Assembly (NCBI GenBank): GCA_021432635.1
Contig: MU270033.1
Span: 855,272 to 919,271, forward strand
Source: Thozetella sp. PMI_491
Taxonomy: Eukaryota; Ascomycota; Sordariomycetes; Chaetosphaeriales; Chaetosphaeriaceae
Reading direction: 5' to 3'
Length of the DNA stretch: 64,000 nt
Made by a program: the position numbers and the translations under genes. How positions within the stretch are numbered: position 1 is the stretch's first letter; the number at the start of each line of letters is the position of its first letter. Below the pieces are notes generated by a model. It had not been told where the DNA came from. It ran no database searches and was given only the letters and a program-made list of their open reading frames with translations. Below, piece after piece: positions 1 to 64,000 of the stretch.

Positions 1-60
1 GTCATCTCAGGGTGTATTGTATTGTATTATATTTTTTTTTCTACCGGACGTCTGGTGTGA

Positions 61-1809
61 TTATTGCCACAACTGTCTCTCCCCGGCTGTCATGCCCCTC
101 GCGTCTCGGCCAGTCTTGCCGACTAGGATCTCACCCTTGGATCGAACCAGGTAATCCCCAAACCCTTTTTGTCCCGTGATTCCGCCTTCGTCCGCGTTCC
201 ATACGACTTGCCCCCTTATGATGGTGTACCTCGGCCAATTGAGCACGTTCATGCCTTCGAACGGGGTATAGTCAACCCCGTGGTGCAGGTTGGCCTGGCG
301 AATGACTCGAGATCCATCTTGGTTTGGGTGCCATATGACGAAGTCTGCGTCGTAACCGGGGGCGATGTTCCCTTTGCAGCCCTGAAGTCCGTACAGCCTG
401 GCGCCGTTTGTCGCCGTCATCTGTACGAACTGGGGAACTGACATCTTAGCTTCCTCGAAGGGTAGGCACGCCTCGGATTGGCTGAAAAGTAATGAGAGAC
501 GGGTCTCAACGCCCGGGACACCGTTAGGGATCTTAGTGAATACAGGGATCTTGCCATTGATGAGGCCCAGCTTCTTCCCCCCTGGGTGATCAAACGTGGA
601 TGGTGCGTGGTCGGACGAGATGACGGTGAAGGTATTGGTGGTGACCGCGCGCCACAAGGCGTCTAGATCCTCGGGTCTGTGACGAAGTGGAGGGGAGCAA
701 ACTGCCTTGGCTCCGTGGAAGTGACCATCGTAACTATGGGTATGGTCATGGCCGCTGTGGTCATGACCATTCTGTTTGCCGTCTTGGTGGCCGTTCTGGT
801 GGCCATTTGACAACGCTGGCTTGCCCTTGAGTTCTTCCGACAAGAGGAAGAGATAATGAGGACACGTCTCGGCGTGGATCGGCAGCAGTCGGGCCTGCGC
901 TTCTCGAACGTGCTGTATGGCCGACTCCGATGACATGTGCACCAGAAGAATGGGCGAGTCGACGAGTTCCGCTAGAGCGATGGCCCGATATGTCGCCTCA
1001 TCCTCCGCAATCCTCGGCCTAGCCACCGAATGGAACCAGGTGTCCATGTTCCCGTTCTTCTGCAGACCTTCTATGATGAGGGAGATCATGTCCGCGTTTT
1101 CGGCGTGAATCATGGTTGTCATGCCCAATGAGCGGCACCGCATCATGACGTAGAGCATCTCGCGGTCGTTCAGCTTCAGGGGATCATATGTCATGTACAG
1201 CTTCACGCTGGTGATGCCTTGCTCCTGTGCCAAGACCGGCAGCTCTTCGTTCAGAATTTGTTGGGTCGGGTTGGTGAGGATAACGTGGAAGCCATAGTCG
1301 CAGTAGCTCTCGCCGCGAGCCTTGTCATGGTAGGTGGAAACTACCGGCATCAGTGAGGTTTCATGCCTTTTCTGGCTGGCGAACGCGATAATGGTCGTGG
1401 TGCCGCCAGCGACAGCGCTCCGCGTCCCAGTTTCCCAGGTGTCTCCTGTGAGTGCATTGTCCTGTTGTACGTGCACATGGGAATCCACTCCGCCGGGTGT
1501 TACATATGCGCCCTGGGCATCGATGATGCTGGTCCCAGGACTACGCGGGAGATCACTACCGATGCAGCTGATCTTGCCCTGTCGGACGCCGATTTCTAGC
1601 CCAAGCGGGAGAACCTCGCTCGCCGTAGCCTAAGACGAGATTTAGCGGATGTTGTATGGCAGGGATGGAAAGCAATTGGGACAGAGACGGAAGCAAATGG
1701 TCCCAGACGGTCTCTTGGACCGGGGGGGAGCGGGCAGAAGCGGTGCTCGCTGTCACTGAGAATCAAAACTTACGATTAAGCCATTCACAATAACACAGTC
1801 AAGCTCCAT
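61..1809 (-). CDS. Hydantoinase / dihydropyrimidinase (cyclic amidohydrolase)
   Basis: Two exons, complement of 61-1629 and 1774-1809, give 534 aa. The 12-residue first exon MELDCVIVNGLI ends at a GTAAGT donor; the second opens in phase 0 after TTAG. The open frame alone starts at an internal GTG (1488), which is not the true start because VTPGGVDSHVHV is then cut. Dihydropyrimidinases and hydantoinases hydrolyse the ring of dihydropyrimidines or 5-substituted hydantoins to N-carbamoyl amino acids in the cytosol. Visible signatures are the metal-binding DSHVHV (His63, His65), the lysine expected to be carboxylated in SVKLYMT (about Lys155), IHAENADM, AETCPHYL and SSDHAP. An unusual His/Gly/Asn-rich insert lies at about residues 286-318. 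Hydantoinase is favoured over dihydropyrimidinase because a D-carbamoylase and a D-amino-acid oxidase gene are close by; the exact substrate is inferred. Confidence 0.9.
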
Positions 1810-2350
1810 TCTGTGTAGCTAGCATTGCGTGCTTGACAAGTAGTCGGCTAGGGGTAGCGAAGCAAAGTGCAGACCTCTTCGGTATTCTTTTATGCACCCA
1901 AAACGGATTCTCTCCCTTTGCAGGCCGATAAGCTGCGCCCTAACCTAGTAGCTTTTGGGGCGTTAAGGAGCTTGTAGAAGCCCTGAATGGGGCTGGCCCC
2001 CATATCGCAGGCGGGTGGGCTAGATTAACGGCTGCTGCTCCCGCGCTACGCCGCCCCTTCTGCCGTGACCCGCACGGCCAACTAGTTTCTGTGAAAAAGG
2101 GCCTGTAAGCTTAGCGCCGGCGAACCGCTAAGCTCAGTGTCCGCACCCCTTGGCCGTCTCGACTGGGGTGTTCCCGCTACGTGCAATGCGCTTCTAGTGG
2201 CTGGCGTGGTGCGCAATGACGGGAGACCTACCTTCGGCCGGCCCTCCAAACTGCATCGTGGGGCAGTAAATAGGGAACATCCCTTGTGGCAATTGGCGTC
2301 GCCCCCCAGCATAGCTCAGAGCTCTCAGTTATATTCTAAGAGGGTAAAAA
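1810..2350. promoter_or_regulatory. Divergent intergenic region, hydantoinase / D-amino-acid oxidase
   Basis: This 541-bp stretch separates two divergent ATGs and must hold both promoters. A CAAGTAGTCG element followed by CTAGGGGT lies at 1837-1855, just upstream of the hydantoinase start, and recurs upstream of the amidohydrolase gene. A TATATTC-like stretch lies about 20 bp before the oxidase ATG. No other gene was recognised. Confidence 0.45.
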
Positions 2351-3675
2351 ATGTCAAAGTCCTTCGTAGTTCTCGGCGCGGGCGTCGTCGGCATCTCGAC
2401 AGCTGTCGTGCTGAAGGACCAACACCCGGACGCGGCGGTCATTGTGGCGGCCCAGTACTTTCCCGGTGATCGACACCACACCTACACCTCGCCGGTCGCC
2501 GGCGCCAATTGGCTCTCAGTCGCCCTGGATAATGGGTGACAGGAGGTCTGGGACCAGGTCACTTACCAAAGGTTCCTGGAACTTGCCCTCAAGGGGCACG
2601 AAACGTGGGTAGAGCGCATCGAGATTCGCGCCATCTACGATAGGGAGCCCGAGGATGCTGGTGTGCTGAGTGAAACCACCAACAAGATTTGGTACGAGAA
2701 ACTTGTGGGCGGCTTGCGGATGCTTCCCAGAGACGCACTTCCGTCAGGCGCCAAGTTCGGTTACGAGGCCGACTCGTTCGTTGTCAACACTCAGATCTAC
2801 CTTCCTTGGTGAGTTCATAGTTGGTTCTTTTCCTGCCTAGAATAAGCACTGATAAGTGAAAGGTTGCAAGGAGAGGCGCGGAAAAGGGGCATCGAGATGC
2901 ACAGGCGAACCTATATTGACATTAAGGAGCTGTTCGATGACTACCCCGAGGCGACGGCATACTTCAACTGTACGGGAATAGGCGCCGCGAAGCTGGGAGG
3001 GGTGCAAGACGCTGCTGTCTATCCTACAAAGGTGCGCCGTGGTATCTGCAAATTCTAGAGGTTCATCCACTGATACGTTGCCATCTTCTGCCAATAGGGA
3101 CAGGTTCTCCTCGTCGAGTCGCCCAAGGTACCGCTCCAGCGCATGTATTTCCGCTCCCCTCGACGCGTCGACAACGACACGACCTACATATTCCCCCGCG
3201 GTACGACTGGTGGAGTCGTTCTCGGCGGCTGCCGATGGGACCATGCATGGGACGGAGACATTGACCCGACATTGGCCGAAGATATTAAGCGACGATGCTG
3301 TGCTCTGGCACCTGAGCTAGGGCGGCCAGAAGATCTGAAAGTGATCTCCCACAGTGTTGGGCTGCGGCGTAAGTCATGACGAGCGCTCCATCTGAAACCA
3401 TTGAAGCTCGTGTTTCTCTTTCTGCCTCTTTTAGGCCCTCTTTAGCTAACCAATATCTGTAGCGAGCCGGAAGGGGGGTGCTCGTATCGAAAGGGAGCAG
3501 TTCGGCAGAGCGCTAGTCATTCACAACTATGGGGCTGGCGGAGCAGGATATCAAGCTTCCTGGTAACCTCCCCCTGCGTATCGAGGCGGTGGGATTATGT
3601 GCTAACTTAGAGCCAATTTTTAGGGGTATGGCACAAGAAGCTGCCAAACTTCTACTGAGCGATTCCCGTCTCTAG
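2351..3675 (+). CDS. D-amino-acid oxidase, peroxisomal, with one in-frame TGA
   Basis: Exons 2351-2808, 2863-3031, 3098-3368, 3463-3562 and 3624-3675 join in consistent phase to 350 codons. The family is FAD-dependent and converts D-amino acids to 2-oxo acids, ammonia and H2O2. Evidence: N-terminal FAD-binding VVLGAGVVGIST, PGD and SPVAGANW, then NCTGIGAAKLGG, the DAAO signature region VISHSVGLRP (formed across the exon 3/4 junction), HNYGAGGAGYQASWG and a C-terminal Ser-Arg-Leu peroxisomal signal. The odd point is a TGA at 2537-2539, after residue 62, while the frame, splice sites and motifs downstream are all kept. It aligns with an Arg/Pro position of yeast DAAO (remembered), so a CGA-to-TGA change would explain it. 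It could be a recent pseudogene, a sequence error or a read-through codon. Family call is firm; activity is uncertain. Confidence 0.82.
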
Positions 3676-3864
3676 ACTCCATTGATACCTCTCACGGACA
3701 GATGGCTGAAGGTCAGACAAGGAATGCCGTATCGCAGTTACATTTTCCTGCTCTTTGTCTGCTCGTAGATACCTGAAAAGAAGAATATTCCTATTAATGT
3801 TCGAGAACACTTGAATCGCAATTGTAATATTCATAAGGGCTACCCTGCCTTGGGCTTTCTTGTA

Positions 3865-5319
3865 TTATACATATTGCCATCCTCGTGTCAGCGGCTGAGC
3901 ATTCACTGAAGAATCTTTCCTAATTCTTGCAATAGCCTCTCTCGCATCCGCCTTAATTTTTTCTTCATCCATCCGCGTAAACTTTCCGCCATCCACGAGA
4001 ACTTCGCCATCGACGATCACCATGTCCACGTCCCGACCTGACATACTATGCACGACGATTGTGGTGGCTGGCTGGCCGCCCTGGCCCAGAGTGAGCGGAT
4101 CGTATGGGGCGCAGTGAAGCCCAGTGTGATCGAGGACCACAATGTCCGCTTTCTTGCCCACCTCCAAGCTTCCAACCTCGTGGTCAATCCCAAGAGCTTT
4201 AGCAGCGTTGATGGTGGTCATCTCGAGGATCTGCTCGGCCGAGAGCGCAGTCGCGTCTTGGAGCTTCGCCTTGTGGATGATGCCGGCCAAATGCATATCC
4301 CGGAACAAGTCGTGGCGGTTGTTGCACGGCGCACCATCCGAGCCGATGCAGACATTGATGCCCTCTTGTAGCATGCGTGGGATTGGGGCGATGCCGTCTG
4401 CCAGCTTTGCATTGCTGGTCGGGTTGTGCGCAACCGAAGTCTGTGTATCGCGGAGGATAGCAAAGTCCTTCTCGTCGAGGTGCACCATGTGTCCGAGGAC
4501 AACATGTGGCCCTGTGGAGTTGACATTTCTCAGAAACTCTGCGGGCGTGGCTTTGTAATGCTCTCGGATCATTTCAAGGTCCTTCGCTGCCTCAGAACAG
4601 TGTATCGTGAGCCGAATGTTGTTCTCGGCGCATGCCGTCCCCACCGCCTTGAATCCCTTCTCGTCCTGACCGCGCGGCGTCTCCGGGGCCATCCAGATGT
4701 GCATACGGTCGTTGTAGGTTCCGTGGAACTCGCCGTGCGCATCAAGCGCCTTCTCTACCGACATCATCTCTCCTTGGGAGTCTCGACTATCGGGGATCCC
4801 GGCAGAGGGGTCGCTCCGCCGGATTTTGACGAGCTTGCCTACGCAGGCGCGGATGCCGGACTCTCCAATGGCCTTGACGATACCTGAAAAGGGATTGTCC
4901 GGGGAGGACGGGAGCATGGGTTCGAGGAAGCACGTTGTTCCGCTTTTGAGCATCTCGGCGACGGTCAGTCTTGCCGCGGCTTCGCCGTCGCCGTCGCGGA
5001 AGGCTGATTCCAGCGGCCAGATGGCACAAGACGCCCAGGCGTGCAGCTCCAGATTCTCTGCGAGACCGCGCATGACGGACTGGATGAGGTGCACATGGCC
5101 ATTGATTAACCCCGGCATGGCGATTCTCTGACGGAGGTCAACTCGATGCGCGTCATCGGGGATCTTGCTCGAAGCCTGGAGCTCGTCTGTCTTGCCGACG
5201 GCGGCGATGCGGCCGTCTATCACGAGAATCGCCCCATCGAGGATGATGCGTCGGGCCGAGTCAACTGTGATGATAGTGCCGTTGTGGTATAGCTGAGCAC
5301 CCATGGCGATCTCGTGCAA
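3865..5319 (-). CDS. Amidohydrolase of the ATZ/TRZ (SsnA/guanine deaminase-like) family
   Basis: A single exon encodes 484 aa. These metal-dependent hydrolases deaminate or dechlorinate aminated N-heterocycles. The sequence shows PGLINGHVH (metal ligands His75, His77), IHCSE (His240), GHMVH (His277/His280), VAHNPTSN and IGSDGAP (Asp328), the full ligand set in the expected order. The N-terminal and C-terminal segments (NGTIITVD, GKKADIVVLD) form the usual beta-sandwich domain. It lies tail-to-tail with the D-amino-acid oxidase and head-to-head with the N-carbamoyl-D-amino-acid hydrolase. Substrate is not readable; an aminated heterocycle feeding the hydantoinase route is a guess. Lack of introns contrasts with its neighbours. 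Confidence 0.88.
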   Translation of the reverse strand: MHEIAMGAQLYHNGTIITVDSARRIILDGAILVIDGRIAAVGKTDELQASSKIPDDAHRVDLRQRIAMPGLINGHVHLIQSVMRGLAENLELHAWASCAIWPLESAFRDGDGEAAARLTVAEMLKSGTTCFLEPMLPSSPDNPFSGIVKAIGESGIRACVGKLVKIRRSDPSAGIPDSRDSQGEMMSVEKALDAHGEFHGTYNDRMHIWMAPETPRGQDEKGFKAVGTACAENNIRLTIHCSEAAKDLEMIREHYKATPAEFLRNVNSTGPHVVLGHMVHLDEKDFAILRDTQTSVAHNPTSNAKLADGIAPIPRMLQEGINVCIGSDGAPCNNRHDLFRDMHLAGIIHKAKLQDATALSAEQILEMTTINAAKALGIDHEVGSLEVGKKADIVVLDHTGLHCAPYDPLTLGQGGQPATTIVVHSMSGRDVDMVIVDGEVLVDGGKFTRMDEEKIKADAREAIARIRKDSSVNAQPLTRGWQYV

Positions 5320-5924
5320 AGCGACAGGGTATGCGCGGTTGTTCTCTTGGGACGATTATGTCATTGATGGCATGAATACAGCCCAAGTAGGGTAGAGACA
5401 GGTACCGAGAAGCTAATGGGGCGCGAAGCGCTCAAGTAGTCGCGTCTAGGGGTTTCCTTAGTTCCTCCTCAACTTGTGTATGTCTATCTCTACTCCGCAT
5501 TGCCTTTTTCTCATTGGCTTACGTTTCCCTCATCTACTCTGTCGTGTCTTCTACAGTACCCCCCCACCTGCCCCCTCTGCCCCGCCTGGCTCGAGATAAG
5601 GTAATGAAGTGCATGGCGTACCTCAAGTTGGCCGTCGGGTTAGCCCGATTCAAAATTTCCGGCTGCTAGCCGCCAGCCGACTGCTGCCCGCACCCCGCCA
5701 TCGATCGGCCAATGTAGTATCGGCCGACCCATCGCAGGGGCTCACAACCAGGGCACGACGCAGCGCCAGTTCCAAAGACCGTCCGTGATCACGAGCAATG
5801 TTATTTTGAAGAAAGCCCTCTATATTATACTGCGCATGTGGCATACCATTCGGCACCCTAGTTTACGGTTAAGCCAAGGCACCTGGTGTATGTATCGCTA
5901 ATAGCACCCATTTGAAACGCAAAC
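5320..5924. promoter_or_regulatory. Divergent promoter region, amidohydrolase / D-carbamoylase
   Basis: This 605-bp region serves two divergent genes. The second copy of CAAGTAGTCG...CTAGGGGT lies at 5433-5453. A TCGGCCGA-CC-CATCGCA element at 5720-5736 matches one upstream of the MFS permease at 15 of 17 bases. A GATAAG (AreA/NIT2-type nitrogen-regulator core) is at 5595-5600, and a TATATTATA stretch at 5821-5829 lies about 100 bp before the carbamoylase ATG. Function of all sites is inferred from sequence only. Confidence 0.45.
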
Positions 5925-7004
5925 ATGACCGTGGTAGCGCAGGCTCCCAAGCGCCTTCTGGCGGTCGCTGCCGCCCAGATGGGGCCTATACAGCTAAACG
6001 ACTCTCGCGAATCCGTTCTAAAGCGTATGATAGCGCTACTCGACCAAGCCGCTGAATGTGGAGCTAAAGTTGTCGTCTTCCCGGAACTTGCATTCACCAC
6101 CTTCTTCCCGCGCCATCTCATCCCCTTCGAGGAGCTCGGCGCGTACCTCGAGGAGGAATCTGCTGATGGCGGGGTCCGCAACAGCCCCGGTGTCAAGCCA
6201 CTCTTGGACCGTGCCAAGTCGCTGGGCCTCGACGTCTACGTCGGCTATGCCGAGAAAGCCCCCCAGCCAGACGGGAGCTTCCGTAGGTACAACTCGAGCA
6301 TCTACTACTCAGCACAAACCGACAAAATTATCGGCAAATATCGCAAGGTTCATCTCCCGGGCGTGACGGAGCCATTCAAGGAGCCCGGGGCTACGCAGCA
6401 GCTGGAGAAGCGATACTTCACCAACGGAGATCTGGGGTTTCCAGCCTTCCGGGCGCCCGGCCTGGTCCCTGGTACGGCCAAAGCCGCCGATACCGCTGAA
6501 TACGCAGGCAACGAAGGAACGGGCGACCCGATCTTTGGCATGCTCATCTGCAACGATAGGCGTTGGGCCGAGGGCTGGAGGTCATATGGGCTACAGGGAA
6601 CCGAGGTGGTGTTTTGCGGCTACAACACTACCGCCTTTGCGCCTCAGCTGCTGGGCAGTCGGGAGGACATGAGCAGGGACGCAGCCGAGGCCGAGGTCCT
6701 ATTCCACCACAAGCTGTCGTGCCAGGGCAATAGCTACATGAACGCACTCTTTAGCGTCAATGTGGGCAAGTGCGGCGTGGAGGACGGCAATCCTTTGATC
6801 TCGGGGACCATCATTGTGCATCCGAACGGGCACATTATCGCCGAGTCGAAGACAAAGGAGGACGAGATTGTGTTTGCGCAGCTCGACCTAGCCGACTGCC
6901 GGAGGGGTAAGGAGAAGACTTTTGCATTCCACAAACATAGAAGACCCGACCAATATGGCATGGTAGTAGAGCGGACGGGGGTCATCGAACCAGCGCTCCT
7001 CTAA
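5925..7004 (+). CDS. N-carbamoyl-D-amino-acid hydrolase (D-carbamoylase)
   Basis: A single exon encodes 359 aa of the nitrilase superfamily. The enzyme family removes the carbamoyl group from N-carbamoyl-D-amino acids, giving D-amino acid, CO2 and ammonia. The Glu-Lys-Cys triad is visible: PELAFTTFFPR (Glu54), KYRKVHLPG (Lys141) and MLICNDRRW (Cys209), along with LEKRYF, GDLGFP, GGYNT-like CGYNTT and the C-terminal HRRPDQYG. These match bacterial D-carbamoylases (remembered from Agrobacterium) much better than general nitrilases or beta-ureidopropionases. An insert at about residues 180-200 (rich in Ala/Gly/Thr) is extra relative to the bacterial enzyme. It is intronless, divergent from the amidohydrolase, and functionally follows the hydantoinase at 61-1809. 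Possible bacterial origin is inferred. Confidence 0.92.
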   Translation: MTVVAQAPKRLLAVAAAQMGPIQLNDSRESVLKRMIALLDQAAECGAKVVVFPELAFTTFFPRHLIPFEELGAYLEEESADGGVRNSPGVKPLLDRAKSLGLDVYVGYAEKAPQPDGSFRRYNSSIYYSAQTDKIIGKYRKVHLPGVTEPFKEPGATQQLEKRYFTNGDLGFPAFRAPGLVPGTAKAADTAEYAGNEGTGDPIFGMLICNDRRWAEGWRSYGLQGTEVVFCGYNTTAFAPQLLGSREDMSRDAAEAEVLFHHKLSCQGNSYMNALFSVNVGKCGVEDGNPLISGTIIVHPNGHIIAESKTKEDEIVFAQLDLADCRRGKEKTFAFHKHRRPDQYGMVVERTGVIEPALL

Positions 7005-7065
7005 TTGCTTGGTATATTGCAATGTATATATTGGTATCTCCCACCTGCAGATAATCTCCAAACCC

Positions 7066-9552
7066 TTATGCATGACCTGCGTTACGTATATGCTGGCGAT
7101 TCCATTCGGTAAACAAAGCGTTGATACGGAGCAAGCTGGTGTCAATAAGGCTCTTCTTGCTCGCGGCGCCCCTGGCGGCCAGACGGAGGAGCCACCGCCA
7201 TTTTTGAGCCAGCAGCCGTATTTCTGTGTGAATGGCCGCGCTCCTTAGAGGAAACACGCCATGCGTGATCCTCTCCAGCTCATCCTGTAGCTGCTGGGAG
7301 TCTGCGGATAGTTCACTTTGAGGGGAGCTCATCTGTAGCAGCGGCGCGGGTGGCTGTTGATCACCATCACCTCCTTTTGGGGGTGCCGTAATGAGGTAGC
7401 AATGCATTAGAAGCGTCGATGCTAGAGCAAAGTTATGCCGTGACCCTTCGTACTCCAATGTTAGCATGAGCTATGGGGGTAATGGTACAAGACCTAGTCG
7501 AAGCATAAGGTTCTTACATTCAGGCCAAAATGCATCCCACTCCACCGTTGTTAGTTGCTCGACAAAGTTGACCAAGTCTCGCAGCCCGGAAAGCGCGCCG
7601 CGTATTACTGCTGAGGTGAACTGGGGGTTGGAGGTGAGCGAATTACCCTCAGTGTCACTGTTAGGCTGCGCGGATGGTAACGATTGCATTGATATTGGCC
7701 GAAGCAGAGCCCGGAAGATGGCAAGTTGTGCAGTAAAGAAGGCCACCCAGAGTGAGGCATTGCCATCCAGCTCATGTTTTGAGCTAACCGGATGCATAGC
7801 GCGGTCGCGGTCCTTGTACCAACTCTGCCGCAGCTCGCTGGGCAGGTTGTGGTGCCATTCTTTCAGCCTCTGCCGCAGCAACTTGGCCGCTTGGAGAGAC
7901 CCTGGTATGTTACCCGCGGTTTGGGATGCGGCACGCATCGTGAAGAAGCTGCCGACAATATCGTCGAGAATGTGGGTAAGTTGAACTAGAGAAAGGAAGT
8001 ATGAACACACGTCCCGGTCGTGGACTTCCGAATCCATGAGATCACTCTGGGTCAACGGTCGTACGTTGAATGTTTCCTTATGAAGATGGCTCGACATGCC
8101 CTGGCCAAAGGCTATCCACTTCTCCACCGTCCAAACCACCCACCATAGGCGCTTCCGGAGCTTCCTCTCCCACCTAGGAAGGGCTGACCAGTGAGAAGGA
8201 TCATCATGTAGCCCTAGGCTCTGAGCAGTCGCCACCATCTGCGAGCAGTTGGACCAGACATCGGCGTCGGCCCAGGCGGCTTTGCGGTCACGATGATACT
8301 GTAGGAGAAGCAATCGTGCCTGGAGAGCGGGAAGCGACGGATTGGAGCCCTCTTCATTCAAAACGCGCCACGAGAACTGGAACAGCTCCGAGGGCGTTGG
8401 AAGCCGCGAGACCTCAACGCAGAGGGCGTCGTCGTAAAGGACAAAAGGGATGGCTGTGGCACATATGGCGCTAAGGAGACACAAGGGCACCTCTAAGGCG
8501 CACTCGTCTCGGGTCGGCAGCTGCTGGCGGCTGATGATGGGCATGTAGGGATAGACAAAACGCATAAAAAGGGCCACCAGCCCGGATGCTGTGATCTCGT
8601 CTAGCATGTCTCGGAAATTGTCTCGAAGGTGCCGGGTCCCGCCGATCGTAGCTGTCGTCCCGTTCTTTTTTTCGCCTTCTTGGGATGACGTGAAGACAGC
8701 GGGAGGGAGTGGCCTGTACGGTCCTGTACCCAGCGGCCGCATACGGTAGTAGACAACATTGGTATACTGGGAAGTCGACCTGTGGTCGGTGCCGTAGGTA
8801 CGATGTGCGAGGAGGAAGGGGTCTAGATCACCCGAGGGCCCAACATATCCCACTGCCAGGTTTGAAAGTGTGCCTCGCACCGAGTCACCGGTTGGAGAGG
8901 AGGGATTATCTGGCTCACTTGAGTAGGGAGAGAATGCGTCTCCCCTGCTCTCGTGCCCAATGTACATCTCCTCATCTTCATCTTCGCCTTCTTCGTCCCT
9001 TTCATCTTCTTCCTGCCCGTTTTGCCCTTGTCCCACCGTCCAATCTCCGTCCTGGCCCGACTCAGGCGGTCGGTTGCCGATTTCTGATTCGGATGGCGTA
9101 GAGGCGGCGCGCGGCAACAGAACTGGTGCTTGAGAGAACTGTGATACCACCTGTCGGTCGCCGTCGTCCCCCGCGAAGCCGGCCGACGGCGACGGCTGCG
9201 GAAGGCTGTAGTCATTGCCGAAGAACTGGAAGAGGGCCTCAAGCTCCGCGTTGGCGCCGACCTGTGGGAACTCCTCGAGGTACTGATCTCCTTCCTCCCC
9301 GAGGCCGGCGGGCACGGCGGTGGGTTCGTTCATGGCGTCGTCAGCCTCGATTCGCCGGCGTTTTCGCGGGCCCGAGGCCTTGTTGAATGTGCATTGCTGG
9401 CCCTTGCTGCTGCACAGCCTACATGGCGGATGGGTGTCTATCTTGCAGCCCACCTTGCGCACGCGGCAGAGGTCGCACGGCCGGTTGCGGCGAGAGCGAT
9501 ACTGGCGCGGTCCATTTGTGTCCATTGCTGGGGGAGCGGGATGGGCTCGCAA
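7066..9552 (-). CDS. Zn2Cys6 transcription factor, probable cluster regulator
   Basis: Exons are complement 7518-9552 and 7066-7445, with a 72-nt intron (GTAAGA donor, GAAG acceptor), for about 804 aa. The N-terminal zinc cluster has six cysteines at about residues 26, 29, 36, 44, 47 and 54 (PCDLCRVRKVGC to GQQCTF), followed by a basic KRRR stretch and a long acidic segment near residues 180-200 that may activate transcription. The middle third matches the fungal-specific transcription factor domain (for example RLWWVVWTVEKW). A downstream Met at residue 10 could be the real start. It sits between the carbamoylase, 3'-to-3' with it, and the oxygenase genes, so it is a good candidate for regulating the ureide cluster; that role is inferred from position only. 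Confidence 0.88.
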
Positions 9553-10218
9553 GGTGAGGACAGGCCGTCGGCACCCGGAGGGGAAACGGCAAACTGCGCA
9601 GCAGGACCCTCACTTGGCCGGGGAGATAACAAGGTCCCGCTAGGAGGGTCCACATATGAGACCTCGGGCACACCCACATCCTCTCCACACGCCCCCCCAA
9701 CCATCCCCAGTGGAATAGCCTTGCCCTAGTCAAAGCTAGCGGATTCGCCTTGCATCTATCCCTTCTGTATCAACTTTGGGTAGGCTGCAGCGGCAACTCA
9801 CGCGACAACGATACGAAAACTACCAATTTCACTCTGGAGTCATGGAGCAGTTGGCTGGTCTCGGCCAGGCTGCAAGAGCAGCTGCCTGTGCCTGGTGAAT
9901 GAATATGTCCAAGTGGCATTCTATGCGTGGCCAGTCCCAATTTAATATGGACGAGGGCAGCCTTTCGTTAAAAGAGAGCAATGGGCACTTCAATGCGAGA
10001 CATGCCTATTCGTTATCCGTGCGGGGATCTTACTTTTGTCTACCTCCTCACTTGGGGTAGGATGTGGGGGGTCGATGTTACAGTCACCACGAGGGACAAA
10101 GTGGCATAGCCGTTAGGCCTAGCCGTTGGGCTCCTGGGGTGCATTCTTGATATCCTTGGATTGCAGATGGCATTTTACATTGTCTATCATTCCCATTCGC
10201 GGCGCCTTCGGGATTTCT
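9553..10218. other. Intergenic, regulator promoter and oxygenase 3' end
   Basis: This 666-bp stretch lies upstream of the Zn2Cys6 gene and downstream of the first 2OG oxygenase. Short overlapping frames occur but none shows a domain or convincing splice structure. No gene, repeat or RNA was recognised. Confidence 0.4.
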
Positions 10219-11567
10219 CTACATCCCTTCGACCAACACCCCGTTAATCTTGGTCATGCCCTTCGGCAGACCGGGGTTCCACTTCTCCGTGGCGGTCGGG
10301 TGCTTGTGGTGGGCGCGTTGCATCCGGCGGTTGTAATGCTCGTATGCCGTCATGCCTTGCTCGTAGCCTTCGCGAACCGGATTCTCCGGGGAGATGAATT
10401 GTGGAAGAGGCGAGACCAGTTCATCATTGTTGAGGCCAAAGAAGAAGGGGAGAGAGTACCGCGCCTTGCCGGTCTTGTTGCGCACCCGGTGCACCGTGCT
10501 CTGGTATGTGTCGTTGGTCAAGCGGGCCATCATGTCGCCCAGGTTGACGACAAAGGTCTGCGGTTCCAGCTTCGGCTTAATCCACTGGCCTGAGGCGTTG
10601 AACACCTCCAGAGACTCAATGTCGAAAGGATCTTGGGCAATCATAGTCATGACTAGACGGTTGCGGAGATAATAATTAGCATCGGGTGCATTGACTTGGA
10701 ACTGAGAGGGTTTGAAGGCCGTGTCAACTCACATTGGACGTCTGTGTGCGCTCCGAGGCCGGTCGACTCGTCATCATCGGGGGCTTGAGGAGGGTAGTAA
10801 AGTGCGCGGATACCAGCAACTGGGTACGAGGCCTTGTTGTCAAAATACGTCTCGTCAATCCCAATGACCTTAGCCATGACCTTGCTAAGCTTCCTCATCA
10901 ACCCAAGGCAAGCCGCGCGGTATTCTCGCATGGCTGGCTTAAAAAGAGGAGACTCTTCGTCCTCGGGCCACTGGTTCTTGCGATACAGGATCTCGGGCTG
11001 GTATCCGGCTCCTTCAGCGTCAAGCTCGGGCTCGTATCCGGTCGTCATAGACTCTTTCAGATCTGTGCCAAGCCGGCCGAATTAGTTCTGCTCGTCCTTA
11101 CGTGGTAGTTCCTCGGGATCGAACCCAAGAGTGATATTAGGAATGACTCGCGACGTACCTCCCTTCTTTAGTCGATCAACATTGGTATAGTACGGCTCCT
11201 CGTAGCCCATAAAGGAGGGGCTCAAGGACTGGTGGTACTTCTTCTTAACTTCCAAAGGAAGTTCAAAGAACTCCTTCGCGCCAGCAAACGCACGCTCAAC
11301 GATGGTCCAGTCGACGCCGTGGTTCTTGATAACAAAGAAGCCGACGCGTGTGCATGCATCTCGCAACTCCTCTATGAGCCGATCGAAATGTGCGGATGAG
11401 GCCGAATCTGAGTTAATGGGAGACAAGTCGATCACGGGGATCTTGTCGAACTGGCCGCCGACGCCCGAGCTAAGAGTACGGCTGATGCCTTGTGACAGCA
11501 CAAGCTTGCCGTCGATAATACCGGCGACTCCGGCCGCGACGGGCTCGGTAGTGGTTGTCTCGCTCAT
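10219..11567 (-). CDS. 2-oxoglutarate/Fe(II) oxygenase, paralog A
   Basis: Exons complement 11159-11567, 10733-11062 and 10219-10652 give 390 aa. The protein belongs to the isopenicillin-N-synthase-like group: a DIOX_N domain (IPVIDLSPIN, RVGFFVIKNHG) then the Fe(II)/2OG double-stranded helix. Fe ligands are His242 and Asp244 (AHTD) and His301 (VHRVRN); Arg311 in ARYS should bind 2-oxoglutarate. Intron phases and positions are the same as in the paralog at 12887-14170, supporting both models: the first intron uses a GTACGT donor and has a CTAAT branch point. The substrate is unknown. Its place beside the ureide genes suggests it oxidises a ring or side chain before hydrolysis, which is inference. 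Confidence 0.88.
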
Positions 11568-12886
11568 AGTGATATAGGAGGTGGGGTGTCTGATAAGGGA
11601 CGGCTACGATATCACCGAACAGAGAGGAAAAGTTCAGATATTCTGTTATTTGTTGACGGCTCTTGACAATGCCCTGGATAGCGTTGGGTCGCTGAGAGAC
11701 AGCTTAATATGTTCCAAGGCTTTGTGGCGGGAATGACCTCTACGGATACATGTGGCGTGGTTGTCGGGGCGGCGTATGGTGAAGCAGTCACCGAAGCACC
11801 GGCGGAGGCAAACCTCGCAGCGAGGAAGCTGGTACCACTGCCACCCGACGCCGGCGTGGATGTGTTCCCCCGCTGCCTTCCGCCTCCTTGGCCGCGAACT
11901 AACAATCTCTTATCGGAGCTTTGGGCGTGGCTCTAGTTATAGCGGGGTACCAACCTCCACTGCTTGTATGCAAATAAGACCCTTCTCGTGACATCCATAC
12001 AGCGCTAGCCCGTATCTCGTTAGACATTCTCTCGCTGCTTTGAATTCTCATTTACTCTCCCCTTTAACCTTATAGCGACGCTACCTCATCTACATGTTAT
12101 TATCATAAACGCCAGTCGCTCAACTACAGGGGTTTATAGCGGCCAAATAGCCCCATGGATAGTAAAGCGGCGGGAGTGTAGCCGCTTTAGTCTCCACTGT
12201 ACGAATCAGACCACACTAGATCTAGTGCTGTCGGCAAAAGCCGACTGAAGCCTGGATGGTAGACACCCCCCAGCGGAGGAGACATCGGCAACACCCTTCT
12301 ACTATAGTACGGGCATTAGGTCAAGCTGACGTGTATTGTGAAACTTCCGGCATCATATGTTTTGCGACGCCCTATGGGCGTATTGAGTCCTTAGGCTTAG
12401 CCGTCGGCGAAAGTCTATAGTCTATGAAGTGGTCTGGCTTGGGAGCTCAGTCATTTAGCCGAGATGGCCTGCCTTGCATTGTATAGGTACCTTATATCTA
12501 CTCACTTATCAGAGGGCTTCGGCTTGGGTCACCCTAGCCCTGCCATGCTGCCTAGGGCAATGGACATGACCCAGCGCCTGGCTACCCCGCTTGTGTTCCT
12601 CCACGATTCATTGCAGGCGGTTCTTTGGCCGTTGCCTATCGCGGCCAAAGAAAGGTGTGGTATGAAGTGCGCATTTTCGTCCTGGGCGGGCGACTTAGCA
12701 CAGAAACAAGCTGTAATGCTGCACAGCATGCGAGTTCGCATAGCCAGGAAAGTGACGGATCTTGACGCAATTTTGAGTATTTACGAGCTGAAGCCACCAT
12801 AAACACGACGGATACGCTCACGTATCAAATTTATGCCTAAGCGCGTCTCTTGATTAGGAGCTTATTCTAATCCGTGACCAGCCACG
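11568..12886. promoter_or_regulatory. Divergent intergenic region between the two oxygenase paralogs
   Basis: This 1319-bp stretch should contain both oxygenase promoters. A perfect 9-bp stem (TAAAGCGGC / GCCGCTTTA) with a 9-nt loop is at 12163-12189, and TCGGC-AAAA-GCCGA at about 12230-12244 is a palindrome of the kind bound by dimeric regulators. Frames at 11612-11905 and 12464-12802 show no family signature and were not called as genes. Confidence 0.35.
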
Positions 12887-14170
12887 ATGACTGTGAACTC
12901 GAACGGCGGCGGCAAGGCCGAAGTCCTAACCCTGCAGCAAGGCATTTCCCGCCGCCTCGCCACAGCTGCATCCGGGAACTTCACCAAGATTCCCGTCATC
13001 GACCTTGAGGCGCTTACGAATCCTTCAGCATCCGCCGAGGATAAGAACGAGCTGGTTGCTCAGGTTCGTGATGCTTGTACGAGGGTGGGGTTCTTTATCA
13101 TCAAGAACCACGGTATAGACTGGAAGATTGTTGAAGGTGCTTTTGAAGGCCTGGAAGAGTTTTTCAACTTGCCGCATGAGAAGAAGATGGAGATTCACCA
13201 GGACGCCTCTCCATCTTACATGGGCTATGAGCAAATGTACTACACCAACGTCGATGGGACGAAGAAAGGCGGTAGGTCGCTTTCTACGTCTCTCGCCTCT
13301 CCTCCAAAGCATGCTAAACCGTACAACAGACAAGAAGGAAGGTGTCAGCATAGCTTACAATCCGGAAATTGATCCGCAGGGTATTCCTAAGGCGGAGATC
13401 CCGGAGCTGCTGAGAAGGGAGAACTTCTGGCCAAAGCCAGAGGACTCTCCCAAGTTCCGGCGCGGCGTCGAGGCGTATCAAATTGCCTGCCTGGGCCTGA
13501 TGCGGAAACTCATCCGACTAATGGCGCTCGCCATCGGAGTTGAGGAAACTTTCTTCGACAAAAAGTCTACCTACCCAATTGCAAGCGTGCGGTGTCTCTA
13601 TTACCCGCCCCAAGAGCCCTCAAACGAGACCGAGACTGGTCTGGGTGCACATACCGATATCCAGCGTAAGTCATGGCTAGATGTAGTGTCGGAATCAGCC
13701 GGCCTGTATTCTAACTTGGGGACTCAGTGATGACCATGATTGCTCAGAAGCCCTACGATCAGCCGGCGCTTGAGGTGCTCAACGCCCAGGGCCAATGGAT
13801 CAAGCCTGTGCTGGAGGACCCAGAATGCTTCGTAGTGAACCTGAGCGATATGACGTCGCGGCTCACCAACGACGTGTTCCAAAGCACCATTCATCGCGTG
13901 CGCAATAACACGAACGGGGCCCAGTCGAGGTACTCGCTGCCCTTCTTTTTCGGACTAAACCAGGACGAAGTCACAACCACTTTACCCCAGTTTGTGACGG
14001 AGGAGAATCCGCTGCAGGAGAGATATGAACAGGGAATGACGGGGTTCGAGCACTACAACAACAGAATGCACAAGGCGCACCACAAGCATCCTCACTCTCA
14101 AGGTCAGGTTTCTGCTGCTCTGCCCGTTGGCATGAGCAGGGTGGATGGCATTGTGGTGGAGGGCTTGTAA
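12887..14170 (+). CDS. 2-oxoglutarate/Fe(II) oxygenase, paralog B
   Basis: Exons 12887-13271, 13330-13665 and 13728-14170 give 387 aa. It is clearly homologous along its full length to paralog A (shared QGISR, RDACTRVGFF, KNHG, GLGAHTD, MTMIAQ, GQWIKP, RYSLPFFFGLN, HHKHP). Fe ligands are His236 and Asp238 (AHTD) and His296 (IHRVRN); Arg308 in SRYS is the predicted 2OG contact. Both members keep all catalytic residues, so both are expected to be active. They are transcribed divergently and share the intervening promoter. Substrate is not readable from sequence; flavanone-dioxygenase-like labels from annotation would only reflect superfamily membership. Confidence 0.88.
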
Positions 14171-14872
14171 CGAGGAGACTGTTGCGTATATTTACCAAGC
14201 GTTCTTAAAAATTCTGATACCACAATCGCTCTTCTCTACTAGGTTTAACGAATCTCTACCTACATAGGGTTCCGAAGTGAAGCTACGAGAAAGCTACACC
14301 GAGCTACTGAGGATGGATCACGAAGCAGGTCACCGCTTAGAATAACGAGCTTTGAGAGTTCCCAATCTGTAATGATTCAGCTTTGTGCCACTTGACAGCG
14401 TACTGAGTATGCGCAGGTCAACCCGAACACCGTGTAAATCAGGGGGCATAGGTGGTGTGGTGTACTAAGATGCTAGACTGTGCTAGACCCACTAGAACAA
14501 AGACGTGGAGAACCACTAAAGCCAAAATCCCTGCGAATTCATCACCCACTTTAGTACGTAAGGTAGGCACTTTGTTATCGGAGATCCACCGGTGGTGGCC
14601 GCGTAAAGGGGAAAACATTGCCCCTGATAGGCCGTTGTTACCACGAGATAAGCCCACTGATCGTCGGTTCTACGCCCCCTGCCTACTACATTCTCACCCA
14701 GATAACAAACGCCCGGGGGAAAGAAGCACTTGAACCAAAGCTCTAGCTCCGAATCCGCCGCCTAAAAGTCGGCCGAGACATCGCATAGACTTCAGGTCGC
14801 CGGGAATATCAATACCCTCTCTGACCTTTGCGAATTGAAGACGCATCAGCTCTCGGCATCAGATTCGCCAAC
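14171..14872. promoter_or_regulatory. Intergenic with MFS permease promoter element
   Basis: The region contains TCGGCCGA-GA-CATCGCA at 14769-14785, about 90 bp before the permease ATG, matching the element at 5720-5736 upstream of the carbamoylase. Nothing else in this 700-bp stretch could be assigned. Confidence 0.4.
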
Positions 14873-16477
14873 ATGTTTTTCTTCACCAAGGCCAGAGAGA
14901 TTGTCTGGGGCAAGCCCGCCGCAACGAAGGAAGAGCGGCGTCTGGTTATGAAGCTGGACGCCATGATTCTGACGTTCGTGTGCCTCATGTATTGGGTCAA
15001 CTATCTGGACCGATCCAACCTGAACAATGCATACGTCTCTGGGCTCAAGGAGGATTTGGGCATGTACGGAACCGAGCTGAACCAAATCAACTCGGTCTTC
15101 TACGTCGGGTACACTTTGGGTCAGATCCCGAACAACATAGCCTTGCAGAAGATCCCGCCTCACCTCTACTTCGCCACAGCCATCACCATCTGGGGCTTCT
15201 TCACTCTCGGCACCGCCTTTGTCACAACCTGGCAGCAGGTAATGGCTCTGCGCTTCTGCGAAGGCCTCTTTGAGTCCGCCACTTTTGTCGGCACGCATTA
15301 CGTGCTCGGCAGTTGGTACAACGCCGAGGAACTTGGCAAGCGAACTGCCGTGTTTGCCGCCTCGGGCGTGATTGGCAACATGTTTTCGGGAATCCTCCAG
15401 GGAGCCATCTACACAAATCTATGTACGTTTGCACCAGCCCACGCCCCTCATCATACAATGCTCCCCACATCCGTCTACATTACCTGAGCTTCACGATGCC
15501 GCGTAACTCGAGCTAACCACGGTCCTTATAGCGGGTCTTCACGGACTGAAGGGATGGCGATGGCTGTTTATCATCGACTTTCTCATTACCATACCCGTGG
15601 CTATCTTCGGCTTCTTTATCTTCCCCGGGCACCCGGAGACCATGCGGACGAATCTACTTACGGACAGCGAAAAGCGCCTAGCGATTGAGCGCATTCCTGA
15701 GCCAACGATCAAGCGAGGAAAGCTGGATTGGGCGCTCGCCAAGCGTGTGGTGACTAGCTGGGAGTTTTACCTCCTCCCTCTATTGGCGCTGCTTGGGGGC
15801 GATACCGAAATGTACGCCGACAACTCAATCCTGGCGCTGTGGCTCAAGAGTCTGGGCACGTATACCGTGCAGCAGATCAACTACATGCCGACGGCCGTGT
15901 ACGCTCTCGCTGCTGTCTCGATCCTTGTCTGCAGTTGGTATGCCGACTACTTCCGCAACCGAAACGGCCGTGTCCATGTTGGCATATTCCTCTCCATCAC
16001 GGCCATCATTAGTGGCGCCATTATGCTTAAGCCACCAAATCACGGGGCCAAGTTCTTTGCTCTCTACCTGAACGGTATCGAACTGGGATATCGTGCGGTG
16101 ACCTTCGCCTGGGCCAACGAGATCATGCGAATGGACGATGGGAAGCGAGCCATCGTCATCGGCATGATGAATGCCATGAGTAAGAACAAATCCTTGTATC
16201 TTAGTATAGTCCCAGTACTAACCCGGTTGCAGCCATTGCTTTCTACATCTTCTGGACGCTACTTTTCTACAACACCACGCAGGGACCGGACTGGTATATG
16301 GGGAACATTGCCATGATTTGCACCGGAGTAGCCATGATCTTTTCCGCTCTTGCTGTGCGGTTCATGGAGCGGCGATCTAAGTTGCAGGCAGATGTAATTG
16401 AGGCGGAGGCGGAGGCGAGCAGCGATATCGTGAAGCCTTACCAAGCGACCAAGGTCACCTCCAAGGACTTGCCTTGA
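14873..16477 (+). CDS. MFS permease, Dal5/allantoate (anion:cation symporter) type
   Basis: Exons 14873-15422, 15532-16179 and 16233-16477 encode 480 aa. The family imports organic anions such as allantoate, ureidosuccinate and vitamins at the plasma membrane. Typical features are RRLVMKLDAMIL before the first helix, the YLDRSNLNNAYVSGL segment after it, then GYTLGQIPNN, FCEGLFESATFVG, WRWLFIIDF and a GHPET-type loop between the two six-helix halves. The ATG at 14873 is preferred over an in-frame TTG upstream. The last exon restores NAMTIAFYIFWTLLF and ends in an acidic tail. Within the cluster it is the obvious importer for a ureide, hydantoin or N-carbamoyl compound. Confidence 0.87.
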
Positions 16478-16762
16478 TGGGGATTGAGTGGTAGCAGCAA
16501 CAATACGAGGTATAACTTCAATTTATGAGATTCAATTTATGTAAGGCCAAGTTCGTGACTACTGCCTTGACTGGACGGCCAACTCCCGGGCAATGAGATA
16601 CTTGAGTGGGCGTGGGGAGTGGACTCTGGGCATAATTCTTGGCAGCGTGGCTTGGTCTGCCGGTTGGCGCTAAATAGGTCCGTACATATGTAGTTCAGTA
16701 GTCAATTTGATGTGCTTCGCAAGGGAAAGTCCGGAGAAGGTCGACACGTTATTAGAGAAGTT

Positions 16763-17786
16763 ATGACGTCCGCTCCAACTGAGCTGCAGCTCCCCGTCGA
16801 GGCACCAGACAAGGAGGCGGCAATCAATCGAAGCCCATATGCGGACTTCGCCGCGGTGGAAGCGGCGCGATCCGCGTATCATCGCCAGGCCATGTGGAAT
16901 TTGTCCAAGTCACCAAACCCTGGCTGGCAGCCCGGAGACGGCGCAAACGATGATGACTGGAAGAACCACAGATTCATGGCTATCGACCCATATGAGCTAG
17001 GAAGAGACCTTGCACTCAACTACAAACTGATGATCTCAGCAACGGTGCCTCGCCCGATCGCTTTGGTGAGCACGCTCACGGTTGACGGGAAAAATCGCAA
17101 TCTCGCGCCGTTCTCGTACTTCCAGAATGTTACCACCGACGTAGGCCATTCTTATTCTTACAAGCTGTGGTACTTCTCTCCGCTTGCTGACAGCCGCGCG
17201 GGAAGCCACCGCTGTATTCGCTCTCTTTTACAGGTCGTCAAGCCAGCGACACCGTTCAGAACATTTTAGTTACGAAGGAATGCTGCATCAGCCTGACCAG
17301 TGACTGGATCATCGAGTACGCGAGGAGTTCGAAATGGCAATGGAAAATACGTCTAACACTGTCACTAGGGCAGCAAACTTTACCTCCGTGAACACTCCTC
17401 CACACATCTCGGAGTGGAAGCTCTCTGGCCTCACCCCGGTCATGGGGCAGATAGTCAAGGCACCATACGTAGCCGAGTCCCCATACTCGGTTGAGTACAA
17501 ATACTATTCGCACCAAGATTTCTACAGTCGCGTCGAGCCTGGCGTGCGGACTGCGACCACGATCCTGGTGGAGATCGTCAAGTTCCATATCTGGGAAGAC
17601 GCGATAGGAGCAGATCGGGCGACGGCAGACATACCAAAACTTCGACCGGTGTTCCGGTGCGGCGGGATTATGTACGGCACCGCGTTTGACGGGTTCGAGA
17701 TTCCTCGGCCAGAGGCGCTCCGAAAGCTCAGGGGTGATCAGAAAGTCGACAAGATCTCGAGAGGACAAATGGAGACCGATAGTTAG
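16763..17786 (+). CDS. Flavin-reductase-like domain protein (FMN-binding split barrel)
   Basis: Exons 16763-17140, 17206-17315 and 17369-17786 give 301 aa. The first intron acceptor chosen is GGGAAG, not the GACAG overlapping the branch point, because it restores NVTTDPPLYSLSFTG, the conserved strand of the family. The domain covers roughly residues 85-270: TVPRPIALVSTL, LAPFSYFQNV, then NILVTKECCISL, AANFTSVNTPP and LSGLTPV. These are DIM6/NTAB-type flavoproteins that bind FMN and act as reductases or oxygenases. Being at the far end of the ureide cluster, it may reduce flavin or perform a redox step on an intermediate; this is inferred. Confidence 0.8.
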
Positions 17787-18583
17787 AACAGGTGCATAAT
17801 TAATCTTTTCACATGCCCGAACAGAACTGTGAGAGGAATTTCTAGTGTTCAATATTGGCATCGCGAGGTGCAGGCCTCCTAGAGTAGGCCAAAGCCTATA
17901 CAGCGGCCCCGTACTCTTCCCTCGTGGCTACAAGGAGAACCCTCATGTTGGGTTGGCCTTCTGTGCATCTTTCTTCGAAGGCTTGTTGTTCCTAAGCCCC
18001 TGAGTAAGTAATTATAGCAGCATGAACATGAAGTCAATTTCTGATCGATATATTGGATGCCATTTTTTGTCTACATGAAGTATGCGACTATGCGTGGATA
18101 CATGGAGCTAGTCCGATAAGCTGCAAGGACGTTGAGGCTGGTTAGACTGGGGTGTCTATTGGACGGCCAAGGGGGAGATTCTGACGGCCAACCTTCGCCC
18201 CGCAAGTGGAGCGAATGGTGGAGACACGGCCAACACACCCCAAACCCAACTACAAGGTATCCCCAGAAGCAGAGAAACTACCCATCTGCCCAGTTTTGCG
18301 GGGGGGTAGAAAGAGGAGTGCTGAGGGGAACGCATTATCAAAATGCATATTCGCGTTCATGCTGCAACAACGACATGTCACCGAAACTAAAAGTCTGGGC
18401 GACAAGCTGTTGGCTAAGCAGAATCTGGGCATCGGTCTGGGCATACGACCCTGGCGGGATGCGATGAGCAGGGAGGGTACAACGGTTGGATATATCAATT
18501 CAGACAGAGCAATACAATCGATGAAGCTATCCTCCTACTGCGTCTACTATACCTTGTTCTCCCTACTCTCGTGAATCGTGAAC
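17787..18583. other. Intergenic, no gene recognised
   Basis: About 800 bp follow the flavin-reductase gene. Short frames near 18132-18574 have no recognisable domain, and no repeat or RNA gene was seen. Confidence 0.35.
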
Positions 18584-18829
18584 ATGGCGGTTGCAGCGGA
18601 TATCGTGAAGTCCCCAGCGGATAGGTCTTTTGTCCTGGCCACGGACCAGAAGGAGAAACCGGGTGATGTCGAAAGTACTGATAAATCCAGCATTGCAGTT
18701 GGCGACGTCCAAGGTGAGCTCGTGCGACTTGTGAGCAGTATGCCTTGTTTTCACCCATCGCTCAGTCTGCCTGTGAGTACTAAGGAGCAAGCACAGCAAT
18801 ATTTGTTGAATCAATATCAAGAAGGATAA
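18584..18829 (+). pseudogene. Short ORF, possibly the 5' remnant of a larger gene
   Basis: An ATG at 18584 opens 81 codons with a charged, hydrophilic start (MAVAADIVKSPADRS, then KPGDVESTDKSSIAVGDVQ), the kind of N-terminal tail that precedes the first helix of fungal permeases. A GTGAGC donor follows DVQ and a CACAG acceptor lies near 18796, so a small spliced form is also possible. No downstream domain is present before the convergent laccase gene. It may be a truncated permease or a genuine small protein; function is unknown. Confidence 0.25.
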
Positions 18830-19011
18830 TGCACTGTTGGAACGTTTGCGTTGTGATCTGTTCATTGCCTCGATGTGCTGGCATGCAACCTTGCCTAGCA
18901 ACCCTTGCCACCCAATTCGGTTATAAAAATAAGCCGTCCCCATGAGAATTAAATATTAACAATAACAATGGTAGAATTGAAGCCCTTCCGTCGGGTCGCG
19001 CCGCGGTCCCA

Positions 19012-21160
19012 TTAGTACTTGCCCGTGCGGACCTTGAGGCCAGAGTCCTGCTGCTGGAAGGGATCTCGCGAGGGGTAGTAAGCTCGCCACGAGTTGCAGT
19101 TCTGGTCAAAGGCAGCCTTGTCTGTAGCGGACACGCCGTTCTTGAAATCCACGGCTCGCTCGACGAAATCAACACCGAGACCACCGGATATGTGCCAAGC
19201 GATGTGGCAATGCATGAGCCACGAACCGGGGTTGTCGGTGCGGAAAGCCAGCACGATCCAGCCGTGAGGCGGGAGCATAGTAACGTCGCGGCGAACGGGA
19301 TTGGAGCTCTTGAGCCCGGGACCATCCGTGGCCGCGTTGTACTTGAACACAGGCTGAGCCAACGCCCCGCTGTCCGGCGACCGACCCACGAGAACGAAAT
19401 CATGTCCGTGAAGATGAATAGGGTGCTGTTGTCGAGCCTGTTAGCCATTCGGCTCTGCACACGCACAGTAGCCACAGGTTCTCTTACCGGAAGAGCAAAT
19501 CCACCATCTGGGTCGTTCTCGATGAGCCAGAATGCCCACTGGGAGTCGGAAGTTAGCCATCGCTTGTGGACTCCTCATGGGGGATACGCAATGGGCCATG
19601 GATGGCATACCTGGTTTACTTGGTTGGCCTGGATGACATTCTCATTCTGAGGGTACGATGTATTTCCTTCAAGGACGTACTGGTCGACCGGCTTGTTCCA
19701 GTCGACGCGGATAGCAGACCCGTTAACCAGCCACGTGAAGGTCGGAGGGGTCGTGCCGCCAGTGTCCAGGTGGATGGGAATGGTGTCAGTGATGTTAGGG
19801 CTGAAAGTGCTGACAGGAACAGTCCTTTGGACGACGGGGGTAAGGTTGAAGAGGTCAAGACATTGATGATCCGGGGGGACCACGCCTGGGTTTGTAGGCA
19901 GGCCGCCGGCGGCGCCGGCATAGTGGAAGATGGCTGCAGGAGTGGGGTTGACCGAACTGCCGCACAAGCCACTGCCGCCGAACGTAACATTGAACCAATA
20001 GTTCCCGGGAGTCTGACTTGCATCAATGGTGACGTCGTAGCGCTGACCGATGGCAACAAACAGGCTATTGACGGTGTAGGAATTCACGGGGACGAAATCG
20101 GTGCCAATAATCGTCATGGTATGGCCCACAAGCGACAGTTGGAAGTGGTTCTCGGCGGAAGTGTTGATGATGCGAAGGCGATGGCGCTTTCCAGGGGTGA
20201 GGGTCACATTTGCGTACTTGCCCGCACCAGTGGTAGGGTGGACATTAGTGCCGTTGAAAAGAACGTTGTCGCTCTGCGGAGCTCCGTTGTTCTTGGTGAA
20301 CTCGACGAGACGGTCCGCCGTGTCGTAGTAGTAGTCGGTGATAGGGAACACTCCCAGATCGACATCGTACGGCAGTGAGGCCGGCCCGTTGATCTGGATG
20401 GTGCCGACGACGCCATTGGCATACTGAGCGGAAAAGTGCGAGTGGTACCACGATGATCCGTACTGGAGAGCGCGGAACGTGTACACCTTGCTGGTGCCGG
20501 GCGCGATGGGGCATTCCGTGGCGCCGTTGGCGCCATCGGCAAGATTGGTGTTCAGCTGACGAATACCGTGCCAGTGGATGGAGGTCCTGCCACCGCATGA
20601 GAAAAATGAACTTTCTCGGGAACCGTTTCGCATCTTTTTGAGTGCTTACCCGTTGGTCTGCAGGCTGTTTTTGACCGTAATTTGAATGGTGTCACCCCAG
20701 TCAGCGACAATTGTAGGTCCAGGAAACGTGTCTACCAGCTATCAGCAGGAGGTCCTATGCCGCTAGCTCGAAACGACAGGCTGAAGTTCTTACTGTTGAT
20801 CAACATAGCCTTAGCCCTTACGACACCATCAGGGCCGGTCCAGTTGTCATGCTCGGTGATCTCCAGGTTGTACTGTTACAGGCATAAGTTTCCAGGATGT
20901 TTATAGCAGACTCTGCCTCCCATAGACAAGTTACTCACGGTTCGCACTACGTTGGTGACTGGAGTGCTGGTCTCGTAGTCGGTATTGATATCAAAACCAG
21001 TCGTCCAGCACGCACGGTTAGAAGGCGTGTTGCAAGTGGACGCACGAGGCATGATGGGAGCGAGAAGTGGAAGCTCCTCAGAAGGAGCAGGGGCGCCATA
21101 GGCAAACCGAGGGGCAAGAGTGCCTAGGGAAAGGAAAATGGAAACACCAGAGAGCAGCAT
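19012..21160 (-). CDS. Secreted laccase (multicopper oxidase)
   Basis: Exons complement 20939-21160, 20794-20872, 20650-20731, 19611-20586, 19488-19538 and 19012-19425 give 607 aa. A signal peptide (about residues 1-22) is followed by CNTPSNRACW, typical of ascomycete laccases. The four copper-binding blocks are intact: HWHG (His132, His134), WYHSHFSAQY, HPIHLHGHDF and HCHIAWH. Three cupredoxin domains and many N-glycosylation sequons (NVT, NTS, NGT, NIT) are visible. The enzyme oxidises phenols with reduction of O2 to water outside the cell. The tail GLKVRTGKY is shorter than the C-terminal extension of Melanocarpus or Neurospora laccases as I remember them. It is probably unrelated to the ureide cluster. 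Confidence 0.93.
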
Positions 21161-21268
21161 CGTGAAGGGAGGGCCACTTGGGCAGAGGTGAGAGGGGCCG
21201 AAGGACTTGAGACTAGCTCGATGATGGCTTACAGCTCCTATCGTGAGGCCATTAACGGGGCGTGGAGG

Positions 21269-21276
21269 CTTTTATA
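21269..21276 (-). promoter_or_regulatory. TATA box of the laccase gene
   Basis: TATAAAAG on the minus strand lies about 110 bp upstream of the laccase ATG, a normal distance for a fungal core promoter. No mapped transcript start supports it. Confidence 0.5.
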
Positions 21277-24200
21277 CCTGGGCCGCGTCGAGTCTGACAA
21301 CGAGATCGAAAACGTTTGAATAATCATGGCACGAATAGGACTTGGGAAAACGCCAATGGCTCCTCTCAACTGTCGTGGTAGTGGACCACGCTCATCCGGG
21401 CGCATCCGAGAGCTGCGATCATGCTTGGCTAGCATAGACAATGCACACACCCCCCTTTCTAAATGTCAATATTTGGCGCCATCATGTAAGTTTTCAATAT
21501 CACCGAGCGTGCCACCACACTCTAATGGGACGTCGGAGGGGAGCAAAAGCGACGCTGACTCTCACGAGGAAGCCACAGCCGTAGAGTCCCTAGGAGGGCG
21601 ACTAGGATGGTAAGAGCGGCCATAGTTACACTGGAACTACCCAGACTCACGCTGGCTTCCTACTTAAGAAGTCAGATCGTGGCCGAGGGGGCCGTACAGA
21701 CCCGAGATCGATAGTCCTGCGAGGCGAACAGGTCTGCATGAAGCAACCAGGGAAGAAGACCTGTAGCCCACCATGAAAGCACAGCAACTATCGATGTGAG
21801 CCGTCTCGAGCTGCACGGCGGACGGAGCGAGGTGCTTGTGGCCACCCCCTTCGGCTAGCACCCCAGGACAGCACGAGAGTCCCTGGGGTGGTAGAGAGGG
21901 AAATTGGAAAGGACTTCCTGCCGTGTTTTAGATGCAGGAGGCTGCGCGTGTTTGGTAAGGGGGGCCACGCTCTCCTCTGTCCTACCGCCGTGCCTGCGGC
22001 TGTGGGGAGGAGTAAAGGCACAGACGGTGCAGTGGTCCTGCGGTCAGACTTTGACCGGGCAGGTCAACGCGAGGGAGAAAAAAAAAGGATACTAGGCGTC
22101 TACTACGTAAACATCGGAGCCAATCCCGGAGGCCAACCGCGGAAGCGCTGTGTCCGGGCGTATGACCTCATTCTTGCCCTTCGGCCAGGGCGGCGGCATG
22201 CAAAGTCTGGTTCGTCTAACGCGTGCAGTGCGGCTGCTTGTCGACTATCGAATGTCGCGTAATCAGTCGCACACAGGCCAAGGGTCCCAGGGTGGCCTAG
22301 CCTCGAAGGATCGGGCAGTTCCCAGCCCACTCTGATAACAAAATGGCCGCAACAGCTACGATTGGCTGAGATATGTCTCGCCTATCCGGCCCGTTCTCCG
22401 CTGGGGGAACTACCGATGCCATGCGAGGCGTAATATTAAAACGAGCTGCTCGCCCTGGTCGGCGGGAGGTGGGACGCGAAGGGGCTGAGGGTACGTTCGC
22501 GGCAACAAGCGCGTAGAAATTAGGGACCGCGGCAGCGCTCGCTCGCATTAGCATTAATAGCTTGCTTGGTGCAGGAATTAAACAAAAATCACACCTAACG
22601 CGGCCTCCCTCGGCAATGCACCCGCACGATGTGGAGGCGGCTGGTAGAGACACGGCTCGCGAGGCAACGGAAAGCTTCGACAGCTGACCTTGGGAGCGAG
22701 AAGCCGTGACCACCTTGTCAAGCCTCCATCGACAAGCCCCCTGCGGTGTAACACCGTCACTGCTCTTCGGACCCGCGAGAAAACCGACTGGTCCCGACCG
22801 CCCGAGAAAGGAATGTGGATGGGCTGCCTGCAGGGCCATTGCCACATGTTCCATCCCGGAGCGGGAGCGTCCACTTTCGAGCTAGTGCTCCGGGGCTGGA
22901 GCAATACACACCCCCAGCGTACCTAACCCATCCTCTGCAGTCCGGTTAAGGGTCGTCTAGTCTATAAAGATAGTCGTCCGGGATTCCTTCTGGCGCGGGA
23001 CCTGGGGAAGCATAAAAGGTTAGGTCGAATCGGCATGTAGGGCGTGTTGGTTGGTCGAGCTGTCGTATGCGCCGCAAGAGTGCGCAGGTCGAAGTGGAGC
23101 GACACGAGGTCAGACGAAAGAGAGAAATGCAAGGATAGCAAGCAACCAAGAGACCAAGAGGTTGAGGGTGCGTCCGCGCCCGCCCACCTGCCCGGGCGGC
23201 CTAGTCCCCGCATCCAAAGTCAAGGAGGGTCAGGGCGTAGGTGTTGAGACTCTGGTTCTGCCTGCATAGCGGCCCAGGCTCCTGTCCCCTTACCCGTGTC
23301 ATTCTAATAATATCGCAGTCTATTGGATTGTCGAGTAGGCTCCTGGGCCAATCCGACGGAGCCGCAGGACGGTATCTCTCCAGCTGGTCCCCAAATCCGG
23401 TTCGGCGCGGGACAGTGCGGGGGAGATATAACGGCTGGAGGAACGACGTTGCAGGGGTCGGGGGGTGGCGGCAGATGCGCGTCCGCGCACTACCGCCCCC
23501 GACCACCGCTGACGAGGTTGCATTGCCCAGGAATATCCCGTGTGTAGTCATGCGGGAGGAAGGGTGGAGGGGGCCAAAGCAAGAGGGAAGGGGAGGAAAA
23601 AAAATTTAGGTTGCCCCTGTCTATCGCTTCCGTATGTGCTGTCCTTGCTCACCTTTACGACCTGTACGTGGAATGAACCCTGTTGGCCGCCTTGGACCAC
23701 CCTAGCTCGCCGGTCGTAAGAGGATGGTTGCCAACATACGAGTCACCTCCCCTCCCTAAGCAAAGCGCATACCTGCATGTCGGCAACGCGCCAAGCCTCG
23801 GGCAAGGCGCACACCGACCAGCAGCGTCTGGCCACCTGGTGTGCAGATTATGAGCAAGACCGAGGAAAGGGCGTCAGCGGCTTACCCGGGATCCGAGAGG
23901 TGAGAGCATGTGAGCTTCCGAGCACCCATCCTTGGCGGCTTATTGGTGTCGAACGTTGCGCTGAATACGGGGTTATGCGTATGCTGCGCAGAACTCGTGA
24001 AGCGGAGTCTTAGTTCAGTCCGACGACGTGCGCCGATAGGCCGAGCACAAGGAGGTGTGAGGTCTTCCAGAACTCGAAAGACAACGTTTCCGAGGAGCGG
24101 CAAAGACGGGTCGATCCAAACCTGGGTAACGAATAGATAGAATCCGGGTGGTTTCAGCTGACCTCGCGATCTCATTTCCTATTTTGAATGTGGCTTGCAG

Positions 24201-25870
24201 CCTTTTCGTGAAGATGGTCGGAGATCTCACTCTTATCCGCGGCGTGCATACCCCCAAGTGCCACCGCATTGCGAAGGCGTAGAGAGCCCGATCTGGTCGG
24301 AAAGTGGCTCAGATGGCCCTGAATCACTGCAACGATACGGTGTGATCACTTAACTGTGTCTAGTTACCATGCAGACCGTAGAGTTATGTATCGCGAACAT
24401 TGTACAAGCCTTGCGTTGAGAGGTCACGACTTCTCCGTGGAATTGGGGGACACAATTTCCGGTTCCAGTTTACTTCCTATGCTAAGGCTACGCAATCTGA
24501 AACCATATGGCTGTCTTTAGTCTTGTCCGCGCCGTGGAAACCTAGTTGCACTTGAGTCTAGCGATGCTGTACAGCCGACCATGCCTCATTGGGTTTGCCG
24601 ACCTGTCCATCACGCTCGGTGTGCAGTTACAAGGCCCAATGGGAATGTGGCCAAATACCGCAATTATAACATGGTATCACCTCACCTACCTATCTAAGGA
24701 TCCTTCGTACCCAATTGTCCTCGGGGGCGTGGAGGTGGCCAGGGAACTGTAGTCACCCGTCATCTCCACGGCCCCCTGTTATCCCCCTTTCACTTCATGT
24801 ATCATGTCCAGAGTTTACCTCTGTGACCCCCTCTACCGACCGCACACCGGCCATAGACTCCTTCATTGGAGGTAGTAAAGTTCCGACCCTGGTAAATCCA
24901 CGTGGGGACGCATTCCCGAAGCAGCGACGGGTAGGTGTTCCTGCATCGGCCTCGATCGGGAGAGACTATTGAACGTGGCTGAACGGGTCGCGGTCAATAA
25001 TCCGCCATTGATCGACGGAAGGTATATCACTGGTACCAAGCGGCACAAATCACCCGGCTTATGTACAATATCAGTACCTACTTTCGTCACGGCGAAATGA
25101 CAGCCCCGACTTAATGGTTGCATGTCGACACTGCATGAACCGCTGAAAAGCCTAACTAACCCCTTTGTATCAACTTCTCTGCACCAGCTTCCCTTGGCGG
25201 CTTCCATTTCTGAAGCACGCAAGGACTATATAGTTCCATCGCGTCGGGTCACTCGGGACGACGTTCCCTCCCGTCCCAATATATGACCTCATCAAGCGAA
25301 GTTTCTTTCCGAATCTCGATGTTCGGTGGCCAACCGACCAGCACCTGCTCGTAGTCACAGATCACGAACTACCTAGTCTCGTAGCCCACATATACGGGCC
25401 ACTCGGGCATCAGGCTTCACGTATTGCGTCTTTGGTTCGAATAGCTTAACTAGTGGAAGTGGCTTGCAGGCAGCACTCTGCTTTCGATATAAGCAGCTTT
25501 GTCGACGGAGGCGAGCACCGGTGTCTCCGCTCCGCCAGTGATGCTTGCCAGGATTCTTATTCAAGCTCCTGGTTATTCAACAGGGTTCGCTGTAGCACTC
25601 ATCCCAGCACCAACCTTATGCCACACATGTTCTCCCCTCTTTTGCCGCACCATCTTTTTGACAAAAGCATGAAATACGAGGCAAGATCGAGTAAGGTATA
25701 TTGGAACCTTGGCGTTTGGCCAAATGGACATTTTTGCCATACGACATGCTGAAAAAACATAGGCTTGTACAAGAATGGCTACGTACCCGGCATCTCCAAC
25801 TCTATTTACGAGCCTACGCCCTATTTCTATTACAGCGTCCTCCTCATTTTCCCTCTCCACACCTTGACGT
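21277..25870. other. Long region without a recognised gene
   Basis: About 4.6 kb contain only short frames on both strands (the longest about 185 codons at 22297-22854 minus), rich in Arg, Pro and Ser as expected of noncoding GC-rich DNA. No domain, splice chain, transposase motif, long terminal repeat or tandem array could be recognised by eye. It may hold a lincRNA, decayed elements or simply spacer DNA. Confidence 0.35.
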
Positions 25871-26881
25871 TCATTGGGTAGCTTGTAGCAAATTGTCGTA
25901 TTCATACAGAAGCTTCCGCCCGCGGAGCATCTCATCCGTCATGGGCTCAATCATCAAGCTCCTTAACTCCATAAACCGTTCCAGGTTGCCCCTTTGGGCG
26001 GCTTTGTGAGCCTTCGACATCAGGTATTTGTCAATCTCTATGTCATATTTTCGCATGAACCGCCCCATAGCATTGTATGCCTTTGGTAGATGATCGATGG
26101 TGCCTGCCTGTGTCATTGTCTTAGACAGCTGCTCCGCCCATTCCGGCGCCACCACGCCCGCGAAGTCAACGTGTTTGACATGGCGAAGCCACGCCCAAGG
26201 TTTGAGCGCAGGGCTGTACCGATTTGCAAACCGGACCTCAGTGCCCTCCGTGCGCCATAAACATTCGCCCAGGATCTCGACCCGCAGATTAGTGAGATTC
26301 AGCAGGTCAGAGAGCAGAACTGACAGCTCGCTGCTAGCTGAGTGGATGGCGCTGAATACCTTCCTTCGATTGGTCTTGTAGTCGTGGTGCATGAACCATG
26401 CACCGGGCTGCATGTTGAGATCAATTACCACCTCAATGTCTCTAAGAAGCTTGAATGGGGTGCCAATGCTATATTCGGGTATGAATTGCGTGATTCCGCG
26501 GATCGTATGCTTCAGAGTCTCATCCCGCCCTAGCTCGTATGAATCCCACCAAGCTCGTGGTTCTGATCTCGAAAAGGTGACCTCTAGGCTCCACGTGTTT
26601 TCCGAGTAGAGAATCGGGAGAGCTTCTCTATATATCCCTCGGCATGTCCGTGTGATTTGAGGGTGCAGGAGGAAGCCTACAAAATCCGCTCGGATGACGT
26701 TGGCCTGCTTGAGAAGGAACCGGTAGATAATGAGTCGTATATCTATTGGAAGATCGAGGAACCTAAAACGCCAGGGTTTCCGGGGTTTTGGAAGATTCCG
26801 TGGGAAGTTTTTCAAATTGAGAGTAACCATGGTGTCTGATATAACCAAGGACGGGTGTGACAAGATGACGATATGGATCAA
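25871..26881 (-). CDS. 2EXR/F-box-like domain protein of unknown function
   Basis: A single exon encodes 336 aa; a second Met at 26830 (MVTLNLKNF) is an alternative and perhaps better start. The N-terminal FLDLPIDIRLIIYRFLL, followed by CRGIYREALPILYSENTW, is the pattern of the fungal 2EXR/F-box-like family, in which a short helical motif precedes a variable scaffold. In F-box proteins such a motif would bind Skp1, but this group is poorly characterised. The remainder is a mixed helical region with no catalytic motif. Such genes are abundant and fast-evolving in ascomycetes. Confidence 0.7.
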   Translation of the reverse strand: MIHIVILSHPSLVISDTMVTLNLKNFPRNLPKPRKPWRFRFLDLPIDIRLIIYRFLLKQANVIRADFVGFLLHPQITRTCRGIYREALPILYSENTWSLEVTFSRSEPRAWWDSYELGRDETLKHTIRGITQFIPEYSIGTPFKLLRDIEVVIDLNMQPGAWFMHHDYKTNRRKVFSAIHSASSELSVLLSDLLNLTNLRVEILGECLWRTEGTEVRFANRYSPALKPWAWLRHVKHVDFAGVVAPEWAEQLSKTMTQAGTIDHLPKAYNAMGRFMRKYDIEIDKYLMSKAHKAAQRGNLERFMELRSLMIEPMTDEMLRGRKLLYEYDNLLQATQ

Positions 26882-27464
26882 GCTGGGCGGCCAGTGTGCG
26901 ACTGGTGGTATAGACCGAAGCTGCTGTGTAGAAGGAATAGTTCATTACTCGGCACGAAACTGCAACGAATAGATACACAATTGAGTTCGTCGTATTCTGC
27001 TAAAGGTGCCGTGCTCTTGCTAGCTTTATTTTAGCAATAGCGTTCTCGTATCCGGTCGGCTAGAGTGGGTGACTCATTTGATGCGGCACAGGCGTGATGA
27101 TTAATGAGTCAAGGCAATGCCAAGATCGCAACTTCAACTGGGTAGAATAACTGGTGGAGCGTGGATAGTCGACCCCGGTTTCACTAGGCCTCAACACTAA
27201 TGCTTTCACAATTGGTACTCTTTAAGCACGCATCGGGTTTGGCCATTTTTCGGTCACCCCCGCAATTTGGGTAGGATTTCTGCAGATCGGAATCGTTCGT
27301 GGGATACTTGCGGGGTTTCAAATTAGAGCTTACCTCTCTCCCCGCATTCTTCACCGCGACATCTGCTACAACCACGAATATGTCCTTAACATGAAATTGG
27401 CAGAAGTCCTGGTCAACTGGCCTAATAGTCAATCAAAGTTTCGCACTCGGTTTGGGGTGAGGCC
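26882..27464. other. Divergent intergenic region, nothing recognised
   Basis: This 583-bp stretch lies between two divergent genes and presumably contains their promoters. The 82-codon minus frame at 27184-27432 has no recognisable feature. Confidence 0.35.
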
Positions 27465-29606
27465 ATGGATTGTAGCTTGAACCAGGGCTTCCCTCAGGCC
27501 CAAGTGAAGTCACTTAAACCTGACCCATCAGCTGTTCCTCAACAGCCTACTTTCCTCCATTGCAAATCGTTTCTCCGGCACGCCATCCTAATTGCAATTG
27601 TATCGATAATATCTCTCTATTATATCCTATCAGGTGTCTTGACCCACACTCCGGCGACTGCTACGAAATTTCTGGACAACAATCTGATTCCTACGGGCGA
27701 TCGTACATGGAGAGTTGATCGGCTGGTCCAGCAAGCGACTATCGAACTGCAGTTTCCGCTCGGCCTTGGTTTTGTATTGGATCCAAAAAATGGCCAATAT
27801 GTTCTTCCAAATAACGCGTCCCTTTCCCCTCTGGAAGGTTTTGGGGTGGCTTGGGTGCTCCCAAACTCGTCAACGTCGAGCTCTCCAGCCTATATGATTT
27901 CTGTGGACGGTCCCGTCTCCATCCGATTCGATAAAGATGCCTGGATTTGTATCGTGACGGTAAAATCGGACTCTGCAAATATCACAGCACACAAAGCACG
28001 CCCTCACGCAGATATACACGGCGATGAGTTCCTCCTAGACTTCCCAGGCGGCGATACCCTGGCAGACGCACTCGCTGGGTTCTATGTATGTGATCGCATG
28101 TCCTTCTTATCTATAGACGGTTAGGTGTTCTTTCGTACATGTCTAATCAGCCGGAAAATGTAGTGGGGTACAATGCTGCCATCCGTGATTGAACGCACGA
28201 CTGCCATCAGCTATCCCCTCTCAACTGGCTTTGTCATAAGCACTCTGGCGTCAATGTACGTTGGTACATACCCCGATGTCGACCACGAGTTCCAGATCAA
28301 AGGTCGTATCGCCATGGGGGGCTCGATCGATCTTGCAATCGTGCGTCGCATGTTGGAGCTGGAGTTGAAGCTTATTCGTGAGGATCCAACCCAGCAACAC
28401 CGCGCGCCGTGCGCCTTACAGCCAACCGGTGAGCGCGAGTATCACGTACGACGCAACAGTGAGGATGATAAGACCAATGCCAACATGTTTCTCGTCACTG
28501 GCAATATTGAGTTGCTGGAATCGGTGTGGCTCTATATCGCACGTACCAAGGATCTCGACTGGCTACGCGCCAACATAGAAGATGTTGAAGGTGCAGCGTG
28601 GCTAGTCGAGTGGCATATAGACCCACTCGGAAGGCTCTGGTCTGATGTATACTACGAGGATCAAGTCATGAAAGACGGGCGTGAAACTATGTCCGCTGCG
28701 CTTGCCTCTCGTGGGTTCGGGCTTCTTGCGCAACTCGAAGGTCTTTTGAAACGCAATGACACGGCATCACGATACCGCTCTTTAGAGAAGGAGCTAGCAA
28801 CAACACTTGTGAAACCTCTTCCCCTCGGATACTGGGACGCTAAAAACGGTCGCTTCATCGACTGGGTTGATCAGTCTGGCGTTGCCCACGATCATATTCA
28901 CTTGTTAGCCAACATCCTCCCGGTTATGATGGGAGCAACGGACGAAGCTCAAACAAAAAGTATTCTGTCCCTAATAGACAGCAAACTCCATTACTTTCAA
29001 CGCTTCCCTACCTTCCTCGCTGTTGATATTGCCGACTACACCGAGGGCGAGATTGGAGACGGCGGGCCGTATGATCTATGTGCTGCGGGCCGGTATTGGG
29101 CTTGGGATGCTGCTTTCTGGCAGTGGCGGCGGAATGGCAATGTGCTTCGCAGCCAGCTCGAGGCAGTGGCTGCCGAAGGTCGAAAAGATGGTTACATCAT
29201 GGGCGAACGCTATGACATGGACTATATCTACTACGTCGATGGTGTGAATTGGCACGGAGCCGCTCACTACTACGAATACCCTTGCGTCTATGCCTGGGTT
29301 CTCATCCATGAGTTCCTTGGAGTCCGTCCGTCTCTCACCGCAGATCTCGAGGTTGCTCCTCGGTTGGTTGACAGAGGCTCGGTCACACTTAACCAAGGAG
29401 GTTACCGATTAGCTTACAACTACCAGCGCGAAGCCTTCACCCTGAAAAATCTAGCGAATGCGACTCGCGTATTTAGCATTGACCTCAGAGCCCTGTACCC
29501 AGATGCTTCGTCTTTTCGAGTGGAAGGAACCGGAGAGACGCTACTCGAGGGAAACCACATACATCTCAAAGCTATGGAAGTAGTCGTTATCAAACCGTTC
29601 CAATGA
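27465..29606 (+). CDS. Membrane-anchored protein resembling six-hairpin glycosidases
   Basis: Exons 27465-28085 and 28164-29606 (78-nt intron, GTATGT donor, phase 0) encode 687 aa. A single hydrophobic segment at about residues 39-59, after a short cytosolic tail, suggests a type II membrane protein with the bulk in the secretory lumen or outside. The large C-terminal region is rich in aromatic and acidic residues arranged as in (alpha/alpha)6 glycoside hydrolases: AGRYWAWDAAFWQW, YYVDGVNWHGAAHYYEYP and YAWVLIHEFLGVRPS. Several N-glycosylation sites are present. I cannot assign it to a numbered family, and catalytic acids cannot be fixed by eye. A role in cell-wall or glycan processing is possible. 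Confidence 0.72.
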
Positions 29607-29624
29607 AATCGGCACCATCTCCCT

Positions 29625-32600
29625 TTAGTTTCTGAATAAGTCCAAAATTTCCTGCTTCCCAGTCTCCGCGGCCACATCTAAGCTGGACCTCCCCTTGTTA
29701 TCCTCTGCCAAGGGATCTAGACCCTTCTTTACCAACCACTCAAACACCTCTCTATCTCCTTTCTTTACCGGACTACCCGCCAAAGCGTGTAGCACAGTCT
29801 CGCCAGTCTTCGTATTCCTCGTTTGAAGATCCAGCTTGTCACCTAGGAATGCGTCCCAGAAACGAATTGTCCGGCACTGCTCTTCACTATCCGGAAGCTC
29901 TGAAAGTCGCGAATTCCCCTGCGGGACCAACTCCCTCCAGCGTACCTCATGATGAGACATATGCACTGCCTCGCGGTTGAGCACAAACACAAACCACGCA
30001 GGTGTGCCCGTGTGGTCGACCGCGGTGGGCTCCCAGCCGTCGCACGCAATTAGCCGCTCGCGCAGAGCAAGGCACTGAACCGTGTGGTCCGGGGCAGTAG
30101 ATTCGCCCAGTCCCCACCCGCCCGGGCACAAAGTGAGGTTGTCAATGGGGCGGAGGTATATGTCAAAGCACTGGGAGAGGATGTGATGTGTAGGGGATAT
30201 CTCGGACAGATGTGAACCCGGGCGGGGCACTGCGGGGGGCCTGAAGGCCCCGAGATCGAGGAGGCGGAGAGCTACAGCGGGACGGAGGCTAGAGAAGGCG
30301 AAATCAAGCGGCTTGTCGCCAGGACGATGTATGGGCAAAGGGGTAGATTTGGTCGACTGGAGGGCGAGGGAAAGGATCTCTGGAGAGGGGGGGTCTGATA
30401 AGAGGGAGAGAATGCGAGAAGAAGGCATGTCCTGATTAAGGAGCATGATGTGCTTGAGAAGGTAGTTAGCTCGCTTCAGAAACAATTCCAGCGATAGTAG
30501 AGAGTAAGAGATAAGCGTTGGAAGAAGAGCACCCACAAATATGTTCATTCCCTCATCATCTGTCGCTGTGATATCCGCGCCCAGCTTTAGCAACCGGGCG
30601 TGAAACGCCGTACTATCGACCTTCGGCAGGAAGTTAACGTTCCAGCCACTCTTGGCCGCACATGACGCTAGCAAAGGCGTCCTTCCACGCCCGTCGCGCG
30701 TCTCCCAGTCCAGCCTCTCAGCGTATGCTGGTTCAAAAAACACGTTTATTAGACCCTCGTCAAATCCCCCTCGGCGAAGGACACTGTGCAAGAATGGCTC
30801 AGAAGCATCGCGTCGGTTTTCAGAGGGTAGGTTCACAAACGGGTCGGCACCGTTCTGAAGCAGGTACCGGACCATGGCAATGCGCTTCCTCGCTTGCTCC
30901 GGTGTATCCCCTTCATTCTTGATGCCTCGTCGAGAGTTTTCCACGAAGGCTCCGACGAGGGGATATCCATTGCGGGCAAAGCTCTCTGCGTTTTTCCAAG
31001 GATGCTTTTTGCCGTCCAGCGGTAGGTTGAAATCCGCTCCATAGCTCGCAGCATATTTCATTAGCTCAACATCCATGGCCTGAATAGCCTTGTGGACAAG
31101 GCCTTGGCGAAGGGCTTCCGGGGAAGCCCCTGCTCGGACAAGTAAATCGACAATGTCAGGGTCCGCCACTAGATCAAGGCAGGTCGTACCCTTCTCACTC
31201 GCCAAATTTGGATCCGCGCCTAGTTCCAAGAGCAACTCGATGAACTGCCTCCTCCACCGACCCCCTAGAGACGGATTGCACGCAATGATAAGAGGCGTTT
31301 CGCCGTCTAAATCGCGTATATTGACATCCGCGCCGTGGCCCACAAGGTATCGGATAGCCGATAGGTGCCAGTAGTCTTGTTCAAGGGCCATGTAACCGAG
31401 GGCTGTCAGAGCGCTCATCTCGCGGCGATTGCCAGTGAAGTAGTTGACTCGCATTTCGCGAGCATTTGGGTCGGCACCGCAGCGCTCCACGAGCACCTTG
31501 AGCATTTCGAGGTTGGGGTAACGCCGTATGCAAGCCTGATACACCAAGGGTTGGATGCGACGGCCGAAGACAGGGCTCTTGACAAGATCACCCAAAGTCC
31601 ACGTAGGCGCAATCTTGAAGTGATTGACCTGGAAGGGGGCCGTCATGCGAACGGCCCACTCGTCGACGATGTTATCGGAAGAATCGTGACAACGGGCCAA
31701 GGGCCCAAGCCGCTCGACAAAGGACACCAAGCCGCTTAGAACAGCTGTCTGGACAAAGCTCGGCTGAGGGTGCGGGGTGAAATCTCCTCCAACAGGGCTG
31801 GTCTTCATATTCCAGTTCGGCTCGAATGGAATCACGCGGAAAGGAGTGGACAAGTTGGCATGGTTTTCCAGAAGCCAGTCAACATCTCGCACGCTCATTT
31901 CCTTCATAAACATCACCGGATTCTTCAGCAGCTGCTGCTCTTCCTCTTTCTCCCTCCCCGAGATGGCGTCCTCTACCACACCAGGCCATAATGAACTTCT
32001 TTGCGTTTCTTCAATCTCCGTAGAAGGTCCAGTGTCCATAAGCGCAACTAGCATGGGACCGCATTGCGAGTTGCGGGCAGCTGTGTACATGGTATCGTCC
32101 GCCACAGCTCCGGCTGAAACAAGCTTCCGTACCACGGAATAGATTGCCTCACCTGGGGCCTCCAGCCAAGGGGCATGGAATACTCGGAAATCGGCAACTG
32201 TCTTGCCCATCAATCCAAATCGTAATTCCGGAAGGCTGCCATCTGGCCGACGCCTTTCGTCAGTGCCGTAAGGCAGCTCAACGTAATACGGGCGATATAT
32301 ATCGGTGTGCAGCTGACGCGCCGGCGTATTGTCCTCGGTTATCTCGAGGTGCTCGACCCTGTCCCAGTTGGCCTGTTCTGCGGGAAAGATGGCGCATGCA
32401 TGCAGTGGGCTTTGATTTTCAAAGTCGCGAGCATTCACGTTGGCACCAGCATCGAGCAGAGCGCCGACCGCCTCTACCAAACCAGATGTGCATGCGTAAA
32501 AGAGCGGTGTGCGGCCGAGGGAGTCGGGTGCATGAAGGAGATCGTTTGGTGCATGGTCAAGAAGGAACAGAATCGACGAGGTGTTACGAGCGATGCAGGA

Positions 32601-35600
32601 AAGATGAATCGCATTGCGTCCAGACTTGTCTGTCGCAGTAATACTAGCCCCGAAAGAGAGCAGGCTGTCGAGACACTGAACTGAGTCGGATGACATGCTC
32701 ATGGCAGCGTAATGGAAAGGCGTGAGGCCTTCATTATCTGGGATATCAATGTCCAAGTCAGTTACCGAGGCTTTGAAGAACTGTAGAAGCCGGTCTAGCT
32801 TCTGCGAGGGGTTATTGAACCGAAACCCCGCTGCTCCCCCGGCTAGATGTCTCAAGAACGCATGGATAGGCGTCATGCCCGCCGAGTTTCTGCTGTTTGG
32901 TGAGATGCCGTATTCGACCAGAGCCGTGAGCATGGGGATCAGTGCCGGGGGTTTCTTGTCGAATTCTCTGGCATCCTGCAGATGTACAGCCATGTGCAGG
33001 AGTGTGTCGCCGTGCTCGTTCACGCCGTGGGGGTCGAATCCAAGACCAACGAGGGTCTTGAGCTTCGTAGGATCGAGCGCAATCCTTTGGAAATCAGCGG
33101 TTGCGCCGACAAATATGTGCAAGACTCCGTTGCCATCGCTATCTGTGGCTGTACGATCAGCGCCAGCAGAAAGAAGAGCCTGGAACATCTCCATATCGTT
33201 GACAGCCATGAGGAGTGGTGTACGGTGCTTCCAGCCGACCCTGGCTTCAAGGGATCCGCCCGCAGCAACTAGCATCGATACTAGCTCCGTCAAGGGCCGG
33301 CCGCCAGTTGACTTCAGGTCTGTATAAGCTTGCTGGAGACCGAAAAGCACCTTTTCTACCGTTTCGGGATGCTTTCTCGATCCGAGGATTAGCTTGAGAA
33401 TCTCGACATCACAGAATGGCAGCGCTTCGAGGAGAGTAGCGTCTGATCCGCCTGCGTCGATGCTGGCGCCAGCTCCCACCAGGATCTTGACCATTGCTTT
33501 ATTCTCAGGCTCCCAGTCCTTCACCTTGTCCTTGCGATTGGCCTTTTCCTCATAGCGACCCTGGTGCAGTACATGGTACCAGGCAGGGTCTCGGAAGATG
33601 AGTCCGATAGCCGGGAGATTCTTTTTCTCGCCGCGTGACCTTGTGTCTGTGGCGAGGGCATTGACGTCGACGCCATGGTCGACAAGCATCTGCACCAGCC
33701 GTGGATTTCGGTGATACATTAAGGCACGATGGAGCAAGGTACGGCCTTGTGCATCCAGGACAGATGCGTCGGCGCCTCTTTCGAGCAGGAACCGAAGCGG
33801 GCGCTCCACCTCGGCCTGTGCATGTGCCGTGGGAAACAAGCAGAAGACAGGAGTGTCGCCTAGGCCATCGCGGGCCTCCAGGTCGGCACCCGCATCCATG
33901 AGGTTGTCAAAAATCTTCTCGCAGATTGTACTGTTTCCATCGTACCAAGATCCCATAAGCCCATGTAGGGGTGTGCGCCCTTTTTCCTCAAAGAGATCGG
34001 AAATATCAGAATAGGCGCTCTGTTTAACCATTCGTACGGTAGTGAGACCCTGAACCGAAGCGCCTCTCGCTAACAGGAGCTCCACGCACCGGATCGAGTC
34101 TAGACTGAGAACCGTTTCGTAGCCGCGAGAATTATCACTAGATTCTCGTGCTTTTGAGAGCCGAAGAGACTGACAAGCCCCGTATAGTGCTGTTTTGCCC
34201 GAAAACGAGGCATTGGGGTTGGCTTCGCTGTCCTCCAGAATGCATTCAACGGCATCGGCGTTGCCCTGTTCCGCAAAAATGCATAGAAGCTGATCCTGAA
34301 GGTCTTTCCCCAAATACGGGAGCGTGGCAGCCAGACACCGAACGTCTCGGTACTGTCTCATGGCATACCGGAGTCGTTCTGGGCGTTGTTTTGACGTGAT
34401 TTCAGTCTCGGCGACATTGCGCTTCCACATGAATCCTAGCGGGCCATGACCAGCTTTCAGCAGGCGCTTAAGGATGTCTAGTTGGCCACGGGAAATAGCC
34501 AGCTCTATGAGGTCGTCGGTCCAGCAGTACTCGCCGTTCTCGTTTCTTTTGATATCGCTCGTTTCTGTGAGAGGTAGCAGGTACTCAACCACTTCAAGAC
34601 TTCCCCCGAGGATTGCCCACCAAATGGCAAAACAGGGCCACTGATGATCCGATTGTGGTGCAGATGGTTGAGTGTCCGGCCGTGTCCGGCACCCTGAAGA
34701 GATGAGAGATTTGCACCATTCAATATGGCCAATATAGGCAGCTAGGAAAAGCGGACTGAGGCAGACTGAGCTGGCGCAACGGAGATGGCCCCTTTCTGTT
34801 ACCTCGTTAACCCAGTCGCGGAGGGGGCCACCGTGCCAATCATCTCTACTCCGGCAGAACGAATTAAAACAGTCAAAAAGATCCGGATCCTGCAGACTAG
34901 AGATATGTTTGAGGTGCTTCACCCAGAACTCCTCAGCATAGCTCTCAAATGGATGCCTAGAGGGGTCTTGATGCCGATTCCAACCCTCCTTCCACCCATG
35001 ATCCAATACCCACATAGACATCATTGCCAAGTTCTTGTGAGCCAGGTCCGGATTTAGAAGAGGAAAGGGCTTCAGGGGGTTGGATGCTTGCACCACGGTC
35101 GCCCGAGCACTCGCGTCGAGTAGGAACTCGGTCAATGAATGGTGAAGTACCTGGACCGTCTCGTCGTCCAGGATATCGAGCAATGGGCCACATGCTTGTC
35201 TGACAAAGAGTTTGGCATCCGAAAGTGAAACCGACCTGTCGTGCGTCTTCCGCATGTACTTTTGCAGCAGAGCTGCCAGTTCGAGTAGGCGCAGCGGCCG
35301 AAAGCTGTGTGTGACGCAGCCGAGCAAAAACGCTTGCAGTTCGGTGTCAATTCCGGGTTCCCGTGATTGTTGAAACAAGACTCTGTTGTACATGTCCTGA
35401 AGTCCAATAGGCATCTTGTCGATGTCCACAGCCTGTCCACGCTCAAGTGTTGAAAGAATCTGGTCCACCAACAGGCGAGCGTATAGAAAGAGGCCCGCCG
35501 AACGACGAGATATCTTATCGACGAGGCTATCCATCTGGTCCGGGGTCTGTCCGGACAGGGCGTGGCGCAGCTTTTGGCCTACAAAAGTGCGAATGTCGTG

Positions 35601-36371
35601 GTGGATACGCTCCTCGTCGAGGCTCAGGTGGACAATGGACGACGCACGAAGCTGGCTCTGTAGATACCGCTTTGGACGACTAGTGATCATCAACTTGACA
35701 GTCTTAGGGCAGAGCGATGCTAGGTTGTTGACGGAGCTGAAGAAGGCGTCGTCTTCCTGGGCGTCCATTTCATCAAGAGCATCGATAACGCAATATACGC
35801 GGCGTGAGAGCGGAGATGCCAGGCCCTGGAGAAGACACTCCCACAGGGCGTTGTCAGAGATCTTATCGTGCTTTGGGGTGGAATCAACCGTGGCCTTCAA
35901 GGCGGCTTGAAGCGGGAGGCTGTGAGGCAGCGCTTGTGCGAGTAAGTCGCGGACGAGGGCACGGGGTGTCTGGTTTGCTTGGACGATGTGACGGAAGAAG
36001 AAGAAGAGAACAGGAGTACCGGGCTCCGAGGTTTGCTGCAGATGCTGTACGATAGAAGCGGCCATGACGGACTTCCCGGCCCCGGGGACGCCCTTGATCC
36101 AGAGACTAGGGTGGGAGTCGGACTCGAGCCAAGTCTGGTAGCGTTCAGTCTGGGTCAGCCAGACACCGGTACCGTGGACTTGGGCTGCCAGATGGCGCTT
36201 GAACTCGCCGGAGTCGGAAAGGTAGGCGGTCGGGTCGAGCCATTTGACGATGCGATCCAACTCGTCCTGTGGGAGAGAGGCTTCTCGGCGATCGACCATC
36301 TCGAAATCGTCCAGTGGTCCCCTTTCGTCGCTGCCACCCCCCACGTTGCCGCGGGATGTCTCGAGATTCAT
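29625..36371 (-). CDS. Giant NACHT-ankyrin (NLR-like STAND) protein
   Basis: One uninterrupted exon encodes 2248 aa. After a short N-terminus the NACHT NTPase begins: GTGVWLTQTERYQTWL and LWIKGVPGAGKS (Walker A, residues about 94-101), VYCVIDALDEMD (Walker B, about 192-203) and MITSRPKR (sensor). A winged-helix-like middle is followed from about residue 550 by a long series of ankyrin repeats (TPLHGLMG, TLLHRALM, TPFHYAAM, TPLFYACTSG, SPLHACAIF, TPLIIACN, and a last SSLDVAAETGKQEIL). Fungal proteins of this form are signal-responsive ATPases thought to sense nonself. No known N-terminal effector domain is visible, since the NACHT block starts within the first 70 residues. It is divergent from the NO VEIN-like gene. 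Confidence 0.92.
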   Translation of the reverse strand: MNLETSRGNVGGGSDERGPLDDFEMVDRREASLPQDELDRIVKWLDPTAYLSDSGEFKRHLAAQVHGTGVWLTQTERYQTWLESDSHPSLWIKGVPGAGKSVMAASIVQHLQQTSEPGTPVLFFFFRHIVQANQTPRALVRDLLAQALPHSLPLQAALKATVDSTPKHDKISDNALWECLLQGLASPLSRRVYCVIDALDEMDAQEDDAFFSSVNNLASLCPKTVKLMITSRPKRYLQSQLRASSIVHLSLDEERIHHDIRTFVGQKLRHALSGQTPDQMDSLVDKISRRSAGLFLYARLLVDQILSTLERGQAVDIDKMPIGLQDMYNRVLFQQSREPGIDTELQAFLLGCVTHSFRPLRLLELAALLQKYMRKTHDRSVSLSDAKLFVRQACGPLLDILDDETVQVLHHSLTEFLLDASARATVVQASNPLKPFPLLNPDLAHKNLAMMSMWVLDHGWKEGWNRHQDPSRHPFESYAEEFWVKHLKHISSLQDPDLFDCFNSFCRSRDDWHGGPLRDWVNEVTERGHLRCASSVCLSPLFLAAYIGHIEWCKSLISSGCRTRPDTQPSAPQSDHQWPCFAIWWAILGGSLEVVEYLLPLTETSDIKRNENGEYCWTDDLIELAISRGQLDILKRLLKAGHGPLGFMWKRNVAETEITSKQRPERLRYAMRQYRDVRCLAATLPYLGKDLQDQLLCIFAEQGNADAVECILEDSEANPNASFSGKTALYGACQSLRLSKARESSDNSRGYETVLSLDSIRCVELLLARGASVQGLTTVRMVKQSAYSDISDLFEEKGRTPLHGLMGSWYDGNSTICEKIFDNLMDAGADLEARDGLGDTPVFCLFPTAHAQAEVERPLRFLLERGADASVLDAQGRTLLHRALMYHRNPRLVQMLVDHGVDVNALATDTRSRGEKKNLPAIGLIFRDPAWYHVLHQGRYEEKANRKDKVKDWEPENKAMVKILVGAGASIDAGGSDATLLEALPFCDVEILKLILGSRKHPETVEKVLFGLQQAYTDLKSTGGRPLTELVSMLVAAGGSLEARVGWKHRTPLLMAVNDMEMFQALLSAGADRTATDSDGNGVLHIFVGATADFQRIALDPTKLKTLVGLGFDPHGVNEHGDTLLHMAVHLQDAREFDKKPPALIPMLTALVEYGISPNSRNSAGMTPIHAFLRHLAGGAAGFRFNNPSQKLDRLLQFFKASVTDLDIDIPDNEGLTPFHYAAMSMSSDSVQCLDSLLSFGASITATDKSGRNAIHLSCIARNTSSILFLLDHAPNDLLHAPDSLGRTPLFYACTSGLVEAVGALLDAGANVNARDFENQSPLHACAIFPAEQANWDRVEHLEITEDNTPARQLHTDIYRPYYVELPYGTDERRRPDGSLPELRFGLMGKTVADFRVFHAPWLEAPGEAIYSVVRKLVSAGAVADDTMYTAARNSQCGPMLVALMDTGPSTEIEETQRSSLWPGVVEDAISGREKEEEQQLLKNPVMFMKEMSVRDVDWLLENHANLSTPFRVIPFEPNWNMKTSPVGGDFTPHPQPSFVQTAVLSGLVSFVERLGPLARCHDSSDNIVDEWAVRMTAPFQVNHFKIAPTWTLGDLVKSPVFGRRIQPLVYQACIRRYPNLEMLKVLVERCGADPNAREMRVNYFTGNRREMSALTALGYMALEQDYWHLSAIRYLVGHGADVNIRDLDGETPLIIACNPSLGGRWRRQFIELLLELGADPNLASEKGTTCLDLVADPDIVDLLVRAGASPEALRQGLVHKAIQAMDVELMKYAASYGADFNLPLDGKKHPWKNAESFARNGYPLVGAFVENSRRGIKNEGDTPEQARKRIAMVRYLLQNGADPFVNLPSENRRDASEPFLHSVLRRGGFDEGLINVFFEPAYAERLDWETRDGRGRTPLLASCAAKSGWNVNFLPKVDSTAFHARLLKLGADITATDDEGMNIFVGALLPTLISYSLLSLELFLKRANYLLKHIMLLNQDMPSSRILSLLSDPPSPEILSLALQSTKSTPLPIHRPGDKPLDFAFSSLRPAVALRLLDLGAFRPPAVPRPGSHLSEISPTHHILSQCFDIYLRPIDNLTLCPGGWGLGESTAPDHTVQCLALRERLIACDGWEPTAVDHTGTPAWFVFVLNREAVHMSHHEVRWRELVPQGNSRLSELPDSEEQCRTIRFWDAFLGDKLDLQTRNTKTGETVLHALAGSPVKKGDREVFEWLVKKGLDPLAEDNKGRSSLDVAAETGKQEILDLFRN

Positions 36372-38233
36372 TCTTGTGAGTTCATGTAATCAGCTTAGAA
36401 ATTTGAGGTATTGAAGGCATCAGTTGTCGGCCATGAGAGGTCAATGCCGTTGCCATTGCAATCTTTTATAGGTCATGTTCGCTCCTTCGTCGCGTGTCGT
36501 CGAGTTTGGCGCGAGTGATGGTGGGGCACAGCTCCCGAAGCAGAAAGTGGAGTGTTTCTGCCTGCTGGTGGCTTCCAAGTGGGGCTCTGCCTAAGATTAG
36601 GTAACGTAGTCAGAATTCTACAGGGGAAACTACAGCCTGACTAGCACATTGGGGCTCCTGCATCGGACTCTTCCCTGTTGAAGGCTGTGATTCCGAGCTC
36701 CCAAAACCACGAAGAGAGAGTATGAAAGGGCATGGACGCCTAGCAGCAACTTTCACCCACACTTTTGCGCCACAGAGACAATACTCCATAATGAATGTTT
36801 CCATTGTTTGAAGCCCGGCGTACATTGCAGAGAGCATTTGGGGCATCTGGCATGTATACTCGTACATACAGCCCAGTGCTTCTTCGGAATAGCAGCATAG
36901 TCGTCGGTGTTTTCTAGCATATATACTTTAGAGTATTTATATCCACCAGCAACTTCATAGCCGTGACTGTCTCGGCCTTAGCGGTCTCGTTTCCAAGAAG
37001 ATCACATACCAACGCCTCACGTTAGAATATCTGACGAACCACTGTCCTGCGAATAAATATTGGAAGAAGTTTATTTGTCCAAACAGCTCGTGCTTTATTC
37101 ATTGTCTGTGTCCTTCCGGCATCTTTAAATTGTCTTTCCGAAGCCCTACAGTCTACCTAGCCGTACTCCTTTCCCGATGTTGGGATGAGCTGCTCTGCTG
37201 TCCGTCGCTTGCCCATGGCGCGGCCGCGGGTGGTGCCGGCAGCTGCGCCCGCCAAGTGGGATAATTCCTTCTTACTACATGATTTCATTAATCATATTCT
37301 TTTAAAGTGTCTGTTATACACCTTATCTCCTTAGGTCCGGATCTGTCCTCAATTATAGATCTACAAGTTCAGTTCAGGCAGCCAGGTCCGCCAAACTAAC
37401 AGTCGGCATTGCCAACCAATAGTGTGAGCCCCCAATCCACGACTGTGGTACAATAGCATCCAGGTAGTGTTCTAGCTAGTAATGGCAGCTACTTTCTCCT
37501 TCCTGAAGCTTGGCATGCTTATGTACAGCGTATAATATTATTTAGTATTCCTATCGCACTTCGACTTATAGATAAAACTCGACCTATGATTCGAATTGGG
37601 ACTCGTTCGCTGTTTCCGTCAGGCCTCATATTTGTACTTTCATTACCTAGAACTCACTTTTCGACCATATCAACTCTAGAGTGAAATTATACAACGGCCG
37701 GATTCCGAAATTCAAACTAGGCCAGCAAATGCACCTACCCAGTGGCGTGCTGAGATGCTCTCTAGCTGCCAATGCCTTTCCCACACGGAAGAATACATCC
37801 GTTCCCATAGAGCCGCTAAGTTCGAAAAACTTACTATGTCGTGATTTGAGACCTATAGACACGGTAAATGCAAGTGCCGCTGCCCAAATGCCGTAGTATT
37901 GTTTGCAGAGCAAAGAGTGGGGCGAAGCGACCTTGGATACCCCTGGTCTTATCGCCGAGATTATCTAACTACTAGACGATGGTACAATCTCTCAGCGCCA
38001 AGTACCAACAACCAACACCACTCTCTGCAGGTTCACTATGCCGAACGCGGCAGGTGACTCCGTGGCTGGATCAGCTGGATGAGGGGTTCAGGGCGTTTTT
38101 CTGATCTCTTATGAAACCGCAGCCCGACGTTTACATCGTCTGCCTGCCTATGTGCTCTACGTGCACATTGTCCTACCCAGATTTGTACGTAGGACTCTCT
38201 ATGTCTTCTACACACCGACTCGCATAGAAAATA
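36372..38233. other. Divergent intergenic region between NLR-like and NO VEIN-like genes
   Basis: This 1.86-kb stretch separates two divergent giant genes and must hold both promoters. Parts are AT-rich (about 36900-37100 and 37260-37640). Short frames, for example 37647-37913 minus, have no domain. No repeat boundary was recognised. Confidence 0.35.
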
Positions 38234-41200
38234 ATGGACAACGCCAGAAGCAGGGCTCTTGCCGATGCCGAATCGATTCAACTTCGCAAGGCAATGGGCA
38301 TCGCAACAACCCCGCTGCAAGCCCAAGCTGAGCTAGATGAACTTCTCAAGGCTCGGGATCCGAAAAGCTCCTCTGTTTTGGTCACTAGCCTTGAAAACTC
38401 TCTCAAGCTGTACGTTATACACTAAGTCATGGCTATTCCAAACTAAATTGTCTACGGCAGCCTTTCGGACACGCTTTATGAGAAGCCGACGCACTTCCTC
38501 TTGGAGCTCATTCAAAACGCAGACGACAACTTTTACGCGTCGGGAGTCCGTCCTACCCTGCGATTACGCCTTAGCAGCAGATATGGCAAGGACTACTTCC
38601 GTACTGATTGTAATGAGGTTGGCTTCTCACTCAAACAATTGGACTCCTTGCTGCACGTAGGGCTCAGCACCAAGAAGGAGGCGCCCGATGGCCGCAAGGG
38701 TTACATCGGAGAAAAAGGAATCGGCTTCAAGTCTGTGTTTAAAGCGGGCGATGTTGTCTACATCAAAAGCGGTTTCTACGAGTTCGTGCTAGACCGAAAA
38801 GAGCCATTGGGAATGATGCGGCCAATCCTGAGGCGGTTTCCCGATGCGGAGCGTGCCGACGGCTATACTACCCAACTCCTTCTACTGCTGAGGGACCAAA
38901 ATGTCTACGGGCAGATCCAGAAAGATTTGGAGAGCTTGGAGCCACAGCTCCTTATGTTTGTGCAAACCCTGGAGACGCTGCAGGTCTCTATACCTGGCGC
39001 GGAGAAGACTTATTCTCGTCATGTTGTCAAATTTGACGACCATCTCGGGGGAGAAACTATGTCGATCATGGTGCAAGACGACGGCAATGATGCGGAAGTT
39101 ATCCACAAGACGAAATACCTTGTTCAGCGATATACAGTCCAGGGCTTGCCACGCGAGCCTCAGAGAGAGGGCGTCACAGCCACTGAAGTAGTGGTTGCAT
39201 TTCCCGTCGAGCAGTCGGACCGACATACATGGAAGCGCCAGAAGACATTCGCATTTCTCCCAATTGATGATTTTGGGTTTCGAGTGAGCGTTCCCGTCTT
39301 TGCTTACGAAGATACATCCACACAAGGTGATGGTGAAGGCTGACGTTTTTCGTAGTTCTTGATCCAAGCCGATTTCATATTGACCGCTAACAGGGGGGCT
39401 CTTCAAGATCCGCTAGCTTGGAACTCTGCGCTACAGGATGGAATTCGCAAGGCCTTTCTGATGGCTGTAAAGAGATTCAACGCTGTGCCGGCCGGTGGGT
39501 CCGCAGGCAAGATACGCTACGCCTGGCCGAAGTACCTTGAGTATGTTCAGAGTGGTTCTAATTTCTGGAAAATTCTGCACGACGGCGTGATTGAAGACTT
39601 GAAAAAGTCACCTATCCTGGAATCTCGAGATGAACATGCCGTTTTCCAGAAACCGGACCAACTTTTCTACGTACCTGGCCGCTATCGACTTTTCGGCGAT
39701 ACTCTGTTCGACCTCCCTTCCATCAAGAGAAAACATGTATCTTTTGCATATGATGATCATGATGTTTTAACACACCTTAAGCGCATCGGAGTCAAAGAAC
39801 AGAATATTGACGACCTATTCCAAGAGTTCGAGACCTGGATGGCAGAAGGTGGAGCGAACCGGATTAAAACTCAATCGGTCGAATGGCATACAAAGGTCAG
39901 CTCTTTATTTTGGCGACTGGGTCTGGATCTGAAAAAGCGCCTCAAGGAGCTCCCAATTATTCCCCTTCAAGACGGGTCCTGGGCCGCGCCTAATACGAAG
40001 CACATGTACCTTCCGACGCGTGACCAAAGCCATCATGTTCCCACCGGCATCGAGATATCGATTGTGGACGAAGATGCGTCGAAAAGCCCTTACAGACATC
40101 GATTCTTTACGTCCTTGGACCTCGAAGAATGCAAGCCAAAGCAAGTCTGTGAGCTCATTATTGAGCTTCACAGTAAGCAGGAATTACTGGATCGCACCGA
40201 CGAAAATCTTGTGCTGGACGCAGCCTATCTTTTCGAGCACAGAACATTACTCCCCCCTGACGGTGCCCCGGATATATGTTTTATCAGCCGGGCGTCCGGG
40301 AAGCAGATGAGGGCAAAGTCCGAAGTCATTTATTTCATCGACCCCGACGTCCAGCCGAGTCTCATACAAACGTACAAGGACACGGAGGGAAGCCCGTTTG
40401 CGGTACTCGACCCCAAGTACGAAGCATCCATTTGTAGGGGCGAAGAACATGTCATCCAAGAGTTTCATCGGTGGCTCTTGCGCTCAAAATATTCCTGTTT
40501 TCGGCCAGTACCAATTCTCGTACGCAACGGCGAGCTCACACCCGAGTGGTATTTCCTTAAAAAAAACACAGTTCACTTACTCCTGACTGTCAAGTTCCAC
40601 TGTAATAACGGTATCCTGCACCCAAGGCTTATAAAGGCCGTGACGGAGCTGAAGGTGAAATCACGGGGTGTCGCGGACAAGGCGCTTGGCCCTATGGGCC
40701 TCTCTCGCATGACAATGAGGGCACTGGGCACTTTGGCCCTTCCCACGAAGGAGCTCATGCAGAAGTGTCCCCATCTTGACTTTGCCCAGCTGCATAATCC
40801 AACGAAGGAAGCTTGGGGGTTCCTATCAGCATTTAATGTGATAACAACTTGCGATACAACTGCTTGGTTGGCAGAGCTCAAAGCCATCAGCCGTCTTCCC
40901 GCCGATCAAGTAGACAACAAAGCTGTTCATGCAATCTACCGAGAATTAAGCCAGGTCAAAAGTTCGGAGAAGGATGACGTCAGGGAGATTAGGTGATAAG
41001 AGCAGTTTCAGTTGGCTAGCATTTCGATACTAACACATCCAACAGAAAAATATTCGGGAGTCAGCCTCTGGTATTCGTTGCGAAATCTAACCAATCAGAA
41101 CCGAAATGGATAAGCCACAACGACTGCGTATGGAGGGCCGAGCTACCTCTGAAGAGGGTTGCTAGGCTTGGTTCACGCTATAAGGACTGTAAGGCCTTGT

Positions 41201-43274
41201 TTCGTGGTTATCTTGCGGTAAAGTCGGCTAGCATCCAAGACGTTGTCGATGAACTTTGTCTCCTAGGGGATGAAGAATGCAACGATTTAGCGGTACGCTT
41301 TGAGGAGCTAGTGTCTCTGCTGCAAAGCTTTTATTCCAAGGAGTGGCTTCCTGATCAGCAGATAAGAAGAATTCGAGCCGCACGGGTCTTTCCCATCGTC
41401 CCGGGCCAAGATACTTCACAGGAAGAAAACGATGTTCAGCTATGCTCTTTGGACAGTGAGAATTGGTATATTCCAGACAAGTCGACCCTCTACTATGCCT
41501 TCCGTGGCGAGGTGGCGCTGCTTGATGTCTCACCCAAGTGGGTACAGTCGGTAATCAGCCTACTGGAAGCTCTGGGATGCAATAGCAGGTTTCTCTCCAA
41601 GGTTGTTACAGAGACTGTGAAGCCTGTAGGCGATCGCATACCGAATTTTCAGGTCCAAGAGAGTCTGAAAATTCGACTGAGACACATTTCTTGGTGAGTC
41701 TCTTTGCAAACCCGTTATTACAGGTATTTACTTATCAAAATGATACCAGTCTGTCATCAGAGGGGGATGCAGAACACACCGAAGAAATCTCACGGGTCCA
41801 TGTTTGGTCCGTGGCTTCGCTACGAGTGACGAGACACCTGCGCTGCGGCTCAGATGACATTACAGTCAATGATGATAACGAGGAATCCGTCAGCATCCAG
41901 GAGAAGGACGACAAAACTCATATCTATATTCGAGAAGACCTGTCACCATCAGAAGCCAAGACCAACTACACGATTGTAGAGCATTTTTCCGAACTCTTCG
42001 AGATAAGCAACGACAACAGCAATCTGGTTAACCTTCTTATATACTCCCCGATTGAAGACTTGCCCAGAATTATGGAGATGCATGATTTATACGTCCCAGA
42101 GGAACAAAATGACGATAGTGATGCCGACACCCAGAGTGCTGGCTCTGACGATGATTTAGCCTCGGAAAGGTCTAGTGACGATAGCGACGATAACAGAGTT
42201 CAAGAGGGCGAAAATCTAGAAGTAGAAGGCGACTATACTCTGCCTGCTTCTCTTGGGTCGAATGAGGTACCACTTTTAAGAGACATCTTCCCGTCTCACA
42301 AGGCGATATCGGACAGAATTAAGGAGAAAGCCGTAATCTTTCACATGTCTGACTCGCTCGTTGCAAGGCTTCCAGCTTCCGCGGAGTCCTCTACGCCAAA
42401 TAGCATGCCTACAATTTCTCTTCCGATACGAAGCCAAAGGAATAACCCGGGACCCGAATACACTGTTTCTGTTGTGTCAGCTTCGGCGGCAATGACCCAC
42501 CAGCCCATTCGCTATAGACCCGTCGTCATGGCCGATCGGCGCGGTGCGACATCATCACGTCAACCATCACCTCCTGGATCCAGGGACGACCCTCTATCAG
42601 TAAGAAACATTCGATATAGGCAGATTGGATACCGCGGGGAGCTCTTTGTAATTACATCTTCTCCCTGTTCTGCATGTTTCTTGCTAACGAGCACACTAGG
42701 TTTATGAGATTTTGAGTCGAATCGTGGGTTGGGGTGCCGAAAACTGGACGAGCAAGATGCGCCGAGATGCGGGCTACGCTTCCTTTACCGGGCTCAGTGA
42801 GAAAGATTTTGCAGATTTCACGTATTTAGACGAACGTGAGTTTATGAAAGAGGCGCTACGAGCGGCTGGCGTTCCGTTGCGTGCCGGGTGGTCCCACAGC
42901 ACCACGTACCATCTAGAGGTTAAAACCACCCAAGGGCACTGCGCTGAACCGTTTTTCGTGAGCCAAAATCAGGTCGACCTGGTGAGCCTCTCGAGGACCA
43001 GAACTACCCCACCGCTATAGGATCGGATCCGCTGACCTTTGAACAGATGCGTCTTTATCACAACAGAGACAGCGACGCATATATACTCCTTAGAGTATTC
43101 AATATCGACGGGGAGCGGCCAGGAATCAAGTATTTCTCTAACCCGTGGGCTCTCTACCTGAATGGAATCCTCGAGTTCCGATGCCCTCCGAACCAATCCT
43201 ACAACGTCTACCAGAAGATCGAAGCCGAAGGTAACGACTCCGTAACTAGTACACATTCTGGATTATTGGCATAG
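38234..43274 (+). CDS. Sacsin/NO VEIN-like protein: Hsp90-type ATPase plus DUF3883
   Basis: Seven exons (38234-38409, 38461-39283, 39356-40992, 41046-41693, 41750-42647, 42700-42981, 43047-43274) join in phase to about 1563 aa. The N-terminal GHKL ATPase shows its N-box HFLLELIQNADDN (about 70-82) and glycine loop GEKGIGFKSVF (142 on). The intron at 39284-39355 was placed so that DFGFR joins FLIQADFILTANR, a conserved junction in this family. A long helical middle and an acidic Asp/Ser linker (about 42100-42240) lead to the C-terminal DUF3883/NOV_C region, with GELFVYEILSR, GAENWTSK and the nuclease-like core HLEVKTTQG (about 1465-1473). Plant NO VEIN shares this ATPase-DUF3883 arrangement. 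The exact fungal role is unknown; exon 5's start is the least certain junction. Confidence 0.85.
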
Positions 43275-43654
43275 AGATGCTTCTTAATCCAACTAATATA
43301 ACTCGTTTTCTTAGATAGTCTTTCATGTCTAATATTCTACCATATTGCCATCACCTTCTCAATATCTTCCTTGCTCTAGATCGCGTCAACTATTGACTCG
43401 GCCAAGATAGTAACTACACAGCATTCTTCTCGAGTGCGGCTCAGCTTGGATGTCTCACTGGCGTAGGACTCATGGTCAAGCACGTTGTTGGTGGCGGAAA
43501 GGCATACCGGTAAAGTCTTGACAGGTTGGTGATGATGAACTTACTCCGCGATTCTCGGAGGCAAGCCGGCGCACTTTACAGCGGGTGCAGGCAAGGCGTG
43601 TAGTCCCGACGTCGCCAGCGAGCAGATCACGTGTTTTGCAAACCTCACGGATCA
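43275..43654. other. Intergenic, no gene recognised
   Basis: This stretch follows the NO VEIN-like gene. On the minus strand it continues downstream of the fragment at 43655-43848, but translation there no longer matches any family I know. Confidence 0.3.
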
Positions 43655-43848
43655 GTCTTTAGACAGCTTGGTGACCTGCTCGCCGAAGAGGGTGATTAGA
43701 GGCGTTATGTCCGAGGCAAAGTTGTTGTTAAAGTCACTACAGTCGCTCGGGCTTGAGTTAGGCGCGGCGTGAACAAGCCGACGAGCGCCATGAAGGCAAC
43801 AGTCGCCGTTGCCGCCACGAAGCTCTCAAAGGGCATGGCGAGACTCAT
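43655..43848 (-). pseudogene. Broken fragment of a fungal membrane-protein family
   Basis: From an ATG at 43848 the minus strand reads MSLAMPFESFVAATATVAF followed by a hydrophobic stretch, then after a one-base shift near 43760 reads SDCSDFNNNFASDITPLITL and GEQVTK before a TGA. I remember a family of large ascomycete membrane proteins whose N-terminus has the same order: hydrophobic start, cysteine-aspartate segment, then DIAPLIALFGEQVTKQF. Only about 60 codons remain, with a frameshift and an early stop, so this is read as a decayed gene start. The family match is from memory and needs a search. Confidence 0.38.
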
Positions 43849-44812
43849 TGCGACAGGGTATACGGCAACACAGGTATGCCGGTTGCGTCAAACTACGGGG
43901 GCGGGGTTCTAAGTGATTGCCGTTGGGGAGGAACGGGCGGATCGCATCACGACCAGGCTGGGAGAGCAGGGTGGGGAGGAAGCAGATATTGGAAGAGAAG
44001 GTGGTGGAACTCCTCAACAGTCCCCGCTTCAGCCTTAGAGGTCAGAGGATGTGGTGTGTATCGATTGGCCATATGCGTTCTCCGGACACAATTTGGTCGC
44101 CAGCCTTTGTTAGTCTTGTCGGCAATCCATATTAACCCAGTTTGGAACCTAATTAGTCCCGCCTCCATGTTACTGGCTCTCCGATGGCAGTTAACGTGCA
44201 TTAGTGTGACACCCACAAACGAGTGCGCGGGGGCTCGGGTTCGATCTATCACCAACTCTGAGGATGACGAATTGTGAACGTTATGATATCGAGCGCGTAG
44301 TCGCATGTTTCAGGGGCCAAGGGGCGCTGTTGATAAGTGGGACTTCGAACTGCTTCAAGCATACGTGTACGTTACAGCAGGACCCATCCTTTTTTGTTAG
44401 GAGTGATAGTAAAGAGTTCGCGGTGTGTCAAGGATGAGCGGGAATGAATCTGTATAGCTACCTTTGTAACCCCTTAGCCAGGGACACTCATCCGCGTGAA
44501 CGCGCTTTAGCAGATAGTGCAACTGGTGCATTCGTCTCGTGTTGTAGCGAATCACAACAGTGCTGGTGTGGGATGGCCTTCGCGGCAGCCAAACAATAGC
44601 TGAGGAACAATCCAGCGAAGGCTCGCCGGAGAAGTAGTCTAGCAAGGCTCTTTGGGTTGCTGTTGAAAACCTTTGGTTCCTGCAGTTTTATTCTAAACAT
44701 GCTATGGAGCCCATAAATGCTATTCACATGCTGCTATGATATCAAGGTAGGCAAGGACGACGTATATTTCCCCATACTCCCGACACACATGTAGTATCTA
44801 TCCCACCGACCG
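43849..44812. other. Intergenic, no gene recognised
   Basis: Almost 1 kb with overlapping short frames on both strands (43876-44277 plus, 43947-44306 minus, 44397-44727 minus), none with a domain or a consistent splice chain. Confidence 0.3.
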
Positions 44813-46302
44813 CTACGAATGCAGCATCGCTACAGCTAACTCTACTCCGGCTGATTTTGCTCTCTCAACCAAGTCGGGCGCCAAGAATGCAGGAGTCAAA
44901 AGCCCGCCCTTGGTCTGGCCCAGTAGGCTCCTCGTATATAGCAGTGAGGCAGCGGCCTGGGCCAAGAATAACGCCGTAAGATGGTATGTCCCGCCAAAGG
45001 GATATGCAAAAGACGCATACACCCGCGGTGGCTCAGCCCCATCTTTCTGGCCATCTGCTATCCCCACTGCCTCAATCTCTACTCGCCTTTCGCCGTCTCT
45101 GAGCGGGCCCTCTCCGGGTGCCGGAAAAGCTTTCCTGAGAAGGTTGCGGACTGGTCCTATAGACAATGCCCTATTTGTAAGTCCATTTCTTATCCCTCGA
45201 GTAGCTCCGCTGATGGTAGAAGCCGACTCGTATTCGTGATACTGGAAGTTCTCGCCATAATATTTGCCGCTATCGAGCAACGCCCACGTCCGGTTAATAA
45301 ATGCCTGGTTTTGCGCTGCCCCAACAGATGTTGCAGAGAGTGAACCGAGTTTGGGGTCATGTCTCATGCCCAGTCGGTTCGTTTTAGCGTATGGATGCTT
45401 GCCCTTTAGCGGCGATAATATCCAAGGTGCTTCATACGCAGTATCTGCTTTTTTATTCGGTTTGGCGAGTTCATCAGTTATAGCCTCCATTGTTCCTCCG
45501 CTCGGGTCCATGCTGTCCTTGTTCGTCAGAGCCTATCGTATGTAATCTGGATTCAGGGGGGTCTTACGGTATCTCCTTTATAGATAGCACAACCTCTTTT
45601 GTCTTGAAAGATGAAGCTCTCTCTAACTCTTGTACCAGCGCCCATGTTATCAAGTCTTGGGGGGCACTCATGGCTCCAGCGGCTAGGATCACCTGTCTCG
45701 TGGTGAGTAGGAGCACTGAGATGGGTAGGATAGATTGGAAGTTACAGCAACTCCCGCATCTTCAGCCGCTTTGTGGTATTTTGGAATAAGTGAGCGCACA
45801 GACTGTGTACCGCCGTTTCTGCAAGGAAGGTTAGTAAGGAAGGACAAGGAAACGCTTCGGAGACAAGAACCACTTGGACATTGCATACGTATCGACGTAA
45901 TCAGTTCCAGCCTCGATGCAGGCATCCATAACTACTTCCCCGACGAGGAAATACAGCACCACGCTGATACAAACTTTGGCTTTCTTGACCACTTCAAGAA
46001 CTTGTGCCCGCTCATCCAGTGATACGATCTCGACTTCTTTATTTTTAATTAGTTCTGGTACGCGGAAGCAGCAGACCGGGTCACTTTAGTCGAAGATGCC
46101 TACTAGGTTGTTCACGATTTGGATCCAATTTCCGAAGCTTCTCGCTGAGGGCCTTCAATTTAGCTTCGGACCGCCCCGCGATGGCCCATCGCAGATCGGC
46201 CGGGAAGTGCTGAGTAATGTGTTCGGCTGTCAACGCGCCGGTGAAACCGGTAGCGCCGAGTAGGATGATATCATAGTCCCTCTCGTGTTGTGTAGGTGTC
46301 AT
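44813..46302 (-). CDS. Saccharopine-dehydrogenase-like oxidoreductase
   Basis: Exons complement 46116-46302, 45889-46036, 45746-45818, 45568-45692 and 44813-45512 give 410 aa. The N-terminus YDIILLGATGFTGALTAEHI is a Rossmann NAD(P)-binding motif, followed by WAIAGRSEAKLKAL and ACIEAGTDYVD, the layout of the saccharopine dehydrogenase-like and trans-acting enoyl reductase family. IPMDPSGGTMEAI and YHLTALFLAQAAASLL in the last exon fit the same family. The usual GPY/GPF..YGEPVV segment reads VLYFLVGEVV here, and the CGFDSVPSD block reads AAGAMSAPQD, so the active site diverges from the common form. Four introns all have good phase. The substrate is unknown; a P450 lies upstream on the same strand. 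Confidence 0.78.
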
Positions 46303-47513
46303 TTCGTCGCTGTCATGTATTCATGTTAGCATGTAGAATCAGTTCGAACTACCTACGGTAAAGGGCAGACAGCGAGGCTTTTGACAGGTGAGCTCGTTAG
46401 CGTGCCAGAGAAGCTCGCTCGCGTAATTGCACCGACTGGACCCACTCCGGTTTCCTTCCCCAATGCAGGAGTCACACCGAGCAAATTGGGCCGTGGCCCA
46501 CTGGAGTCGGAGAACATGGGAATGTCCGGCCTGGTGACCGCACTTAGGTGGTCAGGCTTTTGCACAATCACTCCCGTCAGTCAGCCACTGGCAATGATGT
46601 CTCTGCTTCGGGGGTATACTTTACCATAAAAAGCAAAGTCGCTCTAGAACCAAGCGCCAAGTACCTAAGAAGATTAATACAGTAGTGGCGACGACTGTTC
46701 CAAGGCGGGGCATGTGAGCTGGCCAGGATCCAGGTCGTTTGACCTTGGTTCGAGCTGGAATGGCGAGGTCGGTCGGTGTGTGCAGGATGCCCGGGATGCT
46801 GATCAACGACAGGCCCAGTGTCTTCAAAGTCAATTTGCGGGCGATAAAACTGGGGGGTGTTTTCTTTTTCTGTTTCTTGTGTTCCACATCATTCTTGTAG
46901 AGCTCTAGACCTGTTCTTCTTTATATTAGTCACAAGCGTATACTCCATCCATCTTAAGTACTTCGGTGAAGATGATACAACAGACGTCGTTATCGCCGCT
47001 ATCATGGCACAGGATCGGATCATTCGCGCACCAACGATTACCTCCCGGAAGATAAGCTTCGATACTAGCACCTCATCTTCCCCAAAAAATGTCGTTACTG
47101 TGGTCTGCTCTTTTTAAAATGCTCCGAAAGGCGTCTAGCGCAACGCCTTGGCCTAGTATATGCCTTGTTAGGCATCTGGAGTTCAACACGAGCACTAAAC
47201 CTGCTAGTAACCTGGATGACATAGCGTCAGAGTTAACAGAAGGTAATGCCGAGAAAAGCCGCCTCCCAGAAGCATCGAGGGCGTCAGACCGTTTTTAGAG
47301 AAGATACCGCATGTTCTGTAAATTCCTTCTTCACAGCTCCAAGGCAAGTTCCAGGGAAATTTCATATTCAAAACTCGCTAGACTGGGCAAATTTGGCCCT
47401 TCACAAACCCCTCTCCCTTTAGCGTTTCGGAAGATGCGAAAATGAACGATATAGTGCCTAGCAAGCTACCTAGACCCACACCATAGACCTACGAAATCCC
47501 AGGCCCTTTCAGA
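46303..47513. other. Intergenic, no gene recognised
   Basis: This 1.2-kb stretch between the oxidoreductase and the P450 has short frames only (46353-46571 minus, 46621-46887 minus, 46857-47117 plus). None has a recognisable motif. Confidence 0.35.
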
Positions 47514-49409
47514 TCAGGCCCTGACTCTTACACGAACGGGCATTTTATCTTTGACATGTGGTGTCCCGCTGGGGTTCACCTGATAGCACCGCTTTCCGAA
47601 CACCATCTCTGGCTTGGCTCCTTTCCTACCACTGTTTCAAAGTTAGTTCATCGTCTGCAACTTGGGCAGGGGTCAAAAACACTTACCATGCGGCATCCCA
47701 CTCCTCGTATGCTTCCTCCACATCCAGTTCCTTCAACACGAGAGCCAAGACCAGCTTGATCTCTACCATGGCTATATGCTGCCCGATGCAGTCCCGAGGC
47801 CCGAGCTCGAACGGCCGCCATCCGTTCCGAGGAGGGTGCATTGGATCATTTTCGTCTGTGATGAGCCATCGCTCTGGCACGAACTCGTCGACTCGCGGCC
47901 ACAAAGCTGGATCTCGGTGGATAGCCCAGTTTGCATCCCACACTGAGAACCCTTCGGTAGGGAACTTCATTCCCTCGTACTTGGACCCCGGGGGGCCGTA
48001 GATCTCAAAACTCGCGGCGCCATCGCGGTAAGTTCCGATGTTTGTGTGTACCCGTAATGTCTCCCTAATTACCGCATTGGTGTATGTGAGCGAGTTGACA
48101 AGGTTGGGATTCTCCCTGAGCTTTGCGGCAGCCGAGGCTGCTGTATGCTCGGGGCCGAGAACGGTGTCTATCTCCGCTCGGAGCTTCTCGAGGCATTCGG
48201 GGTGGTTGATGAGGGAGTGTATGACCCAGCAGATGGTTGATGCCGTAGTGTCGTGCCCGGCAAAGAAGAAATGCTTGGTCTGGTTGACGGCAATGTTGAT
48301 AAATCGGCTGTCTGGTTTCCCAGATGAATCCTTCTCATCCTCAAGGCTCTTGACGAGAAGGCGCATGAATTGGTTCTTCTCCATCTTATCGGCGGGATTG
48401 AACGCTTCGCCAATGCGCTTCTTCAGATGAGCAAGGATAAAATTGTTCATGATGCGGTTGTAGTGCCACAGCATAGCCTGTCGCCATGGGTTATACAAGT
48501 AAAACACATCGAAAATACTGACGTAGCCCCGCAGCCAGGAAAGATTGTTGATCAGAGCATTAGAAAAGGGGCTGAGCTCTCCGGACTGCTCATTCAAGTG
48601 CGTGTTACTAAATAGCGTCAGCAGCTTGCTCTGTTCCCAGCGGCGCAAGATAGGAATGCTACCCAGTCATCGGAACTCACAGCAGATATCTCCCCATCAC
48701 GTCCAGAGTCAGCTTGGTGCCCATCTCCTCTAGCTGACAAGGTGCGCCCCAGTTGCCGTTTTCACCAACCGCCTTCCTCAGGCTCTCAGCGAAGACCTCA
48801 ATCTCACCCACGAGCATTGGGATGTGTTCTGTGATGATGCCGGGGCTGAACCCCGGGCTCAACCGCTTCCTCCAAACCTTCCACTCCGCTCCTTCCAAGG
48901 TCGAGAGGTCTAGGGTCTTGGTCAATGGATACAAGTAGGACCTGACGGGGAGAGCCTTGCGAAGGGTGCCTTCTTGTGTGAATTGGCTGGAGGTCGAGAT
49001 ATTTAAGCTGGCAAGCATCGGGCCCGCAAAGGGCCACATGTCGATGTATACTACTGGCGGGCACTCGTCGAAATCTGGGAACAGTTCCTTCCACTTCATC
49101 CTTATCATGAGTGCTAGGTAGTCAAAATGGGCGTCTTTAGGAAGACCGCCGAGCAACTCTCCGACAACAATGAGGTGCCCGAATATTGCAGAGTGTTTCA
49201 TCATTGGCTTTCCAAGGGTATCGACGTAAGCACCCACGTTGGCCTTTAGGAGACAGGTCGCAACTCACAATGCCTCGTTTTTGCAGTGCGCGAAACCGTG
49301 TCCGCACCTGGTAACCACGAATCACCAGATAGGACACCAGCGACGCAAATAACACGATCAACGCGTTTGTCGCAAGCCCCAAAGGGTCAACGGCACCGAG
49401 AAGCCCCAT
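47514..49409 (-). CDS. Cytochrome P450 monooxygenase
   Basis: Exons complement 49269-49409, 48681-49207, 47687-48607 and 47514-47631 encode 568 aa. A hydrophobic N-terminal anchor (LIVLFASLVSYLVI) places it in the endoplasmic reticulum membrane. The I-helix AGHDTT (about 339-344), K-helix ETLR (about 405-408) and heme loop FELGPRDCIG with Cys496 are intact. The first intron was placed so that QKRGI joins PMMKHSAIFGHL, the second so that GRYLL joins NTHLNEQSG, and the last adds a C-terminal strand ending HVKDKMPVRVRV. All introns carry CTTAC, CTGAC or CTAAC branch points. Family subclass and substrate cannot be read reliably; it may work with the oxidoreductase downstream. Confidence 0.9.
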
Positions 49410-51288
49410 GTCGAAGGGGTGGTTGGGGTAGGAAATAGAGTACGGTATTGAGGCTGAGAGAAAGAAGGTGTCAAAATCAAAATTGTGAATCCGGGTGGCA
49501 CACACTGTCGACATGGGGGGGTTGGAAGCGGCAGAGCTGCTGGTGCAACCGTGTGGTATCATTACCCCAGACTGTGTAAGATCATGCCCAACTTGTTTCA
49601 GCGACGCTGGAGGCGACAAATCCTCGAGCTGCCCAGCCCCTACAAAAGTTCTGCCAACACCTAATAAGGGTTTGTCGCGTAGGAGCACAGACGACAGCGA
49701 TGCATCCATAGTGGCATGCTGGCAGAATTCTCTTCTTTGAGTTTCAGGAGGCTCTCCCGACTGCGACCAGCCGCCTGGTTTAATTGTAGGAGAGGGAATG
49801 TTGAGAACGCCAAGGCGCAAATCTTGGGAGCTATGCAGTGCCAGACTAAAAATCGATTGTTTTGCTTGCTTTTTGTCGTAAATATTGTACACCCCTGCCC
49901 ACGTGTGCCAATCTGACAAATTAAACCAGGGGGTTTGATTCCGCACTGTAGACCGAGACTTTCTATTTCAGCAAAGAGTTCGTCTTCGAAGTTGGGACCG
50001 GAAAAAACTCTTGGTTAGGAGGCAGTGTGAAGGCATGTACGGTACAAAGGAAATGCCAGCGATGCCAACTTCTAGAAGTTCTGCCATGGTTCCTATTTGT
50101 CCTGCCAAGCGCCAGCCGAGCGGGCCGCGGCGCAGAGGGAACGTAACGCAACTACGGCGCATTGCATAATAGTGAGATGAAGTATATACCCCGGAAATGC
50201 TTGTGCTCCCTGCCGCCAGATTTCTCCACCTCCAATCTCCATCGTGGATCACGACGTCGTGCCTTGCATGTGCGGATACGACTACTGCACCCACAAACGC
50301 TCCCTAGCACACGGAAGCTCCACCTACGACGTAGTAGCCCGTGCATCCCTGGAGGTTCTCAACCCTGTTGGACTTTTACACTCTAATCTTAGAAAGATTG
50401 TTAGCGTGGGAATGTTGGGCTAGGGTCGGCATAACCATATGGAGTTCCTGGGTGCTCAAGAACACCGAGAAAGAGCATAGGTCATCAAATCTATGGGTTG
50501 TAATTAGAAGAGGGCAGTGCTGGGCCGCCCGCTCGTTCAGCGTCAAAGGATTTTGGTAGAGGGTGCGATCAAGGCATGTCTAGGGGTGTAGGCAAGAGCC
50601 AGCAGTACAAACAGCAGAATCTGGGTTTAGTCAGACCTTTGCCGTAAGTGGCAGAGCCCCTACTAAACAGCCTCTAAACAAACAAGCTTTACTAGACGAT
50701 AGTAGTCAAGTTCGTGCTGCATCTAGCAGCTCTACCTAAACTGACATTTCACCAAGCACTTGTTGCCTCGGCTCGACCGTTGTCCGTTGTGGGTGGCGGG
50801 CTTGTAGTCTCGCTTCGCCCAGGGAGCCACAGCGAAGGCCCAAAAGAAGCACGTGGGCTTGCTAGTGCGGAAACAGCCAGGTAACGAACACGTGCTAGTG
50901 AAGACTTTTGACCGTCGGACCGATAGCTTCGAATCTGCAACAATAGGGTTCTGGAACAATGGACGCCTGCGGCTCGTTTATGGATCATGGGCCCAACTTC
51001 AGCCGAAAGGTTGCCCTCTCTCAAAGACCATGATGCTCTTTTGTACCGGTGACGGTAGGCTATTCTCCAGAACATAACATACACGATGATAAGGTTGCCG
51101 GTCTCAGAACTTCAGCAAGACTTTATTACAATGCGTATCCACATCATTAGTAGCGCCTACACAACCATGCCGACATTGACAGTCTCCCAGGCGCCGAGCA
51201 TATGAACAAAAGGGAGTGCTAACCGTTCCTCTCCTCTACAAAATGACTTTGGTATCCTCGGCGCAAACAACCCCTGTCGAGTGAGAAA
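49410..51288. other. Intergenic, no gene recognised
   Basis: About 1.9 kb between the P450 start and the phosphate transporter stop. Minus-strand reading continues open upstream of the P450 ATG but shows no protein-like sequence. Other frames (50749-51084, 49968-50294) lack any motif. Confidence 0.35.
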
Positions 51289-53008
51289 CTAGGCCGAGCC
51301 GCCGACGCGAGCCCTCTGCTCCTCGTAGTCGATAGCATCGGAGTCCTTGCCCCGAGTCTCAGGGACACAGAAGTAGGTAACAACGGCTCCGAGAAGCTCA
51401 AAGGCGAAGAAGATCCACAGGACACCGCTGAGGCCAATGGAGCCAGGGTAGGTGGCGTGGTCCTTCTGCGACCACCAGTTGAAGCCAATTCCAGATAGGA
51501 TGGCACCGAGCTTTCCAACGGCAGCGCAGAAACCGTGGGCGAGACCACGCACGCGCGAAGGGAACACCTCGCCGGGGATGATGAAAGTGGTAGCGTTGGG
51601 GCCGAAGTTGAAGAAGAGCTGGGCGATGATGATGAGGGCAAACCGACCGCCGGAGGGGAGGCTGTCGTTAGCACCAGCCAGGATGCCGAACATCAGGGCG
51701 GTGACAAGGAAACCCTGGATCTGGATCCACCTGCGGCCGAGCAGCTCGATGAAGGCAATGGTGAGGAAGTATCCGGGGACGTAGCCCGCGACGGCAATGA
51801 TCAGGTTGCCCTCGGCGTTCCTGAGAAGGTAGTCGTACGGGCTGTTGCCAGTGTTGTAGCCGATATCCGTCAGGATGACCGACTGGTTCAGGTTGATGCC
51901 GTAGAAAGCGACATCGACCAGGAACCACGAGAAAGCGCAGCCGAAGAGGGTCAAGGCGTGGCGGGGCTTGCTGAAATACTCGATGAAGGCGGCGAACTGC
52001 ACAGACTTCGAGGGCTCAGTCGCAGCAGCCTCGACAATCGAGATGCGGCGATCGGGAACGCTCTCAGGGTCGGAAGCCTCAGGCTTGGTCGGGGTATCGT
52101 CCGAAGAGCTCAGGGAGTTGAGCGAAGACTTGGCAACCGAAGACAGCTCGATGCTCTGCTTGAACTTGCGAGACTCGGGCATGGTGAGGCGGAAGTAAAG
52201 CAGAGCGAAGCAGGGGATCAGGGCGAGACCGATCTGGAGGCGCCAGATGGCATCAATCTGGGAGAAAGCGCCGCTGGTCAAGGGACCCTTGAAAATGGCC
52301 AGCAAGATGCAAGTGACAACGGAGGCAGCGAGAGTGCCCTGGGATCTCGAGTTAGTCAACTGCAACTGCGAGGCGGGGGCGGGGGAATCATTCCGCAACA
52401 CTTACCCAGCCTTGGTTGCTGAAAATCCAGCCAAGCATGCGACCGCGGTTGTGCAGAGTCGAGCGCTCAGCGACGATGGCAGCAGACATGGGGTAGTCAC
52501 CTCCAATGCCAATTCCGAGGAGAAGGCGGAATCCGAAGAGCCACCACATCTTGGAGATGCCGTCCTTGAGGCCGGCGACGCCCTTGACGGGCAGCGAGAT
52601 GACCATGATGATGCCGACGATGGCGATAATCAATTCCTTTCCGTAGACAAACTTGCGGCCGAACATGTCGCCCAGGAAGCCGAAAGACACCTGGCCGACG
52701 ACATTGCCAATGTTGGCGGCGGCGTTGACGGCGCCACGGGTCAGGAAAGGAATGGTGGGGGGCGACGGCTTGGTGGTGGCATCGACGTCGACGCTATTGA
52801 AGAACTCGTAGGCCCAAATGGGGGAGGCCAGATTGACGATGAACAGATCGTACGAATCCAGCATGAAGCCCACACCGCAAATCAGGTAGAGCTTGAAATC
52901 GGCCCAGCTGAAGGCCTTTTTCGGGTTCAAGGCCTCGTACTCCTCGAGGGTGATGATTTTGCCATCCTCGTCCTTGCGAGTGTACGCGTGCTCTTCCCAG
53001 ACGGGCAT
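51289..53008 (-). CDS. Phosphate:H+ symporter, PHO84-like MFS transporter
   Basis: Exons complement 52406-53008 and 51289-52338 (67-nt intron with CTAAC) encode 550 aa. The ATG at 53008 (MPVWEEHAY) is chosen because the preceding open frame has no ATG and no family resemblance. Landmarks of the phosphate:H+ symporter family are GFMLDSYDLFIVNL, GFLGDMFGRK, the signature GIGIGGDYPMSAAI, ERSTLHNRGRMLGWIFSNQGWG at the splice junction, and PGEVFPSRVRGLAHG. A large charged loop with Ser/Thr and Pro separates the two halves. The protein would import inorganic phosphate across the plasma membrane. Its upstream region carries GCCAAG and CACGTG sites listed separately, suggesting control by ambient pH and phosphate. 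Confidence 0.93.
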
Positions 53009-53044
53009 TTTGGCGGCAGTTGCAAAGAAACGGGCGTTCGCGCT

Positions 53045-53212
53045 GCCAAGATATGTCTGCCAAGCAATATAGGTCCGCCAAGCGATGACTGCCGGAGCGA
53101 GTTCTGCCAAGAGATGGCCAAGAGATGGTTGCCAAGCAGCCAAGAGCTGAGCCCGCCATGGACGAGAAACATGACCGGATATATAGGGGATCGCAGGTGC
53201 CCACAAGCCAAG
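53045..53212. promoter_or_regulatory. Cluster of eight GCCAAG (PacC-type) sites
   Basis: GCCAAG occurs at 53045, 53059, 53077, 53106, 53117, 53131, 53139 and 53207, all in the same orientation, 37-204 bp upstream of the phosphate transporter ATG. GCCARG is the established core bound by the fungal pH regulator PacC/Rim101. Eight copies in 168 bp is far above chance. Some may fall in the 5' leader, and a tandem-duplication origin is possible for the 53106-53144 group. Confidence 0.6.
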
Positions 53213-53277
53213 AACGCGGCGTTGCAATTCGGTCAAGACGGGTCGAGACGTCGTCCTATAAAATCCCCAGCCTCAGC

Positions 53278-53283
53278 CACGTG
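53278..53283. promoter_or_regulatory. CACGTG box (PHO4/NUC-1-type)
   Basis: CACGTG lies about 270 bp upstream of the phosphate transporter ATG. Pho4 of yeast and NUC-1 of Neurospora bind this core in phosphate-starvation promoters; here the role is inferred from the downstream gene. Confidence 0.5.
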
Positions 53284-54454
53284 CGCGGATAGCCTGGCTT
53301 ACCTCTGCTGGGGCCACCTGACGGGTTTGCTGGCGGGCAAGTGGCGTCCGAGCTGGCGGAGGCGTCCGCGCGACGCCATTGGCTGGAAAAGACGCGCAGT
53401 CCAACCTAACCCAGGAATCCTGCCCAGCGCTGCATGACTGCTCGGTCGCGGAAATGGCGAAGGAGCCTCTCCACCGCAGCTGCAACGGAAGGGACGGTTC
53501 ATTGGAGCTAGTAGCTCCAGTCTGGGTTATTCCCGCCGCGCTCATTCCCTTTTATTCTGTCACCTTTTTTTTGCCATCGCCGAGGCAGCGCTTAGGTACC
53601 TACCCAACTAAACTACCGTACCTTACTTCGTACCCGGACGAGGCACCCGAAGAGAACGAGGCCGAGGGCCCTTCTCCGAATTCCGCCCTTGCCCGCTTCT
53701 TCGCTCGTCTAGCCCGCCCTGCGCTCTAAGCTAGATACCGACCATCCGTCACACTCTACGACAATCAGTCCCTGGCGGCAGCGCCGGTGCGGGAAGCTAA
53801 AATGGCCCCGCAACTTACCCAGTCCATACGCAGCTGCAGGTCGGCCCGCGTGCCAGACCTGCGGAACCGCAGCCCCCTCCTCAACCCCCACTGTGTACCC
53901 ACAAAAGGGCAAGAGGGTTGCTCCTCTGGGACGTCTGTGGAATATTTCTCACATCTAGTGTTTCTCTCGTCCGCTCCAGGGCTTCGGTCAAGCTTCCCTG
54001 CCGAGCTAGCCGGCATTCTTTTTTAAAAGTCTGGGATTGCCCGCCCTGGCCAGCTGTCGTCGGTCAAGCATAGCTCATGGGGCTCGCCTCGCCTGGCCTC
54101 GCCTCGCGCCCAAGGATGGTCCGACCGGTCCTTTCTCGCCCCAACCGCGAAAAACAACACAAAAAAAAAGAGTGAAAACGTGACTCTGTGAAAGGGACAT
54201 TGCAATCTTGCGCTAGCGCGGATGAATACGGCGGGAAACGTGCCACCGAGACCGTCCTCTCTTTCCGTGCTAATACCGGTGGTGTTCCAGCGACGGCACC
54301 GCACGCATGCCCGCATTAGGCGCTGCCTGTTGGACAAGCCCAAACCGACCAACGTCGGTCCGACAGCGCTGCACCTTCGCATCTTACTATAGCCAAGGAC
54401 GATAGACAGTTTCAATTTCAGCTACAAGCTCACGTTGTAACATAGTTGCCACCG
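53284..54454. other. Intergenic, no gene recognised
   Basis: About 1.2 kb upstream of the transporter promoter and downstream of the second Zn2Cys6 gene. Several overlapping Arg/Pro-rich frames are present but none is supported. Confidence 0.35.
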
Positions 54455-57040
54455 CTAGGCCTCGGAGTCATCGTCCAGCGATAGCTGCTTCAACTGCTCA
54501 GCTAGACTCCCCCCCGCTGCTAACTCTGGGTTGGTCATTCCTAGCTCTAGATCTATAATCCACCCCGCAGCTATCGTCCTGCGACTGTTGATTTTGTCGT
54601 ACTGCGCCTCTATCTCCTCTATATCCCGCGCTATGCGACGTGCTTTCACGTTGCTGATTGCGTTGTCGCGTAGTGCAACGGCCAGCACGCCCTTGGTAGC
54701 TGAGCAGAACGCCGGGTACGACGCAGAAAGATCTTCTAGTGCGGCAATGCAGAGGTCAAAATAGAAGTGCCACTCGGGGCTACCACCCACACGCTTCATG
54801 GGCGGCGCGGTACGTGCGTCGTTGACTACGGCGTTGGCTGTGTACATGGCGCTAGTGTGCCAAAATACTGAGAGCGTGCTAGGCTTGTACTTTAAGCGGT
54901 AGATGAGGAGCAGCCGCTTGAGCTGATTCACTGAGGCCGTATAGATGGCCTGTGGGGTGGCATCGGGGGACGCCATGAGGCTCAGGGTCTCGCTGCCGCT
55001 GGGGGTCGCGAGGAACATGCGAAAGATGTCGGTTACTAAAGCGTGGAAGTGGATACTAGGCCAAACGTGTCAGCATGCGCTTAACCAAGGCCCAAGATGC
55101 GGGCCAAGAAGTCGCCCCGGACTTACTGCATGATCATGATGCCTTGGCTACTCTGTTCGCTTCTCGCCATGCTGAGCGGCAGATCTTCGGCCCATTTTAA
55201 GAGCCGCTGGTACAAGCTCGCGGCAACCGCGACGGTGATCCTCTCAGGCGGCAGCCCCCTTGGATCGCCAAAGTACTTCCACATGATATCGTTCATGATT
55301 ATCCGTAGCTCGCATGTGCGGTCAAAGACCTCAGCGTGTTGGGCGATTTTATCGACGCTGCCATCCTTGGCGCCACCGTCTAAACGCTCTACTTCTCCCG
55401 GCATTGGCAGCAGTGGCGGCACTTCGATATCGACTACGTGGTAGTGCATGTTATGGAGTCTGTGGTATTAAGAATATTAACGTACTTGCCGCAAGGCCCG
55501 ACGATCTGCTCGCCAAGGTGGGGGAAAGGGGGGGGGGACAGACACTACCCAGTTGAAGGTGCCCCACGCCGTGTAGGAAGCCGCTCGTCTCCACTCTAGA
55601 TGACCGTTCAGCCAGCTGTGAGCAGATTCACATCGGTACCGCACGCCAAAGAGCCCCATTTGCTTGCCTATCTTGACCGCTTCCTTGGTGCACTTGTCGG
55701 CAAGGTCAAGCTGGCCATTGGTGATGGATGCCATGATGAGCACCTGCAGAGCAGCTACCGTAGTAAGCGTGTTTCGCTGCTTCATCTGGGAGTTCAGCTT
55801 CAATGCCTCATTGTAGAAGGCGAAGGCTAGGTCTGGCATGGCCTGGCTGAGAGGCGTATATATTTGCTGGGTGAGGGTTAGTCCAAGCGCCTAGTCGAGT
55901 CGGTGTGGGGACCAGGACTTTGGCCAACGTACACAACTCCAGGCCAAAATGGCGTTGACCAGCATTGAGGAACAAAACCAATGGCGGCCGCAAGCGAGAT
56001 CCTCGACAAAGAGATCAACTTCCACGGATGGCATAACCTCGTACTCGGTGTCAAAGTAGATGGAAATAAGGCGGATGGCAAGCTCGTTTGGTATCTGGAC
56101 AGTAGTCCATGCGGCAATGTCGACATCCCGCAGACGTTCTCTGAACAAAGGTCGCGAGAGAAAAGACGGCGGCATCACAACTGCAGAACAACCATCCAAG
56201 TCCGGGGACAGGGATAGGTTGAACTCGGGGCCAGCCAAAGCCCTTTGGGTCCCTCCCGTAGGCGAGTCCCGGCCGTACGAGCTGCTCAGGTGGTCAATAT
56301 CGAGGTCGAACCTAGACTAGCATCCCGAAACTGGCTTAGATAGCTCTTGCAACCTAGGGGGTGGGGCTTTGTCCGTAGCATGGCGAGGGTAGATCTTACC
56401 GGTGGAGGGGCGTCCTCTTAGCTCTGAGAATGCTGTGGAGGGGGAGGTCATCTGCGAGCAGAGGCACGAGTACCGGGTACGCGATCGGGTGCCGGGTGGT
56501 GAGCTCAAACTCGGCCTGGGTCTCGGTGGCCGGGAGCAGGGCCCGCAGGGTCTCACGCTCGGAGATTTGGCGTGGCCGGCTGAGCGCTGCGTCGTATCCG
56601 CGTGCGCACAATGCCTGGAACAGCTCTGCAGCTTGGTCGCTTGATAGGGCGTCTAAGACACGCGTGATCCCCCCGGACTCCATGTCCCGGGAGCTGATGG
56701 TGATCTTGCGCCGCACGCTGTAGTTGCATGCCAAGTTGCGGCGGACGCACATCGAGCACTTGGGACGCTGGCGGTCGCACTGCGGGAGTGGTTAGTCTTG
56801 CGGGCCGACCGGTTATGTCCGGACGGCTGGGTACCCGGTTGGACTTGCCTTGGCTTTGCGTGACTGGCACAGGTCGCATGGAATGGACCGCTTGACGCGC
56901 TGGGAAGAAGCTGAAGAGGACGGAGAAGAGGACGATGAGGATGACGGGTATGGAGACTGCGAATCCGAGCTTCCGCTATACGTCGGGGGTGTGCGCCAAG
57001 CATAGTCTGGTGCGCGTAGCACGGATTGAAGCGACGACAT
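54455..57040 (-). CDS. Zn2Cys6 transcription factor
   Basis: Six exons (complement 56849-57040, 56400-56779, 55933-56311, 55544-55866, 55127-55459, 54455-55055) give about 735 aa. A Ser/Pro-rich start is followed by the zinc cluster with Cys55, Cys58, Cys65, Cys72, Cys75 and Cys82 (PCDLCQSRKAK then CDRQRPKCSMC and NLAC). The cluster is split by a GC-AG intron (GCAAGT donor, CTAAC branch, CGCAG acceptor). The later part matches the fungal transcription factor domain (AAWTTVQIPNELA, DTEYEVMPSV, AWSCQIYTPLS, AWGTFNW). The donor at 55543 (GTCTGT) is the weakest junction; it was chosen because it keeps phase and gives a continuous domain. Targets are unknown; it is not clearly linked to any neighbour. 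Confidence 0.83.
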
Positions 57041-58400
57041 TTTTTCTTTCAATGGGGTCTGCCTGCACGGTTACCGGCGGTCGGTGTCAACGGTGAACAT
57101 GCCGTTGGCCGTCCGCCAACGAGCAGATATTTGATCACCGCTTCAAAGGGGGGTGGGGGGAGTGGACAAGCTTGGACTGGAACTCGATGACTAACAAAGC
57201 CCTGGTTGCTTTTTCCTTCCTCTTGTGCACTTAAGCGAGGGCAAGCTGAAGATGTCTGGAGCGTAGAGGCGGAATCATCCAATACAATGGCTTTGGCTAA
57301 GACATTGGGAACGCCTTGGACGAGCGAGCATGTGTCGAGCCCCGCTTTTTCGTGGAAACTTGCTGCTTCGCCCAAGTGGCTTTGAAATCTTTGCTCAGCC
57401 TTGTAACACCATGGCGCGTGGAAACCATTGCTTTTCGATTTACCGACAGGAAAAGGCTGCGATAGAGCGTTCTCGATCGCGCGGGAGAGAATCTTGGCTG
57501 GGCGGCAGCGATTCTGGGCCTACCCATTTGCGCGCATTCCGTGTTACGAGGTCGGCCTCTAAGCTCCTAGCAAGAGAGGTGGGCACACTCGAGCGGCAGC
57601 TTCTTTCACCGAAAAGTTCTTTGAGGTAGTTATGCGGTCTTCACCGGATCCGCCAGCCTGCTGTTGTGCCTCGCACCCTTGGGTGTTTTACTGATTGGCC
57701 AATCGAGTCTTCCTCGATCGGGTCGATTGCTCGTGATACTGCTTACTGAGGACATGTTTCATAGCCCTCGTGGCAAGGTCGGGCACGACATGACTCTAAT
57801 GCTGAGAACCTCGAGCTTTGGGCCTTGTCCCTCTCGAGGTATTTCCTCGGTCGCGCCTCTCAATTTTGCGATTGGTTAAGGTACGGCACGAATGTGGGCA
57901 CCCCAGGCTTCCAAGACCCCACGGAGATGCCTAGTGATGTAAGTGGATGCCTGCCCTGTCTCATTGCCGCCTGCCATGTGCGATCTGCACGGAATTCGCC
58001 AAGCCCGGCTCACAGGACTAGGCCAGTTTCGAAAGGGGAAAAAAAAACTATACACGTATACAAAAATGAGGTTCTCCAACCATTGTACATGCGATAGATT
58101 GATATAGGGCGGTTTTTACCTTGAAGCACGGTTGCAGTATTGCAAGTCATCGAGGACTGCGACCGTCTTCGCGGTTTGCGGGGGAGAGCAAAAAAGCCAT
58201 CCCCACCCTGCGGCAGATTCGGAGTGTGCGCCTTTAGGCGCCTTCTTGGCCTTGGTGCCTGGCGTCATCTCATAGTCGATACCCTGTTGCCTGGTCTCGC
58301 CTTGGGGGATAAGTAAACTCAATGGCGGACGTTGCTCTTGTTGATTCGGAGTGCAGGCCTCAACCGATTTCCCTAGATTGAATTGAATATCTTGAGCGAT
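57041..58400. other. Divergent intergenic region, nothing recognised
   Basis: This 1.36-kb stretch lies between the divergent regulator and the CAP-like gene. It should contain both promoters. Frames at 57330-57629 plus and 58116-58406 minus lack domains. Confidence 0.35.
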
Positions 58401-59244
58401 ATGCATAGCCTAGAAACTTTGCTGAAGCGGTGCGTACTGTGTATTTCTGGAAGCAATCCCGATCCGATCCAGACTAGAGCTAACGGCACTTGACAGGCTG
58501 GAAGCCGTCACGTCGCGACTAGAAGACATTGCCGAGAACGCCGAGGCTACCGGCAAATTCTCTACATTGGATCTTCTCAATCCTGTCAGTCATTCCGCCG
58601 GTAGCTTGACGACCTCTCGTGGGCTTGGTCCGGCGTCCCAAGTTGGTTCCGACAACAAGGATTTCGGCCCGCTGCCAACAAGCGTTGAAAAGTTCGACGA
58701 ATTTCTCGAGAAAACCGTCGGTCGATATATAATGCTCAGCAACGAGCTTGGAGGCTCCGTGGCCAAGCAGGCAGCATGCGTCCTCGCCAGCTTTCAAGAG
58801 CAGCGCAAGATATTCCTTATCGCATCAAGAACACCCAAGCCCGATGCTGCAGGCCGCAAGAAGATATTTCAGCCAATGAATAATGCCGCAGCCCAGGTGG
58901 TACAAATCCAAGAGGCTGGCCGCACGGATGAGTTCTACAATCATCTTAGCAGTGTCGCGGATGGGATCTCTCTCTTGGGCTGGATACATCTAGAGACGCG
59001 TCCCTATAGGCACGTCGATGGGCTATTGGGCAGTGCCCAGTATTTTGGCAACAAAGTGCTTAGCGAGTTTAAGGAGAGGTCAGCACGCTACTTCCCATCC
59101 CAGACGCTCTGCTCATCCGTTTACTAAACCCGATACAGCGATGTGCGGCATGTGGAATGGGTTCGATCGTTCTATCAGATATTTCCTGACCTCTCTGATT
59201 TAATCAGAGAATATTTCCCTTTGGGCGTCGAATGGAGCACATAA
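58401..59244 (+). CDS. Truncated adenylyl cyclase-associated protein (CAP/Srv2 N-terminal domain only)
   Basis: Exons 58401-58429, 58497-59078 and 59139-59244 encode 238 aa. The start MHSLETLLKRLEAVTSRLEDIA is the coiled-coil opening of CAP proteins, followed by the helical folded domain (FDEFLEKTVGRYIMLS, GSVAKQAACVL, FYNHLSSVADGISLLGWI, QYFGNKVLSEFKE, HVEWVRSFYQIFPDLSDLI). The frame ends in TAA straight after YFPLGVEWST, the natural end of that domain. Full-length fungal CAP is about 500 residues or more, with proline-rich, WH2 and C-terminal actin-binding CARP parts, all absent here. Splice sites and frame are intact, so it may be an expressed short paralog binding cofilin-actin or adenylyl cyclase, or a truncated duplicate. 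An extra full copy elsewhere in the genome is expected. Confidence 0.8.
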
Positions 59245-59533
59245 ACAAGCGGTTGACATTGACGAAGTACTCGAGTGCGTCTGGCTGGTCGATTACACTC
59301 CAAGAGCACGTCAAAGGTCAGACACGCTCGCAACCAGGGCAGGAGGATCACTAAAGAGAGATGAAAACGTTTTTATCAACTTGAGGACGAGAGTGGGTGG
59401 ATTACTTATCATGCACACTTGGCGAAATGTAACAGAATTATATGTTGCGAAGGAACAAACTAAAGCTAACAATATATGGGATGTCACGGGTCAACATGCT
59501 TTAGTAGCCTCCCGACTGCAGTCCTTATTTCCA

Positions 59534-61292
59534 TCAGCGCCCAACAATTTTCAGCTCAAGCATCCTCAAAGGTGGATAGGCAAGTAGAGACAATGCCATT
59601 GCAACAGGTAATCCAATCTAAATCGGGCGAGGTTAGCGTCAGCTTTTCACAGGGTCGTTGAAGATTTGCAATACGCACATCTGCTCCACTAGCCAGTTTG
59701 GCAATCGGCCCTACATAGTACGTCTGGGACATACAGACGATGGCGCCTGCCCAGCCAATCAAGAATGTCGTAAGTGCAGCATAACCTGTTGGCAGGTACG
59801 TCTTGTCAGCCCAGGAATCCCACTCGTACCCTTTGTGCCTCCGAAATATGACCTCCTCCTCGACGGTCATGGCGATCCAGATGATGACCCAGTAGCCGAT
59901 CAGAGCAAGGAAGTTGAGGAAGATCAGAAGCAATTGAGCCCGTCCGGCGATGGCGCAGACCGTGAAGATGATGACCACAACTGTCGACCAGATGGGCCTG
60001 GGAACCTTTGCGAACCACGGGCCAAACATCTGGAAGTTCAGTGCCGCGGCATACGCTCCCGGTATGATGTTGGCCGACACGCACAGAGCCAGTACCACTG
60101 CGCAGAATTTGCCGAACCCTCCAAGCGGTGCAAAGGCCTCGACGATCAGAGCACCGGTAGACTGGTCGAATGCGTCAGCCCATGCAGGCACTGTGGCGAG
60201 CCCGGAAGCGAGACCGATGCCTAGGAACTCGATCAACAGCTTTCCAGCCGTGATTCCCGACGTAGTCACGGCGGCCGTTAGCAGACGCGAGGTCGACGAT
60301 GGATAGTATGAGTAGAAGTCAGCGGCCGCCGGCGCCCAGCCCAGCGGACCGGATGCAGCCAGGAAGAAGTATGATACGCGGTTGGCGATAAGCGCAGATC
60401 CCGTTCCCTTAGAAGGAGAGTCTGTGTTGAAGTTGGGTCCCGCGGAGCCGATGAGAATGAACAGTAGGAGAACGGTCGGGATCCAGATGTACCTGAAAAT
60501 GGCTGGTCAGCACCTGCTTGTTTGCAATTGATGAGCCACTATCCGTTCTTTTCTTCGTACCTCTCGAACGTGTGGAACCACCTGATCCCGAACCCAGCCA
60601 CAAGCCAAGTGATGAGTGCAGAAACGATAATGCCGACAATCACAGTCATGCCGTGCCCGTTGACGGCCGACAGGATGAGGCCTGCCACCAGGCAGTCCAC
60701 TAGGCCGTAGCCCAGCTCGATTACTATATTTAGCACGACACAAAGCATGGACGGCCAGTAGCCCATGGTGTACCTAGCGACGACGAGTGTGCGAAGGCCG
60801 GACATGGGCCCGAATGCAGATATGTACCCAGTACAGGCGGATCCGAAAATGGTACCGAAGAGGCAGCATCTATAGAAGAATCATGATTTAGCTCCGATGC
60901 AAGCACATGAAGAAAGAGTCCCGAGGTTCGACGTTACCCACTTACACAATGGCGTCTTTGAATCCCAGGCCGTAAGCAGCCGGCCCGAGAATGCCAACGG
61001 TCATGTTGTTGGCCGTGCAGTTGACTGCAAACCAGATGATAAACATTTGAAGATAGCTTCCTGTCGTCGGTTTCGGATGGCGGAGATCCTCCGTCACTCG
61101 CTCAATTCCTCTAGCTTCGAGGCCCGGGATGTTGTCCAGCCTAGTAAACCATCGCTGCAGGAGGCCTTCGGGTGCCAGGGATGCTCTGCTGACAGAAGGA
61201 CTGCTTCGAGTATCCGAGCTCGGTTGTTTCTTCTCCTCGGCCGAGGCGGCTATAGCCGCAGCTGCGTATTGGGAATCTGTAGCAGGCGGCAT
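59534..61292 (-). CDS. NCS1 purine/cytosine permease (Fcy2-like)
   Basis: Exons complement 60946-61292, 60561-60869, 59679-60492 and 59534-59617 encode 517 aa. The last 84-nt exon adds IGLPVAMALSLLAYPPLRML before the stop, as in Fcy2-type permeases; without it the frame runs into unrelated sequence. Typical features are GLEARGIERVTEDLRHPKP before the first helix, NCTANNMTVGILGP, FGSACTGYISAFGPMSG, AADFYSYYPSSTS and the VPAWADAFDQSTGAL region. The family carries cytosine, adenine, guanine or hypoxanthine with protons across the plasma membrane. It is divergent from a thymine-hydroxylase-like gene, suggesting nucleobase use as nitrogen source. Confidence 0.92.
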
Positions 61293-62662
61293 CCTGTCGG
61301 AGGTGACGGGAGCAGCAAAAGAAGTCCGGACGTGTTATTGCAGTGGTTGGCAATGCCGAGCGGATATTACGGCATCTAGTCGTAATAAGTCTTGGTACAA
61401 GCACTCCGCAGACTCTTTAAAAGAGCTGCTGTATCTATATACCAAGGTGTACGCTGGATTGCTACTGCCAGGGGTTACTCAGACAAAGGGGCCAAGAGAT
61501 AACATCCAGCAGCTTTCGGAAACAATAGTGGCTTCATCATAATCGGCACAACCAAATACAATCGATATTCCCAATCGTTCATGTGGGGTTGGGCGGAGAT
61601 GCGCGCTATGGCACCGTCTAACAGTTTACATAGAGCTCTGTATGATTGGCTGCAGACTACCGAGTGCCTTTGTTTCGAGATAAGACCCCAGCACTGCCCA
61701 CTTTGTGTCCGACCGAAAACCAGCTCGGCACTGGCCATGGATAGAACCTTTGTGGTTAGCGTAGTACATGGTAGCTTAACCAGATGCTTCTCCTCAGGCC
61801 CTTGAGCCGTTCTCCAGGTCGAAGAGCACGATCGCCATTCTTCCGTGCTATTTAAAAACTCTTTACGTAGTGCCTCGACCACTACAGGAACTATTCTGAC
61901 CATCACCCGGATAGCTTGGGAAGAAAGACAAACTGAGGTGTGCCTGGCTGGCTGCTTTTTGGACATCGGAGTCGCCAGGGATGTTTCTTGTGCGACTTAG
62001 GTGCGAGCCCAACGTATCTAATCAAAAAATTGAAGTGCCTAAAGGAACTAGAAATTATTCTTAGACCGCGGGACTAAAGATCTTAGGACAATACATGTGG
62101 CCTTCGGCCATGGATGAGAGGTTCGTCACGAAGCAGCGACCGCGATCCCATCGGGCAGAACTCGGCATCGGTTAAGGATCCCGAAATGCGATTTAGGTAT
62201 ATGATCGAATGAATCTGTTTCGGATCATCCTGCAACTACGTACCATTAGTGAATATCTAGTCTGGTCTTGTAGACATGGGGACAGCGGAAATCTCCGCTA
62301 ACCAGTGGCAACCCATGGCAGTTCGCTCCCCCGCATTGCAACCCCGGCTTCTGCGCATCAGAAGCGCTGTATTTGGCCCACTTGAGAAGTGTGGGGGCCA
62401 AGGTTATCTGTTGCTTCTACGAAGAACCAAACAGAAGATAGGCAGGTAGAGAGCGGGAAACTCCTCAGGCCCTAGGCATTTTAGGAGCCTGTGATAGCTA
62501 GCTTGTGGTGTTTTAAACATGAGGAATAAAAGCATGGCAATCTATGCAATGCCTGACTCGCGGGGAGGTTTTGACATCGCATAGTACTATCAGTCCGAAA
62601 TATTGACTTGGAATTGTTTACCTAGTATTCATCTAGCTCCAAGTATAACTACGGCTGGAACC
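61293..62662. promoter_or_regulatory. Divergent intergenic region, permease / dioxygenase
   Basis: This 1.37-kb stretch separates two divergent genes. A 163-codon minus frame at 61475-61966 (MSKKQPARHTSV) has no recognisable domain and was not called. No repeats were recognised. Confidence 0.35.
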
Positions 62663-63930
62663 ATGGACGCAGTGAGTTACCTCTGTTATGTAAACTGCAC
62701 CACAAACTGACCGCGATTTGCTGTGCTAGAAGAAAGAGTTCGTCGTTCCCCTCATCGACTTCTCGAAGTATCTGCATGGGACGCCGGCCGAAAGAGCTGC
62801 GTGCGTGCAGCAGATCATGAACGGCTTTACCACCTCTGGTTTTTTGTTGCTCCAGAACAGCGGCATAGATCCCACTCAGCTCGCTTCCGTGTACTCTTGG
62901 AGCGAGAACTTTTTTGCATTGCCCATGTCCGAGAAAGAGAAGAGGCTGAATACCGACTTTGCAGCCAACCGTGGCTACTCCCGTCTAAGCAGCGAGAAGG
63001 CTACAAATGTCTCCGCTTCGGCTGACATTGCTGCTTTACGTGCGCAGGCGCCTGACCTCAAAGAAAGTCTCGAGATGGGTAGCGAGCCGGGCCAGGGATA
63101 TCCGGACAAGCCGTTTGAGAACCCGTGGCCTGAGAAGCTTCCAGGCTTCAGGCCCGCCATGGTCGACTTTTTCAAGCGATGCGACGAGCTTCATCATGAC
63201 GTGATGGGCGCTATCGCTGAAGGTCTGGGCCTGCCTGCGGACTACTTCAAGCCTTACGCCTCGAAAGGCGATCATGTGCTGCGGCTGCTTCATTATCCGG
63301 CTATTGATCCAGAGTTATCGAAGCTGGACTCAACGGTACGGATAGGCTCGCACACAGATTACGGGTGTAAGTTGCACTGCAGTTCCCGAGCTACCTTTGG
63401 AGAATGTTGAAGCTGACGAACGGAAAGCTGTGACGCTGCTCTTCACGGACGATAGCGGCGGCCTGCAGATTCAGTATCCAGATGGAGAGTTTTACGAAAT
63501 CGACCCGGTCCCTGATGCTGTCGTCATCAATGCAGGTAAGAAGGGCATCAGCTTTCGTAGGCTGGCACTTTTGAAGTACACAGTAGTCTCACAATGGACA
63601 GGCGACCTTCTCCAAATCTGGTCCAATGACACCATCAAGTCCACGCACCACCGCGTCATGCCGCCGTCCAACCCCAAAATGACTTCCGATGGGAAGGTGA
63701 AGCCTCGGTACTCGATTGCTGTAAGTGGATGCTGCCGGCACCCACCCTTTTCGATTCAGCGAGGCGGCCGCGAGCTAATGTGGTGATATGTACAGTACTT
63801 CGCACACCCGGACCACGACCTACTGCTCGACACGATCGCAACATGCTACGATCAGCTATCGAGGCCGAAGAAATACGAGCCCTTGACACCTGGCGACTGG
63901 ATGATCAAGAGACTGACCGCTACGTACTGA
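62663..63930 (+). CDS. 2OG-Fe(II) dioxygenase similar to thymine-7-hydroxylase
   Basis: Exons 62663-62671, 62730-63366, 63428-63535, 63602-63720 and 63796-63930 give 335 aa; the first exon codes only MDA. The sequence follows Neurospora thymine 7-hydroxylase (remembered) closely in order: VPLIDFSKYL, ANRGYS, LKESLEMG, LLHYPAI, HTDYGSVTLLF, GGLQIQYPDG, VVINAGDLLQIWSNDTIKST, RYSIAYFAHPDH and a final TATY. Fe ligands are His211, Asp213 and His268 (HHRV), and Arg287 in RYS is the 2OG contact. The enzyme would hydroxylate the methyl group of thymine stepwise or a related small molecule. Pairing with an NCS1 permease supports a nucleobase role, but related dioxygenases act on other substrates, so the specific activity is inferred. 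Confidence 0.85.
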
Positions 63931-64000
63931 GCCATCCCTATGTGCGGCAGGCACGAACTCGATTCCTTTTTCACGGCCTTTCTGGGACGATGATCGCTGC

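Follow-up and report, generated by a model that had tools for sequence, protein, structure and literature searches.

In the window, a stretch of 64,000 nucleotides of contig MU270033.1 from Thozetella sp. PMI_491, splice-aware models yielded nine spliceable genes over approximately 18 kb (61-17786), all nine of which had proper ends (Table 1). Searches with family models assigned HYD and ATZ to Amidohydro_1, DCASE to CN_hydrolase, DAAO to DAO, TF to Fungal_trans, OGA and OGB to DIOX_N plus 2OG-FeII_Oxy, MFS to MFS_1 and FLR to Flavin_Reduct. The models and family matches together confirmed that the nine gene families named in the original prediction lie where they had been placed, and the gene coordinates confirmed that the hydantoinase, D-amino-acid oxidase and carbamoylase genes fall within 7 kb, with the hydantoinase and carbamoylase genes clustered at 61-7004. 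Hydantoin racemase, which is frequent but not universal in bacterial hyu clusters, was not found among the nine gene models. The window is cut on the left, where HYD ends 60 bases from the edge, so further genes, including a racemase, could lie outside it.

Table 1 Genes and promoter regions of the locus, numbered from the first position of the window
Feature	Position	Strand	Description
HYD	61-1809	-	hydantoinase/dihydropyrimidinase, 534 aa, single intron 1630-1773
HYD/DAAO divergent promoter	1810-2350		TTGGCCG/CGGCCAA at 2075, 2150
DAAO	2351-3675	+	D-amino-acid oxidase, 5 exons, 349 codons, TGA at codon 63
ATZ	3865-5304	-	ATZ/TRZ-type amidohydrolase, without introns, 479 aa from Met at 5304
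ATZ/DCASE divergent promoter	5305-5924		TTGGCCG/CGGCCAA at 5628, 5706
DCASE	5925-7004	+	N-carbamoyl-D-amino-acid hydrolase, without introns, 359 aa
TF	7066-9525	-	Fungal_trans regulator with six-cysteine run, 795 aa, single intron 7446-7517
TF upstream region	9526-10218	-	TTGGCCG at 9614
OGA	10219-11567	-	Fe(II)/2OG oxygenase, 390 aa
OGA/OGB divergent promoter	11568-12886		TTGGCCG/CGGCCAA at 11888, 12140, 12625, 12642
OGB	12887-14170	+	Fe(II)/2OG oxygenase, 387 aa
MFS upstream region	14171-14872	+	TTGGCCG absent; variant TCGGCCGA alone, at 14769
MFS	14873-16477	+	permease, 480 aa
FLR promoter	16478-16762	+	CGGCCAA at 16576
FLR	16763-17786	+	flavin-reductase-like protein, 305 aa

HYD contains the motifs HVH (63), GITSVKL, MIHAEN, LLVHMSS and SSDHAP, which we take to be the metal-ligand motifs, including the lysine, as well as a histidine-rich insert at about residues 287-318. 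It scored 399.2 bits against the NCBIfam model TIGR02033, above the cut-off of 393.25, and 510.7 bits against the subfamily model NF009941 (PRK13404), below the cut-off of 647. Among solved structures, its best match was the dihydropyrimidinase 2fty (365 bits, aligned over residues 4-512), with the bacterial D-hydantoinases behind at 297 bits (1k1d) and less. The earlier designation of this protein as a hydantoinase thus holds for the hydantoinase/dihydropyrimidinase family, whereas the nearest solved structure is a dihydropyrimidinase rather than a D-hydantoinase, and sequence cannot separate HYD from a dihydropyrimidinase. Its assignment as an ergothioneine-type hydantoin-5-propionate hydrolase was rejected (193.6 bits against a cut-off of 650). 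A scan of genome contigs with HYD, based on poor peptides, returned 15 distant loci with 23-31% identity.

DCASE matched 11 DCase sequences at 221-229 bits, and the next best match of any kind reached 39.2 bits. This supports, at the level of the family, the earlier proposal of a D-specific chain through an N-carbamoyl-D-amino-acid hydrolase. The protein contains VFPELA, KYRKVHLPG, MLICNDRRW (ICNDRRW) and GYNT, the first three of which align with DCase and are presumably the Glu-Lys-Cys catalytic motifs. DCASE grouped with eight bacterial DCases (tree support 100/99) on a branch of 1.71 in a tree without fungal sequences, and given this branch and this sampling we make no claim of gene transfer. 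The match of HYD to 2fty, and a distant match of OGB to thymine dioxygenase (68 bits), would be in keeping with pyrimidine-type catabolism, in which HYD would act on dihydrouracil or dihydrothymine and DCASE on the resulting N-carbamoyl-beta-amino acid. We consider this unlikely, as chains named beta-ureidopropionase gave only 26-38 bits with DCASE, and the D-amino-acid oxidase family acts on alpha-D-amino acids. Reductive pyrimidine catabolism resembles the fungal locus in that HYD aligns with its dihydropyrimidinase; it differs in that the fungal HYD is accompanied by a nitrilase-type D-carbamoylase and DAAO. The yeast beta-alanine synthase belongs to a different family.

DAAO aligned over residues 3-342 with the D-amino-acid oxidase 7ct4 (220 bits), scored 158 bits with 1c0i and 113.6 bits with PF01266, and has the FAD motif GAGVVG and a PTS1-like C terminus, SRL. 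Unlike 7ct4, it is clustered with ureide enzymes and is interrupted in this copy: an in-frame TGA at 2537-2539 (+) breaks the reading frame. In alignments to solved D-amino-acid oxidases, the stop (as X) lies opposite an ordinary residue without a gap. By eye, we could see no intron that would splice out the TGA and still have a usable length and frame: the closest stretch with GT-AG ends measures 22 nt and would put the frame out, and longer introns would cut sequence that aligns with other D-amino-acid oxidases. DAAO in this copy is either a pseudogene or affected by a sequence error. The chain from hydantoin to 2-oxo acid, originally described as complete, is so by gene content, but because of the TGA it is not intact as read. 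From this single TGA in an otherwise intact DAAO, one could suppose that the cluster is decaying, or that it now ends at D-amino acids that are made and, with DAAO lost, no longer oxidized. We find this quite improbable: the four DAAO introns keep their GT-AG ends and the eight other frames are open, which argues that the loss of DAAO is recent or that the stop is a sequence error.

The remaining enzymes gave broader matches. The best solved relative of ATZ, which was searched as 478 aa with the start methionine left out, was atrazine chlorohydrolase 4v1x (210 bits). Its best NCBIfam model was 5'-deoxyadenosine deaminase (361.6 bits, cut-off 522), and none of the 25 NCBIfam models listed for it reached its cut-off. 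OGA and OGB are 58% identical over 374 columns, and the best solved relative of OGB was 9ovh (135 bits). FLR matched PF01613 and, at 74.5 bits, 3bpk (NTA monooxygenase component B). For MFS, predicted earlier to be a Dal5-type permease, the only matches were to MFS_1 and to broad transporter models that stayed under their cut-offs.

TF had been predicted to be a Zn2Cys6 regulator. The Fungal_trans match and a C-X2-C-X6-C-X7-C-X2-C-X6-C run found by eye agree with this description, whereas the Pfam zinc-cluster DNA-binding model did not reach an E value of 0.001. The commonest 7-mer in the six cluster promoters was CGGCCAA, with 10 copies in five of the six and none in the MFS promoter; the copies at 12625 and 12642 form an inverted pair. 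This 7-mer was chosen after the fact. One of 1,000 shuffle sets had any 7-mer with at least 10 copies, 7 of 1,000 control sets made of equally long chunks from 21000-63900 reached 10 copies, and no set of either kind had 10 copies in five regions. The window as a whole holds 26 copies of CGGCCAA, 19 of them inside the first 18.3 kb. These counts support TTGGCCG as a candidate shared cis element of the cluster promoters. Two other patterns were set aside. Zn2Cys6 half-site pairs of fixed spacing (CGG-15-CCG and CCG-9-CGG) occurred in four of the six promoters and are not claimed, because shuffles reach five regions for some spacing. The 10-mer AGTTGGCCGT has three copies in the window, each of them in a cluster promoter, but is not counted as evidence, because some 10-mer was found in at least three regions in 11 of the 400 shuffle sets and in 130 of the 400 control sets.

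Bacterial hyu clusters combine a hydantoinase and an N-carbamoylase, some with a hydantoin racemase; examples are those of Aminobacter sp. DSM24754 and Arthrobacter crystallopoietes (PMC3546935). The fungal locus is like them in having hydantoinase/dihydropyrimidinase and D-carbamoylase genes close by, and unlike them in that most of its genes contain introns, its promoters are divergent and it holds a Zn2Cys6-type regulator, DAAO and the 2OG oxygenases, with no racemase seen among the nine models. In four bacterial loci (L064, L075, L088 and L089), an amidohydrolase, a hydantoinase, a DCase and a flavin reductase occur together, as do the ATZ-, HYD-, DCASE- and FLR-type genes of the fungal locus. 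A Sulfitobacter plasmid locus (L019) shares the HYD-, DCASE- and FLR-type genes and differs in having an amino-acid racemase and no ATZ-type amidohydrolase. Flavin-reductase-like genes were found near bacterial DCase in 11 of 70 loci, compared with about 0.5 expected (5 of 30 in one set, 0.22 expected, and 6 of 40 in the other, 0.25 expected). These proteins are 27-35% identical to FLR, and for nine of the 11 the genome has a different gene that is a better match to FLR. In DCASE's nearest bacterial clade (8 loci), no HydA above 200 bits was found within about 9-10 kb, and weaker matches were a dihydroorotase of 107 bits (L016) and a 29-bit match (L055). The search of 74 bacterial DCase loci found no DAAO-like or 2OG-like gene. 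L064, L075, L088, L089 and L019 show about 25-42% identity where measured; they differ from the fungal locus in lacking DAAO and 2OG oxygenases, and their amidohydrolase, where there is one, is mostly of another subfamily.

ATZ-type amidohydrolases lay near bacterial DCase in 12 of 40 loci, against 0.79 expected, and in seven of the eight loci of DCASE's sister clade. Together with the similarity of ATZ to atrazine chlorohydrolase and to deaminase models, this recurrence could indicate that the locus dismantles the ring of an amino-substituted or modified heterocycle, either a natural product or a xenobiotic, with deamination by ATZ and 2OG/flavin chemistry coming first and the hydantoin steps forming the lower half. 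We regard this as rather doubtful: the substrate is not readable from sequence, ATZ reaches the cut-off of none of its listed models, and most of the bacterial neighbours tested belong to another subfamily (seven of ten match PRK06151 best, not the best-fitting model of ATZ; identity to ATZ is 24-31% where measured). It is also conceivable that the genes are chance neighbours or pieces of an unrelated secondary-metabolite cluster, given that fungal clusters of this kind commonly carry genes for 2OG oxygenases, MFS and Zn2Cys6 proteins. This seems very improbable with three families of one chain inside 7 kb, a promoter word common to five of six cluster promoters and four of the families co-located in bacteria.

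We favour, with a probability slightly above one half (about 0.55), the reading that the locus is a co-regulated fungal catabolic cluster that uses a hydantoin-type cyclic ureide as a nitrogen source. The families, catalytic motifs, SRL end, promoter 7-mer and bacterial loci lend partial support to the original prediction, whereas the broken DAAO frame and the lack of DAAO- and 2OG-like genes in the bacterial loci count against it. The enzymes fit a predicted course from a 5-substituted hydantoin through an N-carbamoyl-D-amino acid and a D-amino acid to a 2-oxo acid. In the scheme we propose, in which we infer the substrate, the stereochemistry, the order of steps, the regulation and the roles of ATZ, FLR and the 2OG oxygenases, the permease would take up the ring or its precursor. 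ATZ would probably act on a ring precursor, taking off an amino or imino group, and the 2OG oxygenases and FLR may work on the substrate before ring opening. HYD would then open the hydantoin ring to give an N-carbamoyl amino acid, DCASE would release the carbamoyl group as ammonia and CO2 to leave a D-amino acid, and DAAO, probably peroxisomal, would oxidize this, yielding a 2-oxo acid together with ammonia and hydrogen peroxide. With DAAO interrupted, this copy may lack the last step or leave it to another D-amino-acid oxidase; a sequence error could also account for the stop. The likely activator is the Zn2Cys6-type protein, which would work via the TTGGCCG sites.

More tentatively, the locus could be the fungal equivalent of a bacterial module that has not been described so far. 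This module would consist of an ATZ-type amidohydrolase, a hydantoinase, a D-carbamoylase and a flavin reductase and would break down one specific natural imidazolone or hydantoin in aminated or oxidized form; to it the fungus would have added DAAO, the 2OG oxygenases and a TTGGCCG-reading zinc-cluster regulator. In line with the earlier statement that no fungal cluster of this make-up had been described, a full-text literature search, with most subscription journals outside its coverage, found no fungal cluster of hydantoinase, carbamoylase and D-amino-acid oxidase. A regulated eukaryotic cluster of these three enzymes would offer a tractable route to the natural substrate, and the recurrence of a flavin reductase and an amidohydrolase near bacterial DCase points to a common upstream chemistry. 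If the reading as a counterpart of a bacterial module is true, hydantoinases would gain a physiological role. The fungal enzymes may also serve D-amino-acid production.

Splice-aware models, built by hand from the window sequence, gave nine genes with GT-AG introns and proper ends, and together with family profile matches they bear out the coordinates and gene families of the original prediction, with the putative Dal5-type permease placed in the broad MFS family. The ATZ/TRZ-type amidohydrolase (ATZ) and the N-carbamoyl-D-amino-acid hydrolase (DCase) have no introns; each of the remaining seven genes has one to four. A complete chain from hydantoin to 2-oxo acid had also been predicted: its gene families are present, but its frames are not all intact, as the D-amino-acid oxidase (DAAO) has a single in-frame TGA; all other cluster frames are open. 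Against the solved DAAO 7ct4, this TGA aligns ungapped with an ordinary residue and homology extends to either side. We therefore read it as a nonsense mutation or an error in the sequence, and not as part of an intron. At the far end of the window, the permease-like protein and the DIOX_N oxygenase possibly form a second nucleobase-related group.

Features of the window, by window position
Feature	Positions	Strand	Description
Cluster	61-17786		Nine genes
DAAO stop	2537-2539		In-frame TGA
CGGCCAA/TTGGCCG group	18164-18227		Three copies in <70 bp, directly downstream (right) of the flavin-reductase-like gene
Multicopper oxidase	19012-20645	-	Laccase-like; adjoins cluster; Pfam match on 19578-20645
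Open frame	29628-36389	-	2254 codons; by eye, ankyrin-repeat protein with NTPase domain
Membrane protein	59559-60506	-	Purine-cytosine permease-like by eye; no Pfam match at E 0.001
2OG oxygenase	62730-63407	+	DIOX_N; near the permease-like protein

The cluster DCase matched 11 distinct N-carbamoyl-D-amino-acid hydrolase sequences in the PDB at 221-229 bits, with the runner-up at 39.2 bits, and retains the motifs VFPELA, KYRKVHLPG, ICNDRRW and GYNT. The hydantoinase scored 399.2 bits against TIGR02033, above the cut-off of 393.25, and 510.7 bits against NF009941, under the cut-off of 647. Among solved structures it best matches the dihydropyrimidinase 2fty, at 365 bits, with bacterial D-hydantoinases at 297 bits or less; by sequence it cannot be assigned to hydantoinase or to dihydropyrimidinase activity. 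This metal-dependent hydrolase carries a His-rich insert at about residues 287-318 (10 His within 50 residues from 283), where 2fty is likewise longer; the insert is possibly a metal-binding loop. DAAO has 7ct4 as its closest relative (220 bits) and terminates in the PTS1-like tripeptide SRL. The nearest solved relative of ATZ is atrazine chlorohydrolase 4v1x (210 bits), and its best-scoring family model is that of 5'-deoxyadenosine deaminase, at 361.6 bits, below the cut-off of 522. The flavin-reductase-like protein (FLR) belongs to the Flavin_Reduct family (top solved relative 3bpk, 74.5 bits), and the two Fe(II)/2OG oxygenases share 58% identity.

In the proposed pathway, the hydantoinase would open the ring, the DCase would then remove the carbamoyl group and DAAO would oxidize the product; going by what is known of these families, the three steps are most likely stereochemically consistent. 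ATZ, FLR and the two 2OG oxygenases probably work on the ring at an earlier stage. Finding no racemase does not settle the case, as the left side is truncated by the window edge and spontaneous racemization occurs in some 5-substituted hydantoins. Full-text searches of literature largely outside the subscription journals found no fungal hydantoinase-carbamoylase-DAAO cluster. Hydantoinase/oxoprolinase proteins we take to be a different family from the hydantoinase here; in their matched passages, it is these that two papers retrieved with hydantoinase and Fusarium have as their subject (PMC5737690 and PMC9505000). One paper mentions Trigonopsis variabilis cells applied to the hydrolysate of a substituted hydantoin (PMC2628649), which is an industrial combination as opposed to a gene cluster.

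In six cluster upstream regions (4163 bp in total), the commonest 7-mer, picked post hoc in a single genome, was CGGCCAA/TTGGCCG, with ten copies in five of the six regions and none in the promoter of the cluster's MFS permease gene. Among 1000 first-order Markov shuffles, one set held at least ten copies of any 7-mer and none held ten copies in five regions; the corresponding numbers were seven and none among 1000 control sets of equal-length chunks from 21000-63900, coding sequence included. Nineteen of the 26 copies in the window lie in the first 18.3 kb (nominal p 3.4e-6), a split exceeding that of every other 7-mer with at least eight copies (ten segments tested). Ten of these 19 are in promoters, six in coding sequence and three to the right of FLR, with no obvious gene for this last group to serve as promoter. 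There are none between 18.3 and 23.6 kb, the next copy after 18227 being at 23683. The word contains CGG, a triplet often read by zinc-cluster proteins.

Among 398 bacterial genomes from the phylum of reference genome G001, 21 had a DCase at E <=1e-30, and all 30 places remaining after split matches were merged were searched by phmmer with the window proteins (E 1e-4, at most 9 kb per flank). FLR-like genes lay at five of these 30 loci (L064, L070, L072, L074 and L075), with 0.22 expected from 47 FLR-like matches over about 121 Mb in those 21 genomes (a sum of rounded sizes); ATZ-type amidohydrolases lay at ten, and DAAO-like or 2OG-like genes at none within these flanks and threshold. As a check, 385 genomes from the class of G142 yielded 68 with a DCase at E <=1e-50, in 102 places, of which 40 were hand-chosen within ranks to the 76th, excluding genomes of the first sample. 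These 40 loci had a hydantoinase match above 200 bits at 19, FLR-like genes at six (L088, L089, L094, L095, L119 and L126; 0.25 expected from 55 matches over about 160 Mb), ATZ-type genes at 12 (0.79 expected from 172 matches, some being fragments of one gene) and DAAO-like or 2OG-like genes at none. Tail probabilities for this co-location are a guide only, because the genomes are related and background and locus counts came from different programs. The hydantoinase, DCase, FLR and ATZ families were found together at L064 and L075 in the first sample and at L088 and L089 in the second; since the latter two are close kin of L075 (DCase identity 88% and 76%), these represent about two independent cases. 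On a Sulfitobacter plasmid, the DCase gene is followed by genes for a racemase, hydA, a TRAP transporter and a flavin reductase, in that order. The FLR-like frame abuts or overlaps the DCase frame at L070, L072, L074, L075, L088, L089, L094, L119 and L126, and L074 has Aminotran_3 and Hydantoinase_B proteins nearby.

Other comparisons speak against a common origin or the same function. The bacterial DCase-adjacent FLRs are 27-35% identical to FLR, and at nine of 11 FLR loci (exceptions L119 and L126) another gene in the same genome is the better FLR match. Seven of ten ATZ-type neighbours scanned best matched the chlorohydrolase-family model PRK06151, all below its cut-off of 416; those at L092 and L127, like ATZ itself, had the 5'-deoxyadenosine deaminase model as best match, and that at L090 had another model. 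Across the neighbours measured, identity to ATZ was 24-31%. A tree of 35 DCases placed the cluster DCase with eight bacterial ones (support 100/99) on a long branch of 1.71. At the loci of these eight (L016-L018 and L055-L059), no HydA above 200 bits was found within flanks of at most 9 kb, and seven have an ATZ-type amidohydrolase. A closer look at some revealed ABC-transporter genes and a polysaccharide-deacetylase-family protein at L016, L018, L055 and L057, and an Asp/Glu-racemase-family protein at L016, L017 and L057; the L016 deacetylase gave a weak match to the allantoinase PuuE, at 66 bits against a cut-off of 424.6. Given this gene content, the bacterial DCases closest to the cluster enzyme may belong to a ureide pathway that is related but not the same, and the recurrent HydA-less locus with ATZ-type amidohydrolases (L016, L018, L055 and L057) possibly represents an undescribed one. 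We regard the Thozetella cluster as real and as a eukaryotic form of the hyu-type clusters of bacteria; in its lineage it probably works as a unit.
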